A stretch of DNA of 64,000 nucleotides from Gemmatimonadaceae bacterium (GTDB lineage Bacteria > Gemmatimonadota > Gemmatimonadetes > Gemmatimonadales > Gemmatimonadaceae). The stretch lies in NCBI GenBank assembly GCA_025934775.1, contig JAICWO010000007.1, positions 62,001 to 126,000 of the forward strand, read 5' to 3'. The translations under genes and the position numbers were made by a program. Shown in pieces: positions 1 through 64,000 of the stretch; position 1 is the stretch's first letter; each line of letters opens with the position of its first letter. The notes under the pieces were generated by a model that was not told the DNA's origin, did no database searches, and worked only from the letters and a program-made list of their open reading frames with translations.

Positions 1-184
1 GCTCGTTGACGATCTCCGCGACCTCATCGCTATCGGTCGCGATCAGACATCGGTCGACGACGTCGAGTCCCAACACCCGTTCCCACACGCGAATCACGAG
101 CGGGACGCCTGCGAGGAGGCGGAGGGGCTTTCGGGGGAGACGCGTCGCGCCCAGTCGAGCTGGGATCACGGCGAGCGTCCTCAT
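1..184 (-). CDS. kdsB: CMP-Kdo synthetase (3-deoxy-manno-octulosonate cytidylyltransferase), N-terminal fragment
   Basis: Only the first 61 codons lie in the window; the rest runs off the left edge. Residues 7-21 read IPARLGATRLPRKPL, the CTP-binding N-terminal loop of CMP-Kdo synthetases, followed by LVIRVWERV and LIATDSDEV, which fit the same family. The enzyme activates Kdo in the cytosol for the lipid A core. A CMP-sugar transferase of another specificity cannot be excluded from so short a piece. It starts at ATG 184 and is the last gene of the minus-strand run, 95 bases after the barrel-protein gene. Confidence 0.8.
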   Translation of the reverse strand, partial: MRTLAVIPARLGATRLPRKPLRLLAGVPLVIRVWERVLGLDVVDRCLIATDSDEVAEIVNE

Positions 185-241
185 GCGCGGCGCTCGGGAG
201 AGGTTCGGGGGGCGCACACGGCAGCAACAATCACGTGCTGC

Positions 242-278
242 AATGTAGCCGCGAGCGGAGACCGGCGCAAACGCGCCG
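242..278 (-). promoter_or_regulatory. Weak promoter-like pair and hairpin between the barrel-protein gene and kdsB
   Basis: A six-pair hairpin (CGGCGC, loop of four, GCGCCG) at 263-278 begins just after the barrel-protein stop. There is no T-run, so it is a poor intrinsic terminator. On the minus strand TTGCGC (265-270) and TACATT (242-247) are 17 bases apart and could form a weak promoter for kdsB. Both matches are partial. Confidence 0.25.
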
Positions 279-279
279 C

Positions 280-1797
280 TCAGCGTCCGATGGTGATCCC
301 GATGTCGCCGTGCGCGTGCCTCGTGGCCGGCTCCATCAGCACCTCGCCGTAGATGAATCCGGCGGCGAGGCGAACGCCGACGAGCTGGGTCAGCGACGGG
401 AATTGGTTGACCGTGACGCCCCCCAGAGCGGTCCGCAGCGCCAGCGTTGGCGGCCCGACGATCGGGACGCTCACCCGCGGCACCGGGATCTCGTACCGGG
501 CGTCGACGAACAGGAGCTCGTTTCCGCCGTGTTCCAGCATCGGTTCGGTGGGCAGAGTGCCTGGTCCGCCGAGAAAGACCATACGCCGCTCCGGCGGTAT
601 GCCATGGCTCGTCATCACCCCGTGCACGTCGAAGCGGAGACTCTGCGTGCCGAATGTCGGGAACGTGATGAAACCGTCAACGGTCGTTTGGGCGAACGCG
701 CCGTGAGCGACGGCGCTGCATGCGATGCAATCGGGCGAGGATCGCCCCACCTCTTGATCGAGCGACGCGTGTGAGGCAATGCCCTGCGTCGACCAGTCGA
801 GTTGCAGCCCGGCATGCGCGGAGTACAGATGCGCCGGCAGCACCTGGAAGTTCGGTCGCAGCATGTCGTTGCGACCGTGTCGGCCGATCAGCGACCAGGG
901 ACCATCAGCCGCGGCGTACGCGGGCCGAACGCTCCCCGTGTGCTCGTGCGCGAACGCGACGTACGGCTTGAGGACCGCGGTCGCGCGATCGATTTTCCAA
1001 TCCATTGACGCGCGCTCGCGTGTGCCGCGGTAATAGTTCCGAGAATCCTCGCCGAGCAGGAGCGTCTCGAACGAATTGACGAGATCGGGCCAGATCCAAT
1101 CGTCGTTGCTGAACGTGCCGCGGCGCGCGCCGAGCCGCAGTGACGTGCGTGCGCCGAGTCGGTGCGTGGCGGTGAAGGATGGATCCCAGGCGCCGAGCTG
1201 CGAGCGGTACGTGATGCGGGCCTCGATCGATGTCGACCAGCGCGCCAATTGGACGTCGGGTCCGAGACCGAGAGAAATCCCGTTCGACCGATCGTACGTC
1301 GGAGTGCTGAATCCAACGCCGATCGGCTGCGCGACGGCGACGTCATCCGCGCGCAACGCGCGGTAGCTGAGTGCCACACCATCGGGCACGCGGGCCGCGT
1401 CGTATGTGAAATCTCGAAACTCCTCGGCGCCGCCGCCGATGCGCGCGAGCGATGATTCATACACGCCGCCGCCGATCGCGACCGCGCGGCCGGCGATGGA
1501 GCCGCCCGGATGCATGATGATGTTGCCGCCGATCGCGGTGACGTCGCCGTCCACGCGCCCTTCCACGACGACGTCGCGCGCGACGACGACCACGGACCGG
1601 GGATGCTCGCGCTCGCGCGTGAGCACCGCCGGCGTGGAGTCAGGTCCGACGACGTCGTGCGGTCCGGTCACTGCGCTCGCGACGATCCGCGCCGCAAGCG
1701 CCGGACCCGAATCGACGACGTGGATCGCGATCTGCGCGCGCGCTCCGAGCGCCCCGCTCGCCAGCAGCAGGGCTCCGAACACCGCCGCACGAATCAC
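280..1797 (-). CDS. Secreted protein with bactofilin-like repeats and a C-terminal outer-membrane beta-barrel
   Basis: 505 residues from a GTG start whose GTGA overlaps the pabA stop. Residues 1-21 form a signal peptide ending in ARA before Gln22. Residues about 69-112 are a run of short V/G repeats (EGRVDGDVTAIGG and similar) like the polymer-forming turns of bactofilin-type beta-helices. From about residue 155 the sequence is alternating barrel-type strand with WSTSIEARITYR-like segments and a VFLGGPGTLP loop reminiscent of Omp85/surface-antigen barrels; it ends GDIGITIGR rather than in an aromatic residue. An outer-membrane location is inferred; no function is known to me. It lies between pabA and kdsB. 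Confidence 0.6.
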   Translation of the reverse strand: MIRAAVFGALLLASGALGARAQIAIHVVDSGPALAARIVASAVTGPHDVVGPDSTPAVLTREREHPRSVVVVARDVVVEGRVDGDVTAIGGNIIMHPGGSIAGRAVAIGGGVYESSLARIGGGAEEFRDFTYDAARVPDGVALSYRALRADDVAVAQPIGVGFSTPTYDRSNGISLGLGPDVQLARWSTSIEARITYRSQLGAWDPSFTATHRLGARTSLRLGARRGTFSNDDWIWPDLVNSFETLLLGEDSRNYYRGTRERASMDWKIDRATAVLKPYVAFAHEHTGSVRPAYAAADGPWSLIGRHGRNDMLRPNFQVLPAHLYSAHAGLQLDWSTQGIASHASLDQEVGRSSPDCIACSAVAHGAFAQTTVDGFITFPTFGTQSLRFDVHGVMTSHGIPPERRMVFLGGPGTLPTEPMLEHGGNELLFVDARYEIPVPRVSVPIVGPPTLALRTALGGVTVNQFPSLTQLVGVRLAAGFIYGEVLMEPATRHAHGDIGITIGR

Positions 1798-2369
1798 GGC
1801 GCAAGCTCCAGAAAATTCTGGAGAAGCACCTTCCCCTGCGGCGTCATCACAGATTCTGGATGAAACTGTACGCCGTACACCGGATGCTCGCGATGCTTGA
1901 CCGCATGCACTTCGTTGGGATCATCCTTGGCGACGGCGACGATCTCGAGCGACTCCGGAAGCGATGCGCGGTCGACGATCAGCGAGTGGTAGCGCATCAC
2001 CTCCATCGGCGACGGCAGGCCCGCGAACACGCCGGTCCCATCGTGCTCGATGAGGGATGTCTTGCCGTGCATCACGCGGTCGGCGCGGACCACTTCACCA
2101 CCGTACGCCTCGCCGATTGCTTGATGCCCGAGGCAGACGCCGAGGATCGGAATCGAGCTCCCCCACCGGCGGATCGTGTCCACGCTCACGCCAGCTTCCT
2201 TCGGCGTGCACGGTCCCGGCGACAGGACGATCGCGCTCGGCGCCATCTCGCCAATCTCGTCGACCGTCACCGCGTCGTTGCGACGCACGACGACGTCGGC
2301 GCCCAACTCGCCCAGGTACTGCACGAGGTTGTACGTGAATGAATCGTAGTTGTCGATGACGAGGAGCAC
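1794..2369 (-). CDS. pabA: Anthranilate/aminodeoxychorismate synthase glutamine amidotransferase subunit
   Basis: 191 residues, full length for the class I amidotransferases TrpG/PabA. It opens MLLVIDNYDSFTYN, carries the oxyanion stretch SPGPCTP near 50-56, the nucleophile Cys79 in GVCLGHQ, and His170 and Glu172 in QFHPES. It supplies ammonia from glutamine to a chorismate-using partner for tryptophan or folate; that large subunit is not in the window, so the choice between trpG and pabA is open. The start is GTG 2369, directly behind a heptamer hairpin element that separates it from xerD. Confidence 0.9.
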   Translation of the reverse strand: MLLVIDNYDSFTYNLVQYLGELGADVVVRRNDAVTVDEIGEMAPSAIVLSPGPCTPKEAGVSVDTIRRWGSSIPILGVCLGHQAIGEAYGGEVVRADRVMHGKTSLIEHDGTGVFAGLPSPMEVMRYHSLIVDRASLPESLEIVAVAKDDPNEVHAVKHREHPVYGVQFHPESVMTPQGKVLLQNFLELAP

Positions 2370-2371
2370 AG

Positions 2372-2420
2372 GTGGTCCGTGGTACGTGGTCCGTAGTCCG
2401 TGGACGCACGGACCACGGAC
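2372..2420. repeat. Heptamer-repeat hairpin element 1 (xerD-pabA gap)
   Basis: On the plus strand five imperfect 7-base units run from 2372 to 2406 (GTGGTCC, GTGGTAC, GTGGTCC, GTAGTCC, GTGGACG), followed by two inverted units CACGGAC at 2407-2420. Bases 2389-2402 pair with 2407-2420 over 14 positions with one mismatch and a four-base loop (GACG). The element fills almost all of the 57-base gap between xerD and pabA. The unit sequence differs from the other four elements but the plan is the same. Confidence 0.85.
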
Positions 2421-2426
2421 GAGCTC

Positions 2427-3335
2427 TCAGCCCCTAGGATGATACTGCTTGTGCACCCGTCTCAGGTACTCCCGATCGACGTGCGTGTAGATCTGCGTGG
2501 TCGAGATGTCCGCATGGCCGAGCATCTCCTGCACGGCGCGAAGATCGGCGCCGCCCTCGAGCAGGTGCGTCGCGAACGAATGCCGCAGCGTGTGCGGCGA
2601 TACGTGCTTCGTGATCCCGGCACGCTCCACGTGCTTCTGCAGGATCTTCCACGCCCCCATGCGCGTGAGCGGCTCGCCGCGCGCGTTGAGCAGAAGCACT
2701 CCCTGGCCGGCGCCCTTCTCGAGCCGCGGACGAAGCTCGCGCATGTAGGTGGCCACGGCGCCGATCGCCGACCGCCCGATGGGCACGAGACGCTCCTTGC
2801 TGCCCTTGCCGAAGACGCGGACGAGCTTGTCCTCGAGCAGCACGTCGCGGAGCCCGAGCGTGATCCATTCCGACACGCGCAGCCCCGCTCCGTACGCCAG
2901 CTCGAGCATCGCGCGGTCGCGGAACGCGAGTGGATCGTCGAGCGTGGGCGCGGCGAGAAGCTTCAGCGCTTCGTCCACCGTGAGCACGTCGGGGAGCGTA
3001 CGCCACCGTTTGGGCGTCTCGAGCCGTTCGCTCGGGTCGCGCGCGACGACACCGTCGGAGAGCAGAAACCGGAAGTAGGTTCGCACGGCCGAGATGTTCC
3101 GGCGAATCGACGCGGGCGCTAGGCCGAGATCCTTCAGGTGATACACGAACTCCCGCAGCATCCGGCTCGTGAAGTCGGCGGGTGTGCTCGCGCCCTTCAC
3201 GACGGCGTATTCCACGAGCCGCTCGACGTCACGGCGGTACGCCTCGAGCGTACGCGGTGACGTGCCCTCCTCCAACGTCAGGAAATCGCCAAAACGCTCG
3301 AGCTGAAAACGGAGGACTGCGCCTTCCTCGAGCAT
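2427..3335 (-). CDS. xerD: Tyrosine recombinase XerD
   Basis: 302 residues, the usual Xer length. The N-terminal SAM-like DNA-binding domain covers about 8-95; the catalytic domain follows with all six active residues: Arg153 (AGLRVSE), Lys177 (FGKGSKER), His248 and Arg251 (HTLRHSFATH), His274 (LGHADISTT) and Tyr283 (IYTHV). Xer enzymes resolve chromosome dimers at dif; this gene sits among metabolic genes with no integron or phage context, so a housekeeping role is likely. The C-terminal HVDREYLRRVHKQYHPRG resembles XerD more than XerC. It begins just after ispF and ends before heptamer element 1. Confidence 0.93.
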   Translation of the reverse strand: MLEEGAVLRFQLERFGDFLTLEEGTSPRTLEAYRRDVERLVEYAVVKGASTPADFTSRMLREFVYHLKDLGLAPASIRRNISAVRTYFRFLLSDGVVARDPSERLETPKRWRTLPDVLTVDEALKLLAAPTLDDPLAFRDRAMLELAYGAGLRVSEWITLGLRDVLLEDKLVRVFGKGSKERLVPIGRSAIGAVATYMRELRPRLEKGAGQGVLLLNARGEPLTRMGAWKILQKHVERAGITKHVSPHTLRHSFATHLLEGGADLRAVQEMLGHADISTTQIYTHVDREYLRRVHKQYHPRG

Positions 3336-3339
3336 CGCA

Positions 3340-3834
3340 TCACTCGCCGGCGGCGAGCATGGCGACCGCGATGCATGCGATGCCTTCCGCGCGGCCGATC
3401 CAGCCCATGCCTTCGTTCGTCTTGCCCTTGATGCTGATTTGTTCGGTCGTGATCCCCATCGCGCCGGCGAGTCGTGCCTTCATCAACTCACGGTGCGACG
3501 ACACGCGCGGTCTCTCGGCGATGATCGTCACGTCGACGTTCGAGATCGCGAAACCTCGATCGCGCACGCGGTCGACCGCGGCGCGGAGCATGTCGAGTGA
3601 GTCCTTGCCCTTGTTCGCCGGGTCGCGATCCGAGAACATCTCACCGATGTCCCCCGCGTTCGCGGCGCCAAGGACGGCGTCGGTGATCGCGTGAGCGACC
3701 GCGTCGCCGTCGGAGTGACCGGCGAGATGCACGTCGCTCGGAATGGGTACGCCTCCGAGGATCAGCGGACCCGGCGGCTCGAAGCGATGCGAGTCGTAGC
3801 CGATGCCGACGCGGGCGGAAGGCTGAACGCCGAT
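3340..3834 (-). CDS. ispF: 2-C-methyl-D-erythritol 2,4-cyclodiphosphate synthase, apparent non-canonical start
   Basis: IspF closes the cyclodiphosphate ring in the MEP isoprenoid pathway. The metal-binding GIGYDSHRF and GHSDGDAVAHAITDAVLG motifs and the C-terminal SIKGKTNEGMGWIGR are all present. The first in-frame GTG (3732) would delete the essential Asp-x-His ligands. Between the mqnC stop TGA (3844-3846, same frame) and DSHRF there is no ATG, GTG or TTG. The call therefore begins at ATC 3834-3832, giving 164 residues (family about 155-165) with Asp14, His16 and His40 as ligands. The alternative is a start of unknown kind or read-through from mqnC. The product feeds the isoprenoid tail of menaquinone, whose ring genes are immediately upstream. 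Confidence 0.85.
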   Translation of the reverse strand: MGVQPSARVGIGYDSHRFEPPGPLILGGVPIPSDVHLAGHSDGDAVAHAITDAVLGAANAGDIGEMFSDRDPANKGKDSLDMLRAAVDRVRDRGFAISNVDVTIIAERPRVSSHRELMKARLAGAMGITTEQISIKGKTNEGMGWIGRAEGIACIAVAMLAAGE

Positions 3835-3843
3835 GGCGCGCTC

Positions 3844-4878
3844 TCAGGCCGCCGCGGTCTCGAGCGGCAGGATCGTGTAATCCTGCCGGCGTCGCGCGAC
3901 GTTGAATCCCGCGTCGGTGATCAAGCGCTCGATCTCGGCCGTCGTGGTGCGGTGCGTGGTGTTCGCCGCGGAGACGACGTTCTCCTCGATCATGAGCGAT
4001 CCGAAATCGTTGCAGCCGAAGCGCAGCGCCATCTGCCCGACCTTCATGCCCATGGTTACCCAGCTCGCCTGGAGATTCGGCACGTTGTCGAGGACGATGC
4101 GCGCGACCGCGACGGTGCGCAGGTACTCGATCGCGTCGGTCTTGGGCATGTGCGACATCTGCGGCGTGTTCTCCGGCTGCAGCGGCCAGCAGATGAACGC
4201 CGTGAAGCCGTTCGTCCGCGATTGCACGTCGCGCACGCGCTCCAGGTGCTCGATGCGCTCGGCGAGCGTCTCGCCGATGCCGTACATCATCGTGACGGAG
4301 GTCTTCATCCCCTCCTGGTGCGCCAACTCCATGATCTCGAGCCAGCGGTCGGCGCCCGCCTTCTTCTTCGCGACCTCATCGCGCACGCGCTGGACGAGAA
4401 TCTCGCCGCCGCCGCCGGGAATCGAATCCAGGCCGGCTTTCATCAGCTGGCGAATGACGTCGCGCGCATCCATCCGGAACGTCTTCGCGAAGAAGTCCAC
4501 TTCGCTCGGACTGAAGCCGTGGATGTGAATTGGGTGATACGTCTTGATGTACTTGAGCAGATCCAGATACCAGTCGAACGGGATGTAGGGATTGTGCCCG
4601 CCCTGCATCAGGATCTGGATCGCGCCGAGCGCCTTGGCCTCGTCGATCTTGGCGCCGATCTGCTCGTACGACAGCGTCCACCCTTCCCCGTGCTTGGGCC
4701 GCCGGTAGAACGCGCAGAAGCCGCAGTCGGCGACGCAGACGTTCGTGTAGTTGATGTTCCGGTCGACGATGTACGTGACCGTGTCGTGCGGATGCTTCTC
4801 CCGCCGGATGCGGTCCGCTTCGGCGCCGAGCTCGAGGAGCGAGGCGTTCGTGTAGAAATCGAGGATGTCGTTCATCAT
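3844..4878 (-). CDS. mqnC: Cyclic dehypoxanthinyl futalosine synthase (radical SAM)
   Basis: 344 residues. The radical-SAM cluster motif is Cys48-x3-Cys52-x2-Cys55 in NVCVADCGFCAFYR, followed by ILMQGGHNP and GLDSIPGGGGEIL, typical of MqnC. The enzyme cyclises dehypoxanthine futalosine in the futalosine route to menaquinone. The start overlaps the mqnA stop as ATGA at 4878; a second in-frame ATG follows at once at 4875. The stop codon is followed, in the same frame, by the ispF reading frame. Confidence 0.95.
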   Translation of the reverse strand: MMNDILDFYTNASLLELGAEADRIRREKHPHDTVTYIVDRNINYTNVCVADCGFCAFYRRPKHGEGWTLSYEQIGAKIDEAKALGAIQILMQGGHNPYIPFDWYLDLLKYIKTYHPIHIHGFSPSEVDFFAKTFRMDARDVIRQLMKAGLDSIPGGGGEILVQRVRDEVAKKKAGADRWLEIMELAHQEGMKTSVTMMYGIGETLAERIEHLERVRDVQSRTNGFTAFICWPLQPENTPQMSHMPKTDAIEYLRTVAVARIVLDNVPNLQASWVTMGMKVGQMALRFGCNDFGSLMIEENVVSAANTTHRTTTAEIERLITDAGFNVARRRQDYTILPLETAAA

Positions 4879-5735
4879 GCCGCCGGAAGAAATGCGAGCG
4901 AGCCGTTCGGAACCTTACCGGCCGCGACGAGCCGCCGGAAGAACTCCGTGAGACCCGCCAGGTGCTGATAGGAGAGGCCGTAATCGAGCCCGGAGAGATA
5001 CTCGAGGCACACGGCCTTGTTCACACCCGTCGCGATGGCCGCCTGCGCCGCCAGCGCGTCCAGGTGCTCGAGCCCCCAGTTCCGCGACGCGATGAGATTG
5101 GCGTGCACGGAGAGCGCCTCTGCGACGGGCGATGTGCGCTGCGCGACCCAGACCGCGAACACGAACGGGAGCCCGGTCCACGCCTTCCACTCGCCGCCCA
5201 GGTCGTACGCGTAGCGATAGGTGGCGAGCCGCTCCGAATCCGGATACAGCTCGGGCGAGCGAAGGCGCGACCAGAGGTGCAGCGCCGCGTCGCCGATCAC
5301 GAGCCGGGCGTCGTGCTCTTCATCGCCAAAGCGCGCGATGTCGACCAGCTCCGCGTTCGCGGGCACGAAGGCCGGCTTCGCGTCCCACACGTTCTCGAAG
5401 AGCAGCTCGAGGAGCGCGACACTCGTCATCGAGCTGCGGCTCACCAGCACGCGCCGGCCGTGGAGCTCCGCGGCCGGCCGCTTGGAGAAGAGCACGACGC
5501 TCCGCACCGGTCCGTCGCTGCAGATCGAGAGATCGGGCAGGAGCAGGTATTTAGTAGCATCTCGTGCATATTCCACCGCCGAGATGACGCTCACGTCGAG
5601 CGTGCCCGCCGCCATCTCGCGGTTCAGCGCCGTGGGCACCCCGTCGACCAGGTTGGCCGCGAGCGGGACGACGCCCCGGTCGATCGCGCCGTAGACCGGG
5701 TAGCAGTTGATGTACGGGATGCGGCCGACGCGCAT
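4875..5735 (-). CDS. mqnA: Chorismate dehydratase
   Basis: 286 residues of the MqnA/periplasmic-binding-like fold. It opens MRVGRIPYINCYPVY, a hallmark of MqnA, with the family segments DVSVISAVEYA near 48-58 and LVIGDAAL near 145. It removes water from chorismate to give 3-enolpyruvoyl-benzoate, the first committed step of futalosine-dependent menaquinone synthesis. It lies between mqnE and mqnC, overlaps mqnC by four bases, and begins two bases after the mqnE stop. Confidence 0.95.
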   Translation of the reverse strand: MRVGRIPYINCYPVYGAIDRGVVPLAANLVDGVPTALNREMAAGTLDVSVISAVEYARDATKYLLLPDLSICSDGPVRSVVLFSKRPAAELHGRRVLVSRSSMTSVALLELLFENVWDAKPAFVPANAELVDIARFGDEEHDARLVIGDAALHLWSRLRSPELYPDSERLATYRYAYDLGGEWKAWTGLPFVFAVWVAQRTSPVAEALSVHANLIASRNWGLEHLDALAAQAAIATGVNKAVCLEYLSGLDYGLSYQHLAGLTEFFRRLVAAGKVPNGSLAFLPAA

Positions 5736-5737
5736 GG

Positions 5738-6886
5738 TCAGGCGGCCGCCTCGAAGGTGCGGAGCACGTTGTAGAACGAGTCGCGCTCGACGGGCGCCTT
5801 CTTCGCGCCGCGAATCAGCTTGAGAATTTGCTCGAGCGTCATCCGCTGCTCGGTGTGCGCGCCCGCCTCGTGATAGATCTTCTCGCGCACCACTGTGCCC
5901 TCGAGATCGTTCACGCCGAAGTGCAGCGCGACCTGCGAGACGAACGGCGTGACCATGATCCAGTGCGATTTGATGTGGTCGAAGTTGTCGAGGAAGAGCC
6001 GCCCCACGGCGAGGTTCTTGAGATCGTCGAAGCCGCTCGTCGCCGTGCCTTCGCGATGCAGCGTCTCGCCCAGCTCGTTGTTGTCGGGGTGGTATGCGAG
6101 CGGGATGTAGGCGAGAAAACCGCCGGTCTCGTCCTGCAGATCGCGGAGCATCGCGAGGTGCGCCATGCGATCCTCGTACGTCTCCACGTGGCCGTAGAGC
6201 ATCGTGCAGTTGCTGCGGATGCCCAGCTCGTGCGCCTCGCGGTGCACGTTGATGTACTCTTCGCCCGAGAGCTTCTTGTCGGCGATCGTCGCGCGCACGC
6301 CGGGGCTGAACACCTCGGCGCCGCCGCCGGGCATCGTGTCGAGCCCCGCATCACGCAGCGCGATCAGCGTGTCGCGAACCGAGCGCTTCGAGACGCGCGC
6401 GACATGCGCGATCTCGACCGCGGTCAGCGCCTTGATGTGCACATGCGGGTAGCGCTCCTTGAGCCCGCGGAACATCTCCGTGTAGTAGTCCAGCCCCGCG
6501 TGCATGTCGAGGCCGCCCACGATGTGAAACTCTCGCGTGAGCGTCGTGTTCGAGGTCGCGGCCTCGGCGTACACCTGCTCCATCGTGTACCGGTACGCGC
6601 CCTCTTCTTTCGGCAGGCGCGCGTACGAGCAGAAGACGCACGTCTTCCGCAGGATGCAGATGTTCGTCGGATTGATGTGGTGGTTCGCCGCGAACGTGAC
6701 CCGGTCGCCGTTCTTCGCGCGGTTGACCGCGTCGGCCATGTGCCCGACGCCGACCAGATCGCCGGTCGCGAAGAGCGCGACGCCGTCGGACGTGGAGAGG
6801 CGCTCTCCGCGCTCGACCTTGTCAGCAATGTGGTACAGCGAGGAGTCGCTGATCAGGGCACGGTCGAGCTGAACGGCGGTTGGCAC
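5738..6886 (-). CDS. mqnE: Aminofutalosine synthase (radical SAM)
   Basis: 382 residues. MqnE joins the MqnA product to S-adenosylmethionine to make aminofutalosine. Family signatures are HHINPTNICILRKTCVFCSY, the stretch EFHIVGGLDMHAGLDYY and GLDTMPGGGAEVFSP. The cluster cysteines here are spaced Cys77-x5-Cys83-x2-Cys86, two residues longer between the first pair than the canonical Cx3Cx2C seen in the neighbouring MqnC. The overall match and the position ahead of mqnA make the call firm. It begins four bases after the fabF stop, so the menaquinone genes are read on from the fatty-acid genes. Confidence 0.93.
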   Translation of the reverse strand: MPTAVQLDRALISDSSLYHIADKVERGERLSTSDGVALFATGDLVGVGHMADAVNRAKNGDRVTFAANHHINPTNICILRKTCVFCSYARLPKEEGAYRYTMEQVYAEAATSNTTLTREFHIVGGLDMHAGLDYYTEMFRGLKERYPHVHIKALTAVEIAHVARVSKRSVRDTLIALRDAGLDTMPGGGAEVFSPGVRATIADKKLSGEEYINVHREAHELGIRSNCTMLYGHVETYEDRMAHLAMLRDLQDETGGFLAYIPLAYHPDNNELGETLHREGTATSGFDDLKNLAVGRLFLDNFDHIKSHWIMVTPFVSQVALHFGVNDLEGTVVREKIYHEAGAHTEQRMTLEQILKLIRGAKKAPVERDSFYNVLRTFEAAA

Positions 6887-6890
6887 GGCG

Positions 6891-8132
6891 TCACTCCTCG
6901 AAGCGCTTGATGGCGAGCGTTACGTTGTGGCCGCCGAAGCCGAAGCTATTGCTCAACGCGGCGCGCAGCTCGCGCTTCACGGCCTGGTTCGGCGTGTAGT
7001 TCAGGTCGAGCTCCGGATCCGGCGTCTCGTAGTTGATCGTCGGCGGCACGACCGAGTCCCGCAAGGCGAGGCTCGTGATGATGAATTCCACGGCCCCCGC
7101 CGCCCCGAGCATGTGCCCCGTCATCGATTTGGTGGAGCTCACGTTGACGTGCTTCGCGCACGGGCCAAAGACGGCCTTCATGGCCATGGTCTCGGCCAGA
7201 TCGCCCGGCGGTGTGGACGTGCCGTGCGCGTTCACGTACTCGATGTCGGCCGCGGAGAGCTTGGCGTCAGCCAGGGCACGGCGCATGGCACGCTGGGCGC
7301 CCTCGCCCTCGGGCGCGGGCGCCGTGAGGTGGTACGCGTCGCCCGTCGCGCCATAGCCCACGACTTCGGCGTAGATCTTGGCGCCGCGGTTCTTCGCGTG
7401 CTCGAGCTCCTCGAGGATCACGATGCCGCCGCCTTCGCCCATCACGAACCCGTCGCGCGTGGCGTCGAACGGGCGCATGGCCGTGGCCGGCGACTCGTTT
7501 CGCTCGGAGAGCGCTTTCATGTTCGCGAAGCCGCCGATCGCCATCGGGGTCACCGTCGCTTCGGAACCCCCGGTGATGATGATGTCCGCGTCGCCATACT
7601 GGATCGTGCGGTACGCGTCGCCGATCGCGTGCGCGCTCGTCGCGCAGGCGGAGATCGTTGCGTAGTTGGGGCCCTTGGCGTTGTAGCGCATCGACACCAA
7701 ACCGGCGGCGATGTCCGAGATGAACATCGGAATGAAGAACGCGCTGATCTTGCTCTGCCCGCGCTCGCGATACACGTCGTGCTGCTCTTCGAACGTCTTG
7801 AGCCCGCCGATACCCGATCCGATGATGACGCCGAGGCGTTCCGGATCGTACTTCGAGACGTCATCCAGGCCGGCGTCGGTCATCGCCTGCACCGACGCGC
7901 AGATGGCGTACTGCGCGAACGGGTCGGCGCGCTTCGCTTCCTTCCGCTCCATGTAGATGAGCGGATCGAAGCCCTTCACCTCGCAGGCGAAGTGCACCGG
8001 GAACGTGCTGTGGTCGAACTTGGTAATCAACGCGCCACCCGAGACGCCCTCGATGATGGCGCGCCAAGTCGTCGCCACGTCGTTGCCGACTGGCGTGATC
8101 GCCCCCATGCCGGTGACGACGACCCGACGCAT
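6891..8132 (-). CDS. fabF: 3-oxoacyl-[acyl-carrier-protein] synthase II
   Basis: 413 residues, exact family length. The Cys-His-His triad is Cys163 (SACATSAHAIG), His303 (NAHGTSTPPGD) and His340 (KSMTGHMLGAAG), with the C-terminal NSFGFGGHN loop. It condenses malonyl-ACP with medium and long acyl-ACPs during fatty-acid elongation. Its ATG overlaps the acpP stop as TAATG, so it is coupled to its carrier protein. Confidence 0.97.
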   Translation of the reverse strand: MRRVVVTGMGAITPVGNDVATTWRAIIEGVSGGALITKFDHSTFPVHFACEVKGFDPLIYMERKEAKRADPFAQYAICASVQAMTDAGLDDVSKYDPERLGVIIGSGIGGLKTFEEQHDVYRERGQSKISAFFIPMFISDIAAGLVSMRYNAKGPNYATISACATSAHAIGDAYRTIQYGDADIIITGGSEATVTPMAIGGFANMKALSERNESPATAMRPFDATRDGFVMGEGGGIVILEELEHAKNRGAKIYAEVVGYGATGDAYHLTAPAPEGEGAQRAMRRALADAKLSAADIEYVNAHGTSTPPGDLAETMAMKAVFGPCAKHVNVSSTKSMTGHMLGAAGAVEFIITSLALRDSVVPPTINYETPDPELDLNYTPNQAVKRELRAALSNSFGFGGHNVTLAIKRFEE

Positions 8133-8377
8133 TACGCGTTGCTCCCGATCTTCGAGTTCAGATAGTTGATCGCGTCACCCACGGTGCGGAGCTTCTCCGC
8201 GTCTTCGTCGGGGATGTCGATGTTGAACTCCTTCTCGAACTCCATGACCAGCTCGACGATATCGAGGCTGTCGGCGCCGAGGTCCTCGATGAAGCTGGCC
8301 TCGTCGGTGAGCTTCTCGCGCTCCACACCGAGTTCCTTCTCGATGATGTCGCGGACCTTCTGAGCGTTGTCGGCCAT
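8132..8377 (-). CDS. acpP: Acyl carrier protein
   Basis: 81 residues, acidic, with the phosphopantetheine attachment site Ser37 in [12 protein letters not shown]. Helix III ends in DAINYLNSK, typical of fatty-acid ACPs. It carries the growing chain for FabD, FabF, FabG and FabH, all encoded around it. A purine-rich GAGAGAGAGG lies about nine bases before the ATG as ribosome binding site. A heptamer hairpin element and a likely separate promoter sit between fabG and acpP, which would allow the higher expression ACP usually needs. Confidence 0.97.
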
Positions 8378-8408
8378 GGGAGTGATTCCTCTCTCTCGAA
8401 TGAGGTTG

Positions 8409-8414
8409 GTTATA
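8409..8414 (-). promoter_or_regulatory. Probable -10 box for acpP
   Basis: The minus strand reads TATAAC, five of six to the sigma-70 -10 consensus, about 32 bases before the acpP ATG, giving a leader of roughly 25 bases. No good -35 hexamer lies 16-18 bases further up, so the box would have to work with an activator or weak -35 contacts. Confidence 0.35.
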
Positions 8415-8441
8415 GACGTCGAAATCTAGCGTGCACGGAGG

Positions 8442-8532
8442 GGAGAGTGGAGAGTGGAGAGTGGAGCGTAGAGAAGGCGAAACAGCGCGCATTTCGCGGT
8501 TGCCGCTCTCCACTCTCCACACTCAACTCTCT
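8442..8532. repeat. Heptamer-repeat hairpin element 2 (fabG-acpP gap)
   Basis: Plus strand: GGAGAGT three times at 8442-8462, then GGAGCGT and AGAGAAG to 8476; a 28-base centre; then inverted units GCTCTCC, ACTCTCC, ACACTCA and ACTCTCT at 8505-8532. GTGGAGAGTGGAG-type arms can pair over 13 bases across the centre. It occupies the upstream part of the 162-base gap between the fabG stop and acpP start. Confidence 0.85.
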
Positions 8533-8539
8533 GCCGTTC

Positions 8540-9277
8540 TCACATCACCATCCCTCCGTCCACCACGAACACTTGTCCCGTGACGTACGAGGCGTAGTCG
8601 GACGCGAGAAACGTGACGAGTCCAGCGATGTCGTTGGGAGTCCCGAGACGCTCCAACGGGATCTGCGTGAAGAGCGTCTTCTTCGCCTCGTCGGTGATCG
8701 CCGCCGTCATGTCCGTCTCGATGAAGCCCGGCGCCACGACGTTGGCGAGGATGTTTCGCGACGCGAGCTCCTTGGCCACGGACTTCGTCAAGCCGATGAG
8801 GCCCGCTTTGCTCGCCGCGTAATTCGCTTGTCCCTTGTTGCCGACGATGCCGACGATGCTCGCGATGTTGATGATCCGCCCCCAGCGGCGCTTCATCATC
8901 CCGCGCGATGCGGCGCGGATCGCGATGAACGCACCGCGCAGATTGGCGTCGAGCACCGCGTCCCAGTCGTCGTCCTTCAGGCGAAACAGAATGTTGTCGC
9001 GCGTGATCCCCGCGTTGTTCACGAGAATGTCGATCGCGCCGAATTCCTTCTCGACCGCGTCGATGAGCGCCGTGATCGCGGCTGGGTCGGCGATGTCGCA
9101 GCCAAAGCCCCATGCTTCGGACGAGATTGCGGCGGCGGCTTCCTGCGCGCGCCCCTGATCGCGCCCGACGACAGCGACGCGTGCGCCGGCGCCCGCGAGC
9201 GTCTCCGCGATCGCGCGGCCGATTCCTCGCGTGCTGCCGGTGACGAGCGCCGTGCGCCCGGACAAGTCGATCTTCAC
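8540..9277 (-). CDS. fabG: 3-oxoacyl-[acyl-carrier-protein] reductase
   Basis: 245-residue short-chain dehydrogenase. The NADP-binding motif TGSTRGIG is at 13-20, NNAG near 87-90, and the catalytic Ser140, Tyr153 and Lys157 (YAASK) are in place; it ends VDGGMVM as FabG proteins do. It reduces 3-ketoacyl-ACP in elongation. It starts at GTG 9277, overlapping the fabD stop (GTGA), and is followed by heptamer element 2 before acpP. Confidence 0.96.
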   Translation of the reverse strand: MKIDLSGRTALVTGSTRGIGRAIAETLAGAGARVAVVGRDQGRAQEAAAAISSEAWGFGCDIADPAAITALIDAVEKEFGAIDILVNNAGITRDNILFRLKDDDWDAVLDANLRGAFIAIRAASRGMMKRRWGRIINIASIVGIVGNKGQANYAASKAGLIGLTKSVAKELASRNILANVVAPGFIETDMTAAITDEAKKTLFTQIPLERLGTPNDIAGLVTFLASDYASYVTGQVFVVDGGMVM

Positions 9278-10215
9278 TGTGCGACGAGCTCCCGCAGTTG
9301 TGCGACGTCGGCGGCGGTCCCGCAGGTGGCCGTCTTCACCGACGGCGCGATCTTCTTCACGAGGCCGACGAGCACGCTTCCCGGCCCCATCTCGACGTAT
9401 AACGCGTCAGGATATCGCTCAGCCATCGCTCGGACCTCGTCGGTCCAGCGCACCGGCTTCGAGAGCTGCTCCAGCAACAACTGCTTGGCCGTGTCGGCGT
9501 GAATGACCGGCTCCGCATTCACGTTCGCGTAGACGGCGAAGTGAGGATCCTCAAAACTGGCGCGATCCAGCGCGTCCGCCAGTCCCTCTGCCGCCGACTC
9601 CATCAGCGGCGAATGGAACGCGCCGCTCACGTTGAGGCGCACCGCGCGTTTGGCGCCAGCCTCCTTGCAGAGCGCCATCGCGCGCTCCACGCCGGCCTCC
9701 TCGCCGCTCACCACGAGCTGGCCCGGGCAATTGTAATTCGCCGGCACCACGAGCCCCGCGTCGCGCGTCGCGTCGGCGCAGATGTCTTCGATCGGTCGGC
9801 TCGTCTCGCCGAGAATGGCCGCCATCGCGCCCGGTCGCTTCACCCCGCTCTCGTACATGAGCTCACCGCGCCGGCGCACGACGCGGAGCGCGTCCTCGAG
9901 GCCGATCGACTCGGCGGCGTCATAGGCGGTGAACTCGCCGAGCGAGTGGCCGGCCGCGGCCAGCACGCTCGCACCGATCGCGTCGCGCGTCGCGGCCCAG
10001 ACCGCGGCACCGTGCGCGAGCAGTGCCGGCTGCGCGTTGTGCGTGAGCGTGAGCTCGTCGGCCGGACCCTCGAAGCACAGCCGCGAGAGCGCAACGCCGA
10101 GCGCCTCGTCGGCGCGCGCGAAGACGTCGCGCGCCGCGGGAAACGCCTCCGCGAGATCGCGCCCCATCCCCGGCTTCTGCGAGCCCTGGCCCGGAAATAG
10201 TAACACTACGTCCAT
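9274..10215 (-). CDS. fabD: Malonyl-CoA:ACP transacylase
   Basis: 313 residues from ATG 10215. It opens MDVVLLFPGQGSQKPGMG; the nucleophile is Ser91 in GHSLGEF and the base His201 in SGAFHSP. It loads malonyl groups from CoA onto ACP. The open frame continues upstream of 10215, but that part is antisense-like sequence inside fabH, so the family-consistent ATG was chosen. The fabH stop is ten bases upstream and fabG overlaps its end. Confidence 0.96.
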   Translation of the reverse strand: MDVVLLFPGQGSQKPGMGRDLAEAFPAARDVFARADEALGVALSRLCFEGPADELTLTHNAQPALLAHGAAVWAATRDAIGASVLAAAGHSLGEFTAYDAAESIGLEDALRVVRRRGELMYESGVKRPGAMAAILGETSRPIEDICADATRDAGLVVPANYNCPGQLVVSGEEAGVERAMALCKEAGAKRAVRLNVSGAFHSPLMESAAEGLADALDRASFEDPHFAVYANVNAEPVIHADTAKQLLLEQLSKPVRWTDEVRAMAERYPDALYVEMGPGSVLVGLVKKIAPSVKTATCGTAADVAQLRELVAQ

Positions 10216-10225
10216 AATTCGTCGA

Positions 10226-11212
10226 TCAGAGTCGAACGACCATCGAGCCCCAGGTGAAGCCGGCGCCGAAGCCGACGAGCAGCACGAGCGATCCTTCGCC
10301 GGCGCGCCCCTGCTCGATCGCTTCGTCGAGCGCGATCGGGATCGATGCCGCCGACGTGTTGCCGTATTTGTCGACGTCGACGAACACCTTGTCCATCGGG
10401 ATGTTCGCATACTTCGCCGTCGACTCGATGATCCGGATGTTCGCCTGGTGCGGGATCATGAGATCGATGTCCGTACCGGTGAGCTTCGCCGCGTCGAGCG
10501 CGCGAGCCGATGCCTCGGACATCGAGCGCACGGCGTTCTTGAAGACCTCGCGTCCGTTCATCTTGATGTACTGCGAGCGCGTGTCGAGCACGTTCTGCGA
10601 GAACGGCTCGCGCGCGCCGCCGCCGGGGCGGCAGAGCAGGTCGCCCAGCGAGCCGTCGCTGCGAATGAACGTGGAGAGAATGCCGCGGTGCTGCTTCGAG
10701 CGCTTGAGCACCGCCGCGCCCGCGCCGTCGCCGAACAGCACGCACGTCGAACGGTCGGTCCAGTCGGTGATCGCGCTCAGCTTCTCCACGCCGACGACGA
10801 GCGCCGTCTCGGCGTTGCCGGTGCACATCAATGCCTCGGCGACCGTGACGCCGTAGATGAATCCCGCGCACGCCGCGCCGATGTCGAACGCCGCGGCGCG
10901 GCCGGCGCCAAGCGCCGCTTGCAGATCAACGGCGGCCGAGGGCAGCAGGCGGTCGGGCGAGGCGGTGCCGAGCACGATGACATCGAGCTCTCCGGCGGTG
11001 ATGCCCGCCTTCTCCATCGCGCGCCGCGACGCGGCGGCGGCGAGATCCGTCGCGCTCTCCGTCTTCGCGATGTAGCGCTGCTTGATCCCGGTGCGGTCGG
11101 TGATCCACTCGTCGGTCGTTTCGATTCCGATCTTGGCGAAATCGAAATTGGTCATGACCGTGGCGGGCAGTCCGCGTCCGGTTCCAGCGATGTACGCGAG
11201 CGGTCGCTTCAT
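10226..11212 (-). CDS. fabH: 3-oxoacyl-[acyl-carrier-protein] synthase III
   Basis: 328 residues from ATG 11212, which overlaps the plsX stop as ATGA. The Cys-His-Asn triad is Cys115 (GAACAGFIYG), His255 (IPHQANIRI) and Asn285 (YGNTSAAS). It starts fatty-acid synthesis by condensing an acyl-CoA primer with malonyl-ACP. The longer open frame upstream of 11212 is out-of-phase sequence within plsX. The order plsX-fabH-fabD-fabG is the widely conserved lipid-synthesis arrangement. Confidence 0.96.
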   Translation of the reverse strand: MKRPLAYIAGTGRGLPATVMTNFDFAKIGIETTDEWITDRTGIKQRYIAKTESATDLAAAASRRAMEKAGITAGELDVIVLGTASPDRLLPSAAVDLQAALGAGRAAAFDIGAACAGFIYGVTVAEALMCTGNAETALVVGVEKLSAITDWTDRSTCVLFGDGAGAAVLKRSKQHRGILSTFIRSDGSLGDLLCRPGGGAREPFSQNVLDTRSQYIKMNGREVFKNAVRSMSEASARALDAAKLTGTDIDLMIPHQANIRIIESTAKYANIPMDKVFVDVDKYGNTSAASIPIALDEAIEQGRAGEGSLVLLVGFGAGFTWGSMVVRL

Positions 11213-12228
11213 TCGGCTCCGACTCCTTCCTGCAGGCGGCGGCCGATGTGCTCGTCCATCCGCGTATCGATCGCCTGCACGGCGACCTTGATGGCGTTCT
11301 TGATGGCACGCGGGCTCGACTTGCCGTGCGAGATGATACTGACGCCGTTGACGCCGAGCAGCGGCGCACCGCCGTGCTCGGAGTAGTCGAGCTGTTTGAG
11401 CGCGCTCTTCATGGTTTCCTGATCGACGCCGGCCTGCGCGAGCAGGCGCATGATGAACGGCGCGATCGCCTCGTAGAACTTGAGCACCACGTTGCCGACG
11501 AAGCCGTCGCAGACCACGACGTCGAAGGCGCCGCGGTCGCAGGCGCCATTCGGCAGGTCGCGGCCTTCCACGTTGCCGACGAAATTGAGACCAGCGCTCT
11601 GGAGGAGCTGGTGCGCCTCTTTGACGACGGCGTTTCCCTTCTCCGCCTCTTCGCCGATGCTCAGCAGTCCGACCGCCGGATTGCTTCGGCCGAGGATGTC
11701 TTCGGCGTAGACGACACCGAGCTTCGCGAACTGTACGAGCTCGTCGGGTCCGCAATCGACGTTGGCGCCCGAGTCGAGCACGCAGACGGATTTTTGCGCG
11801 GCGGGAAAGTTGGTGACGATCGCAGGCCGCTTGAGGCCTGCGTGGAGGCGGAGGACGAGCATCGACGCGGCCATCTGCGCGCCAGTGCTGCCGGCGGAGA
11901 CGAACGCGTCGGAGTTCCCGTCGGCCTGCAGCTTGAGGCCGACGAGCATGGAGCTGTTGGGTTTTCCGCGGACCGCCGCGCTGGGCTTGTCCGTCATCTC
12001 GATGACGTCCGGCGCTTCGACGAAGCTCAATCGGCTTCGCTGGGCGCGGACCGATGCGAACTGCGGATCGGCGAGCAACGCGTGGAGTTGTTCGCTGATG
12101 ACGGCGGTGCGTCCGACGAGCTGAATCGAGTGTGCGGGATCGAGCTCGGCGAGAGCGAGCAGCGCGCCGGCAACGGTCGCCTGGGGAGCGAAGTCGCCCC
12201 CCATGGCGTCCAACGCGATGCGCGCCAA
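11209..12228 (-). CDS. plsX: Phosphate acyltransferase (acyl-ACP:phosphate)
   Basis: 339 residues opening with MARIALDAMGGDFAP, the PlsX N-terminal signature; GSTGAQMAASM near 115 and VCDGFVGNVVLKFYE near 235 are further family stretches. It makes acyl-phosphate from acyl-ACP for phospholipid synthesis. The start is TTG 12228, the only in-frame start consistent with the family N-terminus, two bases after the rpmF stop. It follows yceD-rpmF, a synteny common to many bacteria. Confidence 0.96.
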   Translation of the reverse strand: MARIALDAMGGDFAPQATVAGALLALAELDPAHSIQLVGRTAVISEQLHALLADPQFASVRAQRSRLSFVEAPDVIEMTDKPSAAVRGKPNSSMLVGLKLQADGNSDAFVSAGSTGAQMAASMLVLRLHAGLKRPAIVTNFPAAQKSVCVLDSGANVDCGPDELVQFAKLGVVYAEDILGRSNPAVGLLSIGEEAEKGNAVVKEAHQLLQSAGLNFVGNVEGRDLPNGACDRGAFDVVVCDGFVGNVVLKFYEAIAPFIMRLLAQAGVDQETMKSALKQLDYSEHGGAPLLGVNGVSIISHGKSSPRAIKNAIKVAVQAIDTRMDEHIGRRLQEGVGAE

Positions 12229-12230
12229 GG

Positions 12231-12413
12231 CTACGCTTCCTTGGCTGCGACCCGCTGTTTACCGCCGTAGTACCCGCACTCGCCGCACACGCGATGCGGG
12301 CGCTTCGGCGCGCCGCACTTCGGACAGGACTGGATCGCGACGGCGGGCGCCGTCTTATGGGTGTTGCGGGCGCGCTTCTTCCGCTTCGAGGTGCGTCGCT
12401 TTGGGACGGCCAT
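12231..12413 (-). CDS. rpmF: Ribosomal protein bL32
   Basis: 60 residues, starting MAVPKRRTSKRKKRARNTHK, the basic N-terminus of L32. Two zinc-type pairs are kept: Cys30-Cys33 (CPKC) and Cys43-Cys46 (CGEC), so this is the zinc-binding form. It lies 30 bases after yceD and leads into plsX, linking ribosome and membrane-lipid synthesis. Confidence 0.97.
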   Translation of the reverse strand: MAVPKRRTSKRKKRARNTHKTAPAVAIQSCPKCGAPKRPHRVCGECGYYGGKQRVAAKEA

Positions 12414-12443
12414 GGGTCTAGGTGCTCTGTGTGGGGTGCGAGA

Positions 12444-12953
12444 TCAGTGTTGCGAGCCGAGCTTGTTCAGTGCGTCCCAGCGAGGGTCTGCGTCGCGCTG
12501 ACTACAATCATGCGGTCCAGCGTTCAAATCCACGCCGCAGCGCGGGCACAGGCCCTTGCAGTCCTCGCGGCACACCGCGTAGTTCGGCGCCGCGAGCAGC
12601 CACTCCTCGCGGATCGCCGGCCGAAGGTCCAGCTCATCGGCGCGCGGGTCCAGCTCGTACACATCGGGGTCGTCGGTCTCCTCAGCTCCACTCTCGGCGA
12701 AGATGAGGTGCGCTTCGTCCTCGACATGCGCCCGAGCCTCGGTGAGGCAGCGGCTGCACGCGAGCACGACGTCGCCTTTGATTCGGCCGTGCCAGTAGAA
12801 CCGGCCCGCTCCTGCCGCCGAGAGGCGGCCGGTCACATGGACCGCGCCCACCGGCTTCGGATCGCCCGCCAACCAGACCGGATCGTCGTTCGACAGCTCT
12901 TCATCGACGACGACAGCGTGGTTCTCGAGCGACCGGATGTCAAAGAACAACAT
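12444..12953 (-). CDS. yceD: YceD/DUF177 family protein
   Basis: 169 residues of the DUF177 (YceD) family that almost always precedes rpmF; in other bacteria the family is tied to 23S rRNA accumulation. Visible signatures are DVVLACSRCLTEARAHV, with a CxxC pair, and a C-terminal cysteine-rich tail (CREDCKGLCPRCG and a later HDC) that could bind zinc. The ATG at 12953 lies only six bases after a good -10 box, so the message may be leaderless. It is the first gene of the yceD-rpmF-plsX-fab run. Confidence 0.88.
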   Translation of the reverse strand: MLFFDIRSLENHAVVVDEELSNDDPVWLAGDPKPVGAVHVTGRLSAAGAGRFYWHGRIKGDVVLACSRCLTEARAHVEDEAHLIFAESGAEETDDPDVYELDPRADELDLRPAIREEWLLAAPNYAVCREDCKGLCPRCGVDLNAGPHDCSQRDADPRWDALNKLGSQH

Positions 12954-12959
12954 CCATCA

Positions 12960-12988
12960 AAAATAGACGATTCTGGTGCGCATTACAA
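12960..12988 (-). promoter_or_regulatory. Sigma-70-type promoter for the yceD-rpmF-plsX-fab run
   Basis: Minus strand: -35 TTGTAA (12983-12988), exactly 17 bases, -10 TATTTT (12960-12965). The spacing is ideal and each hexamer matches four of six. Transcription would start at about 12953, which is the A of the yceD ATG, implying no 5' leader. Confidence 0.55.
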
Positions 12989-13021
12989 GTTGATGGAGCA
13001 GTAGGGTTTAGCCCATAGCCC

Positions 13022-13450
13022 CTACCTCGCCGCCAAGATCTCCGTCTCGGCGAAGAAGAACCGCGACTCGCGCACCGCGTTCTCGTCGGAGTCGCTCGCG
13101 TGAATGGCGTTTCGACCTTTCGATTCGGCGTAAAGCTTCCGCACGGTGCCGGGAGCGGCTTCCGCCGGGTCGGTGGCGCCGATCGCGCCCCGAAGCGCGG
13201 CGACCGCGTCGTCCTTCTCGAGGACCATCGGCATACACGGACCGGACGTCATGAACTCGACGAGCTCGGGATAGAACGGCCGTCCCTTGTGCACGGCGTA
13301 GAACTCGCCGGCCTGGTCCTTGGACATGTGCATGACGCGCGACGCCAGAATCCTGAACCCGCGCTCCTCGAGCAGCGCGATGATCTTGCCGGTCTTCGCG
13401 TTGCCGAACGCGTCGGGCTTGATGATGGTCAACGTGGTATTGCCTGCCAT
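13022..13450 (-). CDS. ndk: Nucleoside diphosphate kinase
   Basis: 142 residues from ATG 13450. The ATP-binding IIKPDAFGN is at 9-17 and the phosphorylated His117 lies in GRNAIHASDS. It balances NTP and dNTP pools by phosphate transfer. The longer open frame upstream is out-of-phase sequence of the EIIA-CBS gene. It follows that gene by two bases and is the end of the pgm-to-ndk run; the yceD promoter lies just downstream. Confidence 0.97.
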   Translation of the reverse strand: MAGNTTLTIIKPDAFGNAKTGKIIALLEERGFRILASRVMHMSKDQAGEFYAVHKGRPFYPELVEFMTSGPCMPMVLEKDDAVAALRGAIGATDPAEAAPGTVRKLYAESKGRNAIHASDSDENAVRESRFFFAETEILAAR

Positions 13451-13452
13451 GA

Positions 13453-14340
13453 TCACGATCCTATGAGTTTGCGAACGATGTCGCCGCGGGTGAGAAAGCC
13501 GACGAGCCTTCCCTCGCGCACGACGGGCACGCGTTCGACGTCCTTGTTGCTCATCAGCGCGGCGACTTCCGCCGCCGGCTGCCCGGGGGCTACACACAGT
13601 ACCTGGCGCGTCATCACGTCGCGCACGGTGCGCTGATCGCGCGAGAACGGCGCCGCCTGCCTCGGCGAGGCGTCGGTCAGCGCTTCCGTGGCGAGGAGGT
13701 GTCGCATCAATTCGCGTTCGCTCAACATGCCGAGCAACTGCTGATCGTCGTCCACCACGGGGAGCGCGGCGAGCCCGGTGCGAATCAGCTCCCGCGCCGC
13801 GGCGCGCAGCGGCACGTCGCCCGTCGTCGTGCGCGGGCGCTCGGTCATGAGGTCGCGGACGAGCAGCTGCTGCGGAAGCTCCTGATCGGAAAGGACCGGC
13901 AGCTCGATCAGCGCTTCGGACGAATGCGCGGCGACGAACGCCTCGACGACATCGTCCTTCGACAGAAGTCTGCCGAACGCGCGCACGACCTGGAGATGAC
14001 GCACCGCCTGGCGCGGCGGACCGACGACGACGACCACGACGCGCGCGCGCTGCTCGCTTCCGTCCTCGAGAACGCGGCGTACGCCGCTGGCGCACACGCC
14101 GATCGCCGCCTGGAGCATGGCCGCGGTATCGGTGCGATAGTGCAGCAGGAATGCGCGGTCGGTGATCGCGACCATGTCCTCGCCACGCTCTTCAGCGACG
14201 CGCCCCTGCAGCCGATCGACGTCGTCGATCGCCCCCGAGGCGACGAGCGTCTCGAGCAGCGCGCTTCGCGCTTCGTCGAGCGACTCGCAGCCCAGCGTGA
14301 GCACCACGCGCGACGGCGCGAGCAAATGCGCGAGCTTCAC
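13453..14340 (-). CDS. PTS EIIA-like domain fused to two CBS domains
   Basis: 295 residues from GTG 14340 (GTGA overlap with the upstream membrane gene). Residues about 1-150 resemble a fructose/nitrogen-type PTS EIIA domain, with a candidate phospho-acceptor His67 in RAFLLHYRTD; the usual surrounding IPHG motif is not kept. Two CBS motifs follow at about 160-220 and 235-295 (VRDLMTERPRT and VRDVMTRQVLC), which in other proteins bind adenine nucleotides. No HPr or enzyme I gene is nearby, so a regulatory role sensing phosphorylation and adenylate state is inferred. Substrate and target are unknown. Confidence 0.72.
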   Translation of the reverse strand: MKLAHLLAPSRVVLTLGCESLDEARSALLETLVASGAIDDVDRLQGRVAEERGEDMVAITDRAFLLHYRTDTAAMLQAAIGVCASGVRRVLEDGSEQRARVVVVVVGPPRQAVRHLQVVRAFGRLLSKDDVVEAFVAAHSSEALIELPVLSDQELPQQLLVRDLMTERPRTTTGDVPLRAAARELIRTGLAALPVVDDDQQLLGMLSERELMRHLLATEALTDASPRQAAPFSRDQRTVRDVMTRQVLCVAPGQPAAEVAALMSNKDVERVPVVREGRLVGFLTRGDIVRKLIGS

Positions 14341-15587
14341 GCGGCCGCCGCGGCGCGCGGAGCGGAATGGCGGCGCAGGATGTCGATGGCCAGGAGCACG
14401 GTGAGCGATACCAGCATCAGATTTCGAGCGACGAGCACCGCGACCGGGACCGGCTGCATCGTGATCAGCGCCCTGTAGTGACGCGGAAAAATGTAGTAGG
14501 TCGCGATCGCGATCGCTCCGAACAGCACCCACCGGCGCATGCGTCCCGGTCCCGTCGCCAGAGCCAGCAGCGGCAGCACCCAGACCAGGTATTGGGGCGA
14601 CAGCACCTTGCTCGTGATCATCGCGGCGAGCACGACGAGCGCGCAGCACGCCGCAAGCAGCGCGTGGTCTTGCGTCAGCGCGTCGGTCTGGCGCCCGCGA
14701 CGAAAGGCGACGGCGCACACCGCGTACGCGGCGACGAGGGCGACGACCAGCACGAACGTCGACATGCGCAACGCGGCCGCGGCGGCCGCGCCGGTGACGT
14801 TCCAGGATCCGAACCCATTCGCCGTGGCCGCCGAGGCGAGATGCAGCGCGCGCGCCGCGAGCACCACACTCGAGTACGTCGACTCGAGTTGGAGACCACG
14901 CTCGGCATGATAGCGGACGAATCCGAGCAGACTCTTCGGCGCGAGGATGATCCAGGGCAGCGTCAACGCCAGGCAGGTCCCGATGCCGATCGCCGCTCCC
15001 CGCGCAATCTCGCGACCCGACACTCGCCCGCCCTTCCGGAGCAGGATCACGGGCGCGAGCAGGATCGGATAGAGTTTCGTCATCACGCCCAGCGCGAGCC
15101 AGAACCAGCCGCGCCGCTCGCGACCGGCCTCGAACGCGCTGAGCGCCAGCAGCGTGAGCGCCGCCGGGAACATGTCGAACTCGCGCACGGTGAGCGGACC
15201 GACCAGCCCGAACAGCACCGTGTACGCGCCGAGGACGAGGAACGGTGACACGCCTCGCCGCTGCGCCATGCCGTACAGCGTGGCGAGCACCACGACGTCC
15301 GCGATGTAGACCTCAGCGATCCACGCCGGATAGAACACGCCGATGTTTCCGAAGCTGGCGAATGTCGGCAGCGCGAAGAAAACAAACGCGAGCGGCGGAT
15401 ATTCAGCCGGAAATGCGGCGTACGGCAGATGGCCGAGCAGCACGTTGCGGCCATAGCGCCAATAGATCGCAAAGTCGCCGTACGTGCTCGTGTAGATCAG
15501 CTCGAAGACGACCGCGACGAGCAGCAGGTGCGCGAGGGCGAACCATGCGATGGTCCACGCACGGCCGCCCTCTCGCGGATCCTTCAT
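14337..15587 (-). CDS. Polytopic membrane glycosyltransferase, GT87/DUF2029-like
   Basis: 416 residues with about ten hydrophobic segments. After the first segment comes YTSTYGDFAIYWRYGRNVL, then PYAAFPAEYPPLAFVFFALP, the pattern of GT87 (DUF2029) polyprenyl-phosphate-sugar-dependent transferases, where the acidic residue after TM1 is catalytic. LGVMTKLYPILLAPVIL is another typical stretch. It probably moves a sugar (often mannose) from a lipid carrier on the outer face of the inner membrane. Donor and acceptor cannot be read from the sequence. Confidence 0.7.
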   Translation of the reverse strand: MKDPREGGRAWTIAWFALAHLLLVAVVFELIYTSTYGDFAIYWRYGRNVLLGHLPYAAFPAEYPPLAFVFFALPTFASFGNIGVFYPAWIAEVYIADVVVLATLYGMAQRRGVSPFLVLGAYTVLFGLVGPLTVREFDMFPAALTLLALSAFEAGRERRGWFWLALGVMTKLYPILLAPVILLRKGGRVSGREIARGAAIGIGTCLALTLPWIILAPKSLLGFVRYHAERGLQLESTYSSVVLAARALHLASAATANGFGSWNVTGAAAAAALRMSTFVLVVALVAAYAVCAVAFRRGRQTDALTQDHALLAACCALVVLAAMITSKVLSPQYLVWVLPLLALATGPGRMRRWVLFGAIAIATYYIFPRHYRALITMQPVPVAVLVARNLMLVSLTVLLAIDILRRHSAPRAAAAA

Positions 15588-15590
15588 CGG

Positions 15591-16460
15591 CTACAAGCGC
15601 GCCTTCAGCAGCTCGACGAAGTCCATCGGCCGCTTCGCGACGCCCATGCCCGCATCTTGAAATGCCTGGATCTTCTCCGCGGCCGTGCCCGATGAGCCTG
15701 AGATGATGGCGCCGGCGTGGCCCATGCGGCGGCCCGGCGGCGCGGTCTGGCCGGCGATGAAGCCGACGACCGGCTTCTTCATGTTCTGCTTGATGAACGC
15801 GGCGGCGGCCTGCTCGTCCGTGCCGCCGATCTCGCCCATCATCGCGACGGCCTTGGTCTGCGGATCCGCCTCGAAGGCGGCGAGGCAGTCGATGAAGTTT
15901 GTCCCGTTGATCGGGTCGCCACCGATGCCGACGCAGGTCGACTGCCCCAGCCCGGCGCGAGTAAGCTGGTATACTACTTCATAGGTTAGAGTTCCAGAAC
16001 GACTCACCACGCCGACGCTCCCCGGCGTGCAGATGCGTCCCGGAATGATGCCGACCTTGCACTGCCCCGGCGTGATGAGCCCTGGGCAATTGGGCCCGAT
16101 GAGCCGCGCGCCCCGCTCCTTCACGAACGGGTAGACCCGCGTCATGTCGAGCACCGGCACGCCTTCGGTGATGGCGACGACCAGCTTCACGCCGGCGTCG
16201 ACCGCTTCGAGGATCGCGTCGGCGGCGTACATCGGCGGCACGTAGATCACGGACGTGTTCGCGTTGGTCGCCGCGACCGCATCCGCGACCGTGTTGAAGA
16301 TCGGCACCGTGTTCTCGAAGCGCTGCCCGCCTTTCCCGGGCGTGACGCCGGCCACGACCTTCGTGCCGTACTCGATCATCTGCTTGGCGTGGAACGAGCC
16401 GTCGCGGCCCGTGATCCCCTGCACGATGAGCGTCGTGTTGTCGTCGATGAAGATGCTCAC
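15591..16460 (-). CDS. sucD: Succinyl-CoA synthetase subunit alpha
   Basis: 289 residues from GTG 16460, overlapping the sucC stop (GTGA). The CoA-binding Rossmann part opens with [20 protein letters not shown]; the phosphorylated residue is His248 in [10 protein letters not shown]. With SucC it converts succinyl-CoA to succinate with nucleotide synthesis in the TCA cycle. The longer upstream open frame is out-of-phase sucC sequence. Confidence 0.97.
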
Positions 16461-17596
16461 GCCGCCTCCTTCGCCAGCGCGACGGCCTTCTTCACCGCCT
16501 CGTCCATGTCGGACGACGCCGAGAATCCGTTCTCCTGCAGAATCTTCATCGCGATCTCTTCGTTGGTGCCCGTGAGCCGAATCACGATCGGCACCTTGAG
16601 CGGGTTCTGTTTGGTCGCGGTCACGATGCCGTTCGCCACGTCGTCGGTGCGCGTGATGCCGCCGAAGATGTTGAACAGGATCGCTTTCACATTCGGATCG
16701 GCGGTGATGATCTTGAGCGCGTTCACGACTTTCTCGGGGTTCGACGATCCGCCGATGTCGAGGAAGTTCGCGGGCTCGCCGCCGTAGTACTTCACGAGAT
16801 CCATCGTCGCCATGGCGAGGCCGGCGCCGTTCACCACGCAACCCACGTCGCCGTCGAGCTTGATGAACGTGAGGTTCGCGTTCCGCGCCTGCACCTCGCT
16901 CGGCGCTTCGGCGCTCTCGTCGCGCAGCGCCGCGATGTCCGGGTGCCGATCGAGCTCGTTGTCGTCGATCACCATCTTCGCGTCGAGCGCCACCACGTCG
17001 CCGGCGGGCGTGGCCACGAGCGGATTGATCTCGGCGAGCGAGCAGCCGGCCTTCATGAACCCGGCGTAGAGCTGCTGCATGATCTTCGCCGCCTGACGGA
17101 CTTTCTTGATGTCGTCGAAGAGAAAGAAGCCGAGACGCGTGGCCTGGAACGGCTGCAGCCCGTACCGGGTGTCGATCGGCAGCTTGAGAATTTTCTCAGG
17201 CGTCGTCGCGGCGACTTCCTCGATGTCGATTCCGCCGGCAGGGCTCACCATGAAAACCGGCTTCTTCGAGGCACGATCGAGAATGATGCCGACGTACGCC
17301 TCGCTCGCGATGTCCGCGGCCGGCGTGACGAGCACCTTCTGCACGGTGAGGCCCTTGATCTGCATGCCGAGGATCTTGCTCGCGAACTCTCTCGCCTCCG
17401 ACGGTGATTTGGCGAGCTTCACGCCGCCCGCTTTGCCGCGGCCTCCGGCGTGCACCTGCGCCTTGACCACGACCGTGCCGCCGTACTGCTTCGCGATGTT
17501 CTCCGCCTCCTGCGGTGTCGTGGCGACATCGCCCGGAGGAATCGGCACTCCTTCCCTTCGAAGAATCTCTTTCGCTTGATACTCGTGAATGTTCAC
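16457..17596 (-). CDS. sucC: Succinyl-CoA synthetase subunit beta
   Basis: 379 residues with an N-terminal ATP-grasp domain ([40 protein letters not shown]) and a C-terminal CoA-ligase domain. [20 protein letters not shown] and [17 protein letters not shown] are hallmark motifs. It starts at GTG 17596 overlapping the arcC stop and overlaps sucD at its end, so the two subunits are translationally coupled. Confidence 0.97.
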
Positions 17597-18573
17597 GCGC
17601 TCTCCGCGGTTGCGGTTATCGTCGTTCCAGCTTCGCCGTGCACGGCCGCTTGGCCGTTCGCGAGCGAAGTGATGATCGCCCGACCTCCCGTGCGGCGCAC
17701 GAAATCGATCGCCGCACGGACTTTCGGCGCCATGCTGCCTTCACCGAATGCTTGCTCTCGATCCATTCGGTCCGCCTCGTCGGCCGTGAGCCGCCGCAGC
17801 ACGCGCTTGTTCGGCGTGCCCCAGTCGGCGTAGACCGCGTCGACGTCCGTGAGGATCAGCAACAGCTCGGCATCGAGATCACGCGCCAGCACCGCGGCGG
17901 CAAGGTCCTTGTCCACCACGGCATCGATGCCTTCCCATCCCAGCGTTGGATGCTCGTACACGGGCGCGCCGCCACCGCCACAGGCGATGACGAGCATGCC
18001 AGCCTCCACCAGCGTCTTGATCACCGGCAGCTCGCGGACCCCGAGCGGCGCCGGACTGCCGACGACACGTCGCAACTTACCATGTCCGTCGGCGCGCACC
18101 ATGTGTCCTTCGGTTTCGAGCTCGTGCGCCCGCTCGGGTGCAAGCGCGCGACCGATGAACTTCGTCGGCCGCCGCAGCGCGGGATCGGCGGGATCGACCT
18201 GCACCTGCGTGATCACCGTCGCCACGCTCCGCGGACTGCCGGCGCGACGGAGCGCGTTCTCCAGCGACTGCTGAATCATATAGCCGATCCACCCCGCTGT
18301 CGCGGCGACCAGCACGCCGAGCGGCAGCGGCGCCGCCTGATTGCGAGCGACCTCGTTTCGGACCAGCTCATCGCCGACTTGCGGGCCGTTGCCGTGCACG
18401 ACGCACACGCTCCATCCCGCGAGCGCCAATTCGACGATCGAGCCAAGGCTCTCGCGCGTATGCCGGAATTGATCGTAGATGGTCGACGCTTCGCCCGACG
18501 GCGCGAGGGCGTTTCCGCCGAGCGCGACGACGGCCGTCCGCTCGTGCCGGTGCGTGAGCTCTGCGCCGCTCAC
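17593..18573 (-). CDS. arcC: Carbamate kinase
   Basis: 326 residues from GTG 18573 (GTGA overlap with the UPF0182 gene). Amino-acid-kinase signatures are VVALGGNALAPSGE near 14-27 and VVHGNGPQVGDELVRNE near 54-70; IACGGGGAPVYE and DVDAVYADWGTPN complete the family pattern. It interconverts carbamoyl phosphate plus ADP and ammonia, carbon dioxide and ATP. No arginine deiminase or ornithine transcarbamoylase is adjacent, so its pathway partner is not visible; carA is at 45 kb. Confidence 0.93.
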   Translation of the reverse strand: MSGAELTHRHERTAVVALGGNALAPSGEASTIYDQFRHTRESLGSIVELALAGWSVCVVHGNGPQVGDELVRNEVARNQAAPLPLGVLVAATAGWIGYMIQQSLENALRRAGSPRSVATVITQVQVDPADPALRRPTKFIGRALAPERAHELETEGHMVRADGHGKLRRVVGSPAPLGVRELPVIKTLVEAGMLVIACGGGGAPVYEHPTLGWEGIDAVVDKDLAAAVLARDLDAELLLILTDVDAVYADWGTPNKRVLRRLTADEADRMDREQAFGEGSMAPKVRAAIDFVRRTGGRAIITSLANGQAAVHGEAGTTITATAESA

Positions 18574-21020
18574 GGCCGGGCTCTCCGCTCGATGGCTTTG
18601 CCGAGGGCGTCGAACGCGTGGCCGAACGCGGCCCAGTCGCCGCGGCGCAGCGCATCGCGCATCGCCTGATACAGCGCGGGCAGCGACGGCGCCGGTCCGA
18701 TCGCCGGCATTCCGGTGATGGCGCGCAGAATCGCCGCGTTGGGGACGATGGGCCGGACGCTGTCGCCCGCCAGCGCGGCGACGCGGCTCAACGAAGGCGC
18801 GCCTTCGGGGCGCCAGTGGTATGTCGGCATGATGAACGCGAGTCCGTTCCGCAGCGGAATCGTTCGCACGCGCCCGTGCGCCAGTGGGCCCTCGCGCGTG
18901 GCGCCCCCGGTGCTGTCGATCGAGCGCAGGCGGTCGATCACCGCGCTCCAGCGGCCGCCCGGCGACGGCAGTGGTGCCCACGCGGTCACCGGATTCGCGC
19001 CGCCGGTGCCGATGAGAATTCCGCGAAGTCGATCGCTGTCGTCGATCAGCGGCAGCGCGAGCGCGGTCGTCCCGCGCGCGGGGAGCGCGAGCGGAATGTC
19101 GTCGCCGGCCAGCGCGCTGTCCGCGCCGTCGAGCACCGGGACGCGCCGCGGGGCGCGGCTATCGGTGCGCATGCCGAACTCGCCAAACGCGGCAGCCTGG
19201 GCGTAGAGTCCGTCGATCGGCGGCGCGAGCTGTTCGCGCAGCCCCGCCGGGAGGGCGGTCCACGACGTGAACACGGACGGCAGGCGCTGCACCCAGCTCT
19301 GGGCGATTGGATCCAGGACGGAGTCGGGGACGACGGAGATATCGCCCGACGACGCTTGCACGATCGCGACGCCCGCGTGGTGCACGTAGCTCCGGTCTTC
19401 GCCCATCATGAGCACGTGCCGGCTGAGCGGATACTCGTCGGACGTGGCGTAGAGCTGCACGGCCCAGTAGAGGGAGTCGCCGAGCAGCAGCGGCTGCACG
19501 CGGCGCCCCTGGGTGAAGAACGGCACGAACTTGGCGACGCGGTCGCGCACGTCGCGATGCGTCAGGATCGTCGGATGGGGTTGAGGAAGATCTGATGAGA
19601 GAATCGAGAAGTTCTGCCAGGTCCACGCGTTGGCGAGCCGCGATGCGAACGATTCGAGCGGCACGCCGACGATGCGGCGCAGCGAGTCGGCGATCACCGC
19701 GACGGTCGTGGCGTTCGGGTACATGAGCGGCGCATCGAGCGCCTCGTCGTCGGTCGAGCCGGTGATCGCGTCGGCCAGCCGGAGCGGCGCGCCGCGATCG
19801 TCCGCGCCCGCGGCGAGCACGCCGGACATCGTCCACGGCGCGCGCTCCGGGGCGCCAGCGGGCGGCGGATCGACGAGCTCCGCGGCGAGCGCCGACGGCA
19901 GCGCGCGCCAGGCGATGCGCGAGATGCGATCCTCGGGCGGCCGCTCGGCGTCGAGCGCGTACGCGAGCGCCGGGGGGTCCCAGATCGACACGTACGGCAA
20001 CGCCGCATTGAACGAGGGATACGACATCGTGGTGTCGGCCGGCACGATCGCGTCCACGGCGTAGGCGCGGCGCGAGTACGTCGCGCGCGTCCCCGTGTAC
20101 GGCTGCTCGCGCTCGAGGCGCTCGGCGTCCGTTCCCGTGTGATCGACGACGAGCGGCGCCACCTCGCGAATCACGACCGCGAGCACGACCAGGCAGAGCA
20201 CCGAGACGCCTGCCAGGCGGAACTGCCCGACGAACCCGGCCCAGATCACGATGAGCGCCGTGCCCAACGCGACGAGCGCGAGCAGCAGGTCGCCGGGAAT
20301 GCCAACGCGGTGGTCGGCGTACGTGAACGCGCCGCCCGTGCCGCTGCCGCTCGCGAGCCGGGAGTACATCTCCAACCGAAAGCTCCACGCGAGCAGCAGT
20401 ACGAATATTCCAATGAGTACCGTGAAATGACGCCGAACGTAGGTGGAGACGTACAGCGATCCCCGCTGCCACTTGAGGCTTGGCGTGAGCGCGTACAGCA
20501 GCACCACCGTGATCGAGACGACGGCCGTGCAACCGAACGCCCAGCTCCACAGCTCGCCCTCGAACGGCAGCCAGTACACGAAGAATCCGAGATCGGCGCC
20601 GAAGTACGGATCGAGCTCGCCGAACACGCGGCCGTTGCGCGCGAGCTCGAACGTGCTCCAATCGCCCTGCGGAAGCGCGAGGAGCACGGCGAGGACGAGC
20701 GCGAGCAGCACCGCCGCACCGAGCAGATATCGTCCGGGCACCTCCTCGCCGATGTCCAGATTTCCGACCCGGCGCGGAAACACGAGCGAGACCACGGACT
20801 GCCGCACGGCGTAGAGATTCAGAAATGCGAAAATCGCCGCGGCGGCGGCAAAGCTCACGCGAAGCGTCGTGAGCGCCTCGATGCGCATCCGCCACAACGC
20901 GGTCGCACCGAGCGATTCGTACCACAGGTAATCGGCGTAGGAGCCGGCGACGACCCGGCCGAGGACGAGCAGGACCGCGGCGGCCGCGAGAACGATCATG
21001 AGCCACCGCCGCGTGCTCAT
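18570..21020 (-). CDS. UPF0182 family large membrane protein
   Basis: 816 residues of the UPF0182 (COG1615) family, whose function is unknown. The first 300 residues hold about seven membrane segments, with the family stretches SYADYLWYESLG near 27-38, ELDPYFGADLGFFVYWLPF near 135-153 and VSTYVRRHFTVLIG; the rest is a large extracytoplasmic domain with NAALPYVSIWDPPALAYAL. The start at 21020 is one base after the phosphohexomutase stop region, and the end overlaps arcC. The length is somewhat below the 900-1000 residues of actinobacterial members. Confidence 0.85.
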   Translation of the reverse strand: MSTRRWLMIVLAAAAVLLVLGRVVAGSYADYLWYESLGATALWRMRIEALTTLRVSFAAAAAIFAFLNLYAVRQSVVSLVFPRRVGNLDIGEEVPGRYLLGAAVLLALVLAVLLALPQGDWSTFELARNGRVFGELDPYFGADLGFFVYWLPFEGELWSWAFGCTAVVSITVVLLYALTPSLKWQRGSLYVSTYVRRHFTVLIGIFVLLLAWSFRLEMYSRLASGSGTGGAFTYADHRVGIPGDLLLALVALGTALIVIWAGFVGQFRLAGVSVLCLVVLAVVIREVAPLVVDHTGTDAERLEREQPYTGTRATYSRRAYAVDAIVPADTTMSYPSFNAALPYVSIWDPPALAYALDAERPPEDRISRIAWRALPSALAAELVDPPPAGAPERAPWTMSGVLAAGADDRGAPLRLADAITGSTDDEALDAPLMYPNATTVAVIADSLRRIVGVPLESFASRLANAWTWQNFSILSSDLPQPHPTILTHRDVRDRVAKFVPFFTQGRRVQPLLLGDSLYWAVQLYATSDEYPLSRHVLMMGEDRSYVHHAGVAIVQASSGDISVVPDSVLDPIAQSWVQRLPSVFTSWTALPAGLREQLAPPIDGLYAQAAAFGEFGMRTDSRAPRRVPVLDGADSALAGDDIPLALPARGTTALALPLIDDSDRLRGILIGTGGANPVTAWAPLPSPGGRWSAVIDRLRSIDSTGGATREGPLAHGRVRTIPLRNGLAFIMPTYHWRPEGAPSLSRVAALAGDSVRPIVPNAAILRAITGMPAIGPAPSLPALYQAMRDALRRGDWAAFGHAFDALGKAIERRARP

Positions 21021-21021
21021 G

Positions 21022-22389
21022 TCACACGCTCACACCTTGCGCGCGGAGCCACCCTTCCATCTCGCCGCGAATCTCGCGAAGCCGGTCGGGCGTGGCCGCC
21101 TCGTAGCGGGCAACGATCACGGGCTGCGTGTTCGACGCGCGAATGAGACCCCAGCCGTCGCCGAACAGCACGCGTACGCCGTCCACGTCGATCACGTCGT
21201 GCGTCGAGCGGAAGTGCCGCACCGCCTTGTCCACGAGATCGAACTTGATCTCCTCGGGCACCTCGATGCGCAGCTCGGGCGTGGAGACGAAGTCGGGGAC
21301 ATCGGCCAGCATCTGCGACACCGTGCGCCCGGAGTCCGCGAGGATGCGAAGCAGCCGCGCCGCGCCGTAGAGCGCGTCGTCGTGGCCGTAGAATCCCTCG
21401 CTGAAGAACATGTGCCCGGACATCTCGCCGGCCACCGGCGCGTGCATCTCCTTCATCTTGTCCTTGATCAGCGAATGGCCGGTCTTCCACATCACCGGCT
21501 TGCCGCCCGCCTGCTCGACGGCCGCCGGCAACGCTTGCGAGCACTTCACGTCGAAGATGATCGGCTGCCCCCGGCCAGTGCGCGCGAGCACGTCGCGCGC
21601 GTAGAGAATGAGCACACGGTCGCCCCAGATGATCTCGCCCGCGCCGTCCACCACGCCGATGCGATCCGCATCGCCGTCGAACGCGATGCCGATCTCCGCA
21701 CCGTCCGCGCGCACGGCGGCGATGAGGTCCTCGAGATTCTCCGGAACGGTCGGATCGGGGTGGTGATTCGGAAAGGTGCCGTCGCTCTCGCAAAAAAGTC
21801 CGCGTCCCTTCACGCCAAGCCGGGAAAAGAGCGCCGGCGCGACGAGCGCGCCAGCGCCGTTGCCGCAGTCGTACACGGCATGGATCTCACGCGCGAGCGG
21901 ACCGATGCGCGCGACGATGTCGTCGATGTACCAGTCGATGATCTCTTCGCTGCGCACCGTGCCGCGCGGTTGATCCGCGAGCGGCTGCTGCGTCAGCCGA
22001 TAGAGCGCCTGGATCTCCTCCCCGTGCAGCGACCCCGTTCCGACGGAGAGCTTGAATCCATTGTACTCCGGCGGGTTGTGCGAGCCGGTGATCTGGATGC
22101 CGCCGACCACCGCCAGGTGGTGCAGCGCCCAATAATTGAGTGGTGTCGGCACGACGCCGATGTCGATCACGTCCAAGCCGCCCGCGGTGATGCCGTCGAC
22201 CAGGGCGTCGCGGAGCGCCGCGCCGCTCGGCCGGTTGTCGCGGCTGACGACGATGGCGCCCCGCGTGCCGCGCGCCGAGACGTACGCCGCGTAGGCGCGG
22301 CCGAGCGCGCGCGCGGCTTCGGTGGTGAGATCCTTGCCCACGATGCCGCGCACGTCGTACTGCCGGAAGATGCCTGCCGCAATGCTCAT
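21022..22389 (-). CDS. Phosphomannomutase/phosphoglucomutase
   Basis: 455 residues of the alpha-D-phosphohexomutase family. The first domain begins GIFRQYDVRGIVG; the phosphoserine is Ser103 in TGSHNPPEYNG, and the metal loop FDGDADR is at 237-243. It interconverts hexose 1- and 6-phosphates for cell-envelope sugars; the AlgC/ManB type with dual specificity is most likely. A further in-frame start lies six codons upstream (22407), but MSIAAGIF at 22389 fits the family better. It is the first gene after the nuo terminator. Confidence 0.92.
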   Translation of the reverse strand: MSIAAGIFRQYDVRGIVGKDLTTEAARALGRAYAAYVSARGTRGAIVVSRDNRPSGAALRDALVDGITAGGLDVIDIGVVPTPLNYWALHHLAVVGGIQITGSHNPPEYNGFKLSVGTGSLHGEEIQALYRLTQQPLADQPRGTVRSEEIIDWYIDDIVARIGPLAREIHAVYDCGNGAGALVAPALFSRLGVKGRGLFCESDGTFPNHHPDPTVPENLEDLIAAVRADGAEIGIAFDGDADRIGVVDGAGEIIWGDRVLILYARDVLARTGRGQPIIFDVKCSQALPAAVEQAGGKPVMWKTGHSLIKDKMKEMHAPVAGEMSGHMFFSEGFYGHDDALYGAARLLRILADSGRTVSQMLADVPDFVSTPELRIEVPEEIKFDLVDKAVRHFRSTHDVIDVDGVRVLFGDGWGLIRASNTQPVIVARYEAATPDRLREIRGEMEGWLRAQGVSV

Positions 22390-22408
22390 CAGAGACCTCT
22401 GAAACACG

Positions 22409-22431
22409 ACGGGGCCGCGTCGCGGCCCCGT
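22409..22431 (-). terminator. GC-rich hairpin ending the nuo run
   Basis: Eleven bases on each side of a single central T are perfectly inverted (ACGGGGCCGCG and CGCGGCCCCGT), allowing a nine-pair stem with a five-base loop. It starts four bases after the nuoN stop. The downstream minus-strand sequence (CGTGTTTC) has only a short T run, so termination efficiency is uncertain. Confidence 0.65.
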
Positions 22432-22435
22432 GCGG

Positions 22436-24019
22436 TTACCGGTTTGGCTCGGCCGCTCGCGCGTCGGCGACGCGAGGCGCCGTGTCGGGCGGCGCCGTCG
22501 AGATGCGCCGCGGCAGGGTCGTCAGCGTCGGATCGACGTCGATGCGGGGCCGGCCGGCGCGCGCGAGATTCGCGACGCCGTTCGGCACCACGCCAAGCAC
22601 GAGGATCAGCACGACGGTGATTGCGAGAACCATGCGCGTCAGGCCGCCGGCGCGTTCGGGGGCCGGCATCCCGTCGGGGCGCGCCCGCATGAACATGACC
22701 ATCACGACGTACAAGTAATAACCCGCCGACACGACCGTGGTGAGCACGAGCACGATCGCCAGCGTCGTCTGCGGCACCGGGGCCTGCAGTGCCGCCTCGA
22801 GCACGTACCACTTGGCGAAGAATCCGGCGCCGCCGAAGATCGGGAAGCCGAGCAGCGCGAGCATGAGCACGGCCATCGCGAAGGCGAGCCACGGACGCAC
22901 GCTCCAGAGACCGGTGAGGTCCTCGATCATCACCGCTTCCTGTCCATCGCGTGTCAACGCCACGACCACGGCGAACGCGCCGAACGTCGCGAGCGTGTAG
23001 ACGAGCAGGTAGAACAACATCGCCGACGAACCCTGGAATGACGCCGCGGCGATCGCGACCATGAGATACCCGGCGTGCGCGATGCTCGAGTACGCGAGGA
23101 GCCGCTTGATGTTGCGCTGCTGCAGTCCGATCGCGTTGCCGACGATCATCGTGATGATCGCGAGCCCGGCGAGCGCGCCGTGCCACGCGCTGTACGAGTA
23201 CGGAAACGCCTCGAGCCACACGCGAATGAACGCGGCGAACGCCGCGGCCTTCACGCTCGCCGCCATGTACGCCGTCACCGCCGATGGAGCGCCGTCGTAG
23301 ACGTCCGGGGCCCACATGTGAAACGGCACGAGCGCGACCTTGAATCCAAATCCGATCAGCATCAACGCCACGCCGGCGACGAGCAGCGGGCTGCCGGCGA
23401 GCGCGAACATCGCGACGCGTCCGCCTATGAGCTGAAGGTTCGTCGTCCCCGTGGCGCCGTACACGAGCGCGATGCCGTAGAGCAGGAACGCCGTCGAGAA
23501 CGCGCCGAGCAGGAAGTACTTGAGCGCTCCCTCGGCGGAACGTTCGCTCCGGCGGTTGAGGCCCGCGAGCGCGTACACGGCAACGGACATGAGCTCGATG
23601 CCGAGGAACACGATGATCAGATCGCGCGCGCCGGCGAGCAGCATCATTCCCGACGAGGCAAGCAGGATGAGCACGTGCGATTCCGCCGCGCGGATCCCGT
23701 TGCGCATGTTGTCGTCCATGCTCAGCGCGATCGCGAACACGGTCCCGAGCAGCACGATGATGTCCACGAGCCAGCGGAAATTGTCGACCGCGATCGGGCC
23801 CGGGCCGGCGTCGTAGCGGTTGGCCCACGCCAGGACGAGCACCATCGTGATGCCGGCGAGAATGATGCTGGCGACGCCGACGCTGCGCTGGTGCGCGTCG
23901 CTCTCCGGCCGCAGCGCGGACCAGACGAGCAGGATCATCGCGCCGCCCATGAGCACCAGATCGGGAACGAGCGCCAGCGTCAACTGCGCCGGCACCGTGA
24001 CGTCGAGCGTGGTGATCAT
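22436..24019 (-). CDS. nuoN: NADH-quinone oxidoreductase subunit N
   Basis: 527 residues, an antiporter-like membrane subunit of complex I with about 14 membrane segments. Family features are VFLGIELMSVAVYALAG (conserved Glu in TM5), FKVALVPFHMWAPDVYDGAP and KRLLAYSSIAHAGY with the functional lysine. The C-terminal 50 residues (from about 480) are a charged, Pro/Arg-rich cytoplasmic tail not normally needed. ATG overlaps the nuoM stop. It is the last gene of the nuo run and is followed by a GC-rich hairpin. Confidence 0.96.
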   Translation of the reverse strand: MITTLDVTVPAQLTLALVPDLVLMGGAMILLVWSALRPESDAHQRSVGVASIILAGITMVLVLAWANRYDAGPGPIAVDNFRWLVDIIVLLGTVFAIALSMDDNMRNGIRAAESHVLILLASSGMMLLAGARDLIIVFLGIELMSVAVYALAGLNRRSERSAEGALKYFLLGAFSTAFLLYGIALVYGATGTTNLQLIGGRVAMFALAGSPLLVAGVALMLIGFGFKVALVPFHMWAPDVYDGAPSAVTAYMAASVKAAAFAAFIRVWLEAFPYSYSAWHGALAGLAIITMIVGNAIGLQQRNIKRLLAYSSIAHAGYLMVAIAAASFQGSSAMLFYLLVYTLATFGAFAVVVALTRDGQEAVMIEDLTGLWSVRPWLAFAMAVLMLALLGFPIFGGAGFFAKWYVLEAALQAPVPQTTLAIVLVLTTVVSAGYYLYVVMVMFMRARPDGMPAPERAGGLTRMVLAITVVLILVLGVVPNGVANLARAGRPRIDVDPTLTTLPRRISTAPPDTAPRVADARAAEPNR

Positions 24020-25635
24020 GGCTGTACCTCGGGCGCCGATTGCGCGTCCGCGGTCACCATGGCGTCACGCCGCGCGTCGACTTGCGAGACGAACTTGGTC
24101 GCGGCGCCTTCCATTCGCCTGAGCACCGGCGCCGGATAGACGCCGAGCCATACGATGCACGCGACGAGCGGGATGAGCACCGCGAGCTCGCGCTTGTTCA
24201 GATCCGGCACGTGCTCGTTCTCCGGCTTGTCGAGCGAGTTGAAGAGGATGCGCTGAATCGCCCAGAGCAGATACGCGGCGGAAATGATCACGACCGTGGT
24301 CGCGACGAGCGCGAACACCGGCTCCGTGCGGAACGAGCCGATCAGCACGAGGAACTCGCCGACGAACCCGTTGGTCCCCGGCACGCCGATGCTGCTGAAC
24401 GTCACGATGGTGAGCATCGCCGCGAACATCGGAACGACCCGCGCGATGCCGCCGTAGTCGTCGATCAGACGCGTGTGCCGCCGCTCGTAGATCATTCCGA
24501 TCAGGAAGAACAGCGCGCCCGTCGAGATGCCGTGGTTGATCATGACCATCAGGGCGCCCTGCACGCTCTGCACTGTGAGGGCGAAGATGCCGAGCATCAC
24601 GAAGCCCAGGTGGCTCACCGACGAATAGGCGACGAGCTTCTTGAAATCCGGCTGGACGAGCGAAACGAGCGCGCCGTACACGATGCCGATCACCGCGAGC
24701 AGGAGGATGATCGAGCGGATCGTGGGACTCATCGCCGCGGCCGGGAAGAGCGGCACCGCGAGCCGGATGAACCCGAACGTGCCGAGCTTCAACATGATGC
24801 TCGCCAGCACCACCGAGCCGGCGGTCGGCGCCTCGACGTGCGCGTCGGGCAGCCACGTATGGAACGGGAACATCGGCACCTTCACCGCGAACGCGAGGAA
24901 GAAGGCGCCGAACAGCCACTTCGCCGTCGTCGAGCCGACGAGCGCGTGCTGGAGGATCCAGTCGTAGTTGAAGTTCGGCAGCCCGGTCGCCGGATCCCGC
25001 GCCGCGAGCCCGAGATACACGATCGCGGCGAGCATCAGCATCGAGCCCACCATCGTGTAGAGGAAGAACTTGAGGCTCGCGTAGATGCGCCGCTCGCCGC
25101 CCCAGATGCCGATGATGAAATACATCGGCACGAGCATCACTTCCCACATCACGTAGAAGAGGAAGAGATCGAGCGCCAGAAAGACGCCGAGCATGCCGGC
25201 CGTGAGCACGAGCAGAAGCGCGTAGTAGCTGTGGGTGCGCGCGCGAATGCTCGTCCAGCTCCCGCCGACGGCGAGGAGCATGATGAGCGTCGTGAGGAGC
25301 ACCATCATGACCGCGATTCCGTCGATGCCGAGGGTGAAGCGGATGCCCCACATCGGAATCCAGGACCAGTCGACGACGCTCTGCCAGCCGGTGTTGCCGG
25401 GGTCGAAGCTCCACCAGAGGCCGAGCGAGACGACGAACTCGATCGCGAACGTGGCGAGCGCCCACCCGCGCGGGGCGGCGGCAACGCCGGTGGCGACCTC
25501 GTCGCCGCCGGGCGCGCAGCGCGGGCGCGTGACCGCGCCGTGCACCCAGATCACCAGGGCGCCGGCGAGCGGGATCACGAGCAGCGCCGGCAACACCCAG
25601 TGCTGATACCCGATGGACGTCAGGAAAGCGGACAT
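24016..25635 (-). CDS. nuoM: NADH-quinone oxidoreductase subunit M
   Basis: 539 residues from ATG 25635; an upstream in-frame TTG (25686) lies inside a hairpin and was rejected. Antiporter-like proton-pumping subunit: YVMWEVMLVPMYFIIGIWGG holds the conserved TM5 glutamate, PMFPFHTWLPDAHVEAP the lysine loop, and KKLVAYSSVSHLGFVMLG the second lysine. No clear Shine-Dalgarno is seen before the ATG. A strong intercistronic hairpin separates it from nuoL. Confidence 0.95.
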   Translation of the reverse strand: MSAFLTSIGYQHWVLPALLVIPLAGALVIWVHGAVTRPRCAPGGDEVATGVAAAPRGWALATFAIEFVVSLGLWWSFDPGNTGWQSVVDWSWIPMWGIRFTLGIDGIAVMMVLLTTLIMLLAVGGSWTSIRARTHSYYALLLVLTAGMLGVFLALDLFLFYVMWEVMLVPMYFIIGIWGGERRIYASLKFFLYTMVGSMLMLAAIVYLGLAARDPATGLPNFNYDWILQHALVGSTTAKWLFGAFFLAFAVKVPMFPFHTWLPDAHVEAPTAGSVVLASIMLKLGTFGFIRLAVPLFPAAAMSPTIRSIILLLAVIGIVYGALVSLVQPDFKKLVAYSSVSHLGFVMLGIFALTVQSVQGALMVMINHGISTGALFFLIGMIYERRHTRLIDDYGGIARVVPMFAAMLTIVTFSSIGVPGTNGFVGEFLVLIGSFRTEPVFALVATTVVIISAAYLLWAIQRILFNSLDKPENEHVPDLNKRELAVLIPLVACIVWLGVYPAPVLRRMEGAATKFVSQVDARRDAMVTADAQSAPEVQP

Positions 25636-25659
25636 GTATGAGACGTGAGCTCGTTGATC

Positions 25660-25706
25660 GGCCGGGCCAATGGTTGACTCAGTCAACCGATTGGTTGCGC
25701 CCGGCC
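25660..25706 (-). promoter_or_regulatory. Intercistronic hairpin between nuoL and nuoM
   Basis: Minus strand: GGCCGGG, a five-base bulge, CCAAT, a one-base bulge, GGTTGACT, a central G, then AGTCAACC, ATTGG and CCCGGCC. Twenty pairs can form in three helices. It begins four bases after the nuoL stop and ends 24 bases before the nuoM ATG. There is no T-run, so RNA processing, 3'-end protection or partial attenuation are likelier than termination. Confidence 0.6.
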
Positions 25707-25710
25707 ACTA

Positions 25711-27909
25711 TTAGCGAATCGTGACAGCCCCCAGCACGCACAGCACCCCGATCACCAGCACCCAGGCATAGGTCCCGAGCTGCCCGGACTGGAGCTGCGA
25801 CCCGATCCAGCCGACGAACCGGGCGAAGAGCGCCGAGCCATTCACCGCCAGCCCGTCGATCAGACCCGCGTCCACGCCGCGCCAGAGCAGCCCGCGCGAC
25901 GTGCCGACCACCGGCGTGACCACCGCGGCGTCGTAGATCTCGTCGACGTAGTACTTGTCGAGCAGCACCTTCTCGAAGCCTTCTTCCGGCACGGCTTCGC
26001 GCTTCGGCACGAGCGACTTGGGATCGAGCCGCGTCGCCGCGTACGCGATACCGCCGATCGCGATCAGCACCGCGAGGCCGACCAGCCCGTACTCGAGTCC
26101 TGGCGACGTCTCGGCGGCCCCGGCGATGACGCGCTGCGTCGACGCACCGACGACCGGATCGAGCCAGCGCTCGAGGGCGCCGACCGGTCCGAGAAACCGC
26201 GCGAACTCCGGAATGTTGATCCAGCCGCCGGCCAAGGTGAGAATCCCGAGCACCAGCAGCGGCCCCGTCATGATCCACGGCGCATCGTGCAGGTGCTCGC
26301 GTTCCTTGTCGCCCGTGCGATTGGGCCCGTGGAACGTGTAGATCATCATCCGCGTCATGTACGTCGCCGTCATGAACGCCGCGACGATGCCGAGCAGGTA
26401 CGCGAAGTACAGCCACGCCGACCCGGAGATGCCGAACAGGTGAGCGTCGGCGATCGTGGAATGCTGCGCGCGGGCGAACACTCCGCCCAGGATCTCGTCC
26501 TTGGAGAAGAAGCCAGCGAACGGCGGCACGCCAGAGATCGCGAGCGTCGCGATCCACATCAGCGCCCACGTCCACGGCATGTAGGCGCGCAGTCCGCCCA
26601 TGTTGCGCATGTCCTGCGCATCTTCGTGGCTGCCGGTGTGGTGATACGCCTCGTGCATCGCGAAGATCACCGAGCCGGAGCCCAGGAACAGCAGCGCCTT
26701 GAAGAAGGCGTGCGTCACGAGGTGAAACACGCCGGCCACGTACGCGCCCGATCCCACGCCGACGAACATGTAGCCGAGCTGCGAGACGGTCGAATAGGCG
26801 AGCACCTTCTTGATGTCCCACTGCTTGAGCCCGATCGACGCGGCGAAGATCGCCGTCAGCGCTCCGATCATCACGACGACGATCTGCGCCACCGGCGCGA
26901 TCGAGAACAGGAAGCCCGTCCGCGCGATCAGATAGACGCCGGCGGTCACCATCGTCGCGGCGTGGATCAACGCGGATACGGGCGTCGGGCCGGCCATGGC
27001 GTCCGGCAGCCAGACGTAGAGCGGGATCTGCGCGCTCTTGCCCGCGCAGCCGAGGAAGAGGAAGAGGCAGATCGCCGTGACGAGCGCCCCGCCGAACTGG
27101 AGCGACGTGGACGCGGCGCGCACGGCGTCGAAATCGAGCGTTCCCAGATTCGCAAAGAGGAGGAACATCGCGATCAGGAAGCCGAAATCGCCAATGCGGT
27201 TGACGATGAACGCCTTCTTGCCCGCGTCCGCATTGGCCTTGTCGCTGAACCAGAAGCCGATGAGCAGATACGAACAGGTCCCAACGCCCTCCCAGCCGAT
27301 GAACATCACCGGGAAGTTGGCGCCGAGCACCAGGAGCAGCATGAAGAAGACGAACAGATTGAGGTACGCGAAGTAGCGCGGGTACCCCGGATCGTCCTGC
27401 ATGTAGCCGACGCTGAAGAAGTGGATCAGCGTGCCGACGCCCGTGATGACGAGCATCATCATCATCGAGAGCTGATCGAGCTGGAACGCCGCATCCAGCT
27501 TCAGATCGCCGACCGGCATCCAGGAGAAGTAGCGCTGGATGAACGGCGTCGCGATCTCCCCCGCCCCGTGCATCGCGAAGAAAATCGCCGCCGTGAGGAT
27601 GAACGAGAGCAGCAGCACGCCCGGTCCGACGATGCTCGTGAGCATCGCGAACGGATGGCGCTTCACCTGATGGTGATCGTCGCCATGGGCGCCGTGCTCC
27701 TCGTCGTGGGTGCCGTGCCTGTCGCCATGCCCGTCGCCGTGAGCGAGCGTCGGATCGGCGGGTCCGGCGTGATAGGCGCTGACGATCGAGAAGGCGCCGT
27801 TGATCAGGAAGCCGAGGAACGGCAGCAGCGGCACCGCCCAGAGCCACGAGGCGGCGGTGCCCTGCAGCGGGTGCGTTCCCGCGGCGGCGGCCTGCAAGAG
27901 AGGAAGCAT
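25711..27909 (-). CDS. nuoL: NADH-quinone oxidoreductase subunit L, with a histidine-rich loop
   Basis: 732 residues from ATG 27909 (ATGA overlap with nuoK). Antiporter-like subunit with the long lateral helix. WEGVGTCSYLLIGFWF, VWLPDAMAGPTPVSALIHAA and KKVLAYSTVSQLGYMFVG are standard. Unusually, the loop after the first membrane segments (residues 57-85) contains nine histidines and many Asp and Gly (AHGDGHGDRHGTHDEEHG and continuing), which looks able to bind metal. The C-terminal region (about 560-732) carries the distal amphipathic helix and final membrane segment. Confidence 0.96.
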   Translation of the reverse strand: MLPLLQAAAAGTHPLQGTAASWLWAVPLLPFLGFLINGAFSIVSAYHAGPADPTLAHGDGHGDRHGTHDEEHGAHGDDHHQVKRHPFAMLTSIVGPGVLLLSFILTAAIFFAMHGAGEIATPFIQRYFSWMPVGDLKLDAAFQLDQLSMMMMLVITGVGTLIHFFSVGYMQDDPGYPRYFAYLNLFVFFMLLLVLGANFPVMFIGWEGVGTCSYLLIGFWFSDKANADAGKKAFIVNRIGDFGFLIAMFLLFANLGTLDFDAVRAASTSLQFGGALVTAICLFLFLGCAGKSAQIPLYVWLPDAMAGPTPVSALIHAATMVTAGVYLIARTGFLFSIAPVAQIVVVMIGALTAIFAASIGLKQWDIKKVLAYSTVSQLGYMFVGVGSGAYVAGVFHLVTHAFFKALLFLGSGSVIFAMHEAYHHTGSHEDAQDMRNMGGLRAYMPWTWALMWIATLAISGVPPFAGFFSKDEILGGVFARAQHSTIADAHLFGISGSAWLYFAYLLGIVAAFMTATYMTRMMIYTFHGPNRTGDKEREHLHDAPWIMTGPLLVLGILTLAGGWINIPEFARFLGPVGALERWLDPVVGASTQRVIAGAAETSPGLEYGLVGLAVLIAIGGIAYAATRLDPKSLVPKREAVPEEGFEKVLLDKYYVDEIYDAAVVTPVVGTSRGLLWRGVDAGLIDGLAVNGSALFARFVGWIGSQLQSGQLGTYAWVLVIGVLCVLGAVTIR

Positions 27910-28202
27910 CAGCCCTTGAGCAGGTTGATGTTCTGAAGATTGACCGTCTGACGATGACGGAAGAGCGCGATGATGATCGCGAGGCCGACCGCGGCTTCCG
28001 CCGCAGCGACGGTCATCACGAAGAACACGAATACCTGTCCGGCGACACCATACACCTGCGCGAACGCGATGAACGTCAGGTTCACCGCGTTGAGCATCAG
28101 CTCGACGCACATGAAGACGATGATCGCGTTGCGCCGGATCAACACGCCGAACACCCCGATCACGAACAGCACCGCCGAGAAGAAGAGCGCTTCAGGCAAC
28201 AT
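27909..28202 (-). CDS. nuoK: NADH-quinone oxidoreductase subunit K
   Basis: 97 residues, three membrane helices, the MrpC-like subunit of complex I. Both proton-path glutamates are kept: [15 protein letters not shown] near 31-45 and [11 protein letters not shown] near 67-77. It overlaps the nuoJ end by 11 bases and the nuoL start by four, so translation of J, K and L is linked. Confidence 0.97.
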
Positions 28203-28761
28203 CGCGAGCCTCCTTCTGCTTGCCGAGCAGCACCGCGCCGACGATCGCGGCCAGGAGCAGAATGCTCGTGACCTCGAAGGCGAGCAGGTACTCGTTGAAG
28301 AGTGGCGCGGCGATCGGCGCGACGGCGCCGTGCTGCGCGACCTGCTCGGCCGCGTAGCCCTGCGGGAGCGTGAGGTTGACCGGAGTCTTGGCGCGCGTGA
28401 GGGCGAAGACCTGGGCGAGGATGCCGAGCCCGATGGCGCCGGCGACGATCTTCCAGCCGACGCCGCGCACGTCGATGCCCTCGCCCTGGCCGAGGTTGAG
28501 GAGCATGATCACGAAGAGGAACACGACCATGATCGCGCCGGCGTAGACGAGCACCTGCACCGCGCCGATGAACTGCGCGTCGAGCAGGATGTACATCGCC
28601 GCGAGGCAGAACATCGTCGACACCAGCCACAGGGCCGCGGCGACGGGGCTCTTGCGCGTCACGAACAGCAGCGCGGAGATGACGCCGATCAACCCGAACA
28701 GGTAGAAATGGAAGATGTAGAAGAGCGAGAGCGTCCCGTGCGGCATGCCGAGTGTTTGCAT
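28192..28761 (-). CDS. nuoJ: NADH-quinone oxidoreductase subunit J
   Basis: 189 residues from ATG 28761, which overlaps the nuoI stop as TAATG. Five membrane segments; [19 protein letters not shown] and [20 protein letters not shown] are the conserved NuoJ stretches, the latter being TM3 with its pi-bulge. An extra N-terminal 13 residues are possible from an upstream start, but the coupled start is preferred. Confidence 0.95.
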
Positions 28762-29258
28762 TACTCGCCCTTCGGATCGGCGGGGTCCCACATCTCGCAC
28801 ACCGGGTGCGTCTGCGACATCAGGCGCTCGAGGTCGTAGACGAAGCCTTCGCGGCTGTATTCAGAGTTCTCGTAATGCCGCCCGACGTGGATCGCCTCTT
28901 CCGGGCACACCTCCTGGCAGTAGCCGCAGAAGATGCAGCGGAACTCGTCGATCTCGAACAACAGCGGATAGCGGTTCCCGTTCTCGTCCTCGCCGGGGAC
29001 CAGCTTGATGCAGTTCGACGGGCAGACGGTGGGACAGAGGCCGCAGGCCACGCACTTGGCCTTGCCGTCCTCGGTCGTCAGCATGCGATGCGTGCCGCGC
29101 CAGCGCGGCGAGACGCCGAGCTTCTGCTCCGGATACTGGATCGTGACCTTGTCGCGATCCAGCAGATGCTTGAGCGTGAGCGCCATGCCGCTGATCGTCG
29201 CGCGCACGTAGCTCGTCTGCGGGATGGGGCGGTCGAGAACCTTGACGTTGATCGCCAT
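28761..29258 (-). CDS. nuoI: NADH-quinone oxidoreductase subunit I (two 4Fe-4S ferredoxin)
   Basis: 165 residues. Two complete 4Fe-4S motifs, CVACGLCPTVCPSNC and CIFCGYCQEVCPEEAI, bind clusters N6a and N6b that hand electrons on to N2 in NuoB. The N-terminal amphipathic part anchors it to NuoH. Its ATG overlaps the nuoH stop (ATGA) and its stop overlaps nuoJ. Confidence 0.97.
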   Translation of the reverse strand: MAINVKVLDRPIPQTSYVRATISGMALTLKHLLDRDKVTIQYPEQKLGVSPRWRGTHRMLTTEDGKAKCVACGLCPTVCPSNCIKLVPGEDENGNRYPLLFEIDEFRCIFCGYCQEVCPEEAIHVGRHYENSEYSREGFVYDLERLMSQTHPVCEMWDPADPKGE

Positions 29259-30592
29259 CAGTCGGCGCCTCCTTCACTGTGAGCCGGGGCGAGCCGGGCG
29301 CGGCGCGCGTCCAGTTGCCGCAGCTTCTCGAGATTCCGCTTGTCGAGCCGCGAGTATGCCGGGCTCACCAAGCGGCCTTTGTCGAGGAACGTGAACAGCA
29401 GCACCGCGATGATGATGTTCGCGGCCAGCATGATCACCGCGTACTGCCACGACGCGGGATGAATGCCCGCCGCGTCGAGGCCGAGGGTCATCGCCGCGAT
29501 GAAGACGACGTACGCGAGCGCCGTCGGGAGCATGATCTTCCAGCCGAGCGCCATGAGTTGGTCGTAGCGGAAGCGCGGGAGCGTCCAGCGCACCCAAATG
29601 AAGACGAACACGAAGAAGAGGATCTTCGCCCAGAAGAACGCGAACGTCACGAGGGTCTTGAGGAACGTGTGCGGCGCGACGTTGTCCCATACGGTGAACG
29701 GAATGTCCCAGCCCCCCAGGAACAGCGTCGACATGAGCGCGCACGACGTCATCACGTTCGCGTACTCGGCGATGAAGAACATCGAAAACTTCATCGCGCT
29801 GTACTCGGCGTGATATCCGGCGATCAGCTCGGACTCCGCTTCGGGGAGGTCGAAGGGGACGCGGTTCGTCTCGGCGAACGCCGAGACGAAGAAGATGAAC
29901 CAGGCGATCGTGCACGTGAGCACGTTCCAGTGGAGCCCGCGGCCGGCCTGCTGCGACACGATCCGGCTCAGCGACACGTTCCCGGCGAGGATGAGCACGG
30001 GGATGATCGCCATGCCCATCGAGATCTCGTACGAGATCATCTGCGCGCTCGAGCGCAGGCCGCCAAGGAGCGCGTACTTGTTGTTCGACGACCAGCCGGC
30101 GAGCACGATGCCGTACACGCCGAGCGACGCGATCGCGAGGATGTAGAGGAAGCCGACGGGCAGCGGCGCCAACGCCATGTCGATCGTTCCCCACCTCGAT
30201 TCCCACGGCGCGCCGTACGGAATCACGGCCCAGACGAGCAGCGCCGTGGTGAACGACATCGCCGGCGCGAGCACGAAGAGCGGCAGGTACGCCTGACCGG
30301 GGTACGTCTCCTCCTTCATGATGTTCTTGACGCCGTCGGCGACGGATTGGAGCAATCCGTGCGGCCCGACGCGATTGGGGCCGCGTCGATCCTGAATGAA
30401 CGCACAGATGCGGCGCTCGGCCCAGATCACGAGCATCACGCCGACCATATAGATGGTGAACGTGATGAGCATCTTGACAATCGTGGCGAGGAACCAGACG
30501 CCGCCGCTTGGCGGCGGCGGGAGGATCTCGAGGCCGCTGCTCGTGCGTGTGGCGCCCGCGGCGGCCGCTTGCAGCAGTGCGAATGACATCAT
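29258..30592 (-). CDS. nuoH: NADH-quinone oxidoreductase subunit H
   Basis: 444 residues with eight to nine membrane segments. The quinone-chamber loop IQDRRGPNRVGPHG and the acidic funnel AETNRVPFDLPEAESELI are intact. It connects the peripheral arm to the membrane arm. The C-terminal 60 residues (LDKGRLVSPAYSRLDKRN onwards) form a charged tail longer than in E. coli. Two adjacent ATG codons (30592, 30589) overlap the nuoG stop. Confidence 0.96.
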   Translation of the reverse strand: MMSFALLQAAAAGATRTSSGLEILPPPPSGGVWFLATIVKMLITFTIYMVGVMLVIWAERRICAFIQDRRGPNRVGPHGLLQSVADGVKNIMKEETYPGQAYLPLFVLAPAMSFTTALLVWAVIPYGAPWESRWGTIDMALAPLPVGFLYILAIASLGVYGIVLAGWSSNNKYALLGGLRSSAQMISYEISMGMAIIPVLILAGNVSLSRIVSQQAGRGLHWNVLTCTIAWFIFFVSAFAETNRVPFDLPEAESELIAGYHAEYSAMKFSMFFIAEYANVMTSCALMSTLFLGGWDIPFTVWDNVAPHTFLKTLVTFAFFWAKILFFVFVFIWVRWTLPRFRYDQLMALGWKIMLPTALAYVVFIAAMTLGLDAAGIHPASWQYAVIMLAANIIIAVLLFTFLDKGRLVSPAYSRLDKRNLEKLRQLDARRARLAPAHSEGGAD

Positions 30593-32163
30593 GCGCTCGC
30601 TCCCGCGGGCGCCTTTTCGCCGGCGACGACCGTGCCCCGGAGTCCGAGCGTGTCGTAGGACATTCCGGCGAACTCGGACTTGGCCGCGGCAAGTGCGGCG
30701 AACACTTCGCTCGCGAGCGAGTAGTTGCTCGTCACGCCGATCGCGGTGAGCAGGTCGCTCAGCACGTACCAGCTCGGCCGCGCGAAGCCCGGCGCCGCTT
30801 TCGCCTGCATGAAGCGCTGCACGCGTCCGCGAAGGTTGGTGAAGGTGCCTTCCTCCTCGACCATGTTGGCGATCGGGAGCACGACCGCGGCCGCGTGCCG
30901 TGCCCAGGCCGGGAGCGTCGTGCCGATCACGATGATCGCCGAAGCCTTGGCGACGTCGGGCGCGTCGACGCCCGCGAGCTCCTCGTCGGCGACGACGAGC
31001 ACGTCGCCGGCGCCAAGCTTGGAGAGCGGCGCCGCGTCTCGCGTGAAGCCGACGAGCTCCGCGCCGCGCGCGTTGGCGGCGCGGTCGGCCCGCAATGAGA
31101 GATCTTTAACGCCTGGTAGCGGCGCCTCGTCGCCCTGCTCCACCCGGATCGCGCCGGCGCCCGCCGTCTTCTGTGCGAGCTGCGAGAGCAGGAAGAGCGA
31201 CTCGTTCGAGAGCGATGGCGAGGCGAGCACGAACGCGCGCTTCCCGCTGATGACGCGCGCCGCCTCGGCGATCGCGAGCTCCCAATCGGTGCCGGCGAGC
31301 GTCGCGCCGCGGCGCACCATCGGGACGTCCACGCGGTCCTGACGGTTCATCCACCGGTAGTTCAAGCGGCCGTGGTCGCACATGAAATAGGAATTCACCT
31401 TCTCGTTCGGCCGCGGGCGCAGGCGCATGACCGTGTTGTCGCGCGTCTCGACGATCATGTTGCAGCCTTGCGAGCAGCTCGGGCAGATCGAGCCGGTGCG
31501 ATCGAGCTCCCAAGCGCGGGCCTTGTTCAGCGAATCCTTGGAGAGCAGCGCGCCGACCGGACACAGATCGATGACGTTGCCCGCCCAGGGATGCGTCAGA
31601 TCCTTGCCCTCGAACTTGCCGATCACCGCGCGGTCGCCCCGCTCGCTGACGTTGAGCACCGGCTCGTGCGCGATGTCATCCATGAAACGCACGCAGCGCG
31701 TGCAGAGAATGCATCGGTTGGTGACGTACATGACGTCGCCGCCGAAGTCTTCCGCGGGATTGAAGCGCTTGGGATCGCGGAGGCGGCCCTCGGCCCGGCC
31801 TTCCTGGTACGTGTAGTCCTGCAGCTCGCACTCGCCCGCTTGATCGCAGATCGGGCAGTCGAGCGGGTGATTGATCAGCAGCATCTCGAGCACGCCTTTC
31901 CGTGCGTCGAGCGCCTTGTCGGAATGGATGTGCACCACCTGCCCTTCGGCGACGGCCGTCGCGCACGACGGGGCGAGCTTGGGGCTCTTCTCGACTTCCA
32001 CGAGGCACATGCGGCAGACGCCGGCCACCGGAAGTCCAGGGTGGTAGCAGTAGTGCGGAACGAGCACGCCCGCGTACTTGGCCGCCTCGAGGATCGACGT
32101 GCCGGCCGGTACGCTGACCTGGCGCCCCTCGATCGTCAGGTTGACCATTGGTGCTTCAGCCAT
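30589..32163 (-). CDS. nuoG: NADH-quinone oxidoreductase subunit G (short form)
   Basis: 524 residues from ATG 32163 (ATGA overlap with nuoF). The N-terminal 2Fe-2S domain (HYCYHPGLPVAGVCRMC), the His-Cys cluster region (HPLDCPICDQAGECELQDY), the N4-type CILCTRCVRF with later CPVGAL, and CPSCSQGC plus a distant CDHGR, the pattern of the extra N7 cluster, are present. The molybdopterin-like C-terminal domain is much shortened relative to the about 700-900 residues of common NuoG. Everything needed for electron transfer is kept. Confidence 0.94.
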   Translation of the reverse strand: MAEAPMVNLTIEGRQVSVPAGTSILEAAKYAGVLVPHYCYHPGLPVAGVCRMCLVEVEKSPKLAPSCATAVAEGQVVHIHSDKALDARKGVLEMLLINHPLDCPICDQAGECELQDYTYQEGRAEGRLRDPKRFNPAEDFGGDVMYVTNRCILCTRCVRFMDDIAHEPVLNVSERGDRAVIGKFEGKDLTHPWAGNVIDLCPVGALLSKDSLNKARAWELDRTGSICPSCSQGCNMIVETRDNTVMRLRPRPNEKVNSYFMCDHGRLNYRWMNRQDRVDVPMVRRGATLAGTDWELAIAEAARVISGKRAFVLASPSLSNESLFLLSQLAQKTAGAGAIRVEQGDEAPLPGVKDLSLRADRAANARGAELVGFTRDAAPLSKLGAGDVLVVADEELAGVDAPDVAKASAIIVIGTTLPAWARHAAAVVLPIANMVEEEGTFTNLRGRVQRFMQAKAAPGFARPSWYVLSDLLTAIGVTSNYSLASEVFAALAAAKSEFAGMSYDTLGLRGTVVAGEKAPAGASA

Positions 32164-33476
32164 CACGCCACCGCCGGCACGAGGTGAACCTTCTTCTTCT
32201 TGATCAGCGCCTCGAAATCGGCGCGGAACTTCTTGATGCCCGACGACACCGGCGTGGCGCACGAGTCCGAGAGCACGCAGATCGTCTTTCCGGTCATGTT
32301 CTCGCCGATGTCGAGCAGCGTGTCCAGGTCCTCCGGCGTCCCTTCGCCGGCGACGATCCGCTCCAGGATCCGGGTGGTCCACGCGGTGCCTTCGCGGCAC
32401 TGCGTGCACTGCGCGCAGCTTTCGTGGGCGAAGAAGCGGGCGGCGCGCGCGATCTGCTTCACGAGGTTCTGTGCGTCATCGATCACGATCACGCCGCCCG
32501 ATCCGAGCATGGTGCCCTGCGCCACGAAGCCTTCGTAATCCATGAACGACGCATCGGCTTCCTCGACGGTCTGAATCGGGACCGAGATGCCGCCCGGGAT
32601 GATCGCCTTGAACTTGCGGCCGGGCAGCGGCCCGCCACAGAGGTCATATAAGAAATCTTTAAACGGAAAGCCCATCGCCACTTCGTAGTTGCCGGGCTTC
32701 TGGATGTTGCCGCACACCGAGAAGAGCTTGGTGCCGGTGCTCTTCGGGTTGTCGGGCCGCATCCACTGCTTGTACCAGTCCGCGCCGTTGGTGAGGATGT
32801 GCGGCACGGCGGCGAGCGTCTCGACGTTGTTGATCGTCGTCGGCGACTTGAACACGCCGGAGACGGCCGGGAACGGCGGCTTGATGCGCGGGTTTCCGCG
32901 GCGGCCCTCGATCGAGTTCATCAGCGCCGTCTCTTCGCCGCAGATGTACGCGCCCGCGCCGCGATGGACGTAGATGTTGATCGTCTTGCCGGAACCCATC
33001 GCGTTCTTGCCGAGGATCCCGGCCGCGTAGCACTCCTCGAGCGCTTTCTCGACGCGAAGGGTCGGTTCGGTGAACTCGCCGCGAATGTAGATGTAGCACG
33101 TCTCGGCGCCGATCGCGTACGAGCCGATCGCGCAGCCCTCGACGAGGGCGTGCGGCGTCCACCGCATGATCTCGCGATCCTTGAACGTGCCCGGCTCCGA
33201 CTCGTCGGCGTTGCAGCAGAGGTAGTGCGGCTTGCCGTCATCCAGCTTCATGAACGACCACTTCACGCCGGTTGGAAATCCGGCGCCGCCGCGGCCGCGC
33301 AGCCCGGAGGCCTTCACGACGTTGACGATGTCGCCCGGCGGCGTGCCGAGCGCCTGCTTCAGCGCGGCGTAGCCGCCGCGCTTCTTCCAGCCGTCGAGCG
33401 TGCGCGCTTCGGGATCGCCGAAGTACTTCGAGAGCAGGACGGTCTCGCGCTCGTGAGGTGTGTGCGGATAGCCCAT
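32163..33476 (-). CDS. nuoF: NADH-quinone oxidoreductase subunit F
   Basis: 437 residues. The FMN/NADH site shows GLRGRGGAGFPTGVKWSF and CNADESEPGTFKDREIM; cluster N3 ligands are in ESCAQCTQCREGTAW with a later CVLSDSCATP. It takes hydride from NADH and passes electrons to NuoE and NuoG. It starts 12 bases after nuoE and overlaps nuoG by one base of its stop. Confidence 0.97.
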   Translation of the reverse strand: MGYPHTPHERETVLLSKYFGDPEARTLDGWKKRGGYAALKQALGTPPGDIVNVVKASGLRGRGGAGFPTGVKWSFMKLDDGKPHYLCCNADESEPGTFKDREIMRWTPHALVEGCAIGSYAIGAETCYIYIRGEFTEPTLRVEKALEECYAAGILGKNAMGSGKTINIYVHRGAGAYICGEETALMNSIEGRRGNPRIKPPFPAVSGVFKSPTTINNVETLAAVPHILTNGADWYKQWMRPDNPKSTGTKLFSVCGNIQKPGNYEVAMGFPFKDFLYDLCGGPLPGRKFKAIIPGGISVPIQTVEEADASFMDYEGFVAQGTMLGSGGVIVIDDAQNLVKQIARAARFFAHESCAQCTQCREGTAWTTRILERIVAGEGTPEDLDTLLDIGENMTGKTICVLSDSCATPVSSGIKKFRADFEALIKKKKVHLVPAVA

Positions 33477-33488
33477 GTCGCTGCGCTG

Positions 33489-34073
33489 TTACTCGAGTTC
33501 CGAGAGGATCTCCGGGACGCGCTCCGGAGTGACCGACTCGACGAAATCTTCATTGATCATGATCGGCGTCGCGAAACCGCAGGCGCCGAGACATTCCACT
33601 TCGATGACCGTGTACTTGCCGTCCGCCGATGTCTGCCCGAGCTCCTGGCAGCCGGTGTGCTTGAGGAAAGACTCAACGACGTTGTCGGCGCCGCAGACGT
33701 TGCACGGCGACGTCGTGCACACCTGAATGAAGTGGCGGCCGACCGGATGCTGATGATACATCGTGTAAAACGTGACGACGCCCTTCACGTACGCCGGCGT
33801 GAGCTCGAGCACTTGGGCCACTTCCGCCATGCCGTCGTCGCTGACCCAGCCGCGCTCGTGCTGCACCATCCACAGTGCGGGGAGCAGTGCGGCCATCTTG
33901 GTCGGATACCGGGACAGCACGTCGTCGAGCTCCTTGCGGCGCGCGCTCCCCGGCGTGAACACCGGCGTGTACGGCCCGTGCTCGTGGTCGCCGTGCGAGG
34001 CGTCGGCCGGCGCGCGAAGGTCGCCGGCTTCGCGATGCATCCGGAAGTAGGCGGGATCGTCGCTGGCGCTCAT
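33489..34073 (-). CDS. nuoE: NADH-quinone oxidoreductase subunit E
   Basis: 194 residues with the thioredoxin-like 2Fe-2S domain at about 45-190. Ligands lie in VCTTSPCNVCGADN and VECLGACGFAT. The first 40 residues are an extension containing a small His cluster (ASHGDHEHGPY). It is the NADH-module partner of NuoF. ATG overlaps the nuoD stop. Confidence 0.95.
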   Translation of the reverse strand: MSASDDPAYFRMHREAGDLRAPADASHGDHEHGPYTPVFTPGSARRKELDDVLSRYPTKMAALLPALWMVQHERGWVSDDGMAEVAQVLELTPAYVKGVVTFYTMYHQHPVGRHFIQVCTTSPCNVCGADNVVESFLKHTGCQELGQTSADGKYTVIEVECLGACGFATPIMINEDFVESVTPERVPEILSELE

Positions 34074-35383
34074 CGATCAATCTCTCCCATCACGATGTCG
34101 ATCGAGGCGTTGATGGCGATGACGTCGCTCAGCATGTGGCCTTCGACCATGCGCGGAATCGCCGACAGGTTCACGAACGACGGCGGACGAATGCGCCAAC
34201 GCACCGGCTTCGACGAGCCGTCTGACACCATATAGTATCCCTTCTCGCCTTTCGGGCTCTCCACTGCGACGTAGCACTCGCCGAGCGGCGGCCGCGGACC
34301 TTCCATCACCTGCTTGAAATGATGGATCATGGATTCCATGTCGCTCGTCGCCTTGCTCTTGGGCGGAAGAATGACACGGTGATTGTCGATGTTGACCGGG
34401 CCGTCGGGCAGCCGCTTCATCGCCTGCTCGATGATGCGCGTCGACTGCCGCAGCTCGTCGACCCGCACGAGGTAGCGATCGTACACGTCGCCGTGCGTAC
34501 CGACCGGCACCTCGAAATCGTACGTCTCGTAGTCGAGATAGGGAAAATCCTTCCGGACGTCGAATGCCACGCCGGACGCACGGGCCATCGGGCCCGAGAG
34601 CCCGTAGTTCACCGCCTCGTCCGGCGACATCACGCCGAGTCCGACGGTGCGTCCCACCCAGATGCCGTTGCGCGTGATCACGCGCTCGATCTCGTCGACG
34701 ACTTTGGGGAAGCCCTTGGTGAACGCGGTGAGCCCCTCGATCCAGTTGTCCGGGATGTCGGCCGCCATGCCGCCGACCCGCGTGATCGTCGTCGTGAGAC
34801 GCGCGCCGACCCACGCCTCCAGCAGCTCGTACACTTTCTCGCGCTGCTGGAACGCCCAGAGGAACGGCGTGTAGGCGCCGATGTCGATGCAGGTGGTGCC
34901 GAGCCAGACGAGGTGTGAGATGATGCGCGAGAGCTCCATCGCGATCACCCGCAGCACCTTGCACCGCTCCGTGATCTCGATGCCGAACAGCCGCTCGGCG
35001 CCGAGCGCGAAGGCGACGTTGTTGCCCGGCGAGTTTAGATAATCCTCACGATCGGTGTACGGGATGATCTGGTTGTACTGCCGGTACTCGCCCGTCTTCT
35101 CGAAGCCGCAGTGGAGATAGCCGATGTGCGGGATGCAGCGCACCACCGTCTCGCCGTCGAGCTCGAGAACCAGCCGGAGCACGCCGTGCGTCGCCGGATG
35201 CTGGGGCCCGATGTTGATGAGCATATGCTCACCATCGAGACCGGGCTCGATCGCCGGGGGCGCCTCGACCGTCACCACGTTGCCGCCGGCGTCCACCGCG
35301 AGTGGAACGCGCTGCGGCCGGCCCTGCGCGTCGAGCCCAGTGGTCGACAGCTCGACTTCGACCGTCCGTTTCGTCGTCGCCAT
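34070..35383 (-). CDS. nuoD: NADH-quinone oxidoreductase subunit D
   Basis: 437 residues; separate from NuoC, not fused. The quinone-site loop INIGPQHPATHGVLRLV begins near residue 51, and the C-terminus has the conserved PSFVNLSAIPRMVEGHMLSD. About 45 N-terminal residues precede the conserved domain. It forms the quinone cavity with NuoB. It starts three bases after the nuoC stop. Confidence 0.97.
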   Translation of the reverse strand: MATTKRTVEVELSTTGLDAQGRPQRVPLAVDAGGNVVTVEAPPAIEPGLDGEHMLINIGPQHPATHGVLRLVLELDGETVVRCIPHIGYLHCGFEKTGEYRQYNQIIPYTDREDYLNSPGNNVAFALGAERLFGIEITERCKVLRVIAMELSRIISHLVWLGTTCIDIGAYTPFLWAFQQREKVYELLEAWVGARLTTTITRVGGMAADIPDNWIEGLTAFTKGFPKVVDEIERVITRNGIWVGRTVGLGVMSPDEAVNYGLSGPMARASGVAFDVRKDFPYLDYETYDFEVPVGTHGDVYDRYLVRVDELRQSTRIIEQAMKRLPDGPVNIDNHRVILPPKSKATSDMESMIHHFKQVMEGPRPPLGECYVAVESPKGEKGYYMVSDGSSKPVRWRIRPPSFVNLSAIPRMVEGHMLSDVIAINASIDIVMGEIDR

Positions 35384-35386
35384 CGG

Positions 35387-36091
35387 CTACTCTCCCGTCC
35401 GCTCGCCGGCGTTCAACCGGTGCTTCATGTCGTCCGGCAAGTCCTCGTACGCCTCGGCGATCGACAGCTCGTCACGCGAGTAGCGCGCTTCCGGGTTGGC
35501 CGCGAGCGCTTGCCGCAACTGCTCCGAGCGGCTGAACCGGCCGCGGAGCGGAAAGTCCTTGCGCAGCGGAAAGCCTTCCTTGTAGCCCTCCCACATGAGG
35601 AGTCGACGCAGGTCCGGGTGTCCGACAAACTGAATGCCGAACATGTCGTAGCACTCGCGCTCGAGCCAATCCGCGCCGCGATAGATGTCCCACACGCTCG
35701 GTACCTCGAGCGCCGCGCCGCGCGGCATCTCGACTTTGATCCGCAGAAATCGGCGATACGGCAGCGAGCGGAGATGCCACACGACTTCGATCGGCTGCTC
35801 GAGATCGCGATACTCGACCGCGGTGACGTCCGACAGGTAGTCGTACCGCTGCGACGGATCGTCGTGCAGCCACTGCACCATCTCGTGCACCCGCGCGGGA
35901 TCGACGTAGACCGTGGTCTCGCCCCACATCACGACGACACGCCGGAGCGCCGCGCCGAATTTCTCGCGCAGGGCGTCGGCCGACGGATTCGCGTCGCCGC
36001 CGCGATGCGGAACGTTCTTGGGTGAGACCGGCGCTGGCGCGCTCGCGCCGAGAGCACTGCCAGCGACGGCGGGTGTGAAGCCGCCGCTCAC
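35387..36091 (-). CDS. nuoC: NADH-quinone oxidoreductase subunit C (30 kDa)
   Basis: 234 residues from GTG 36091 (GTGA overlap with nuoB). The 30-kDa family signature is [20 protein letters not shown] near 150-170. The first 35 residues are Ala/Pro-rich low complexity. It is a structural subunit of the peripheral arm beside NuoD. The longer open frame upstream is out-of-phase nuoB sequence. Confidence 0.94.
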
Positions 36092-36711
36092 AGGCCGGAC
36101 CGCGTCTGGTGGACCGAGTTGCCGAACGGCTCGGAGATCTCGTCGATCACCGACGGCGGCACATACAGTTGGCTGCTTGGATCCGGCTCCATCTCGTTGC
36201 GAAGCGAGGCGTCGCTCGAGCGCTCGTTCTGAATTTTCTTCTGGAGCAGCATGATCCCGTACAGCAAACCTTCGGGCCGCGGCGGGCAGCCCGGCACGTA
36301 CACGTCCACGGGGATGATGTTGTCGATGCCTTGCACCACGGCGTAGTTGTCGAAGATGCCGTTGCCCGACGAGGCGCACGCGCCCATCGAGATGCACCAC
36401 TTGGGCTGCGGCATCTGCTGCCAGATGCGCCGCAGCACCGGCGCGAGCTTGAACGGCACGCGGCCGGCGCAGATCAACACGTCGGCCTGTCGCGGCGAGA
36501 AGGCCTGGCGCTCCATTCCGAACCGCGCCAGATCGTACTTGCTCGCCGCCGTGGCCATGAATTCGATCGCGCAGCACGCCGTGCCGAACGGCATTGGCCA
36601 GAGCGAATTCTTGCGACCCCAGTTCACGAGCGCGTCGAGCGTCGTCGTCATCCAGGGGACGTCGCTCTGCATCTCCACGGTGTTCGCCGGCTCGCTCCGA
36701 CTCAATCCCAT
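36088..36711 (-). CDS. nuoB: NADH-quinone oxidoreductase subunit B
   Basis: 207 residues from ATG 36711, ten bases inside the nuoA end. Cluster N2 ligands are present: the tandem cysteines of [21 protein letters not shown] and [10 protein letters not shown]. It passes electrons to quinone. The C-terminal 35 residues are a variable tail. Upstream in-frame sequence lies inside nuoA and was not used. Confidence 0.96.
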
Positions 36712-37106
36712 TGCAACGCTCCCTTCTTCCACACGTAGATGAAGCCGACCAGCAGGATGATCATGAACACGATCATCTCGGACAGCCCGAACAGCGACAT
36801 CTGGCCCGAGGGGCAGATGTCGTTTGCGAGGGGCACGGTGCACGAGAGCTGCCGGTAGTACGCGCCCCACGGAATCATGAAGACGGTTTCGATATCGAAA
36901 ATGATGAACAGCACCGCCACCATGTAGAACTTCACGGAGAAGCGCTCATGCGCATCGCCGAGCGGCGGCATACCCGACTCGTAGGGTACCTGCTTGATCG
37001 GTGTCGGGCGTGGCCGGAGGGTGAGGTGCGACAGCCCCAGCATCACGACCGCATTCACGAGGATGAAGCCGAGGAGAAGCAGGACTGGAAAGTACGTGTG
37101 AAGCAT
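36702..37106 (-). CDS. nuoA: NADH-quinone oxidoreductase subunit A
   Basis: 134 residues with three membrane helices; the loop [20 protein letters not shown] matches the conserved NuoA segment that contacts the quinone chamber. It is the first gene of nuoABCDEFGHIJKLMN, which is complete and in the usual order. An AGGAG ribosome site sits five bases before the ATG, and a Rex-like palindrome ten bases before it. Confidence 0.97.
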
Positions 37107-37115
37107 ATTCTCCTA

Positions 37116-37137
37116 CTTCGTGAAAACTTTCACTAAG
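37116..37137 (-). promoter_or_regulatory. Rex-like palindromic operator in the nuoA leader
   Basis: Minus strand: CTTAGTGAAAGTTTTCACGAAG is a near-perfect palindrome (one mismatch in ten pairs). Its core TAGTGAA-AGTT-TTCACGA matches 12 of the 14 defined bases of the Rex operator TTGTGAA-N4-TTCACAA, with the right four-base spacer. Rex is an NADH/NAD-sensing repressor known to control nuo genes in other bacteria. It lies about 12 bases downstream of the nuo -10 box, a position suited to repression. No rex gene is in the window. Confidence 0.55.
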
Positions 37138-37149
37138 TCCAGCGGCGGA

Positions 37150-37178
37150 AAGTTATCGGAGCCAGGAACGAGGGTCAA
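37150..37178 (-). promoter_or_regulatory. Sigma-70-type promoter of the nuo run
   Basis: Minus strand: -35 TTGACC (37173-37178), 17 bases, -10 TAACTT (37150-37155). The -35 matches five of six; the -10 is weaker. Transcription would start near 37143, leaving a 37-base leader that contains the Rex-like palindrome and the AGGAG ribosome site. Confidence 0.5.
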
Positions 37179-37192
37179 CCGAGTTGAGCCAC

Positions 37193-37219
37193 GCAATCGC
37201 ACGAAGTGCGACGCATTGC
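37193..37219 (+). other. Nested inverted repeat in the dcd-nuoA divergent gap
   Basis: GCAATCGCAC, GAA, GTGCG, ACGC, ATTGC: two nested five-base stems with a four-base bulge. It lies upstream of both nuoA and dcd in the 214-base divergent gap. It could be an operator or a leader hairpin; no known motif is recognised. Confidence 0.3.
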
Positions 37220-37320
37220 ACGCGGCGTTTCGTCGCTCGCCAATTGTCGATAAGTTCCGCCGCGTTGGTTGATTGGCACGCGCGCGCGCTCCCCTTCACA
37301 CCCTCCGCCCCGACGCCTCC

Positions 37321-37875
37321 ATGACCATCATGTCCGACCGCTGGATCACCCGCATGGCTCGCGAGCACGCGATGATCGAACCATTCGAGGACCGGCAGGT
37401 GCGCAAAGGCGTCATCTCGTACGGCGTGAGCTCCTACGGCTACGACATGCGCGTCGCGCGCGAGTTCAGGATCTTCACCAACGTTCTCAACTCGATCGTC
37501 GATCCCAAGGCGTTCGACCCGCGGTCGTTCGTGGAATACGAGGGCGACGTGTGCATCGTGCCGCCGAACTCGTTCGCGCTCGCGCGATCGGTGGAATACT
37601 TCCGCATTCCCCGCAACGTGCTGACGGTGACCGTCGGGAAGTCGACGTATGCGCGATGCGGGATCATCACCAACGTCACGCCGTTCGAGCCGGAGTGGGA
37701 AGGCTTCGTGACACTCGAGATCTCGAACACCACGCCGCTCCCGGCGAAGATCTACGCCAACGAAGGGATCGCGCAGGTGCTCTTCTTCCGCGGTGAAGAG
37801 GAGCCGGAAGTCTCCTATCGCGACAAGAGCGGCAAATACCAGGGCCAGGTGGGCGTCACCCTGCCCAAGCTCTGA
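37321..37875 (+). CDS. dcd: dCTP deaminase
   Basis: 184 residues from ATG 37321; [22 protein letters not shown] aligns with the usual N-terminus, so the upstream in-frame start at 37273 is not used. Core motifs are [35 protein letters not shown] and [14 protein letters not shown] with the catalytic glutamate. The trimeric enzyme turns dCTP into dUTP for thymidylate synthesis. It is one of only two plus-strand genes here, divergent from nuoA and convergent with a small membrane-protein gene. Confidence 0.96.
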
Positions 37876-37891
37876 CGGCGGGCGCGCCGCC

Positions 37892-38170
37892 TCAGCGAAA
37901 AAAGCCGGCGGCGTAGGCGATCGCGAGCAGCACGACCACCACGAGCACGATCCAGAAGATGGCGTTCCGTCCCGGGTTGGCGGGCACGTTCGCGGCGGGC
38001 TCGCCGCGTGGATGCCGCGCCTCGGGCGAGGTTCCTTCCCCCGTCACGAACGTCGTCTTCTCGACGGCGTCTGCTCCGCCCAGCTGGGCTTCCGGATCGC
38101 GATAGCGGCCGGCCGGGAATTGGCCGCCATTGTCACCCGGACGATGTTCGCTCGATTCTGGTTCTCTCAT
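37892..38170 (-). CDS. Small C-terminally anchored membrane protein, unknown
   Basis: 92 residues. I do not recognise the family. The first 65 residues are hydrophilic, rich in Gly, Pro, Glu and Arg, and look disordered (EPESSEHRPGDNGGQF). A single hydrophobic segment follows at about 70-88 (AIFWIVLVVVVLLAIAYAAG), ending GFFR, so the protein would be tail-anchored with its N-terminus in the cytoplasm. A six-pair hairpin (38174-38190) with GGCGGA after it lies just before the ATG. It is convergent with dcd, separated by a 16-base GC palindrome without a T-run. Confidence 0.55.
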   Translation of the reverse strand: MREPESSEHRPGDNGGQFPAGRYRDPEAQLGGADAVEKTTFVTGEGTSPEARHPRGEPAANVPANPGRNAIFWIVLVVVVLLAIAYAAGFFR

Positions 38171-38205
38171 TCCGCCTCACTCGCTGAGGCACTTGCCGCT
38201 GCACA

Positions 38206-38234
38206 GCCCGCGCCATCACGCGAATGCCGCGGGC
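38206..38234 (-). terminator. GC-rich hairpin after sdhB
   Basis: GCCCGCG (38206-38212) and CGCGGGC (38228-38234) form a seven-pair stem with a 15-base loop, ten bases after the sdhB stop on the minus strand. There is no T-run, so it is a weak candidate for ending the sdh transcript. Confidence 0.35.
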
Positions 38235-38244
38235 GACGCGAGAC

Positions 38245-39015
38245 TCAGCCGCCGCCGAGAACCTTCTCCTCGTGCTCGTGGCGCGTGGCGACGAGGAAGT
38301 CCCGATTCATCCGCGCGATCGTGTCGATGCTGATCTGCTTGGGGCACGCCTCCTGGCATTCGCCGTACAACGTGCAGTGCCCGAAGCCTTCGGCGTCCAT
38401 CTGCGCGACCATGCGGGTGGCGCGCCGCTCGCGCTCGGGTTGGCCTTGCGGGAGCAGGCCCAGGTGCGAGATCTTGGCCGCGGTGAAGAGCGACGCCGAG
38501 CCGTTCGGGCATGCCGCGACGCACGCGCCGCAGCCGATGCAGGCGGCCGCGTCCATGGCTTCGTCGGCGTCGCGCTTGGCGACGGGAATGTTGTTGGCGT
38601 CCTGCGGACTGCCGGTGGGCGCCGTGATGAACCCGCCCGAGGCGATGATACGGTCGAACGCGCTGCGGTTGACGACGAGGTCCTTGATCACCGGGAACGC
38701 GCGCGAGCGCCAGGGCTCGATGTAGATCGTGTCGCCGTCGCCGAAGCTGCGCATGTGGAGCTGGCAGGTCGCGGTGCCGCGCATCGGTCCGTGCGCGACG
38801 CCGTTGATCATCATGCCGCAGGAGCCGCAGATGCCCTCGCGGCAGTCGTGATCGAACGCGATCGGCGGCTTGCCGCTCTCGACGAGGCTCTCGTTCACCA
38901 CGTCGAGCATCTCGAGGAACGACATGTCGGGGCTGATGTCGCGGGCCTCGTAGCGCTCCATGCCGCCCCGGGCATCGGGGCCGGGCTGGCGCCAGACGTG
39001 TAATGTAAGATTCAT
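38245..39015 (-). CDS. sdhB: Succinate dehydrogenase iron-sulfur subunit
   Basis: 256 residues from ATG 39015. It opens [20 protein letters not shown], as in type B enzymes. The 2Fe-2S site is [16 protein letters not shown] with a later cysteine; 4Fe-4S and 3Fe-4S ligands lie in [14 protein letters not shown] and [18 protein letters not shown]. It carries electrons from SdhA to the haem-bearing SdhC and menaquinone. A heptamer hairpin separates it from sdhA. An upstream in-frame start lies inside that repeat and was rejected. Confidence 0.96.
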
Positions 39016-39020
39016 AATAT

Positions 39021-39088
39021 GAGAGTGGAGATTAGAGAGTGGAGAGTCGAGAGTGCATCGACTCTCCACTCTCGACGCTCCGCTCTCC
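39021..39088. repeat. Heptamer-repeat hairpin element 3 (sdhA-sdhB gap)
   Basis: Plus strand: GAGAGTG, GAGATTA, GAGAGTG, GAGAGTC, GAGAGTG at 39021-39055, a five-base centre, then ACTCTCC, ACTCTCG, ACGCTCC, GCTCTCC at 39061-39088. Bases 39035-39049 and 39059-39073 are a perfect 15-base inverted repeat with a nine-base loop. The element touches the sdhA stop codon and ends five bases from the sdhB ATG. Confidence 0.9.
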
Positions 39089-41005
39089 TCATTTGTACGA
39101 TCGCTGCGACAACGGCACGTTCTCGAACACCAGCGGCTCCTTGTTCAGCACCGGCGGCTGCGCGTCGCCGGCGTACTCCCAGGCGGCCACGTAGGCGAAC
39201 TGCTCGTCGTGGCGGAGCGCCTCGCCGTCCGGCGTCTGGTGCTCCACGCGGAAGTGCCCGCCGCACGACTCCTCGCGGTGCAGCGCGTCGATGCACATGA
39301 GCTCCGCGAGCTCCAGAAAATCGGCCACGCGTCCGGCGTGCTCGAGCGACTGATTGAGCTCCGCGCCCGTGCCGAGCACACGCACATCGTGCCAGAACTC
39401 GTCGCGCAGCTTGGGAATCACCGCGAGGGCCTGCTTCAATCCTTCGGCGCTCCGCGCCATCCCGCAGTACTCCCACATCAGGCGCCCGAGCTCGCGGTGG
39501 AACGATGCCACCGTGCGGCTGCCCTGCACCGACAGCAGCTTCTCGGTGCGCTGCCGCACCGCCGCCTCGGTGGCTTTCACCTCGGGGCTGTCGACCGACA
39601 CCGGCTCGAGCTTGTTCGAGCCGAGGTAGTCGCCGATCGTGAGCGGCACGATGAAATAGCCGTCGGACAACCCCTGCATCAGGGCGCTCGCGCCGAGGCG
39701 GTTGGCGCCGTGATCGGAGAAGTTCGCTTCGCCGGCCACGTGCAGGCCGGGGATCGTGCTCATGAGATTGTAATCGACCCAGAGGCCGCCCATGGTGTAG
39801 TGCGGCGCCGGGTAGATGCGCATCGGCACCTCGTACGGATTCTCATCCGTGATGCGCTGATACATCTCGAACAGATTTCCGTAGCGCTCGGCGATCTTCT
39901 CCTTGCCGAGGCGCCTGATCGCGTCGGCGAAATCGAGGTACACGCCGCGGCCGCCGGGGCCCACGCCGCGACCTTCGTCGCAGACTTCCTTCGCGGCGCG
40001 CGACGCGATGTCGCGCGGCGAGAGGTTGCCGAAGCTGGGATATTTGCGCTCGAGGTAGTAATCGCGGTCGGCGTCCGGAATGTCCTGCGGGCGCTTGCCG
40101 CAATCCTCCTTGCGCTTCGGCACCCAGACGCGGCCGTCATTGCGCAGCGACTCCGACATGAGCGTGAGCTTGCTCTGATGGTCGCCGCTCACGGGAATGC
40201 ACGTCGGATGGATCTGCGTGTAGCACGGATTGGCAAAGGCGGCGCCGCGCTTGTACGCGCGCCAGATCGCGGTCGCGTTCGACCCTTTCGCGTTCGTCGA
40301 AAGATAGAAGACGTTGGAGTAGCCGCCGCTCGCGAGCACCACGGCGTCCGCGAGGTGCGACGAGATCTCGCCGGAGACCATGTCACGTACCACGATCCCG
40401 CGCGCGCGGCCGCTGATCACGATGAGATCGAGCATCTCGGTGCGCGGGTACATCGTCACGCCGCCCTTGGAGACTTCCTTCTCGAGGGCTTGATAGCAGC
40501 CGAGGAGCAGTTGCTGGCCCGTCTGGCCGCGCGCGTAGAACGTGCGCGACACCTGCGCGCCGCCGAACGACCGGTTGGCGAGGAGTCCGCCGTACTCGCG
40601 CGCGAACGGCACGCCCTGCGCGACGCACTGGTCGATGATGTTCACGCTGACCTGCGACAGGCGGTAGACGTTCCCCTCGCGCGAGCGGAAGTCACCGCCC
40701 TTCACCGTGTCGTAGAACAGCCGGTAGACCGAGTCGCCGTCGTTCTGGTAATTCTTGGCGGCATTGATCCCGCCCTGCGCGGCGATGCTGTGCGCGCGGC
40801 GCGGCGAATCCTGGAAGCAGAAGCACTTGACGTTGTATCCAAGTTCGCTCATGGTCGCGGCCGCCGCTCCGCCGGCCAGACCGGACCCCACCACGACGAC
40901 GGTGAATTTTCGCTTGTTCGCGGGACTGACCAGCTTCATCTCGAAGCGGTGCTTGTCCCACTTGCGTTCGATCGGCCCCGAGGGGACTTTCGATTTCAGC
41001 TCCAT
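39089..41005 (-). CDS. sdhA: Succinate dehydrogenase flavoprotein subunit
   Basis: 638 residues from ATG 41005, the long type B form. The FAD-binding [20 protein letters not shown] starts near 36; [14 protein letters not shown] is the covalent-flavin region with the histidine; [20 protein letters not shown] and [20 protein letters not shown] are substrate and FAD loops. It oxidises succinate to fumarate. It begins five bases after sdhC; the frame upstream of 41005 is out-of-phase sdhC sequence. Confidence 0.96.
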
Positions 41006-41010
41006 GGGCG

Positions 41011-41691
41011 TTATCGAATGATGCCGGCGATCACGCCGAGCGGAACGAGCGTGAAGCCGAGCCAGACGACGATCGCCACGACGAGCGCGATGCGCCGATG
41101 CAGCGGGTTCGGCGAGGCCTTGGCGTAGCCCAGCGTGCGGATCGAGCTCCAGGCGCCGTGGTACAAGTGCAGCCCGAGCGCGATCATCGCGGCAATGTAG
41201 AAGACGGCGACCCACCAGATCTGGAAGCTCGCGACGATGTTGCCGTACACGTCGCGGTCCCCCGCGACGTCCGTCATGCCGCGCATGCCGGCCGGGTCCA
41301 CGGTCTGGGTCGTGAAGTGCAGGATGTGGAAGATGATGAACGCGAGCAGCAGGACGCCGCCCCATTTCATCGTGCGCGCCGCGAGGGTGGAGACCTGCGG
41401 CTCGCGGTGCTCGTAGCCGATCGGGCGCGCGGCGCGCGAGCGCATCGTGAGCTGGTACGCCATGAGCACGTGGAGGATTACCGCGACGATCAGGATGATC
41501 CGGAGCACCCACAGCAGCTCGTTGAGCGGGCCGTGCAGCATGGCGCCGTACGCGTTCAGCTTGCGCGGGCCGGCGAACGCCTGGAGGTTGCCGGCCATGT
41601 GCAGGATCACGAAGGCGATGCCAATCAGCCCCGTGACCCCCATGATGATCTTCTTGCCGATCGTGGACCGGTAGAACGCGAGGGGATGCAT
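41011..41691 (-). CDS. sdhC: Succinate dehydrogenase cytochrome b subunit (type B, di-haem)
   Basis: 226 residues with five predicted membrane segments, the single long anchor of type B succinate:menaquinone oxidoreductases; no sdhD is needed. Candidate haem-ligand histidines lie in [30 protein letters not shown] and GLHLYHGAW. Menaquinone as acceptor agrees with the mqn genes at 4-7 kb. It follows mdh across heptamer element 4. Confidence 0.93.
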
Positions 41692-41695
41692 GACA

Positions 41696-41774
41696 GGAGA
41701 TTAGAGAATGGAAATTAGAGATTGGAGATCAGCGACATCCGCGGCCAATCTCCAGCGTCCAACCTCCAACCTCG
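41696..41774. repeat. Heptamer-repeat hairpin element 4 (mdh-sdhC gap)
   Basis: Plus strand: GGAGATT, AGAGAAT, GGAAATT, AGAGATT, GGAGATC at 41696-41730, a 16-base centre, then AATCTCC, AGCGTCC, AACCTCC, AACCTCG at 41747-41774. TGGAGAT and ATCTCCA pair over seven bases. It fills the gap from four bases after the sdhC ATG side to two bases before the mdh stop. Confidence 0.85.
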
Positions 41775-41776
41775 CG

Positions 41777-42706
41777 CTACAATTTCACCGATTTCATCGG
41801 CTCGCGCACCGCTTCGGCGCTCTTCTCCAGCGCCGCGCGCTCGTCCGACGTCAGCTGCACCTCGATCACCTGCTCGAGTCCCTTCCGTCCCAGCTTGCAC
41901 GGCACGCCGAGGAAGAGCCCCTTCATCCCGTATTCACCATCGAGCCACGCGGCGCACGGCAGGATCCGACGCTGATCGTTCACGATCGCCTCGGCCATCT
42001 GCACGGCGCCCGCGGACGGCGCGTAGTACGCCGACCCGGTCTTCAGGTGCTTGACGATCTCGGCGCCGCCGCTCCGCGTGCGATCGACGATCGCGTCGAG
42101 CTTGGCCTTGTCGATGAGCTGCGTGATCGGAATGCCGCTCACGCTCGTGTACGAGATCAGCGGCACCATCGTGTCGCCGTGTCCGCCGAGCACCATCGCC
42201 TGAATGTCGCGCACGGAGACGTCGAGCGCCTCGGCGAGGAACGCGCGGTAGCGCGCGGTGTCGAGCACGCCCGCCATGCCGAGCACGCGCTCGCGCGGGA
42301 AGCCGGACACCTGCTTCGCGACGTAGCACATCACGTCGAGCGGATTCGAGACGATGATCAGGATCGCGTTCGGCGAGGACTTCTTGATGTTCTCGGCGAC
42401 CTGCTTGACGATGTTGGCGTTGGTGTTGAGCAGATCGTCACGCGACATGCCGGGCTTGCGCGCGATGCCGGCGGTGATGATGACGATGTCCGAGTCGGAC
42501 GTTTCGTCGTAGCCGTTGGTGCCGACGATGCGCGAATCGAAGCCCTCGATCGGCGCCGACTGCCACTGGTCGAGTCCCTTGCCCTGCGGAATGCCCTCGA
42601 CGACGTCGACCATCACGACGGTGCGGGCCAGCTCCTTTTCCGCGACACGCTGCGCAGTCGTCGCGCCCACGTTCCCGGCGCCGACGACGGTGATTTTATT
42701 GACCAT
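41777..42706 (-). CDS. mdh: Malate dehydrogenase (LDH-like)
   Basis: 309 residues of the lactate-dehydrogenase-like malate dehydrogenase group. NAD motif [12 protein letters not shown] at 7-18; substrate arginines in [14 protein letters not shown]; catalytic His in [12 protein letters not shown]. It oxidises malate to oxaloacetate in the TCA cycle. Specificity for malate over lactate is inferred from the Arg in the ARKPGMSR loop and from linkage to sdhCAB. A nine-pair inverted repeat lies just before the ATG. Confidence 0.95.
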
Positions 42707-42710
42707 GGTT

Positions 42711-42743
42711 GGTTTCGCTGGAAGGTGAATACGAAGCGAAACC
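42711..42743 (-). promoter_or_regulatory. Inverted repeat in the mdh leader
   Basis: GGTTTCGCT (42711-42719) and AGCGAAACC (42735-42743) are a perfect nine-base inverted repeat with a 15-base spacer. On the minus strand the hairpin ends four bases before the mdh ATG, where a ribosome site should be, and no Shine-Dalgarno is evident. It could control translation or be a protein-binding site. Confidence 0.45.
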
Positions 42744-42788
42744 TAATGGAACCGGCCGGAGATCAAAGCCGAATCGGCGCGCGCGCGC

Positions 42789-43796
42789 TCAGCCGCCGAC
42801 TTGAGAGAGCGCGCGCAATCCGCCGACTTTCATCTGCAGAAGCTCGTGCTCTTTCGGCTTCTCGGCGAGCGCGCGGCGGAAGTGCGGCTCGAGACGCTCG
42901 CCGGCGCGCAGCGGCTCGCGCAGATCGACCTCGTGATCGCCGAAGAGACACGTGCGAAGTCGCCCGTCGGCCGTGAGCCGCACGCGGTTGCACGACGCGC
43001 AGTACGTGTGCGTCATCGGCGTGATCACGCCGATCGTGCCGCGCGCGTCGGGCCACTGGTAGTACGCGGCCGGTCCATTGCCGCGCGGCGGTCCGTCGGA
43101 CGGTTGCAGCGGCGCGATGGCCGCGAGTCGAGCAAGAAGCTCATCGCTCGGCAGCACGTGCGACCACGTGAGCGCGCGCATGTCGCCGACGGGCATCAGC
43201 TCGATGAATCGCACGTGCCATGGATGCTCGAGCGTGAGCCGCGCCATGTCTTCGATCTCGTCGTCGTTGATGCCGCGCATCACGACCATGTTGAGCTTGA
43301 TCGGTCCGAGTCCCGCGTGTTCGGCGGCGAGCGCGGACGTCACCGGATCGAATGCGAGATTCCGCCGCGCGATCTCCGCGATTCGCTCCGCGCGCAGACT
43401 GTCGACGCTCATGTTCACGCGATCGAGTCCGGCTTCGCGCAGCAGCGGCGCGAGCTGCGGCAGGCGAACGCCGTTCGTCGAGAGAGCGATGTCCGTGATC
43501 TCACCGACCGCGCGCAGCATGCGCACCAGCTCGTGAATTTGCGGACGGATCGTCGGCTCGCCGCCGGTGATGCGCAGTCGGCGCAGGCCGAGCGGCGCGA
43601 GTTGCCGCACCACCTCGGCGATTTCCTCGTACGAGAGAATGTCCGATTTGGGCAGCCACTGCAGCCCGCTTTCCGGCATGCAGTAGAGGCACCTGAAGTT
43701 GCAGCGGTCGGTGACGGAGATGCGCAGGTACTCGATGCTGCGGCCGAATTGGTCGCGCAGCGCAGCGCCCGGTGTGTTCGACTCGGCCATTGTCAT
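42789..43796 (-). CDS. moaA: GTP 3',8-cyclase (molybdenum cofactor synthesis)
   Basis: 335 residues from ATG 43796 (ATGA overlap with moaE). The radical-SAM cluster is Cys32-x3-Cys36-x2-Cys39 in DRCNFRCLYCMP; the second 4Fe-4S cluster site is CASCNRVRLTADGRLRTC; the required C-terminal Gly-Gly is present. It makes 3',8-cyclo-GTP in the cytosol. moaC, the next enzyme, is not in the window. Confidence 0.95.
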   Translation of the reverse strand: MTMAESNTPGAALRDQFGRSIEYLRISVTDRCNFRCLYCMPESGLQWLPKSDILSYEEIAEVVRQLAPLGLRRLRITGGEPTIRPQIHELVRMLRAVGEITDIALSTNGVRLPQLAPLLREAGLDRVNMSVDSLRAERIAEIARRNLAFDPVTSALAAEHAGLGPIKLNMVVMRGINDDEIEDMARLTLEHPWHVRFIELMPVGDMRALTWSHVLPSDELLARLAAIAPLQPSDGPPRGNGPAAYYQWPDARGTIGVITPMTHTYCASCNRVRLTADGRLRTCLFGDHEVDLREPLRAGERLEPHFRRALAEKPKEHELLQMKVGGLRALSQVGG

Positions 43797-44245
43797 CCAG
43801 TCTCCACCGCGTCCGTCACGGGGCGTGCGCTCGTCGATGCGCCAACCCACTGCCTCGTACCGTCAACGTAGTGCTCGCGCTTCCAGATCGGAACACGGCG
43901 CTTGATCTGCTCGATCACGTAGCGGCTCGCGTCGTACGCCGCGCCGCGGTGCGGATGCGCCACGGCAATGACGATGCTCGCGTCGCCCAGATCGAGCGCG
44001 CCCAGCCGGTGCTCGACCACGATGTCGGTTGTTGCGAACTCTGCGCTCGCCTCGTGGACGATGTCGGCGAGCTCGCGCTCCGCCATCGACTCGTATGCTG
44101 TGTATTCAATGCCGGTTACGCCGCGGCCATCGTTCACGTCGCGCACGGTGCCGATGAACAGGAGCGTGGCACCGTTGGCGTGACGCGCGACTTCCTTCGT
44201 GAGCGCGGCGGCGTCGATCGGGCGGTGGACCAGCGCGGCGCGCAT
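43793..44245 (-). CDS. moaE: Molybdopterin synthase catalytic subunit
   Basis: 150 residues of the MoaE family. FIGTVRDVNDGRGVTGIEY near 30-48, HRLGALDLGDASIVIAVAHPHR with the conserved HR pair, and IWKREHYVDG with the catalytic lysine near the end. With MoaD it adds the dithiolene sulfurs to precursor Z. It overlaps moaD (ATGA) and moaA (ATGA). Confidence 0.95.
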   Translation of the reverse strand: MRAALVHRPIDAAALTKEVARHANGATLLFIGTVRDVNDGRGVTGIEYTAYESMAERELADIVHEASAEFATTDIVVEHRLGALDLGDASIVIAVAHPHRGAAYDASRYVIEQIKRRVPIWKREHYVDGTRQWVGASTSARPVTDAVETG

Positions 44246-44487
44246 CAGCCGCCCGCCACCGGGGGGATGACCGCGAGCGCGTCGCCATCCGCAAGTACGC
44301 GATCCACACGAGCATAGCGCTCGTTCACGGCGACGAGGGGCTGCATCGGCAGTCGTTCGGCGCCTGGCATTGATTGAATCTCCCGCAGCGCATCGCGCAC
44401 GGTCGCGCCGCTCGCCAGATCGAGCGAGAGCGAACCGCGACCCAGTACGTCGGCGTACGATGCGAACAAGAGGACCGTCACGGTCAT
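44245..44487 (-). CDS. moaD: Molybdopterin synthase sulfur carrier subunit
   Basis: 80-residue ubiquitin-like protein ending VIPPVAGG; the terminal Gly-Gly is thiocarboxylated and inserts into MoaE. It starts at ATG 44487; upstream frame is out-of-phase hup sequence. It overlaps moaE by four bases, so the two subunits are made together. Confidence 0.93.
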   Translation of the reverse strand: MTVTVLLFASYADVLGRGSLSLDLASGATVRDALREIQSMPGAERLPMQPLVAVNERYARVDRVLADGDALAVIPPVAGG

Positions 44488-44582
44488 GAAGAGAAGCCTA
44501 GGGATGATTCGCTCAACCGGGAAGACGAACGGCCCGACGCGCTGAACACGTCGAGCCGCTGACACAACGCACGCCGAAGTGC

Positions 44583-44924
44583 TTACGCCTCCGACATTTC
44601 CTCCACGTCGTCCTCGAGCTGCGAGATGTCGACACCGGCGACCATCGCGCGAAGTTCCTTGGACGGCTTGAACACTGGAACCGGCCGAGCCGAGACCTCG
44701 ACGGGCGAGCCCGTCCGAGGGTTGCGAGCCATACGCGTCTTGCGGTGGCGGATCTTGAACGTGCCGAAGCCGCGCACCTCGATGTTCTTTTGGCTCTGCA
44801 GCGCCTCTTTGATCGACTCGAGGAACGCATCGACGACGCGAGCGCAATCTTTTTTGGAAATCATCGGCCCAGCGGTGCGTGAAATCTGGGCTGTGACTCT
44901 CTCGACCAGGTCAGCTTTGGTCAT
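44583..44924 (-). CDS. hup: HU/IHF-family DNA-binding protein
   Basis: 113 residues. MTKADLVERVTAQI, VRGFGTFKIRHRKTRMARNP and the DNA-inserting arm with Arg-Asn-Pro (RMARNPRTGSPVEV) identify the family. About 20 residues beyond the usual 90 form an acidic C-terminal tail (DISQLEDDVEEMSEA). It compacts and bends DNA. It has its own promoter region with a palindrome over the -35 box. Confidence 0.92.
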   Translation of the reverse strand: MTKADLVERVTAQISRTAGPMISKKDCARVVDAFLESIKEALQSQKNIEVRGFGTFKIRHRKTRMARNPRTGSPVEVSARPVPVFKPSKELRAMVAGVDISQLEDDVEEMSEA

Positions 44925-44972
44925 GCGAAAAGCCTCGTGTTCAGGCGCCCGAGGAGGTGGGAACGCTTACCG

Positions 44973-45007
44973 AACTTAGCGACGTTAACTCTTACGTGTC
45001 AAGAGTT
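44973..45007 (-). promoter_or_regulatory. hup promoter with palindrome over the -35 box
   Basis: Minus strand: perfect -35 TTGACA (44997-45002), 18 bases, -10 TAAGTT (44973-44978). A perfect seven-base inverted repeat, AACTCTT and AAGAGTT with seven bases between (44987-45007), encloses the -35 box, the layout of a repressor site. A GAGG ribosome site lies nine bases before the hup ATG. Confidence 0.55.
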
Positions 45008-45011
45008 TGAG

Positions 45012-46130
45012 TCACTTTTGGGCTGCGTGCGATTTGACCGTTTCCAGGAAGTCGTCGAACACGGGCCTGGCGTCGTGCGGACCTGGCGCGGCCTCCGGAT
45101 GGTACTGCACGGCGAAGATCGGCAACGACCGATGACGCAGTCCTTCCACGGTTCCGTCATTCAGATTGACGTGCGTGACGGCGAGCTCAGGCGCGCCGGG
45201 GATGTCTGATTCCCCGCCCGCCACCGCGAATCCGTGATTCTGCGAGGTGATGAGCACGCGTCCGGTCGACAACTCCTTCACGGGGTGATTTCCGCCGCGA
45301 TGGCCGTACGGCATCTTCACGGTGTGGCCGCCGAAAGTCAGGCCGAGGATCTGGTGGCCGAGGCAGATGCCGAAAATCGGAACCCCTTTCGCCGCTATTG
45401 CTTTGACGGCCTCTGGAGCGTACCCGACCGCTTCGGGATCACCCGGACCGTTGGAGAGAAACACGCCGTTCGGCTCGAGCGCGAGTACTTCATCGGCGGG
45501 AGTCGCGGCGGGCACCACCGTCACTCGGCAATCGTGCTCCGCGAAGAGGCGCAAAATATTGCGCTTGATGCCGAAGTCGTACGCCACGATGTGGTAGCGC
45601 GCATTCTCATCGCCCCACGCGTACGGTTGTTCCGTGGAGACGACGCTCGCCAGATCCAGTCCCTGCATCGGCGGACAGGCGTCGAGCGCGAGGAGCGCTT
45701 CGCGCGTGGGTTCGGTGCCGGCGGCGATCACGCCGCGCATCACACCGACGGTGCGCAGGTGCCGCGTCAGCCGGCGCGTGTCGACGCCTTCCAGGGCCGG
45801 AACGTTGCCGGCCTCGAGCCAGCCGAGGAGGTCGCCATTCGCGCGCCAATTGGAGTGCGTGCGCGAGAGCTCGCGCACGATCACGCCGGCGACCTGCGGG
45901 CCGGAGGACTCCGGGTCGTCGACGTTCACACCGTAGTTGCCGATCATCGGTGCGGTCATCACGACGATCTGTCCGCGATACGACGGATCGGTGAAGACTT
46001 CCTGGTAGCCGCTCATGTTCGTGGTGAACACGACCTCGGCGACCGCGGGTCCGTTGCCGAACAGCGTCCCGCGAAAAAGGGCTCCATCCTCGAGGAGGAG
46101 GAACCCTGGTTGCTCGCGACGAGACGTCAC
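45012..46130 (-). CDS. carA: Carbamoyl-phosphate synthase small subunit
   Basis: 372 residues. The N-terminal CPSase small-chain domain is followed by a class I amidotransferase domain with nucleophile Cys255 ([12 protein letters not shown]), His344 and Glu346 ([12 protein letters not shown]). It hydrolyses glutamine for carbamoyl phosphate used in pyrimidine and arginine synthesis. carB is not in the window. It follows secG by three bases. Confidence 0.96.
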
Positions 46131-46133
46131 GAC

Positions 46134-46565
46134 TTACGGCTTCTTGGTGGCCGGAGTGGCCGGCGCCGTCTGGTTCTTGGTTGCGGGCGCCGCGCCGTTC
46201 GGCGCCGCTTTGCCGGCGGCCGGTGCTGGTGCGAGCTGGACGCCTGGATTCGCTGCCGCGCCTGCCGGCGCGCTCACGGGTGCTGGCTGCTGGAAGGTCT
46301 GATCGAGCACCGACTTCGGCGCGCGCGTGCGCGACGACGCGAGTGAGAGCACGAACGCGAGCCCCAGGAAGATGCCACCGCACCACCAGCTCGCTTTGGT
46401 GAGCAGGTTTCCCGTCTGGCGTGTGCCAAGGAAGGTGCTCGCGGAGCTGCTCACGCCGCCAAAGGACGCAGCCATGCCTCCGCCTTGGCCGGCCTGCAGC
46501 AGCACGGCGAAGCAGAGAATCAGGCTATCGATGATCAGGAGAATGAGGAGGATGGTATACAGCAT
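46134..46565 (-). CDS. secG: Preprotein translocase subunit SecG
   Basis: 143 residues. Two membrane segments at about 3-22 and 58-80 flank the conserved AVLLQAGQGGGMAASFGG and FLGTRQTGNLLTKASWW. The C-terminal 60 residues are an Ala/Pro/Lys-rich tail, longer than in E. coli SecG. It supports SecYE-dependent export. It has its own promoter overlapping the tpiA stop. Confidence 0.93.
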   Translation of the reverse strand: MLYTILLILLIIDSLILCFAVLLQAGQGGGMAASFGGVSSSASTFLGTRQTGNLLTKASWWCGGIFLGLAFVLSLASSRTRAPKSVLDQTFQQPAPVSAPAGAAANPGVQLAPAPAAGKAAPNGAAPATKNQTAPATPATKKP

Positions 46566-46600
46566 CGAGGCGGGCTCAGTCTGACGATATGTAAGCCATA

Positions 46601-46630
46601 AATATCACGACACTTAGCCCACTTCGTCAA
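46601..46630 (-). promoter_or_regulatory. secG promoter overlapping the tpiA stop
   Basis: Minus strand: -35 TTGACG (46625-46630), 18 bases, -10 GATATT (46601-46606). The tpiA stop TGA lies within the -35 hexamer. The leader would be about 30 bases, without an obvious Shine-Dalgarno. Confidence 0.45.
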
Positions 46631-47376
46631 GCCTCGCAGATCGACACCCACGTGTCCGGTTCCAGACTGGCGCCGCCAACGAGCAAGCCATCAACGCCCG
46701 AGGCCGAAAGAAGAGACGTCGCGTTGCCGGCATTTACGCTGCCGCCGTAGAGAATCGGGATCGCTCGCGCCGCGGCGCCGACCCGTTTCTCGAGTGCGTG
46801 GCGCAACTGCGCGTGCACCGCCGACGCGTCGCTCGGCGTGGCGGTCTTGCCGCTCCCGATCGCCCACACCGGCTCGTACGCGATCGCCATCGACGCGATC
46901 GCATCGGCGTCGAGCAGCGAGAGTCCCGCATCGAGCTGCCGAAGCACGACGTCGAACGTGGCGCCCGACTCGCGCTCGGCGAGCAGTTCACCGACGCAGA
47001 GAATTGGCGTGAGATCATTGCGTGCGGCAGCGGCGCACTTCTTCGCCGCTTCGGCATCGGTCTCTCCAAACACGTGCCGGCGTTCCGAGTGGCCAACGAG
47101 GACGAAGCGCGCTCCCGCATCTTTCGCCATCGGCGCGGACGACTCGCCGGTGAACGCGCCCGTGTCGTCGGTCCAGATGTTCTGCACGCCGACGCCGATG
47201 TCTTCGCGGCTGCCGAGCGCGTGGACCACGGTCGTGAGCGAGATCGCCGGCGGAAAAAGCAGCACCGTGCGGTCATCGCGCGGCGACCAGCGCGCGGTGA
47301 AACCAGCGACGAACGCGCGGGCGGCGGTGGGCCCGTGATTCATCTTCCAGTTCGCCGCGAAGACCGGACGCCGCAT
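46627..47376 (-). CDS. tpiA: Triosephosphate isomerase
   Basis: 249 residues from ATG 47376, which overlaps the pgk stop as TGATG; a TTG one codon earlier was rejected. Catalytic Lys11 (ANWKMN), His96 (VGHSERR) and Glu168 (AYEPVWAIG) are present, with the phosphate loop YGGSVNAGN. It interconverts dihydroxyacetone phosphate and glyceraldehyde 3-phosphate, next to gap and pgk. Confidence 0.97.
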   Translation of the reverse strand: MRRPVFAANWKMNHGPTAARAFVAGFTARWSPRDDRTVLLFPPAISLTTVVHALGSREDIGVGVQNIWTDDTGAFTGESSAPMAKDAGARFVLVGHSERRHVFGETDAEAAKKCAAAARNDLTPILCVGELLAERESGATFDVVLRQLDAGLSLLDADAIASMAIAYEPVWAIGSGKTATPSDASAVHAQLRHALEKRVGAAARAIPILYGGSVNAGNATSLLSASGVDGLLVGGASLEPDTWVSICEA

Positions 47377-48572
47377 CAACGCTTGTCGTCGAGCGCCGCG
47401 ACGCCGGGGAGCACCTTGCCCTCGAGGAACTCGAGCGATGCGCCGCCGCCGGTCGATACGTGGCTCATCTTGTCCTCGAGCCCGAGATCGGCGACCGCCG
47501 CGGCGGAATCACCTCCGCCAACAATCGTCGTCGCGTCCTTGCCCGTCGCGGCGGCGAGCGCCTCGGCAACGGCGCGCGTCCCGGCATCGAACGGCTTCGT
47601 CTCGAACACGCCCATCGGCCCATTCCACAGCACGGTCTTGGCGCCGCTGATGATGCGAGCGAACTCCGCGGCCGATTTGGGGCCGACGTCGAACATCGCC
47701 TGGTCAGCGGGAATCGCGTCGCGCGGTACCGCCTGGGCTGACTGCGGCGCGTCGAGCGATGGCGCCACAGTCGCGTCGGTGGGGAGCACGAGTTTGTCGC
47801 CGCCGCGCGCGAGCAGCTCCTTGGCCATGTCGACGCGATCCGACTCGACGAGCGACTTGCCGGTCTCGAGGCCCATCGCCTTGAAGAACGTACAGGCCAT
47901 GGCGCCGCCAATGACGAGGTGATCGACCTTAGGCAGGAGCTGCTCGATGACGTCGATTTTCCCGGAGATCTTGGCGCCGCCCAGCACCGCCACGAAGGGG
48001 TGGTGAGGGTTCTCTAATGCGCGGCCCAGGTAATCGAGCTCCTTCTGCATGAGGAGCCCGGCGACGGCGGGCTGGAGGTAGCGCGCCACGCCTTCCGTGG
48101 ACGCATGCGCGCGATGCGCCGAGCCGAAGGCATCGTTCACGTAGAAGTCGCCCAGCTCGGCGAGGCCGCGGGCGAGGCGCTCGTCGTTCGTCTCTTCACC
48201 GCCCAGGAAGCGCGTATTCTCGAGGAGGACGACGCGGTTCGCCGGATCGTGGGTCGCCTTGATCGCCTCGTCGGTGTCGGTGCTCTCCACGAACACGACG
48301 TGCTCGTTCGGCAGCAGCTCGTCCAGCCGCGCGGCGACCGGCTCGAGCGAGTACTTGGGTTCCGGCTTGCCTTTCGGGCGGCCGAGGTGCGACAGGAGAA
48401 TGACGCGAACGCCTCGATCGAGCAGCGCGCGAATCGTCGGCAGCGCGGCGCGAATCCGCGTATCGTCGGCGACCCGTCCGTGCTCGAGGGGCACGTTGAA
48501 GTCCACACGGACGAGCGCCCGCTTCCCGCGCACCTGCGCGTCGGAGAGGTCGTTGATTGTTTGTTTATTCAT
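47376..48572 (-). CDS. pgk: Phosphoglycerate kinase
   Basis: 398 residues, the usual length. [13 protein letters not shown] near the start, [27 protein letters not shown] and the nucleotide-domain GGGDSAAAV loop with C-terminal [13 protein letters not shown] are all intact. It makes ATP from 1,3-bisphosphoglycerate. It lies between gap and tpiA; heptamer element 5 separates it from gap. Confidence 0.98.
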
Positions 48573-48576
48573 AAAT

Positions 48577-48651
48577 GGAGATTAGAGAGTTGAGAGTGGA
48601 GAGAGGAGCGTGGATGTCTCCACTCTCGACTCTCCTCCCTTCTCCACTCTC
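48577..48651. repeat. Heptamer-repeat hairpin element 5 (gap-pgk gap)
   Basis: Plus strand: GGAGATT, AGAGAGT, TGAGAGT, GGAGAGA, GGAGCGT, GGATGTC at 48577-48618, then pyrimidine-rich inverted units to 48651. GAGAGTGGAG (48592-48601) pairs perfectly with CTCCACTCTC at 48618-48627, and a second identical copy of that arm lies at 48642-48651, so two alternative hairpins are possible. The element fills the gap between the gap stop and pgk start. Confidence 0.85.
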
Positions 48652-48659
48652 TTCCCTTT

Positions 48660-50401
<1,742 letters not shown>

Positions 50402-50427
50402 GGGCGCTGTGGCGCGGCGAAGCGCGA

Positions 50428-51234
50428 TTACCGCCGAACGGCCTCCCACATCACCGCCCGGTTGGGCGCGATGCCGAACCAGCGCTCGAACGCGAGCGCG
50501 CCCTGCTCGATGAGCATCTCGAGTCCGTCGCACGCGCGAATTCCGCGCGCCCGAAGCGCGTGCACGAATCGCGTTTCGCCACGCTTGTACACGAGATCGA
50601 TGACGCGCGCACCGCGCGGGATGAGCGCGGGATCGATGGGCAGAGCATCATCACGAAGGCCGACCGACGTTGCATTGACCACAAGATCGGCGCCCGCGAC
50701 CACGCCTATGTCATCGACTGGTTGCGCGAAGGTCCCGAATCGCTCCGCGAGCTGCCGTGCGCGCTCGGGCGTTCGGTTGTAGACGTGCGCGACACATCCG
50801 GGCCACTGCTCCACCGCGGCGAGCACACCCGCCGCGGCTCCGCCGGCGCCGAGCACGCCGACGCTCAGATCACGCGGTATGTCGCCGAGGAGCGTTCGCG
50901 CGGTCGCGTCGAACCCGCCCACGTCGGAGTTGTCGCCGATCAATTGTCCGTCGGCATCGACCCAGAACACGTTCACCGCGCCGACGCGTTCGGCCAGCAG
51001 CGTCAGCCGATCGCACGCGTCGTGCGTGCGCTCCTTGAACGGCACGGTCACGTTTCCCGCGACGCCTTCGGCTCTGAGATCGCCGAGCACCGCCTCGAAT
51101 CGGCTCGGCTCGACGTCGATCGCTTCGTACCGTAGCGGCAAACCTGCGTCGATGAGCGCCGCGTTCTGGAATCGTGGTGAAAGCGACTGGCTGACCGGAT
51201 GCCCGAGGAGCACCAGGCGCCCAGGCTCTCGCAT
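50428..51234 (-). CDS. aroE: Shikimate dehydrogenase
   Basis: 268 residues from ATG 51234 (TGATG overlap with the phosphatase gene; a TTG one codon earlier was rejected). Shikimate-site motifs HPVSQSLSPRFQNAAL and NVTVPFKERT (Lys67), Asp104 in GDNSDVGGF, and the NADP loop LGAGGAAAGVL are intact. It reduces 3-dehydroshikimate, supplying chorismate used by mqnA and pabA products here. Confidence 0.95.
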   Translation of the reverse strand: MREPGRLVLLGHPVSQSLSPRFQNAALIDAGLPLRYEAIDVEPSRFEAVLGDLRAEGVAGNVTVPFKERTHDACDRLTLLAERVGAVNVFWVDADGQLIGDNSDVGGFDATARTLLGDIPRDLSVGVLGAGGAAAGVLAAVEQWPGCVAHVYNRTPERARQLAERFGTFAQPVDDIGVVAGADLVVNATSVGLRDDALPIDPALIPRGARVIDLVYKRGETRFVHALRARGIRACDGLEMLIEQGALAFERWFGIAPNRAVMWEAVRR

Positions 51235-51704
51235 CAATCCTTTCCGGAGCCGCGCTCGGCCGTGATGCGATCGAGCACGCGACGAATCTCGATCTCGAGC
51301 TCGTCGGCGGTCGCGCGGTAGACGTCCAGCTCCGCGCCTATGGGATCACTGATCGGACGCGTCGACGCGCCGTGCGACGCATAGTCCGCGAGCAGAAACG
51401 ACTTTCCTGCGCCGCCGAGCGCCTCGATCCGCTCGAGGTGGTGCGGACCCATCGCCAGTATGAGGTCGGCTTCGCGGACGAGAGTGCGCGTGAGCGTTTG
51501 CGCCTGGTGTCCGCCCAGCTCCATGCCTCGCTCCATCGCGACGAGCAGCGAGCCGTCGCTGGCGGGTGCGTCGTCGTGCGCGCTCGTTCCGGCGCTCATC
51601 GACTCCACATCCTGCAGCCCCCGCTCGATCGCGATCTTGCGCGCGATCGCCTCGGCCATGGGGCTGCGGCACGTGTTGCCCGTGCAGACGAAGAGAATCT
51701 TCAT
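51234..51704 (-). CDS. Low-molecular-weight phosphatase, YwlE-like (probable protein-arginine phosphatase)
   Basis: 156 residues. P-loop VCTGNTCRSPMAEAI at 6-20 with nucleophile Cys7 and Arg13; the general acid is Asp120 in SDPIGAELDVYR. Thr11 in the loop (CTGNTCR) and the stretches EADLILAM and DPIGAELDVY resemble Bacillus YwlE, which removes phosphate from arginine. In Bacillus ywlE sits close to ywlC, the homologue of tsaC, which is the next gene upstream here. A tyrosine phosphatase of Wzb type is the alternative. Confidence 0.8.
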   Translation of the reverse strand: MKILFVCTGNTCRSPMAEAIARKIAIERGLQDVESMSAGTSAHDDAPASDGSLLVAMERGMELGGHQAQTLTRTLVREADLILAMGPHHLERIEALGGAGKSFLLADYASHGASTRPISDPIGAELDVYRATADELEIEIRRVLDRITAERGSGKD

Positions 51705-51713
51705 AAACCGAGG

Positions 51714-52385
51714 CTACGCATCTCCGATCAGGTTGGGAACGCTCTCGCGCAACGTGCTCGCGGAGATCGCCCCCGGACGAATCACGCGCGGCAGGCGGCC
51801 CGTACAGTCGAGCACCGTCGATGGCTTCGAGGGCAGGAGCGTGCCGCCGTCGAGGACTCGCAGCGTGCCGCGCGCTACCGCGTCGCTCCACTGCGAGAGA
51901 ATCTCGGCCGCGGACGTGGCGGGCGGAACCCCTGGCCGATTCGCGCTCGTCGAGGTGATCGCGTCACCGTGCGCGCGAATGAGGCGCGCGATCCCGGTAT
52001 GACTCGTCCAGCGTACGGCGACTCCACCCTCCGGTCCGCGGAGCCGTTCCGGAACGCGCCGCTCTCCTCCGGAGAGCACGAGCGTGAGCGGGCCCGGCCA
52101 GTGGCGCGCGACGAGATTGGCCGCATAGCTCGGCAAACGCAGGTTGAGTCGCTCGATCATGTCCGGGCCGGCGATGAGCAGCAGGAACGGCTTGCCGAGC
52201 GGGCGGCGCTTGAGCGCCACGAGCGCGTCCACCGAATCGCGATCGATGCCGCCGCCGAAGCCGTACACGGTTTCGGTCGGATACGCGAGCACGCGGCGCG
52301 CTTCGATCTGCGCGAGCGCTGGACGAAACGCCGATCCGACTTCCTCCGGCGACCAGAACGGAATCGAGAGCGCGTCCGTCCTCAT
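51714..52385 (-). CDS. tsaC: L-threonylcarbamoyladenylate synthase
   Basis: 223 residues of the Sua5/YrdC/YciO family. YPTETVYGFGGGIDRDSV near 36-53, LKRRPLGKPFLLLI, and AITSTSANRPGVPPATSA near 140-157. It makes threonylcarbamoyl-AMP for the t6A modification of ANN-decoding tRNAs. It overlaps ispD (ATGA). The Sua5-specific C-terminal domain is absent, so it is the short TsaC form. Confidence 0.93.
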   Translation of the reverse strand: MRTDALSIPFWSPEEVGSAFRPALAQIEARRVLAYPTETVYGFGGGIDRDSVDALVALKRRPLGKPFLLLIAGPDMIERLNLRLPSYAANLVARHWPGPLTLVLSGGERRVPERLRGPEGGVAVRWTSHTGIARLIRAHGDAITSTSANRPGVPPATSAAEILSQWSDAVARGTLRVLDGGTLLPSKPSTVLDCTGRLPRVIRPGAISASTLRESVPNLIGDA

Positions 52386-53083
52386 TCCGGAAGCATAAAG
52401 AGCGCTTCCGCACGCGCAAAGTCGGATTCGTCGGTGATCTTGAGCGCGCGCTCACTTCCCCGCACCACCGCGACGGGGATCCCGAGTTGCTCGCAGAGCG
52501 CCGCGTCGTCGGTGGCGCTGATGTGCTGCGCCCTCGCGTCGCCGTGTACGCGCTGGATCACCGCGCGCGGAAAACCCTGCGGCGTCTGCGCGCGCCAGAG
52601 ATGCTCGCGAGGAATGGTGCGCGTGATTCGTCCCGCGTCGTCGACCTCCTTCAGCGTGTCGACCACCGGCACGGCGGCGATCGCGCACTGGCCGCCGCGC
52701 ACCGAGGCGATCACGCGATCGATGGTCTCGTTGCCGACGAGCGGCCGCGCGGCGTCGTGCACGAGCACGATCTCCGCTTCATCCGGAAGGTCGTCGAGGC
52801 CATTGGCGACTGATTCGGTGCGCGTGCGGCCGCCGGGCGCGATCATGAGCCGATCGATGTCACACTGGAAGATCCAGGGCGGCGGATCCGCGGCGTGCGA
52901 CATCGGCAGCACGCAGACGACCGAGACCACGTCGGCGCGCGCCATGAAGGTCTGAAGACTGTGCAGCAGCGCCGGCTTTCCCGCGACCCAACGGAATTGC
53001 TTCAGCTCCTCGCCGCCGGTTCGCGTGCTGCTTCCGCCAGCGACGATCACCACGCCGACGTCGCGTCTTTCTAAAACGCTCAT
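52382..53083 (-). CDS. ispD: 2-C-methyl-D-erythritol 4-phosphate cytidylyltransferase
   Basis: 233 residues. CTP-binding VVIVAGGSSTRTGGEELKQF near 10-29, ARPLV preceded by VLVHDA, and AAVPVVDTLK. It is step three of the MEP isoprenoid pathway. The order radA-ispD occurs in many bacteria, where ispF usually follows; here ispF is 49 kb away behind mqnC. It overlaps radA (ATGA) and tsaC (ATGA). Confidence 0.92.
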   Translation of the reverse strand: MSVLERRDVGVVIVAGGSSTRTGGEELKQFRWVAGKPALLHSLQTFMARADVVSVVCVLPMSHAADPPPWIFQCDIDRLMIAPGGRTRTESVANGLDDLPDEAEIVLVHDAARPLVGNETIDRVIASVRGGQCAIAAVPVVDTLKEVDDAGRITRTIPREHLWRAQTPQGFPRAVIQRVHGDARAQHISATDDAALCEQLGIPVAVVRGSERALKITDESDFARAEALFMLPE

Positions 53084-54474
53084 GCGAACAATCGGCGAAA
53101 GAGCTCTTGAATGGTGCGCACGCCGATGAGCTCGACGTCGCGCGACACGCGCTTCGGGATGCCGCGTTCGGCAACGTAGACGCGCTTCATCCCCATGTTC
53201 GTCGCCTCGGCGACGCGGCGATCGGCTTGCGAGACGGTGCGCACTTCGCCGCCGAGGCCCACTTCGCCGACGAAGATCGCATCGCTCGGTAGCGCGCGAT
53301 CGTAGACGCTCGACGCGAGCGCCGCGGCGACGGCGAGATCGCCGCTCGGCTCGACGAGCCGCATACCGCCAACGACGTTCACGAACACGTCGAGCTGCGC
53401 GAACGAGAGGCCGGCGCGCTTATCCAGGACCGCGAGCAAGAGCGCGAGTCGCCGCCCGTCGAAGCCCGTGGCGACACGCTGCGGCGTGCCGAACCCCGCC
53501 TTCGCCGCGAGCGCCTGGATCTCGACGAGCACCGGGCGCGTTCCCTCGAGAAGGGCCGTGACCGCGCTGCCCGATGCGTGGCTCGTCCGATCGCCCATGA
53601 ACAGCTCGGACGGGTTCGCGACCGGCTCGAGCCCCTGCTCCGTCATGCGAAACACGCCGATCTCGTCGACGCTGCCGAACCGATTCTTCGTCGCGCGGAG
53701 CACGCGGTGGTCGAGCGTGCTCTCGCCCTCGAAGTAGAGCACCGTGTCGACGATGTGCTCCAGCGTCTTCGGTCCCGCGATCCCTCCACCCTTCGTCACG
53801 TGCCCGACGACGAAGACCGTGGTGCCGCTCTCCTTCGCGTAGCGCATGAGCCGCGCGGCGCATTCGCGCACCTGACCGACGTTCCCCGGCGCGCCCTCGA
53901 GATCCGCGGTGAACACCGTCTGGATCGAGTCGACGATCAGCACCTCGGGACCCGCCGCGGCCGATGTCGCGAGGATCGTCTCGAGATTCGTCTCGCTCAA
54001 GAGCGACACGTCGCCCGCGCTGTCACCGAGGCGATCGGCGCGAAGCTTCACCTGGAGCGCCGATTCTTCACCCGACGCGTAGAGCGTCGCGTGGCCTTCG
54101 GCCTCGAGACGCGCCGCGACCTGGAGCAGCAGCGTCGATTTCCCAATGCCCGGCTCACCGCCGACGAGAATCATCGAGCCCGGAACGATGCCGCCGCCGA
54201 GGACGAAATCGAACTCGTCGATGCCGGTCTTCCACCGCTGGGCGTTCGAGCCTTTCACGTCGCGGAGCCGCGGCGTGACGGCGACGCTGCCGCCCTCCGC
54301 CAGGGATCGCGCGCCGCCAATGCGCCGCGACGATCCGCCGCTCGCCGCGACTTTCGGCGCGATGGTCTCTTCGACGAGCGCGTTCCACTCGCCGCACGTG
54401 TCGCAGCGGCCCTGCCATTTCGAGTAGTCGGCGCCGCATTCCGTGCAGCGATAGACGGTCTTCGTCTTCGGCAT
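53080..54474 (-). CDS. radA: DNA repair protein RadA
   Basis: 464 residues from ATG 54474. N-terminal zinc finger Cys10-Cys13 and Cys24-Cys27; Walker A GGEPGIGKST at 105-114; Walker B LIVDSIQT; the RadA-specific KNRFG at 264-268; C-terminal Lon-protease-like domain with no protease serine. It drives branch migration in recombination. It is divergent from the dienelactone-hydrolase gene and heads the long minus-strand run towards sdhB. Confidence 0.96.
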   Translation of the reverse strand: MPKTKTVYRCTECGADYSKWQGRCDTCGEWNALVEETIAPKVAASGGSSRRIGGARSLAEGGSVAVTPRLRDVKGSNAQRWKTGIDEFDFVLGGGIVPGSMILVGGEPGIGKSTLLLQVAARLEAEGHATLYASGEESALQVKLRADRLGDSAGDVSLLSETNLETILATSAAAGPEVLIVDSIQTVFTADLEGAPGNVGQVRECAARLMRYAKESGTTVFVVGHVTKGGGIAGPKTLEHIVDTVLYFEGESTLDHRVLRATKNRFGSVDEIGVFRMTEQGLEPVANPSELFMGDRTSHASGSAVTALLEGTRPVLVEIQALAAKAGFGTPQRVATGFDGRRLALLLAVLDKRAGLSFAQLDVFVNVVGGMRLVEPSGDLAVAAALASSVYDRALPSDAIFVGEVGLGGEVRTVSQADRRVAEATNMGMKRVYVAERGIPKRVSRDVELIGVRTIQELFRRLFA

Positions 54475-54630
54475 ACCGAAGTCTAGCGACGACTCGGGCA
54501 CCTCGCTGGTCCGCGCGATTGCCGAGCGGCGCACGATCACGCCTGGAACCGACGCGCCGCTCCGGTCATTATGATGATCGCGATCCGTCGATCACGTGAA
54601 TCGCGACCGGCACGACACTCGGAGGCCTTG

Positions 54631-55371
54631 ATGCAGCATCAAACGCTGGAGCTGCGGACGCCGGACGGCGTCTGCCCGACACACATCTTCCATCCCGACG
54701 GCGAGGGCCCGTGGCCGGCGGTGATCGTGTACATGGACGGCATCGGCATGCGGCCCGCGATCGTCGCCATCGCGGCGCGGATCGCGGCGAGCGGCTATTA
54801 CGTGGCGGCGCCGAATCTCTTTTATCGGGTCGGGTACAACGCGGAGCACGGCGTCAACGTGTTCTCCGACCCCAAGGCGCGCGAGGACCTGGTGACGCGG
54901 ATCCTGCCGTCCGCGACCACGGCCAACGTCATGCGCGACACCGACGCGCTGCTCGCGCATCTCGCCGCCGAGCCACGGGCCAACGATGATAAAATTGGTA
55001 TTACAGGATACTGCATGGGCGGACGCCTGTCGATCTATGCCGCGGGCCATTACGGCGACCGCGTCGCGGCCGCGGCGTCGTACCATGGCTCGCGCATGGC
55101 CACCGACGCGCCCGACAGCCCGCACGCGCTCGCGCCGCGGATACGCGCCCGCCTCTACATCGCCGGCGCGATCGAAGATGCGGGGTTCGACGACGCGCAG
55201 AAGGCGCTGCTCGAGCGCACGCTGACCGAGGCGAACGTCGACCACGTGGTCACGACGTACAACGCCCGCCACGGCTGGGTCCCGGCCGACACGCCCGTCC
55301 ACGATCCCGTGGAGGCCGAGCGGCACTGGGAGTCGCTACTCACGCTGTTCGGGCAGACGCTCGCCGCGTGA
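54631..55371 (+). CDS. Dienelactone hydrolase family protein
   Basis: 246 residues from ATG 54631, with GGAGG five bases before it; a further ATG at 54571 lacks such a site. Alpha/beta-hydrolase with Cys118 as nucleophile in GITGYCMGGR, Asp173 and His204 (ARHGWV) completing a Cys-Asp-His triad as in dienelactone hydrolases. The natural substrate is not evident; no aromatic-degradation genes are nearby. It is one of the two plus-strand genes and ends 15 bases from dnaB, which converges on it. Confidence 0.85.
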   Translation: MQHQTLELRTPDGVCPTHIFHPDGEGPWPAVIVYMDGIGMRPAIVAIAARIAASGYYVAAPNLFYRVGYNAEHGVNVFSDPKAREDLVTRILPSATTANVMRDTDALLAHLAAEPRANDDKIGITGYCMGGRLSIYAAGHYGDRVAAAASYHGSRMATDAPDSPHALAPRIRARLYIAGAIEDAGFDDAQKALLERTLTEANVDHVVTTYNARHGWVPADTPVHDPVEAERHWESLLTLFGQTLAA

Positions 55372-55386
55372 TCGCGACCGGGGACG

Positions 55387-56790
55387 TCAGCCGCGCTGCG
55401 GCGAATAGCTCTCGAAGCGCGTGTACTGCTTGTGGAAGAACAGGTTCACGATCCCCGTCGGGCCGTTGCGCTGCTTGCCGACGATGACCTCGGCCTTCCC
55501 CTCGAGCGAGTTGCCGTCCTTGTCGGCAGGACCGTCATAAAACTCCTGTCGATAGAGAAACATGATGAGGTCGGCGTCCTGCTCGATGGCGCCCGACTCG
55601 CGAAGGTCGGAGAGCTGCGGCCGCTTGTTGTCGCCCGTGCGCTGTTCGGGCGCGCGTGAGAGCTGCGACAGCGCGATCACCGGGACATTGAGCTCCTTGG
55701 CGAGCGCCTTGAGCCCGCGCGAGATCTGGCTGACCTCCTGCTGCCGGCTCTCGGAACGCGCCGGGCCCTGCATGAGCTGCAGGTAGTCGACGATCACCAT
55801 CCCCACGCCGGCGTCGGCCTTGAGGCGCCGCGCCTTGGAGCGCATCTCGAGCAGCGTGATGCCCGGCGTGTCGTCGATCCACACCGGGGCCGAGCTGAGA
55901 ATGCCGGCGGCGCGCGCGAGGCGCGGGAAGTCGTCGTCGCGGAGCATGCCCTTCCGCAGCCGCTGCGCGTCGATGCGCGCCTCGGACGTGAGCATTCTCT
56001 GAACGAGGGACTCCTTGCTCATCTCGAGCGAGAAGAACGCGACCGGCACGTTGTGCTCGATCGCCGCGTACTGCGCCACGTTGAGCGTGAACGCCGTTTT
56101 GCCCATCGACGGCCGCGCGGCCACGATGACGAGGTCCGCCGGCTGGAAGCCCGACGTCATCTCGTCGAGATCGTTGAATCCGCTCGCGACGCCGGTGACG
56201 GTCTTGCCGCCGCGCTGCAGCGCCTCGATCCGCTCCATCGTCGGCCAGAGCAGCTCCTTGATTCGCGTGAAGCCGTCCTTCGTCTGCTGCTGGCTGACCT
56301 GGAAGATCTTCGATTCGGCTTCGTCGAGCAGCTCGTTCGCGGTCGACTTCCCCTCGAACGCCTCGGCGACGATCGACGTCGAGACTTCGATGAGCCGCCG
56401 CAGAATCGCTTTCTCCCGCACGATCGCGGCGTGGTACTCGATGTTCGCCGCGGTCGGCACCGCATCCACGAGGAAGCCGATGTATTCCTTGCCGCCCGCC
56501 GCGTCGAGCTCGCCGCGGCGGCTCAGCTCCTCGGAGAGCGTGAGCGGATCGACGACGCTCCCGCGCTCCGCGATCGTGACCATCGCGCGGAAGAGGCGCC
56601 GATGCCGCTCGGCGTAGAACATCGTGTCATCCACGTGCTCGACCGCGCGGAGCACCGCGTCCTGATCGATGAGCATGGCCGACAGCACCGCTTGCTCGGC
56701 GTCCTCCGAATACGGAGGACGCCGGTCGCGGTAGGGATCACGCGCCAGACTTTGCGGCGCTATCGAGTATTCGACGGGCGAGCTGGACAT
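55387..56790 (-). CDS. dnaB: Replicative DNA helicase
   Basis: 467 residues from ATG 56790. The N-terminal domain begins RRPPYSEDAEQAVLSAMLID; the RecA-like domain has Walker A VAARPSMGKTA near 223-233, MVIVDYLQLM as Walker B, and LSQLSRAPEQR with SDLRESGAIEQDAD. It unwinds DNA at the fork. The start lies 53 bases inside the uracil-DNA glycosylase gene; no ATG, GTG or TTG lies between it and the conserved domain. Confidence 0.95.
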   Translation of the reverse strand: MSSSPVEYSIAPQSLARDPYRDRRPPYSEDAEQAVLSAMLIDQDAVLRAVEHVDDTMFYAERHRRLFRAMVTIAERGSVVDPLTLSEELSRRGELDAAGGKEYIGFLVDAVPTAANIEYHAAIVREKAILRRLIEVSTSIVAEAFEGKSTANELLDEAESKIFQVSQQQTKDGFTRIKELLWPTMERIEALQRGGKTVTGVASGFNDLDEMTSGFQPADLVIVAARPSMGKTAFTLNVAQYAAIEHNVPVAFFSLEMSKESLVQRMLTSEARIDAQRLRKGMLRDDDFPRLARAAGILSSAPVWIDDTPGITLLEMRSKARRLKADAGVGMVIVDYLQLMQGPARSESRQQEVSQISRGLKALAKELNVPVIALSQLSRAPEQRTGDNKRPQLSDLRESGAIEQDADLIMFLYRQEFYDGPADKDGNSLEGKAEVIVGKQRNGPTGIVNLFFHKQYTRFESYSPQRG

Positions 56791-57679
56791 CTTCCCAGGT
56801 GGGGCGCTTCCAGCCCGGATTACGGAGGAGCGCTGCGGGGTGGTACGTGACAATCAGCGGCACGCCGTAGTAGCGGTGCACCTGCCCACGCAATTTACCG
56901 ATCGACAGCTTGGTGTCGAGGAGCGTCTGCGCGGCGAACGTGCCGAGTGCCAGGATCACCTTGGGACGAATCAACTCGATCTGTCGTATCAGATACGGAC
57001 TGCACGCGGCGACCTCTTCGGGCCGCGGATTGCGATTGCCCGGCGGACGATGCTTGAGGACGTTGCAGATGTACACGTCTTCGCGCCGCAGCTGGATCGC
57101 GTCGAGAATTTTTGTGAGCAGTTGCCCAGCCGCTCCGATGAACGGGCGCCCCGTTTCATCTTCGTTGGCACCTGGCGCTTCGCCGACGCACATGAAGTCC
57201 GCCTGCGCGCTGCCTTCGCCCGGGACGTGATTCGTCGCCGTCGAGTAGAGCGGGCATCGCGTGCACGACGCGACGTGCGTCGCGATTGCCTCGATGGAAT
57301 CGAGCGACTCCAGGTCTCCGCCGAATAACTCGCGCCCGGCGCCGCCGACGGAGATTCCAATCGGCGCATCGACAGAGGGCACGGGTGCCGCCGCCGGTTC
57401 GGCCGCCTCGCGGACGAGAGCCTTCTTGCTCGCGTCCGGCGTGGCGCCGGCCGCGCGAAGTGTCTCACGCCAATCACCGGTCGCCGCCACGACGCGCGAA
57501 ATCGCCGCGCGCTCCTCTGATTCCACGCCGCTGGTCGACGCGGCCTCGGTCGGCGCTCCGCCCGCGGCGCCAAGCAACCGCAGCGTCTCCTCCACGCTCA
57601 GCGAATCGAGCACGAGCTCGGATTCCCCCATCTCGCGCCGCTGCTCGAGGTAGCGGCGCAGCGCTTCTCTAGCGTCCAC
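56738..57679 (-). CDS. Family 4 uracil-DNA glycosylase with N-terminal extension
   Basis: 313 residues from GTG 57679. The catalytic domain occupies about 130-313: Cys139 and Cys142 (CTRCPLY) for a 4Fe-4S cluster, GEAPGANEDETGRPF at 166-180, CNVLKHRPPGNRNP, Cys226 and HPAALLRNPGWK near the end. From memory of the family the usual KCRPPGN cysteine is His210 here, with Cys205 five residues earlier. Residues 1-125 are an Ala/Glu-rich extension unknown to me. It removes uracil from DNA. It overlaps coaBC by 11 bases and dnaB by 53. Confidence 0.87.
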   Translation of the reverse strand: MDAREALRRYLEQRREMGESELVLDSLSVEETLRLLGAAGGAPTEAASTSGVESEERAAISRVVAATGDWRETLRAAGATPDASKKALVREAAEPAAAPVPSVDAPIGISVGGAGRELFGGDLESLDSIEAIATHVASCTRCPLYSTATNHVPGEGSAQADFMCVGEAPGANEDETGRPFIGAAGQLLTKILDAIQLRREDVYICNVLKHRPPGNRNPRPEEVAACSPYLIRQIELIRPKVILALGTFAAQTLLDTKLSIGKLRGQVHRYYGVPLIVTYHPAALLRNPGWKRPTWEDVQLARRILDSAAKSGA

Positions 57680-58874
57680 CGATCAGCGCCTCCACACGGT
57701 CGAGAATCGCGTCCGCGACTTCGGTCTTGGCCATGAGCGGCAAGAGGTCCTCGGAGCCGTCGCGCGCCACCAGCGTGACGCGGTTGGTGTCCACGCCGAA
57801 TCCCGCGCCGGCTTCCGTGGCATCGTTCACGACGATGAGATCCAGATCCTTGGCCGATCGCTTCGCACGGCCATTCTCGAGCGCATCGTTCGTCTCGAGC
57901 GCGAAGCCGACGATGACGGCGTTCGGCCGGCGCGAGGCTTTCGTGGCGAGGAGGATGTCGGGCGTTGGTACGAGTGGCACGTTGGGCGGCGTATTCGATT
58001 TCTTGATCTTGGAGGTCGCGGGATGCGCCGGACGAAAATCGGCCGGCGCCGCGGCCATCACCAACACGTCCGATTGCGGAAGCAATCCTTCGATCGCGGC
58101 CGCCATCTGATCGGTGGACTCGATGTGGTGCACGGTCACGCCGAGCGGCGGCTCCACGGACATGGGGCCGGCGACGAGGTCGACCTCGGCGCCGCGACGC
58201 CAGGCGGCCGCGGCGAGGGCCACACCCATCTTCCCGCTGCTGTGATTGGAGATGAAGCGCACGGGATCGAGCGGCTCGCGCGTCGGTCCCGCCGTCACGA
58301 GAACGCGGGTGCCCGCGAGCGTGCCCGGGGCCTCGCATAGGCGGCCTATGTGAGCAAAGATTGATTCAGGTTCTGGCATTCGCCCCGGACCATGCCCCTC
58401 GCCGGCGGCGAGCATGCCCTCGTCCGGCTCCAGCACGCGGTAGCCGAGGCCGCGCAGGTGGGCGACGTTGCGCTGCACCTGCGGATGCGCCCACATGTGA
58501 TCGTTCATCGCCGGCACGATGAGCACCGGACCATCGGCGGCGAGCAGGCACGCGGTGAGCAGATCGTTCGCCTGCCCGGCGGCCGCGCGCGCCAGAAAAT
58601 CCGCCGTCGCGGGGGCGACGACCATCGCCCGTGCGGCTCGCGCCAGCTTGATGTGGTCGAGCGCTCGCCCCGGATCGAAGAGGCCCGTGTGTACCGGGCG
58701 CCCGGTGAGCGCTTCCAGCGTGATCGCCCCGACGAACTCCAGCGCCGCTGGCGTCATCACGGTATCGACTTCGGCACCCGCCTTCGTCAGCAGCCGGGCC
58801 AGCCACGCCGACTTGTAGCTGGCGATTCCTCCGGTGATTCCGAGGAGGACGCGAGTGCCGTCGAACGGACGGAT
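57669..58874 (-). CDS. coaBC: Bifunctional CoaBC (phosphopantothenoylcysteine synthetase/decarboxylase), apparent AUC start
   Basis: 401 residues if begun at ATC 58874-58872. The flavin-decarboxylase half opens GTRVLLGITGGIASYKSAWL and has VMTPAALEFV and PAMNDHMW; the CoaB half has LVTAGPTREPLDPVRFISN and HSSGKMG. The first ATG/GTG/TTG in frame (58760) would remove the GGIASYK flavin-binding region. In the rpoZ-coaBC junction no canonical start exists in this frame; ATC is preceded by GGAG seven bases upstream, a good ribosome site. It makes 4'-phosphopantetheine for CoA and ACP. Confidence 0.88.
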   Translation of the reverse strand: MRPFDGTRVLLGITGGIASYKSAWLARLLTKAGAEVDTVMTPAALEFVGAITLEALTGRPVHTGLFDPGRALDHIKLARAARAMVVAPATADFLARAAAGQANDLLTACLLAADGPVLIVPAMNDHMWAHPQVQRNVAHLRGLGYRVLEPDEGMLAAGEGHGPGRMPEPESIFAHIGRLCEAPGTLAGTRVLVTAGPTREPLDPVRFISNHSSGKMGVALAAAAWRRGAEVDLVAGPMSVEPPLGVTVHHIESTDQMAAAIEGLLPQSDVLVMAAAPADFRPAHPATSKIKKSNTPPNVPLVPTPDILLATKASRRPNAVIVGFALETNDALENGRAKRSAKDLDLIVVNDATEAGAGFGVDTNRVTLVARDGSEDLLPLMAKTEVADAILDRVEALIGGR

Positions 58875-58878
58875 CGCG

Positions 58879-59088
58879 CTACTCCGTGCGGCGGCGCGGC
58901 ACCACGTGATACTCGATGTCGCCCTTCGCCAACTCTTCCAGCGAGCGCGTCGTCAGCTTCTTCTCGCGCGACGACGAGCGGTCGCGCGGAAACTCGTTCA
59001 GCACGCGCGCATACTTCGCCGCCACGAGGACGCCGAGGTACTTGTTCGCGGCGTGATTGGCGATCTCGCCCGGGGTAAAGACTCGCAT
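58879..59088 (-). CDS. rpoZ: RNA polymerase omega subunit
   Basis: 69 residues. MRVFTPGEIANHAANKYLG then AAKYARVLNE and KKLTTRSLEELAKGDIEY, the omega pattern of a short helix bundle. The classic neighbour order gmk-rpoZ-coaBC is kept. It ends five bases before the proposed coaBC start, and its last codons supply the GGAG ribosome site. Confidence 0.92.
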   Translation of the reverse strand: MRVFTPGEIANHAANKYLGVLVAAKYARVLNEFPRDRSSSREKKLTTRSLEELAKGDIEYHVVPRRRTE

Positions 59089-59099
59089 GGCTCAATCCG

Positions 59100-59738
59100 T
59101 CATGAAGGTTGTCCGATTTCCTGCTCGAGTCGCTGGACCAGGCTTTCGACCTGATGCCTGAGACCGCTGACCCGCTCACGGCTGACGACTTCGGCGTCGA
59201 GGATCGCCTCGACCCGGAGTACCGTGTTCTCCAGGTCGTCGTTGACGACGACGTACTCGTACTCCTCGACCGCCCGAAGTTCTTCCAGCGCTGAATTTAA
59301 CCGCTTTGCGAGCTGTTGGGGGGACTCCGTCTGCCGCTTTCTGAGCCGCTCCAGCAGCACTTCCCCGGACGGCGGCAGCACGAAGACGGTCACCGAGTCC
59401 GGAAAGACGCGCTGGAGCTGTCGCGCACCCTGGACGTCGATGTCCATCACCACGTGCCGCCCGGAGCCGAGCACCCGGGAGATCTCGCTTCGCAGCGTGC
59501 CGTACAGATTGCCGTGCACTTCCGCCGATTCGGCGAACTCGCCCAGCTCGCGCCGCCGCAGGAACTCGTCTCGAGTGAGGAAGTGGTAGTCGATGCCGTC
59601 GCGCTCCCGCGGCCGAGGCGTGCGCGTCGTGCACGAGACCGAATAGCCCACGTCGGACCGCCGCTCGAGGAGCCGGCGCGCGATCGTCGTTTTTCCGCCG
59701 CCGGACGGCGCCGAAAGGATGATGGGAAACGGATTCAC
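59100..59738 (-). CDS. gmk: Guanylate kinase
   Basis: 212 residues from GTG 59738 (GTGA overlap with yicC). P-loop LSAPSGGGKTT at 8-18; GMP-site SVSCTTRTPRPRERDGIDYH and DIDVQGARQLQ. It phosphorylates GMP to GDP. Confidence 0.97.
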   Translation of the reverse strand: MNPFPIILSAPSGGGKTTIARRLLERRSDVGYSVSCTTRTPRPRERDGIDYHFLTRDEFLRRRELGEFAESAEVHGNLYGTLRSEISRVLGSGRHVVMDIDVQGARQLQRVFPDSVTVFVLPPSGEVLLERLRKRQTESPQQLAKRLNSALEELRAVEEYEYVVVNDDLENTVLRVEAILDAEVVSRERVSGLRHQVESLVQRLEQEIGQPS

Positions 59739-60607
59739 TCGAGGTTCTCCACCTGCTCGCGGATCCGCTCCAACTCCTCCTTGATCACGATCACGTCGCC
59801 GAGCATCGCGGCGTCGTTCGCCTTGCTGCCGGTGGTATTCGCCTCGCGCAGCAGCTCCTGGAGAAGAAAGCCGAGCCGCTTGCCGACACCTTCGGCCGGT
59901 GGACGGTCGAGCGTCGCGCGAAAAGCCGCGAAGTGCGAGTGGAATCGGCTGATCTCCTCGGATACGTCGAGGCGGTCGGCGAGGACCGCGATCTCCTGCG
60001 CGAGTCGCTGTTCGTCGAGGGCGACGCCATTCGCGAGCTCCTGCACCGCGGCGCGAAGCCGGTCTCGCTGCTCGACGAGCCGCGCCGGCGCGCGGCTCGC
60101 GATCCGCTCGACCGCGGCTTCGATCAGCGACAGCCGTTCGCGAAGATACGCGGCGAGTCGCGCCCCTTCCGCGGCCCGCATGTCGTTCAACATTGCGAGC
60201 GCGCGCTCGACGATCGCCACGAGCTCGCTCGCGCTGCCGGTCGCCTCCTCCGCGCTCGACACGATCACGTTCGGCAGCCGCAGGATCGCGCCGACCTCGA
60301 GCGTGGTGCCGAGCAGGTGGCGATCCTGCAGCCGGCGGAGCTGGTCGACATAGGCCGCGAATTGCGCCTCGTCGATCTGGCCGCCGTCCGACGCGCGCCG
60401 GTCGATGCGCGCCGAGAGCGTGACGTGGCCGCGCGAGACGGCGCGACGCATCGCATCGCGCACTTCACCTTCCCACCGATTCAGCTCGGTCGGAAGCTTG
60501 AGCGACGGGTTGAAGTAGCGATGGTTGACGGAGCGGACCTCGACGGAAACGTGAGCGGTGCCCGCGTCTCCATCCGCCGATCCAAATCCCGTCATGCTAT
60601 TTATCAT
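59735..60607 (-). CDS. yicC: YicC family endoribonuclease
   Basis: 290 residues, full family length, opening MINSMTGFGSADGDAGTA; SVNHRYFNPSLKLP and the C-terminal KRLGFLLQELLREANTTGSK are the YicC signatures. The E. coli protein acts on RNA; the role here is inferred from the family. The start (ATG 60607) is seven bases after a perfect palindrome. The gene precedes gmk as in many bacteria. Confidence 0.92.
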   Translation of the reverse strand: MINSMTGFGSADGDAGTAHVSVEVRSVNHRYFNPSLKLPTELNRWEGEVRDAMRRAVSRGHVTLSARIDRRASDGGQIDEAQFAAYVDQLRRLQDRHLLGTTLEVGAILRLPNVIVSSAEEATGSASELVAIVERALAMLNDMRAAEGARLAAYLRERLSLIEAAVERIASRAPARLVEQRDRLRAAVQELANGVALDEQRLAQEIAVLADRLDVSEEISRFHSHFAAFRATLDRPPAEGVGKRLGFLLQELLREANTTGSKANDAAMLGDVIVIKEELERIREQVENLE

Positions 60608-60615
60608 ATAGAGTC

Positions 60616-60649
60616 GCCTAAGGTATTAGGCAGCAACGTATTTTGTCAA
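60616..60649 (-). promoter_or_regulatory. yicC promoter with a palindrome at the -10 region
   Basis: Minus strand: perfect -35 TTGACA (60644-60649), overlapping the stop of the TonB-plug gene, 15 bases, -10 TAATAC (60623-60628). A perfect inverted repeat GCCTAA-TACC-TTAGGC spans 60616-60631 and covers the -10. The spacing is short, so activity is uncertain. Confidence 0.4.
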
Positions 60650-62547
60650 TCAAAGAACTGCCAACGCACACCGTAATAATTGGTCTGGCGCGGCATGATC
60701 AGCCCGGGCACCTGCGCGTAGCGCTCACCGAGAATGTTCCGGAACTGCCAGGAAATGGTGGCGCTGAGAATTCTGATCTCGAGGAGCGTCGAGATCGTGC
60801 GATAGCCGGGCGTGAACGCCACGCCGTTCGCGGTGGGAAAGCGGACGCCGTCACGATACTCGTGCACCGCCGAGGCAAGAATCCCAAAATCGCCGGTGGG
60901 GAAACGCTGAAGCAGGTTGGTGTGCAGATACAACTCGCTCCTCGTCTGATAGCGCGGCCGGTAAAAGCCGGATGAATCATTCCACCGAATCGCCGAGACG
61001 TCCGCGTGGATGAGTCGCCAGAGCTGTCCGCGGATGCCGACCGTCAATCCCGTCGCCGCGGCGTCCCCGGCCGGCACGAAGGTGGTATCGAAGGCGCGCG
61101 GCGGCGAGAGGCGGACGCTGTCGCGGCGCATGACGCCGCCCAGCAGCCAGATGTTGCGAACGCGGAGGCCCGCCTCGCCGCGCACATAGTTGGCCGCGAA
61201 GCTGCTGTCCTTCACCCGCGAGTCGCTGGCTCGGCCGGCCGATGCGAGAATACTCACAAACGGCAGCGGCGTGAGCTGCGCCGTGACATCGGCGCGCGAA
61301 ACGGAATCGAGTCCCTTCCCCTGCCCGAACGCGCTGACCGCGAGCCGTGGCAGCATGTAACTCGCGCGAACGGAAGGCGACAGCATGCTTCGGCCGCCGC
61401 CCGTGAACGCGCGGCCGGTCGCGCTGAGGCGCAGCGGCCCACGCGTCGTTCCCGCGGTGACGATGTACTGCGTCCGCGCGTTGCTCGTGTCGAGCGACGT
61501 CTTGTTGAACGCCGAGTCCTTGGCGGTCTTCGGTTGCGCGATCGAGTCGGTGCGAATGCCCGTGTAGTCGTACTTCGACTCGACGATCATCGCTTGCGCC
61601 CAGACCCGGCTCGTGTCGGGATCACCGCGGCCAACTCGGACGTACGCATCGTTGCGCGACGACTCGACGCCAGGCAGCGAATCCGCCGTCGGCGCGACTC
61701 GAACGTCCGGCGTGATCACACCTCGGTGCCGCCCCACGTGCGTGATGAATGCGTCGACGCTCCACGTGGAATCGGCCCACCCCACGCGCCCCACGACCCC
61801 GGTTTGATCGGAGCTCGCGCCGAACACGCTCGGCGGCGTGGTGCCATACTGCTGCGCGCCAAACTGGAGATCGCCGCCCCCCTGGAACCGCTTGCCGAAG
61901 AAGCCGCGATACAGGTTCGTCTGCTGGTCGCCCGTGCTCACGTCGGTCCGCGTGTCCGCGGAGGTCGAGCGCACGCGCCAACTGCGGAGATAGACGCGAA
62001 TCTCTTCCGGCGCCTGCTCGATGAGCGCGTCTTCAGCGGACCACAGATTGATCTGCGTGAGGTCGAGCGCGCCGCCGGTGCGTGGGTCGAGCGAAGGCAT
62101 CTCGAACCCGTCGTAGAACACGCGGACGCGGCGCACGTCGCCCATGTAGGATCCGATCGCGGGCGCCGCGATCCAACCAGCGTGCAGCATGGTGAGTCCG
62201 GGCACGCGATCGAGCAGATCGGCGAGTGTGACCGCGCCGGTGCCGAAGAGCGAGTCGCGATTCCAGTAGAACTTGCGCGCGATGCCGATGTCCATCGGCA
62301 ATTCGGCGTGCGCGATCGGCGGCTTGATGGTATCCGGCTTGGTCGCGCGTTTGATGCTGTCCTGCCGGGCGAGCTTGGCGAGGCTGTCCTTGAGAATCGA
62401 GTCCGCGCGCACCGGCACGGGCACCGCGAGCGTCGTGTCGCGGTGCCGGGTGGTATCGACCTGCGCTTGCAACGGCCGCTGCAAAACGGCCCCGACCAGC
62501 AGGCCGAGGCCACAGAGTATGAGCGAGGAACGCAGCCGCGAAATCAG
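60646..62547 (-). CDS. TonB-dependent receptor plug domain barrel protein, apparent CUG start
   Basis: 633 residues if begun at CTG 62547. A signal peptide follows (SRLRSSLILCGLGLLVGAV, cleavage near QAQ at about 28). A plug-like domain is at about 88-185 (TLADLLDRVPGLTMLHAG, VRVFYDGFEM), then barrel strands ending YYGVRWQFFD. No ATG, GTG or TTG precedes the signal peptide in frame until far inside pepA. CTG overlaps the pepA stop as CTGA, the same arrangement as the ATGA/GTGA junctions around it. Transported substrate unknown. Confidence 0.72.
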   Translation of the reverse strand: MISRLRSSLILCGLGLLVGAVLQRPLQAQVDTTRHRDTTLAVPVPVRADSILKDSLAKLARQDSIKRATKPDTIKPPIAHAELPMDIGIARKFYWNRDSLFGTGAVTLADLLDRVPGLTMLHAGWIAAPAIGSYMGDVRRVRVFYDGFEMPSLDPRTGGALDLTQINLWSAEDALIEQAPEEIRVYLRSWRVRSTSADTRTDVSTGDQQTNLYRGFFGKRFQGGGDLQFGAQQYGTTPPSVFGASSDQTGVVGRVGWADSTWSVDAFITHVGRHRGVITPDVRVAPTADSLPGVESSRNDAYVRVGRGDPDTSRVWAQAMIVESKYDYTGIRTDSIAQPKTAKDSAFNKTSLDTSNARTQYIVTAGTTRGPLRLSATGRAFTGGGRSMLSPSVRASYMLPRLAVSAFGQGKGLDSVSRADVTAQLTPLPFVSILASAGRASDSRVKDSSFAANYVRGEAGLRVRNIWLLGGVMRRDSVRLSPPRAFDTTFVPAGDAAATGLTVGIRGQLWRLIHADVSAIRWNDSSGFYRPRYQTRSELYLHTNLLQRFPTGDFGILASAVHEYRDGVRFPTANGVAFTPGYRTISTLLEIRILSATISWQFRNILGERYAQVPGLIMPRQTNYYGVRWQFFD

Positions 62548-64000
62548 CGTGCGCGCCCCCGCACGAACTCGACGAACGTGCCGACGGGAACACCGGTCGG
62601 ACCACGCGGCACCGTGCCGAGATCCGATTCCGTGTACGCCGTGCCAGCGATGTCGAGATGCACCCATGGATATCCTTCGGCGAACTCCTTGAGGAAGAGC
62701 GCGGCGGTGATGGTCCCCGCCGGCCGGCCGCCGGAGTTCTTGATGTCGGCGACGTCAGACTTGATGAGATCCTTGTAATCGTCCCACAGCGGCAGCGGCC
62801 ACCCCGGCTCGCCCGCGCGCTTGCCCGCGTCCAGCACGTCCTGCACCAACCGGTCGTCCGTCCCCATCACGCCGGTGGCGGTGTGCCCGAGCGCGATGAC
62901 GCACGCTCCGGTCAGCGTCGCCGCATCGATGACCGCCTCCGGCGAGAGGCGCTTGGCGAACGACAACACGTCCGCGAGCACGAGTCGTCCTTCGGCGTCG
63001 GTGTTGATGATCTCGATGAACTTGCCATTCGACGCCTGCACGACGTCGCCCGGTTTCATCGCTTCGCCCGATGGCATGTTCGTCGTCGAGCCAATGAGAC
63101 CCACGACGTTCACGGGAAGTTCCAGTCGGCCGATCGCTTCCATCGCGCCGAGCACGCCCGCCGCGCCGCACATGTCGAACTTCATCCACTCCATGCCCTG
63201 CGCCGGCTTGATCGAGATGCCGCCGGAATCGAAGCACAGTCCCTTGCCGACGAGCACCACGGGCTTCCCGTCCTTGGGGCCGCGACGGTACTCGAGCATG
63301 ATCAGCTTTGGGTCTTGCGTGGTGCCCTGCGCGACGGCGAGGAACGATCCCATCTTCTCGCGCTGCATCGCGGCGCGATCGAGCGTGGTGACGGACATCC
63401 CGAGCCGCTTCGCGATGTCGCGCGCGGTGTCGGCGAGATAGTCCGGCGTGCAGACGTTGCCGGGGAGCATGCCGAGGCGGCGCGCAAGCGAGTGGCCGGC
63501 GCCGATCGCCTGCGCGCCGCGAATGCCCGCGTCGCGCGCGCCGGCATCCGCGGCGAGAACGACCGCCGACTCGAGCGGGGCGCGCTGCTCGTCGGCCGGC
63601 GCGGCGCTTTTCATTTCTCTAAAGTCCCACGCGCCGGCCACGAGTCCGACGCCCGCCGCCTCCACCTCGTTGGCCGCGAGCGATCCGGCGAAGAACGCGA
63701 GCTGGCCGACGCCCAGCCGTCCGGCTTGACGCGCGGCGAGCGCCGCGGCGCGCCGCAGTCCGCCGGCGCGATCGGAGGCGTTGCCCGTGCCGACGAGCAG
63801 CAGCCGCTGAATGCCCCGCTCTCCGCCGGCGAGGAACAGCACCTCGTCGCGGCCCCCGCGGAAGTCACGGCGCGCGAGCGCGCGCGCGAGCGCGCCGTTC
63901 GCGGCCTGGTCGGCCGGCTGCAGCTCGCCGGACAGCGTCGGGGCGCTCGGGAGCGCGATGACGAGCAGCGGCGTCTCGAGCGTGCCCAGATCCGGGGCGG
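62544..64000 (-). CDS. pepA: Leucyl aminopeptidase (M17), 5' end outside the window
   Basis: The last 485 codons are present; the extreme N-terminus lies beyond the right edge. The N-terminal macro-like domain continues into the M17 catalytic domain: VLVGKGLCFDSGGISIKP and the family signature NTDAEGRLVLADVL supply the two-metal site. It trims N-terminal residues from peptides in the cytosol. Its stop overlaps the CTG of the TonB-plug gene. Confidence 0.95.
   Translation of the reverse strand, partial: APDLGTLETPLLVIALPSAPTLSGELQPADQAANGALARALARRDFRGGRDEVLFLAGGERGIQRLLLVGTGNASDRAGGLRRAAALAARQAGRLGVGQLAFFAGSLAANEVEAAGVGLVAGAWDFREMKSAAPADEQRAPLESAVVLAADAGARDAGIRGAQAIGAGHSLARRLGMLPGNVCTPDYLADTARDIAKRLGMSVTTLDRAAMQREKMGSFLAVAQGTTQDPKLIMLEYRRGPKDGKPVVLVGKGLCFDSGGISIKPAQGMEWMKFDMCGAAGVLGAMEAIGRLELPVNVVGLIGSTTNMPSGEAMKPGDVVQASNGKFIEIINTDAEGRLVLADVLSFAKRLSPEAVIDAATLTGACVIALGHTATGVMGTDDRLVQDVLDAGKRAGEPGWPLPLWDDYKDLIKSDVADIKNSGGRPAGTITAALFLKEFAEGYPWVHLDIAGTAYTESDLGTVPRGPTGVPVGTFVEFVRGRAR

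Follow-up and report, generated by a model that had tools for sequence, protein, structure and literature searches.

The nuo leader

The window, the 64-kb stretch of DNA analysed here, carries on its minus strand an operon for respiratory complex I. Its first gene, nuoA (36702–37106, with its start at 37106), matches the NCBIfam family for NADH-quinone oxidoreductase subunit A with an E-value of 1.5e-26, a match below the curated cut-off, and is followed by nuoB to nuoN (22436–36738), with families B, C, D, E, F, G, H, I, J and K and three proton-antiporter subunits of the L, M and N types in order on the one strand. The divergent neighbour of the operon is a dCTP deaminase gene. Genes for succinate dehydrogenase subunits and malate dehydrogenase (38245–42706, read by sequence) adjoin nuo and have no Rex-like site.

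On the minus strand the leader runs TTGACC, 17 nt, TAACTT, 14 nt, TAGTGAAAGTTTTCACGA, AG, TAGGAG, AAT and the ATG of nuoA. The promoter (37150–37178) is of the sigma-70 type, with TTGACC at 37178–37173, a 17-nt spacer and TAACTT at 37155–37150. As TAACTT fits TATAAT at only three of six positions, a strict −10 scan misses it; support for the call comes from many relatives, in which a TTGACN-17/18-TA(A/G)NTT box recurs ~14 nt ahead of the operator. Transcription would start near 37143, so that the palindrome, TAGTGAAAGTTTTCACGA (TAGTGAA-AGTT-TTCACGA, minus strand, 37135–37118, within the 37116–37137 originally marked out), would span about +8 to +25 of the transcript. Directly after it comes the nuoA ribosome-binding site TAGGAG (37109–37114, to within 1–2 nt). 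The agreement with the Rex consensus TTGTGAA-N4-TTCACAA is at 12 of 14 positions, the two mismatches being at positions 2 and 17. The site lies 14 nt past the −10 box of a respiratory operon, nuoA to nuoN, where a Rex operator might be expected. The original prediction read the locus correctly in the number of matching positions, the placing between promoter and ribosome site and the identity of nuoA. We consider the palindrome to be the Rex operator of this operon with a probability of about 0.93, on the evidence of a weight matrix, conservation and the tracking of rex by the site.

Rex and its own predicted operator

Is there a Rex for such a site to serve? The genome encodes a clear one, on contig C19, as a single protein with both PF06971 and PF02629 over cut-off, an NCBIfam Rex match at E 1e-78 and end-to-end alignment with the Thermus aquaticus Rex structures (E 2e-49). 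Compared by eye with Thermus Rex, QVRKDLS, GKRGLGY, GAGKIG and the Tyr before GF all align, and with the DNA and NAD contacts listed in PMC8836258 as guide, the VRKDLS recognition helix, the G-rich wing, GxGxxG and the Tyr of the NAD site are kept.

At the start of this rex gene is a perfect TTGTGAA-N4-TTCACAA palindrome, TTGTGAATGAATTCACAA, which by its sequence and place qualifies as an autoregulatory Rex operator. The listed upstream GTG falls inside it, and so the true start of rex is probably the GTG of VKHIADS. Perfect or near perfect sites stand before nearly all of 30 class-wide rex genes examined. In the rex promoter of one class relative (genome G043, L142:1457–1488) there are two overlapping Rex palindromes, TTGTGAAAACTTTCACGTGAAAGTTTTCACGA, a double operator.

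Significance of the match

A plain consensus match is weak evidence on its own. The nuo site is the only one in the window with three or fewer mismatches to the consensus, and 0.35 such matches are expected by chance. The consensus count being insignificant alone, an independent 18-column weight matrix was built instead from the sites before 31 rex genes (30 from the class together with that of the genome itself), with the window's site excluded. By this matrix the nuo site scores 21.7 bits, the top of the window, with the runner-up at 6.6 bits; in 200 first-order Markov sequences, each of 64 kb, the highest score was 15.8 bits, so that none came up to 21.7.

Conservation before nuoA

Is the palindrome kept in related nuo promoters? 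It precedes nuoA in 78 of 80 relatives, nearly all of which are labelled Gemmatimonadota, a site being counted where GTGAA-N4-TTCAC with at most one core change lies no more than 250 bp upstream, and it is kept class-wide. The thought that it arose by chance in an AT-richer leader draws on the consensus scan at three mismatches, for which 27 of 100 shuffles gave at least one match; that reading is already refuted by the conservation, the high matrix score also speaks against it, and we give it next to no weight. Bases 3–6, 12 and 14–16 are invariant in all 79 sites (the window's included), while the central bases vary. At base 17, 76 of these 79 nuo sites have G, where rex-gene sites carry A. 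In the Gemmatimonadales, the order to which the window belongs, the nuo site is consistently below consensus and hardly ever perfect, with C or A at position 2 and G at 17. Most other families of the class have a perfect TTCACAA as one half of it, and in G077 the whole nuo site is a perfect Rex site, TTGTGAACTATTTCACAA. By its sequences, then, the predicted nuo site type is one that grades continuously into the perfect Rex consensus.

The fixed G at position 17, a deviation shared by nuo sites and absent from rex-gene sites, might indicate some other regulator whose half-site is similar, one of the CRP/FNR family for instance, the more so in that the CRP consensus overlaps that of Rex. Set against CRP (TGTGA-N6-TCACA) and FNR (TTGAT-N4-ATCAA), however, the nuo site has GTGA...TCAC in common and is missing the outer T/A, and GTGAA...TTCAC, its inner A/T being fixed, is the pattern of Rex. 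Moreover a matrix made from rex-gene sites puts the nuo site far above the rest of the window, in other orders one half is perfect for Rex and in G077 both are, and the site vanishes together with rex (below). Judged from the site sequences and their tracking of rex, a different regulator is very unlikely, and the palindrome is better taken as an operator for Rex.

Loss of the site with rex

A rex gene is present in 129 of the 149 genomes of a class sample, most of them metagenome assemblies in which the absence of a gene can be a gap. Among 24 rex-containing genomes chosen, 23 have nuoA, and the nuo site is found in 23 of those 23. Fourteen rex-less genomes have nuoA; dropping G129, with its partial rex gene of 50% identity, leaves 13, and 11 of these 13 are without the site, while G075 has a mutated core and G116 an intact site. 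Site and rex are associated by a Fisher test with p about 1e-8 uncorrected for descent and 1e-5 when counted by genus, the rex-less genomes being partly non-independent (genus g41 supplies four). Likewise, the sole two of the 80 relatives without a site (L027 and L028) are both without rex.

The exceptions bear looking at. Where the site is present and rex was not found (G116, L067 and L074), ksgA, which adjoins rex in a close relative, was not found either, and the rex stretch is therefore probably missing from those assemblies. G075 and the genome of L027 have ksgA and not rex, which speaks for real loss of rex. In L026, apparently the same as G075, the core of the nuo operator is mutated, TTGCACGA, as if the operator were decaying now that its repressor has gone. 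Genus g41, which has no rex, keeps the promoter, as TTGACC-17-TAGCTT, and has lost the palindrome. Judged from these sequences, the same predicted operator arrangement is retained through the class and disappears where Rex does. Two genomes (G140, L182; G116, L158) have a second, divergent NuoA-like gene, and no Rex site precedes the copy in G140.

The palindromic element adjoins the ribosome site and is inside the inferred transcript, and one could envisage its RNA folding into a leader hairpin that masks that site and controls nuoA translation. A hairpin so used would not account for what is seen: the arms do not vary and show no compensating changes, bases in the centre are often unpaired, the distance from the element to the start codon is mostly 11–20 nt and ranges from 11 to 87 nt among the relatives, and where rex has gone the element has gone too although the promoter remains. 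We rejected this RNA reading on the invariant arms, the unpaired centre and the loss with rex, and consider its chances minimal. The Rex-operator reading, in comparison, has the support of an encoded Rex, of conservation, of co-loss and of the sibling sites to which we now turn.

Other predicted Rex sites

The motif is also found upstream of other redox genes of the genome, a check that the original prediction proposed. The list comes from a pattern search for sites above 20 bits rather than from a whole-genome matrix scan, and may be incomplete. It comprises the site of rex itself (32.3 bits), one before atpA (31.1 bits; AtpA and the gamma subunit downstream by Pfam), one before a cytochrome c operon (30.8 bits), one before atpZ (27.3 bits; ATPase_gene1 and ATP-synt_B downstream by Pfam) and the nuo site at its 21.7 bits. 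The cytochrome c operon has by Pfam a multihaem cytochrome, a molybdopterin/4Fe-4S protein, NrfD and cytochrome c, and would be of the alternative complex III (ACIII) type. The sites before nuo and rex are class-wide. That before atpA is in four of four rex-containing genomes of the window's order and in none of other orders, and that of the ACIII-type operon is in the window's genome and G148 only; these two are therefore not class-wide.

Most genomic matches to GTGAA-N4-TTCAC are GC-rich, score below 15 bits and lie mostly inside long reading frames, and were not counted as operators. Weaker candidates, at 17.2 bits or less, are at C40, C12:186182, C14, C24:293409, C16:134534, C19:3787, C17, C38 and C20. 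One weaker Rex-like site of 17.2 bits is ATGTGAGTTCTTTCAAAA (L273:982–999, which is G000:C12 near 186182).

Proposed mechanism

In other bacteria Rex occupies its DNA when apo or bound to NAD+, and NADH releases it (PMC5355995, PMC8836258); it is from this known biochemistry that the direction of the loop, with nuo repressed when NADH is low, is taken. At low NADH a Rex dimer, in the NAD+ or apo form, would sit on the 18-bp site and nuo would be off, the bound protein blocking RNA polymerase either from leaving the promoter or from passing the site; the site comes shortly after the inferred start, which suits blocked promoter escape or a roadblock. As NADH builds up, with low oxygen or surplus reductant, NADH-bound Rex would leave the DNA, complex I would be made and NADH re-oxidized, giving overall a negative feedback on the NADH/NAD+ ratio. 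The same Rex would also control its own gene, two ATP synthase transcription units and the ACIII-type operon. What the sequences show is the site, its place close to the promoter, an encoded Rex with intact motifs, conservation and the joint loss of site and regulator; binding, repression, the response to NADH and the transcription start are inferred.

Does the sub-consensus nuo operator of Gemmatimonadales, as against the perfect rex operator, reflect an affinity-ranked response in which Rex switches much of the oxidative phosphorylation chain? Affinity tuning of the nuo site is the natural hypothesis, and to the reading as a whole we would give rather less than even odds. If it is correct, less NADH would suffice to free complex I than to free rex, ATP synthase or the ACIII-type operon.

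Relation to known systems

Gemmatimonadota are common, hard-to-grow soil and freshwater bacteria. A search of the papers available found no Rex study in this little-studied phylum, and what has been mapped there, a palindrome that is almost certainly the binding site of Rex, would be a new instance of a familiar kind of switch. It would provide a phylum-level redox circuit for Gemmatimonadota in which NADH itself governs how much complex I is made, and the natural losses of rex, with loss of the operator and not of the promoter, may be a clean evolutionary test case of regulon decay.

The Rex regulon of Streptomyces avermitilis includes nuoA1-N1, atpIBEFHAGDC, cydA1B1CD and rex-hem, and binding to and repression of nuoA1-N1 and atp have been established there by EMSA, ChIP and footprint at sites with similar mismatches (PMC5355995). 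Common to it and to the arrangement predicted here are the repressor family, the 18-bp operator, the imperfection of sites by one to three mismatches, complex I and ATP synthase as targets, and autoregulation. However, the S. avermitilis nuo operator overlaps the −35 (−42 to −16), whereas that of the window follows the −10 and would span about +8 to +25, a position similar to that of the cydA1 operator of S. avermitilis. The genome of the window also differs in having a predicted ACIII-type target and no cyd or hem sites among its strong matches. Rex of Thermus and Thermotoga (3ikt, 1xcb, 7wb3; PMC8836258) is alignable end to end with the protein on C19, in which recognition helix and NAD-site motifs are kept, but Thermotoga Rex governs carbohydrate and hydrogen metabolism by way of a somewhat different operator, while the targets predicted here are respiratory.
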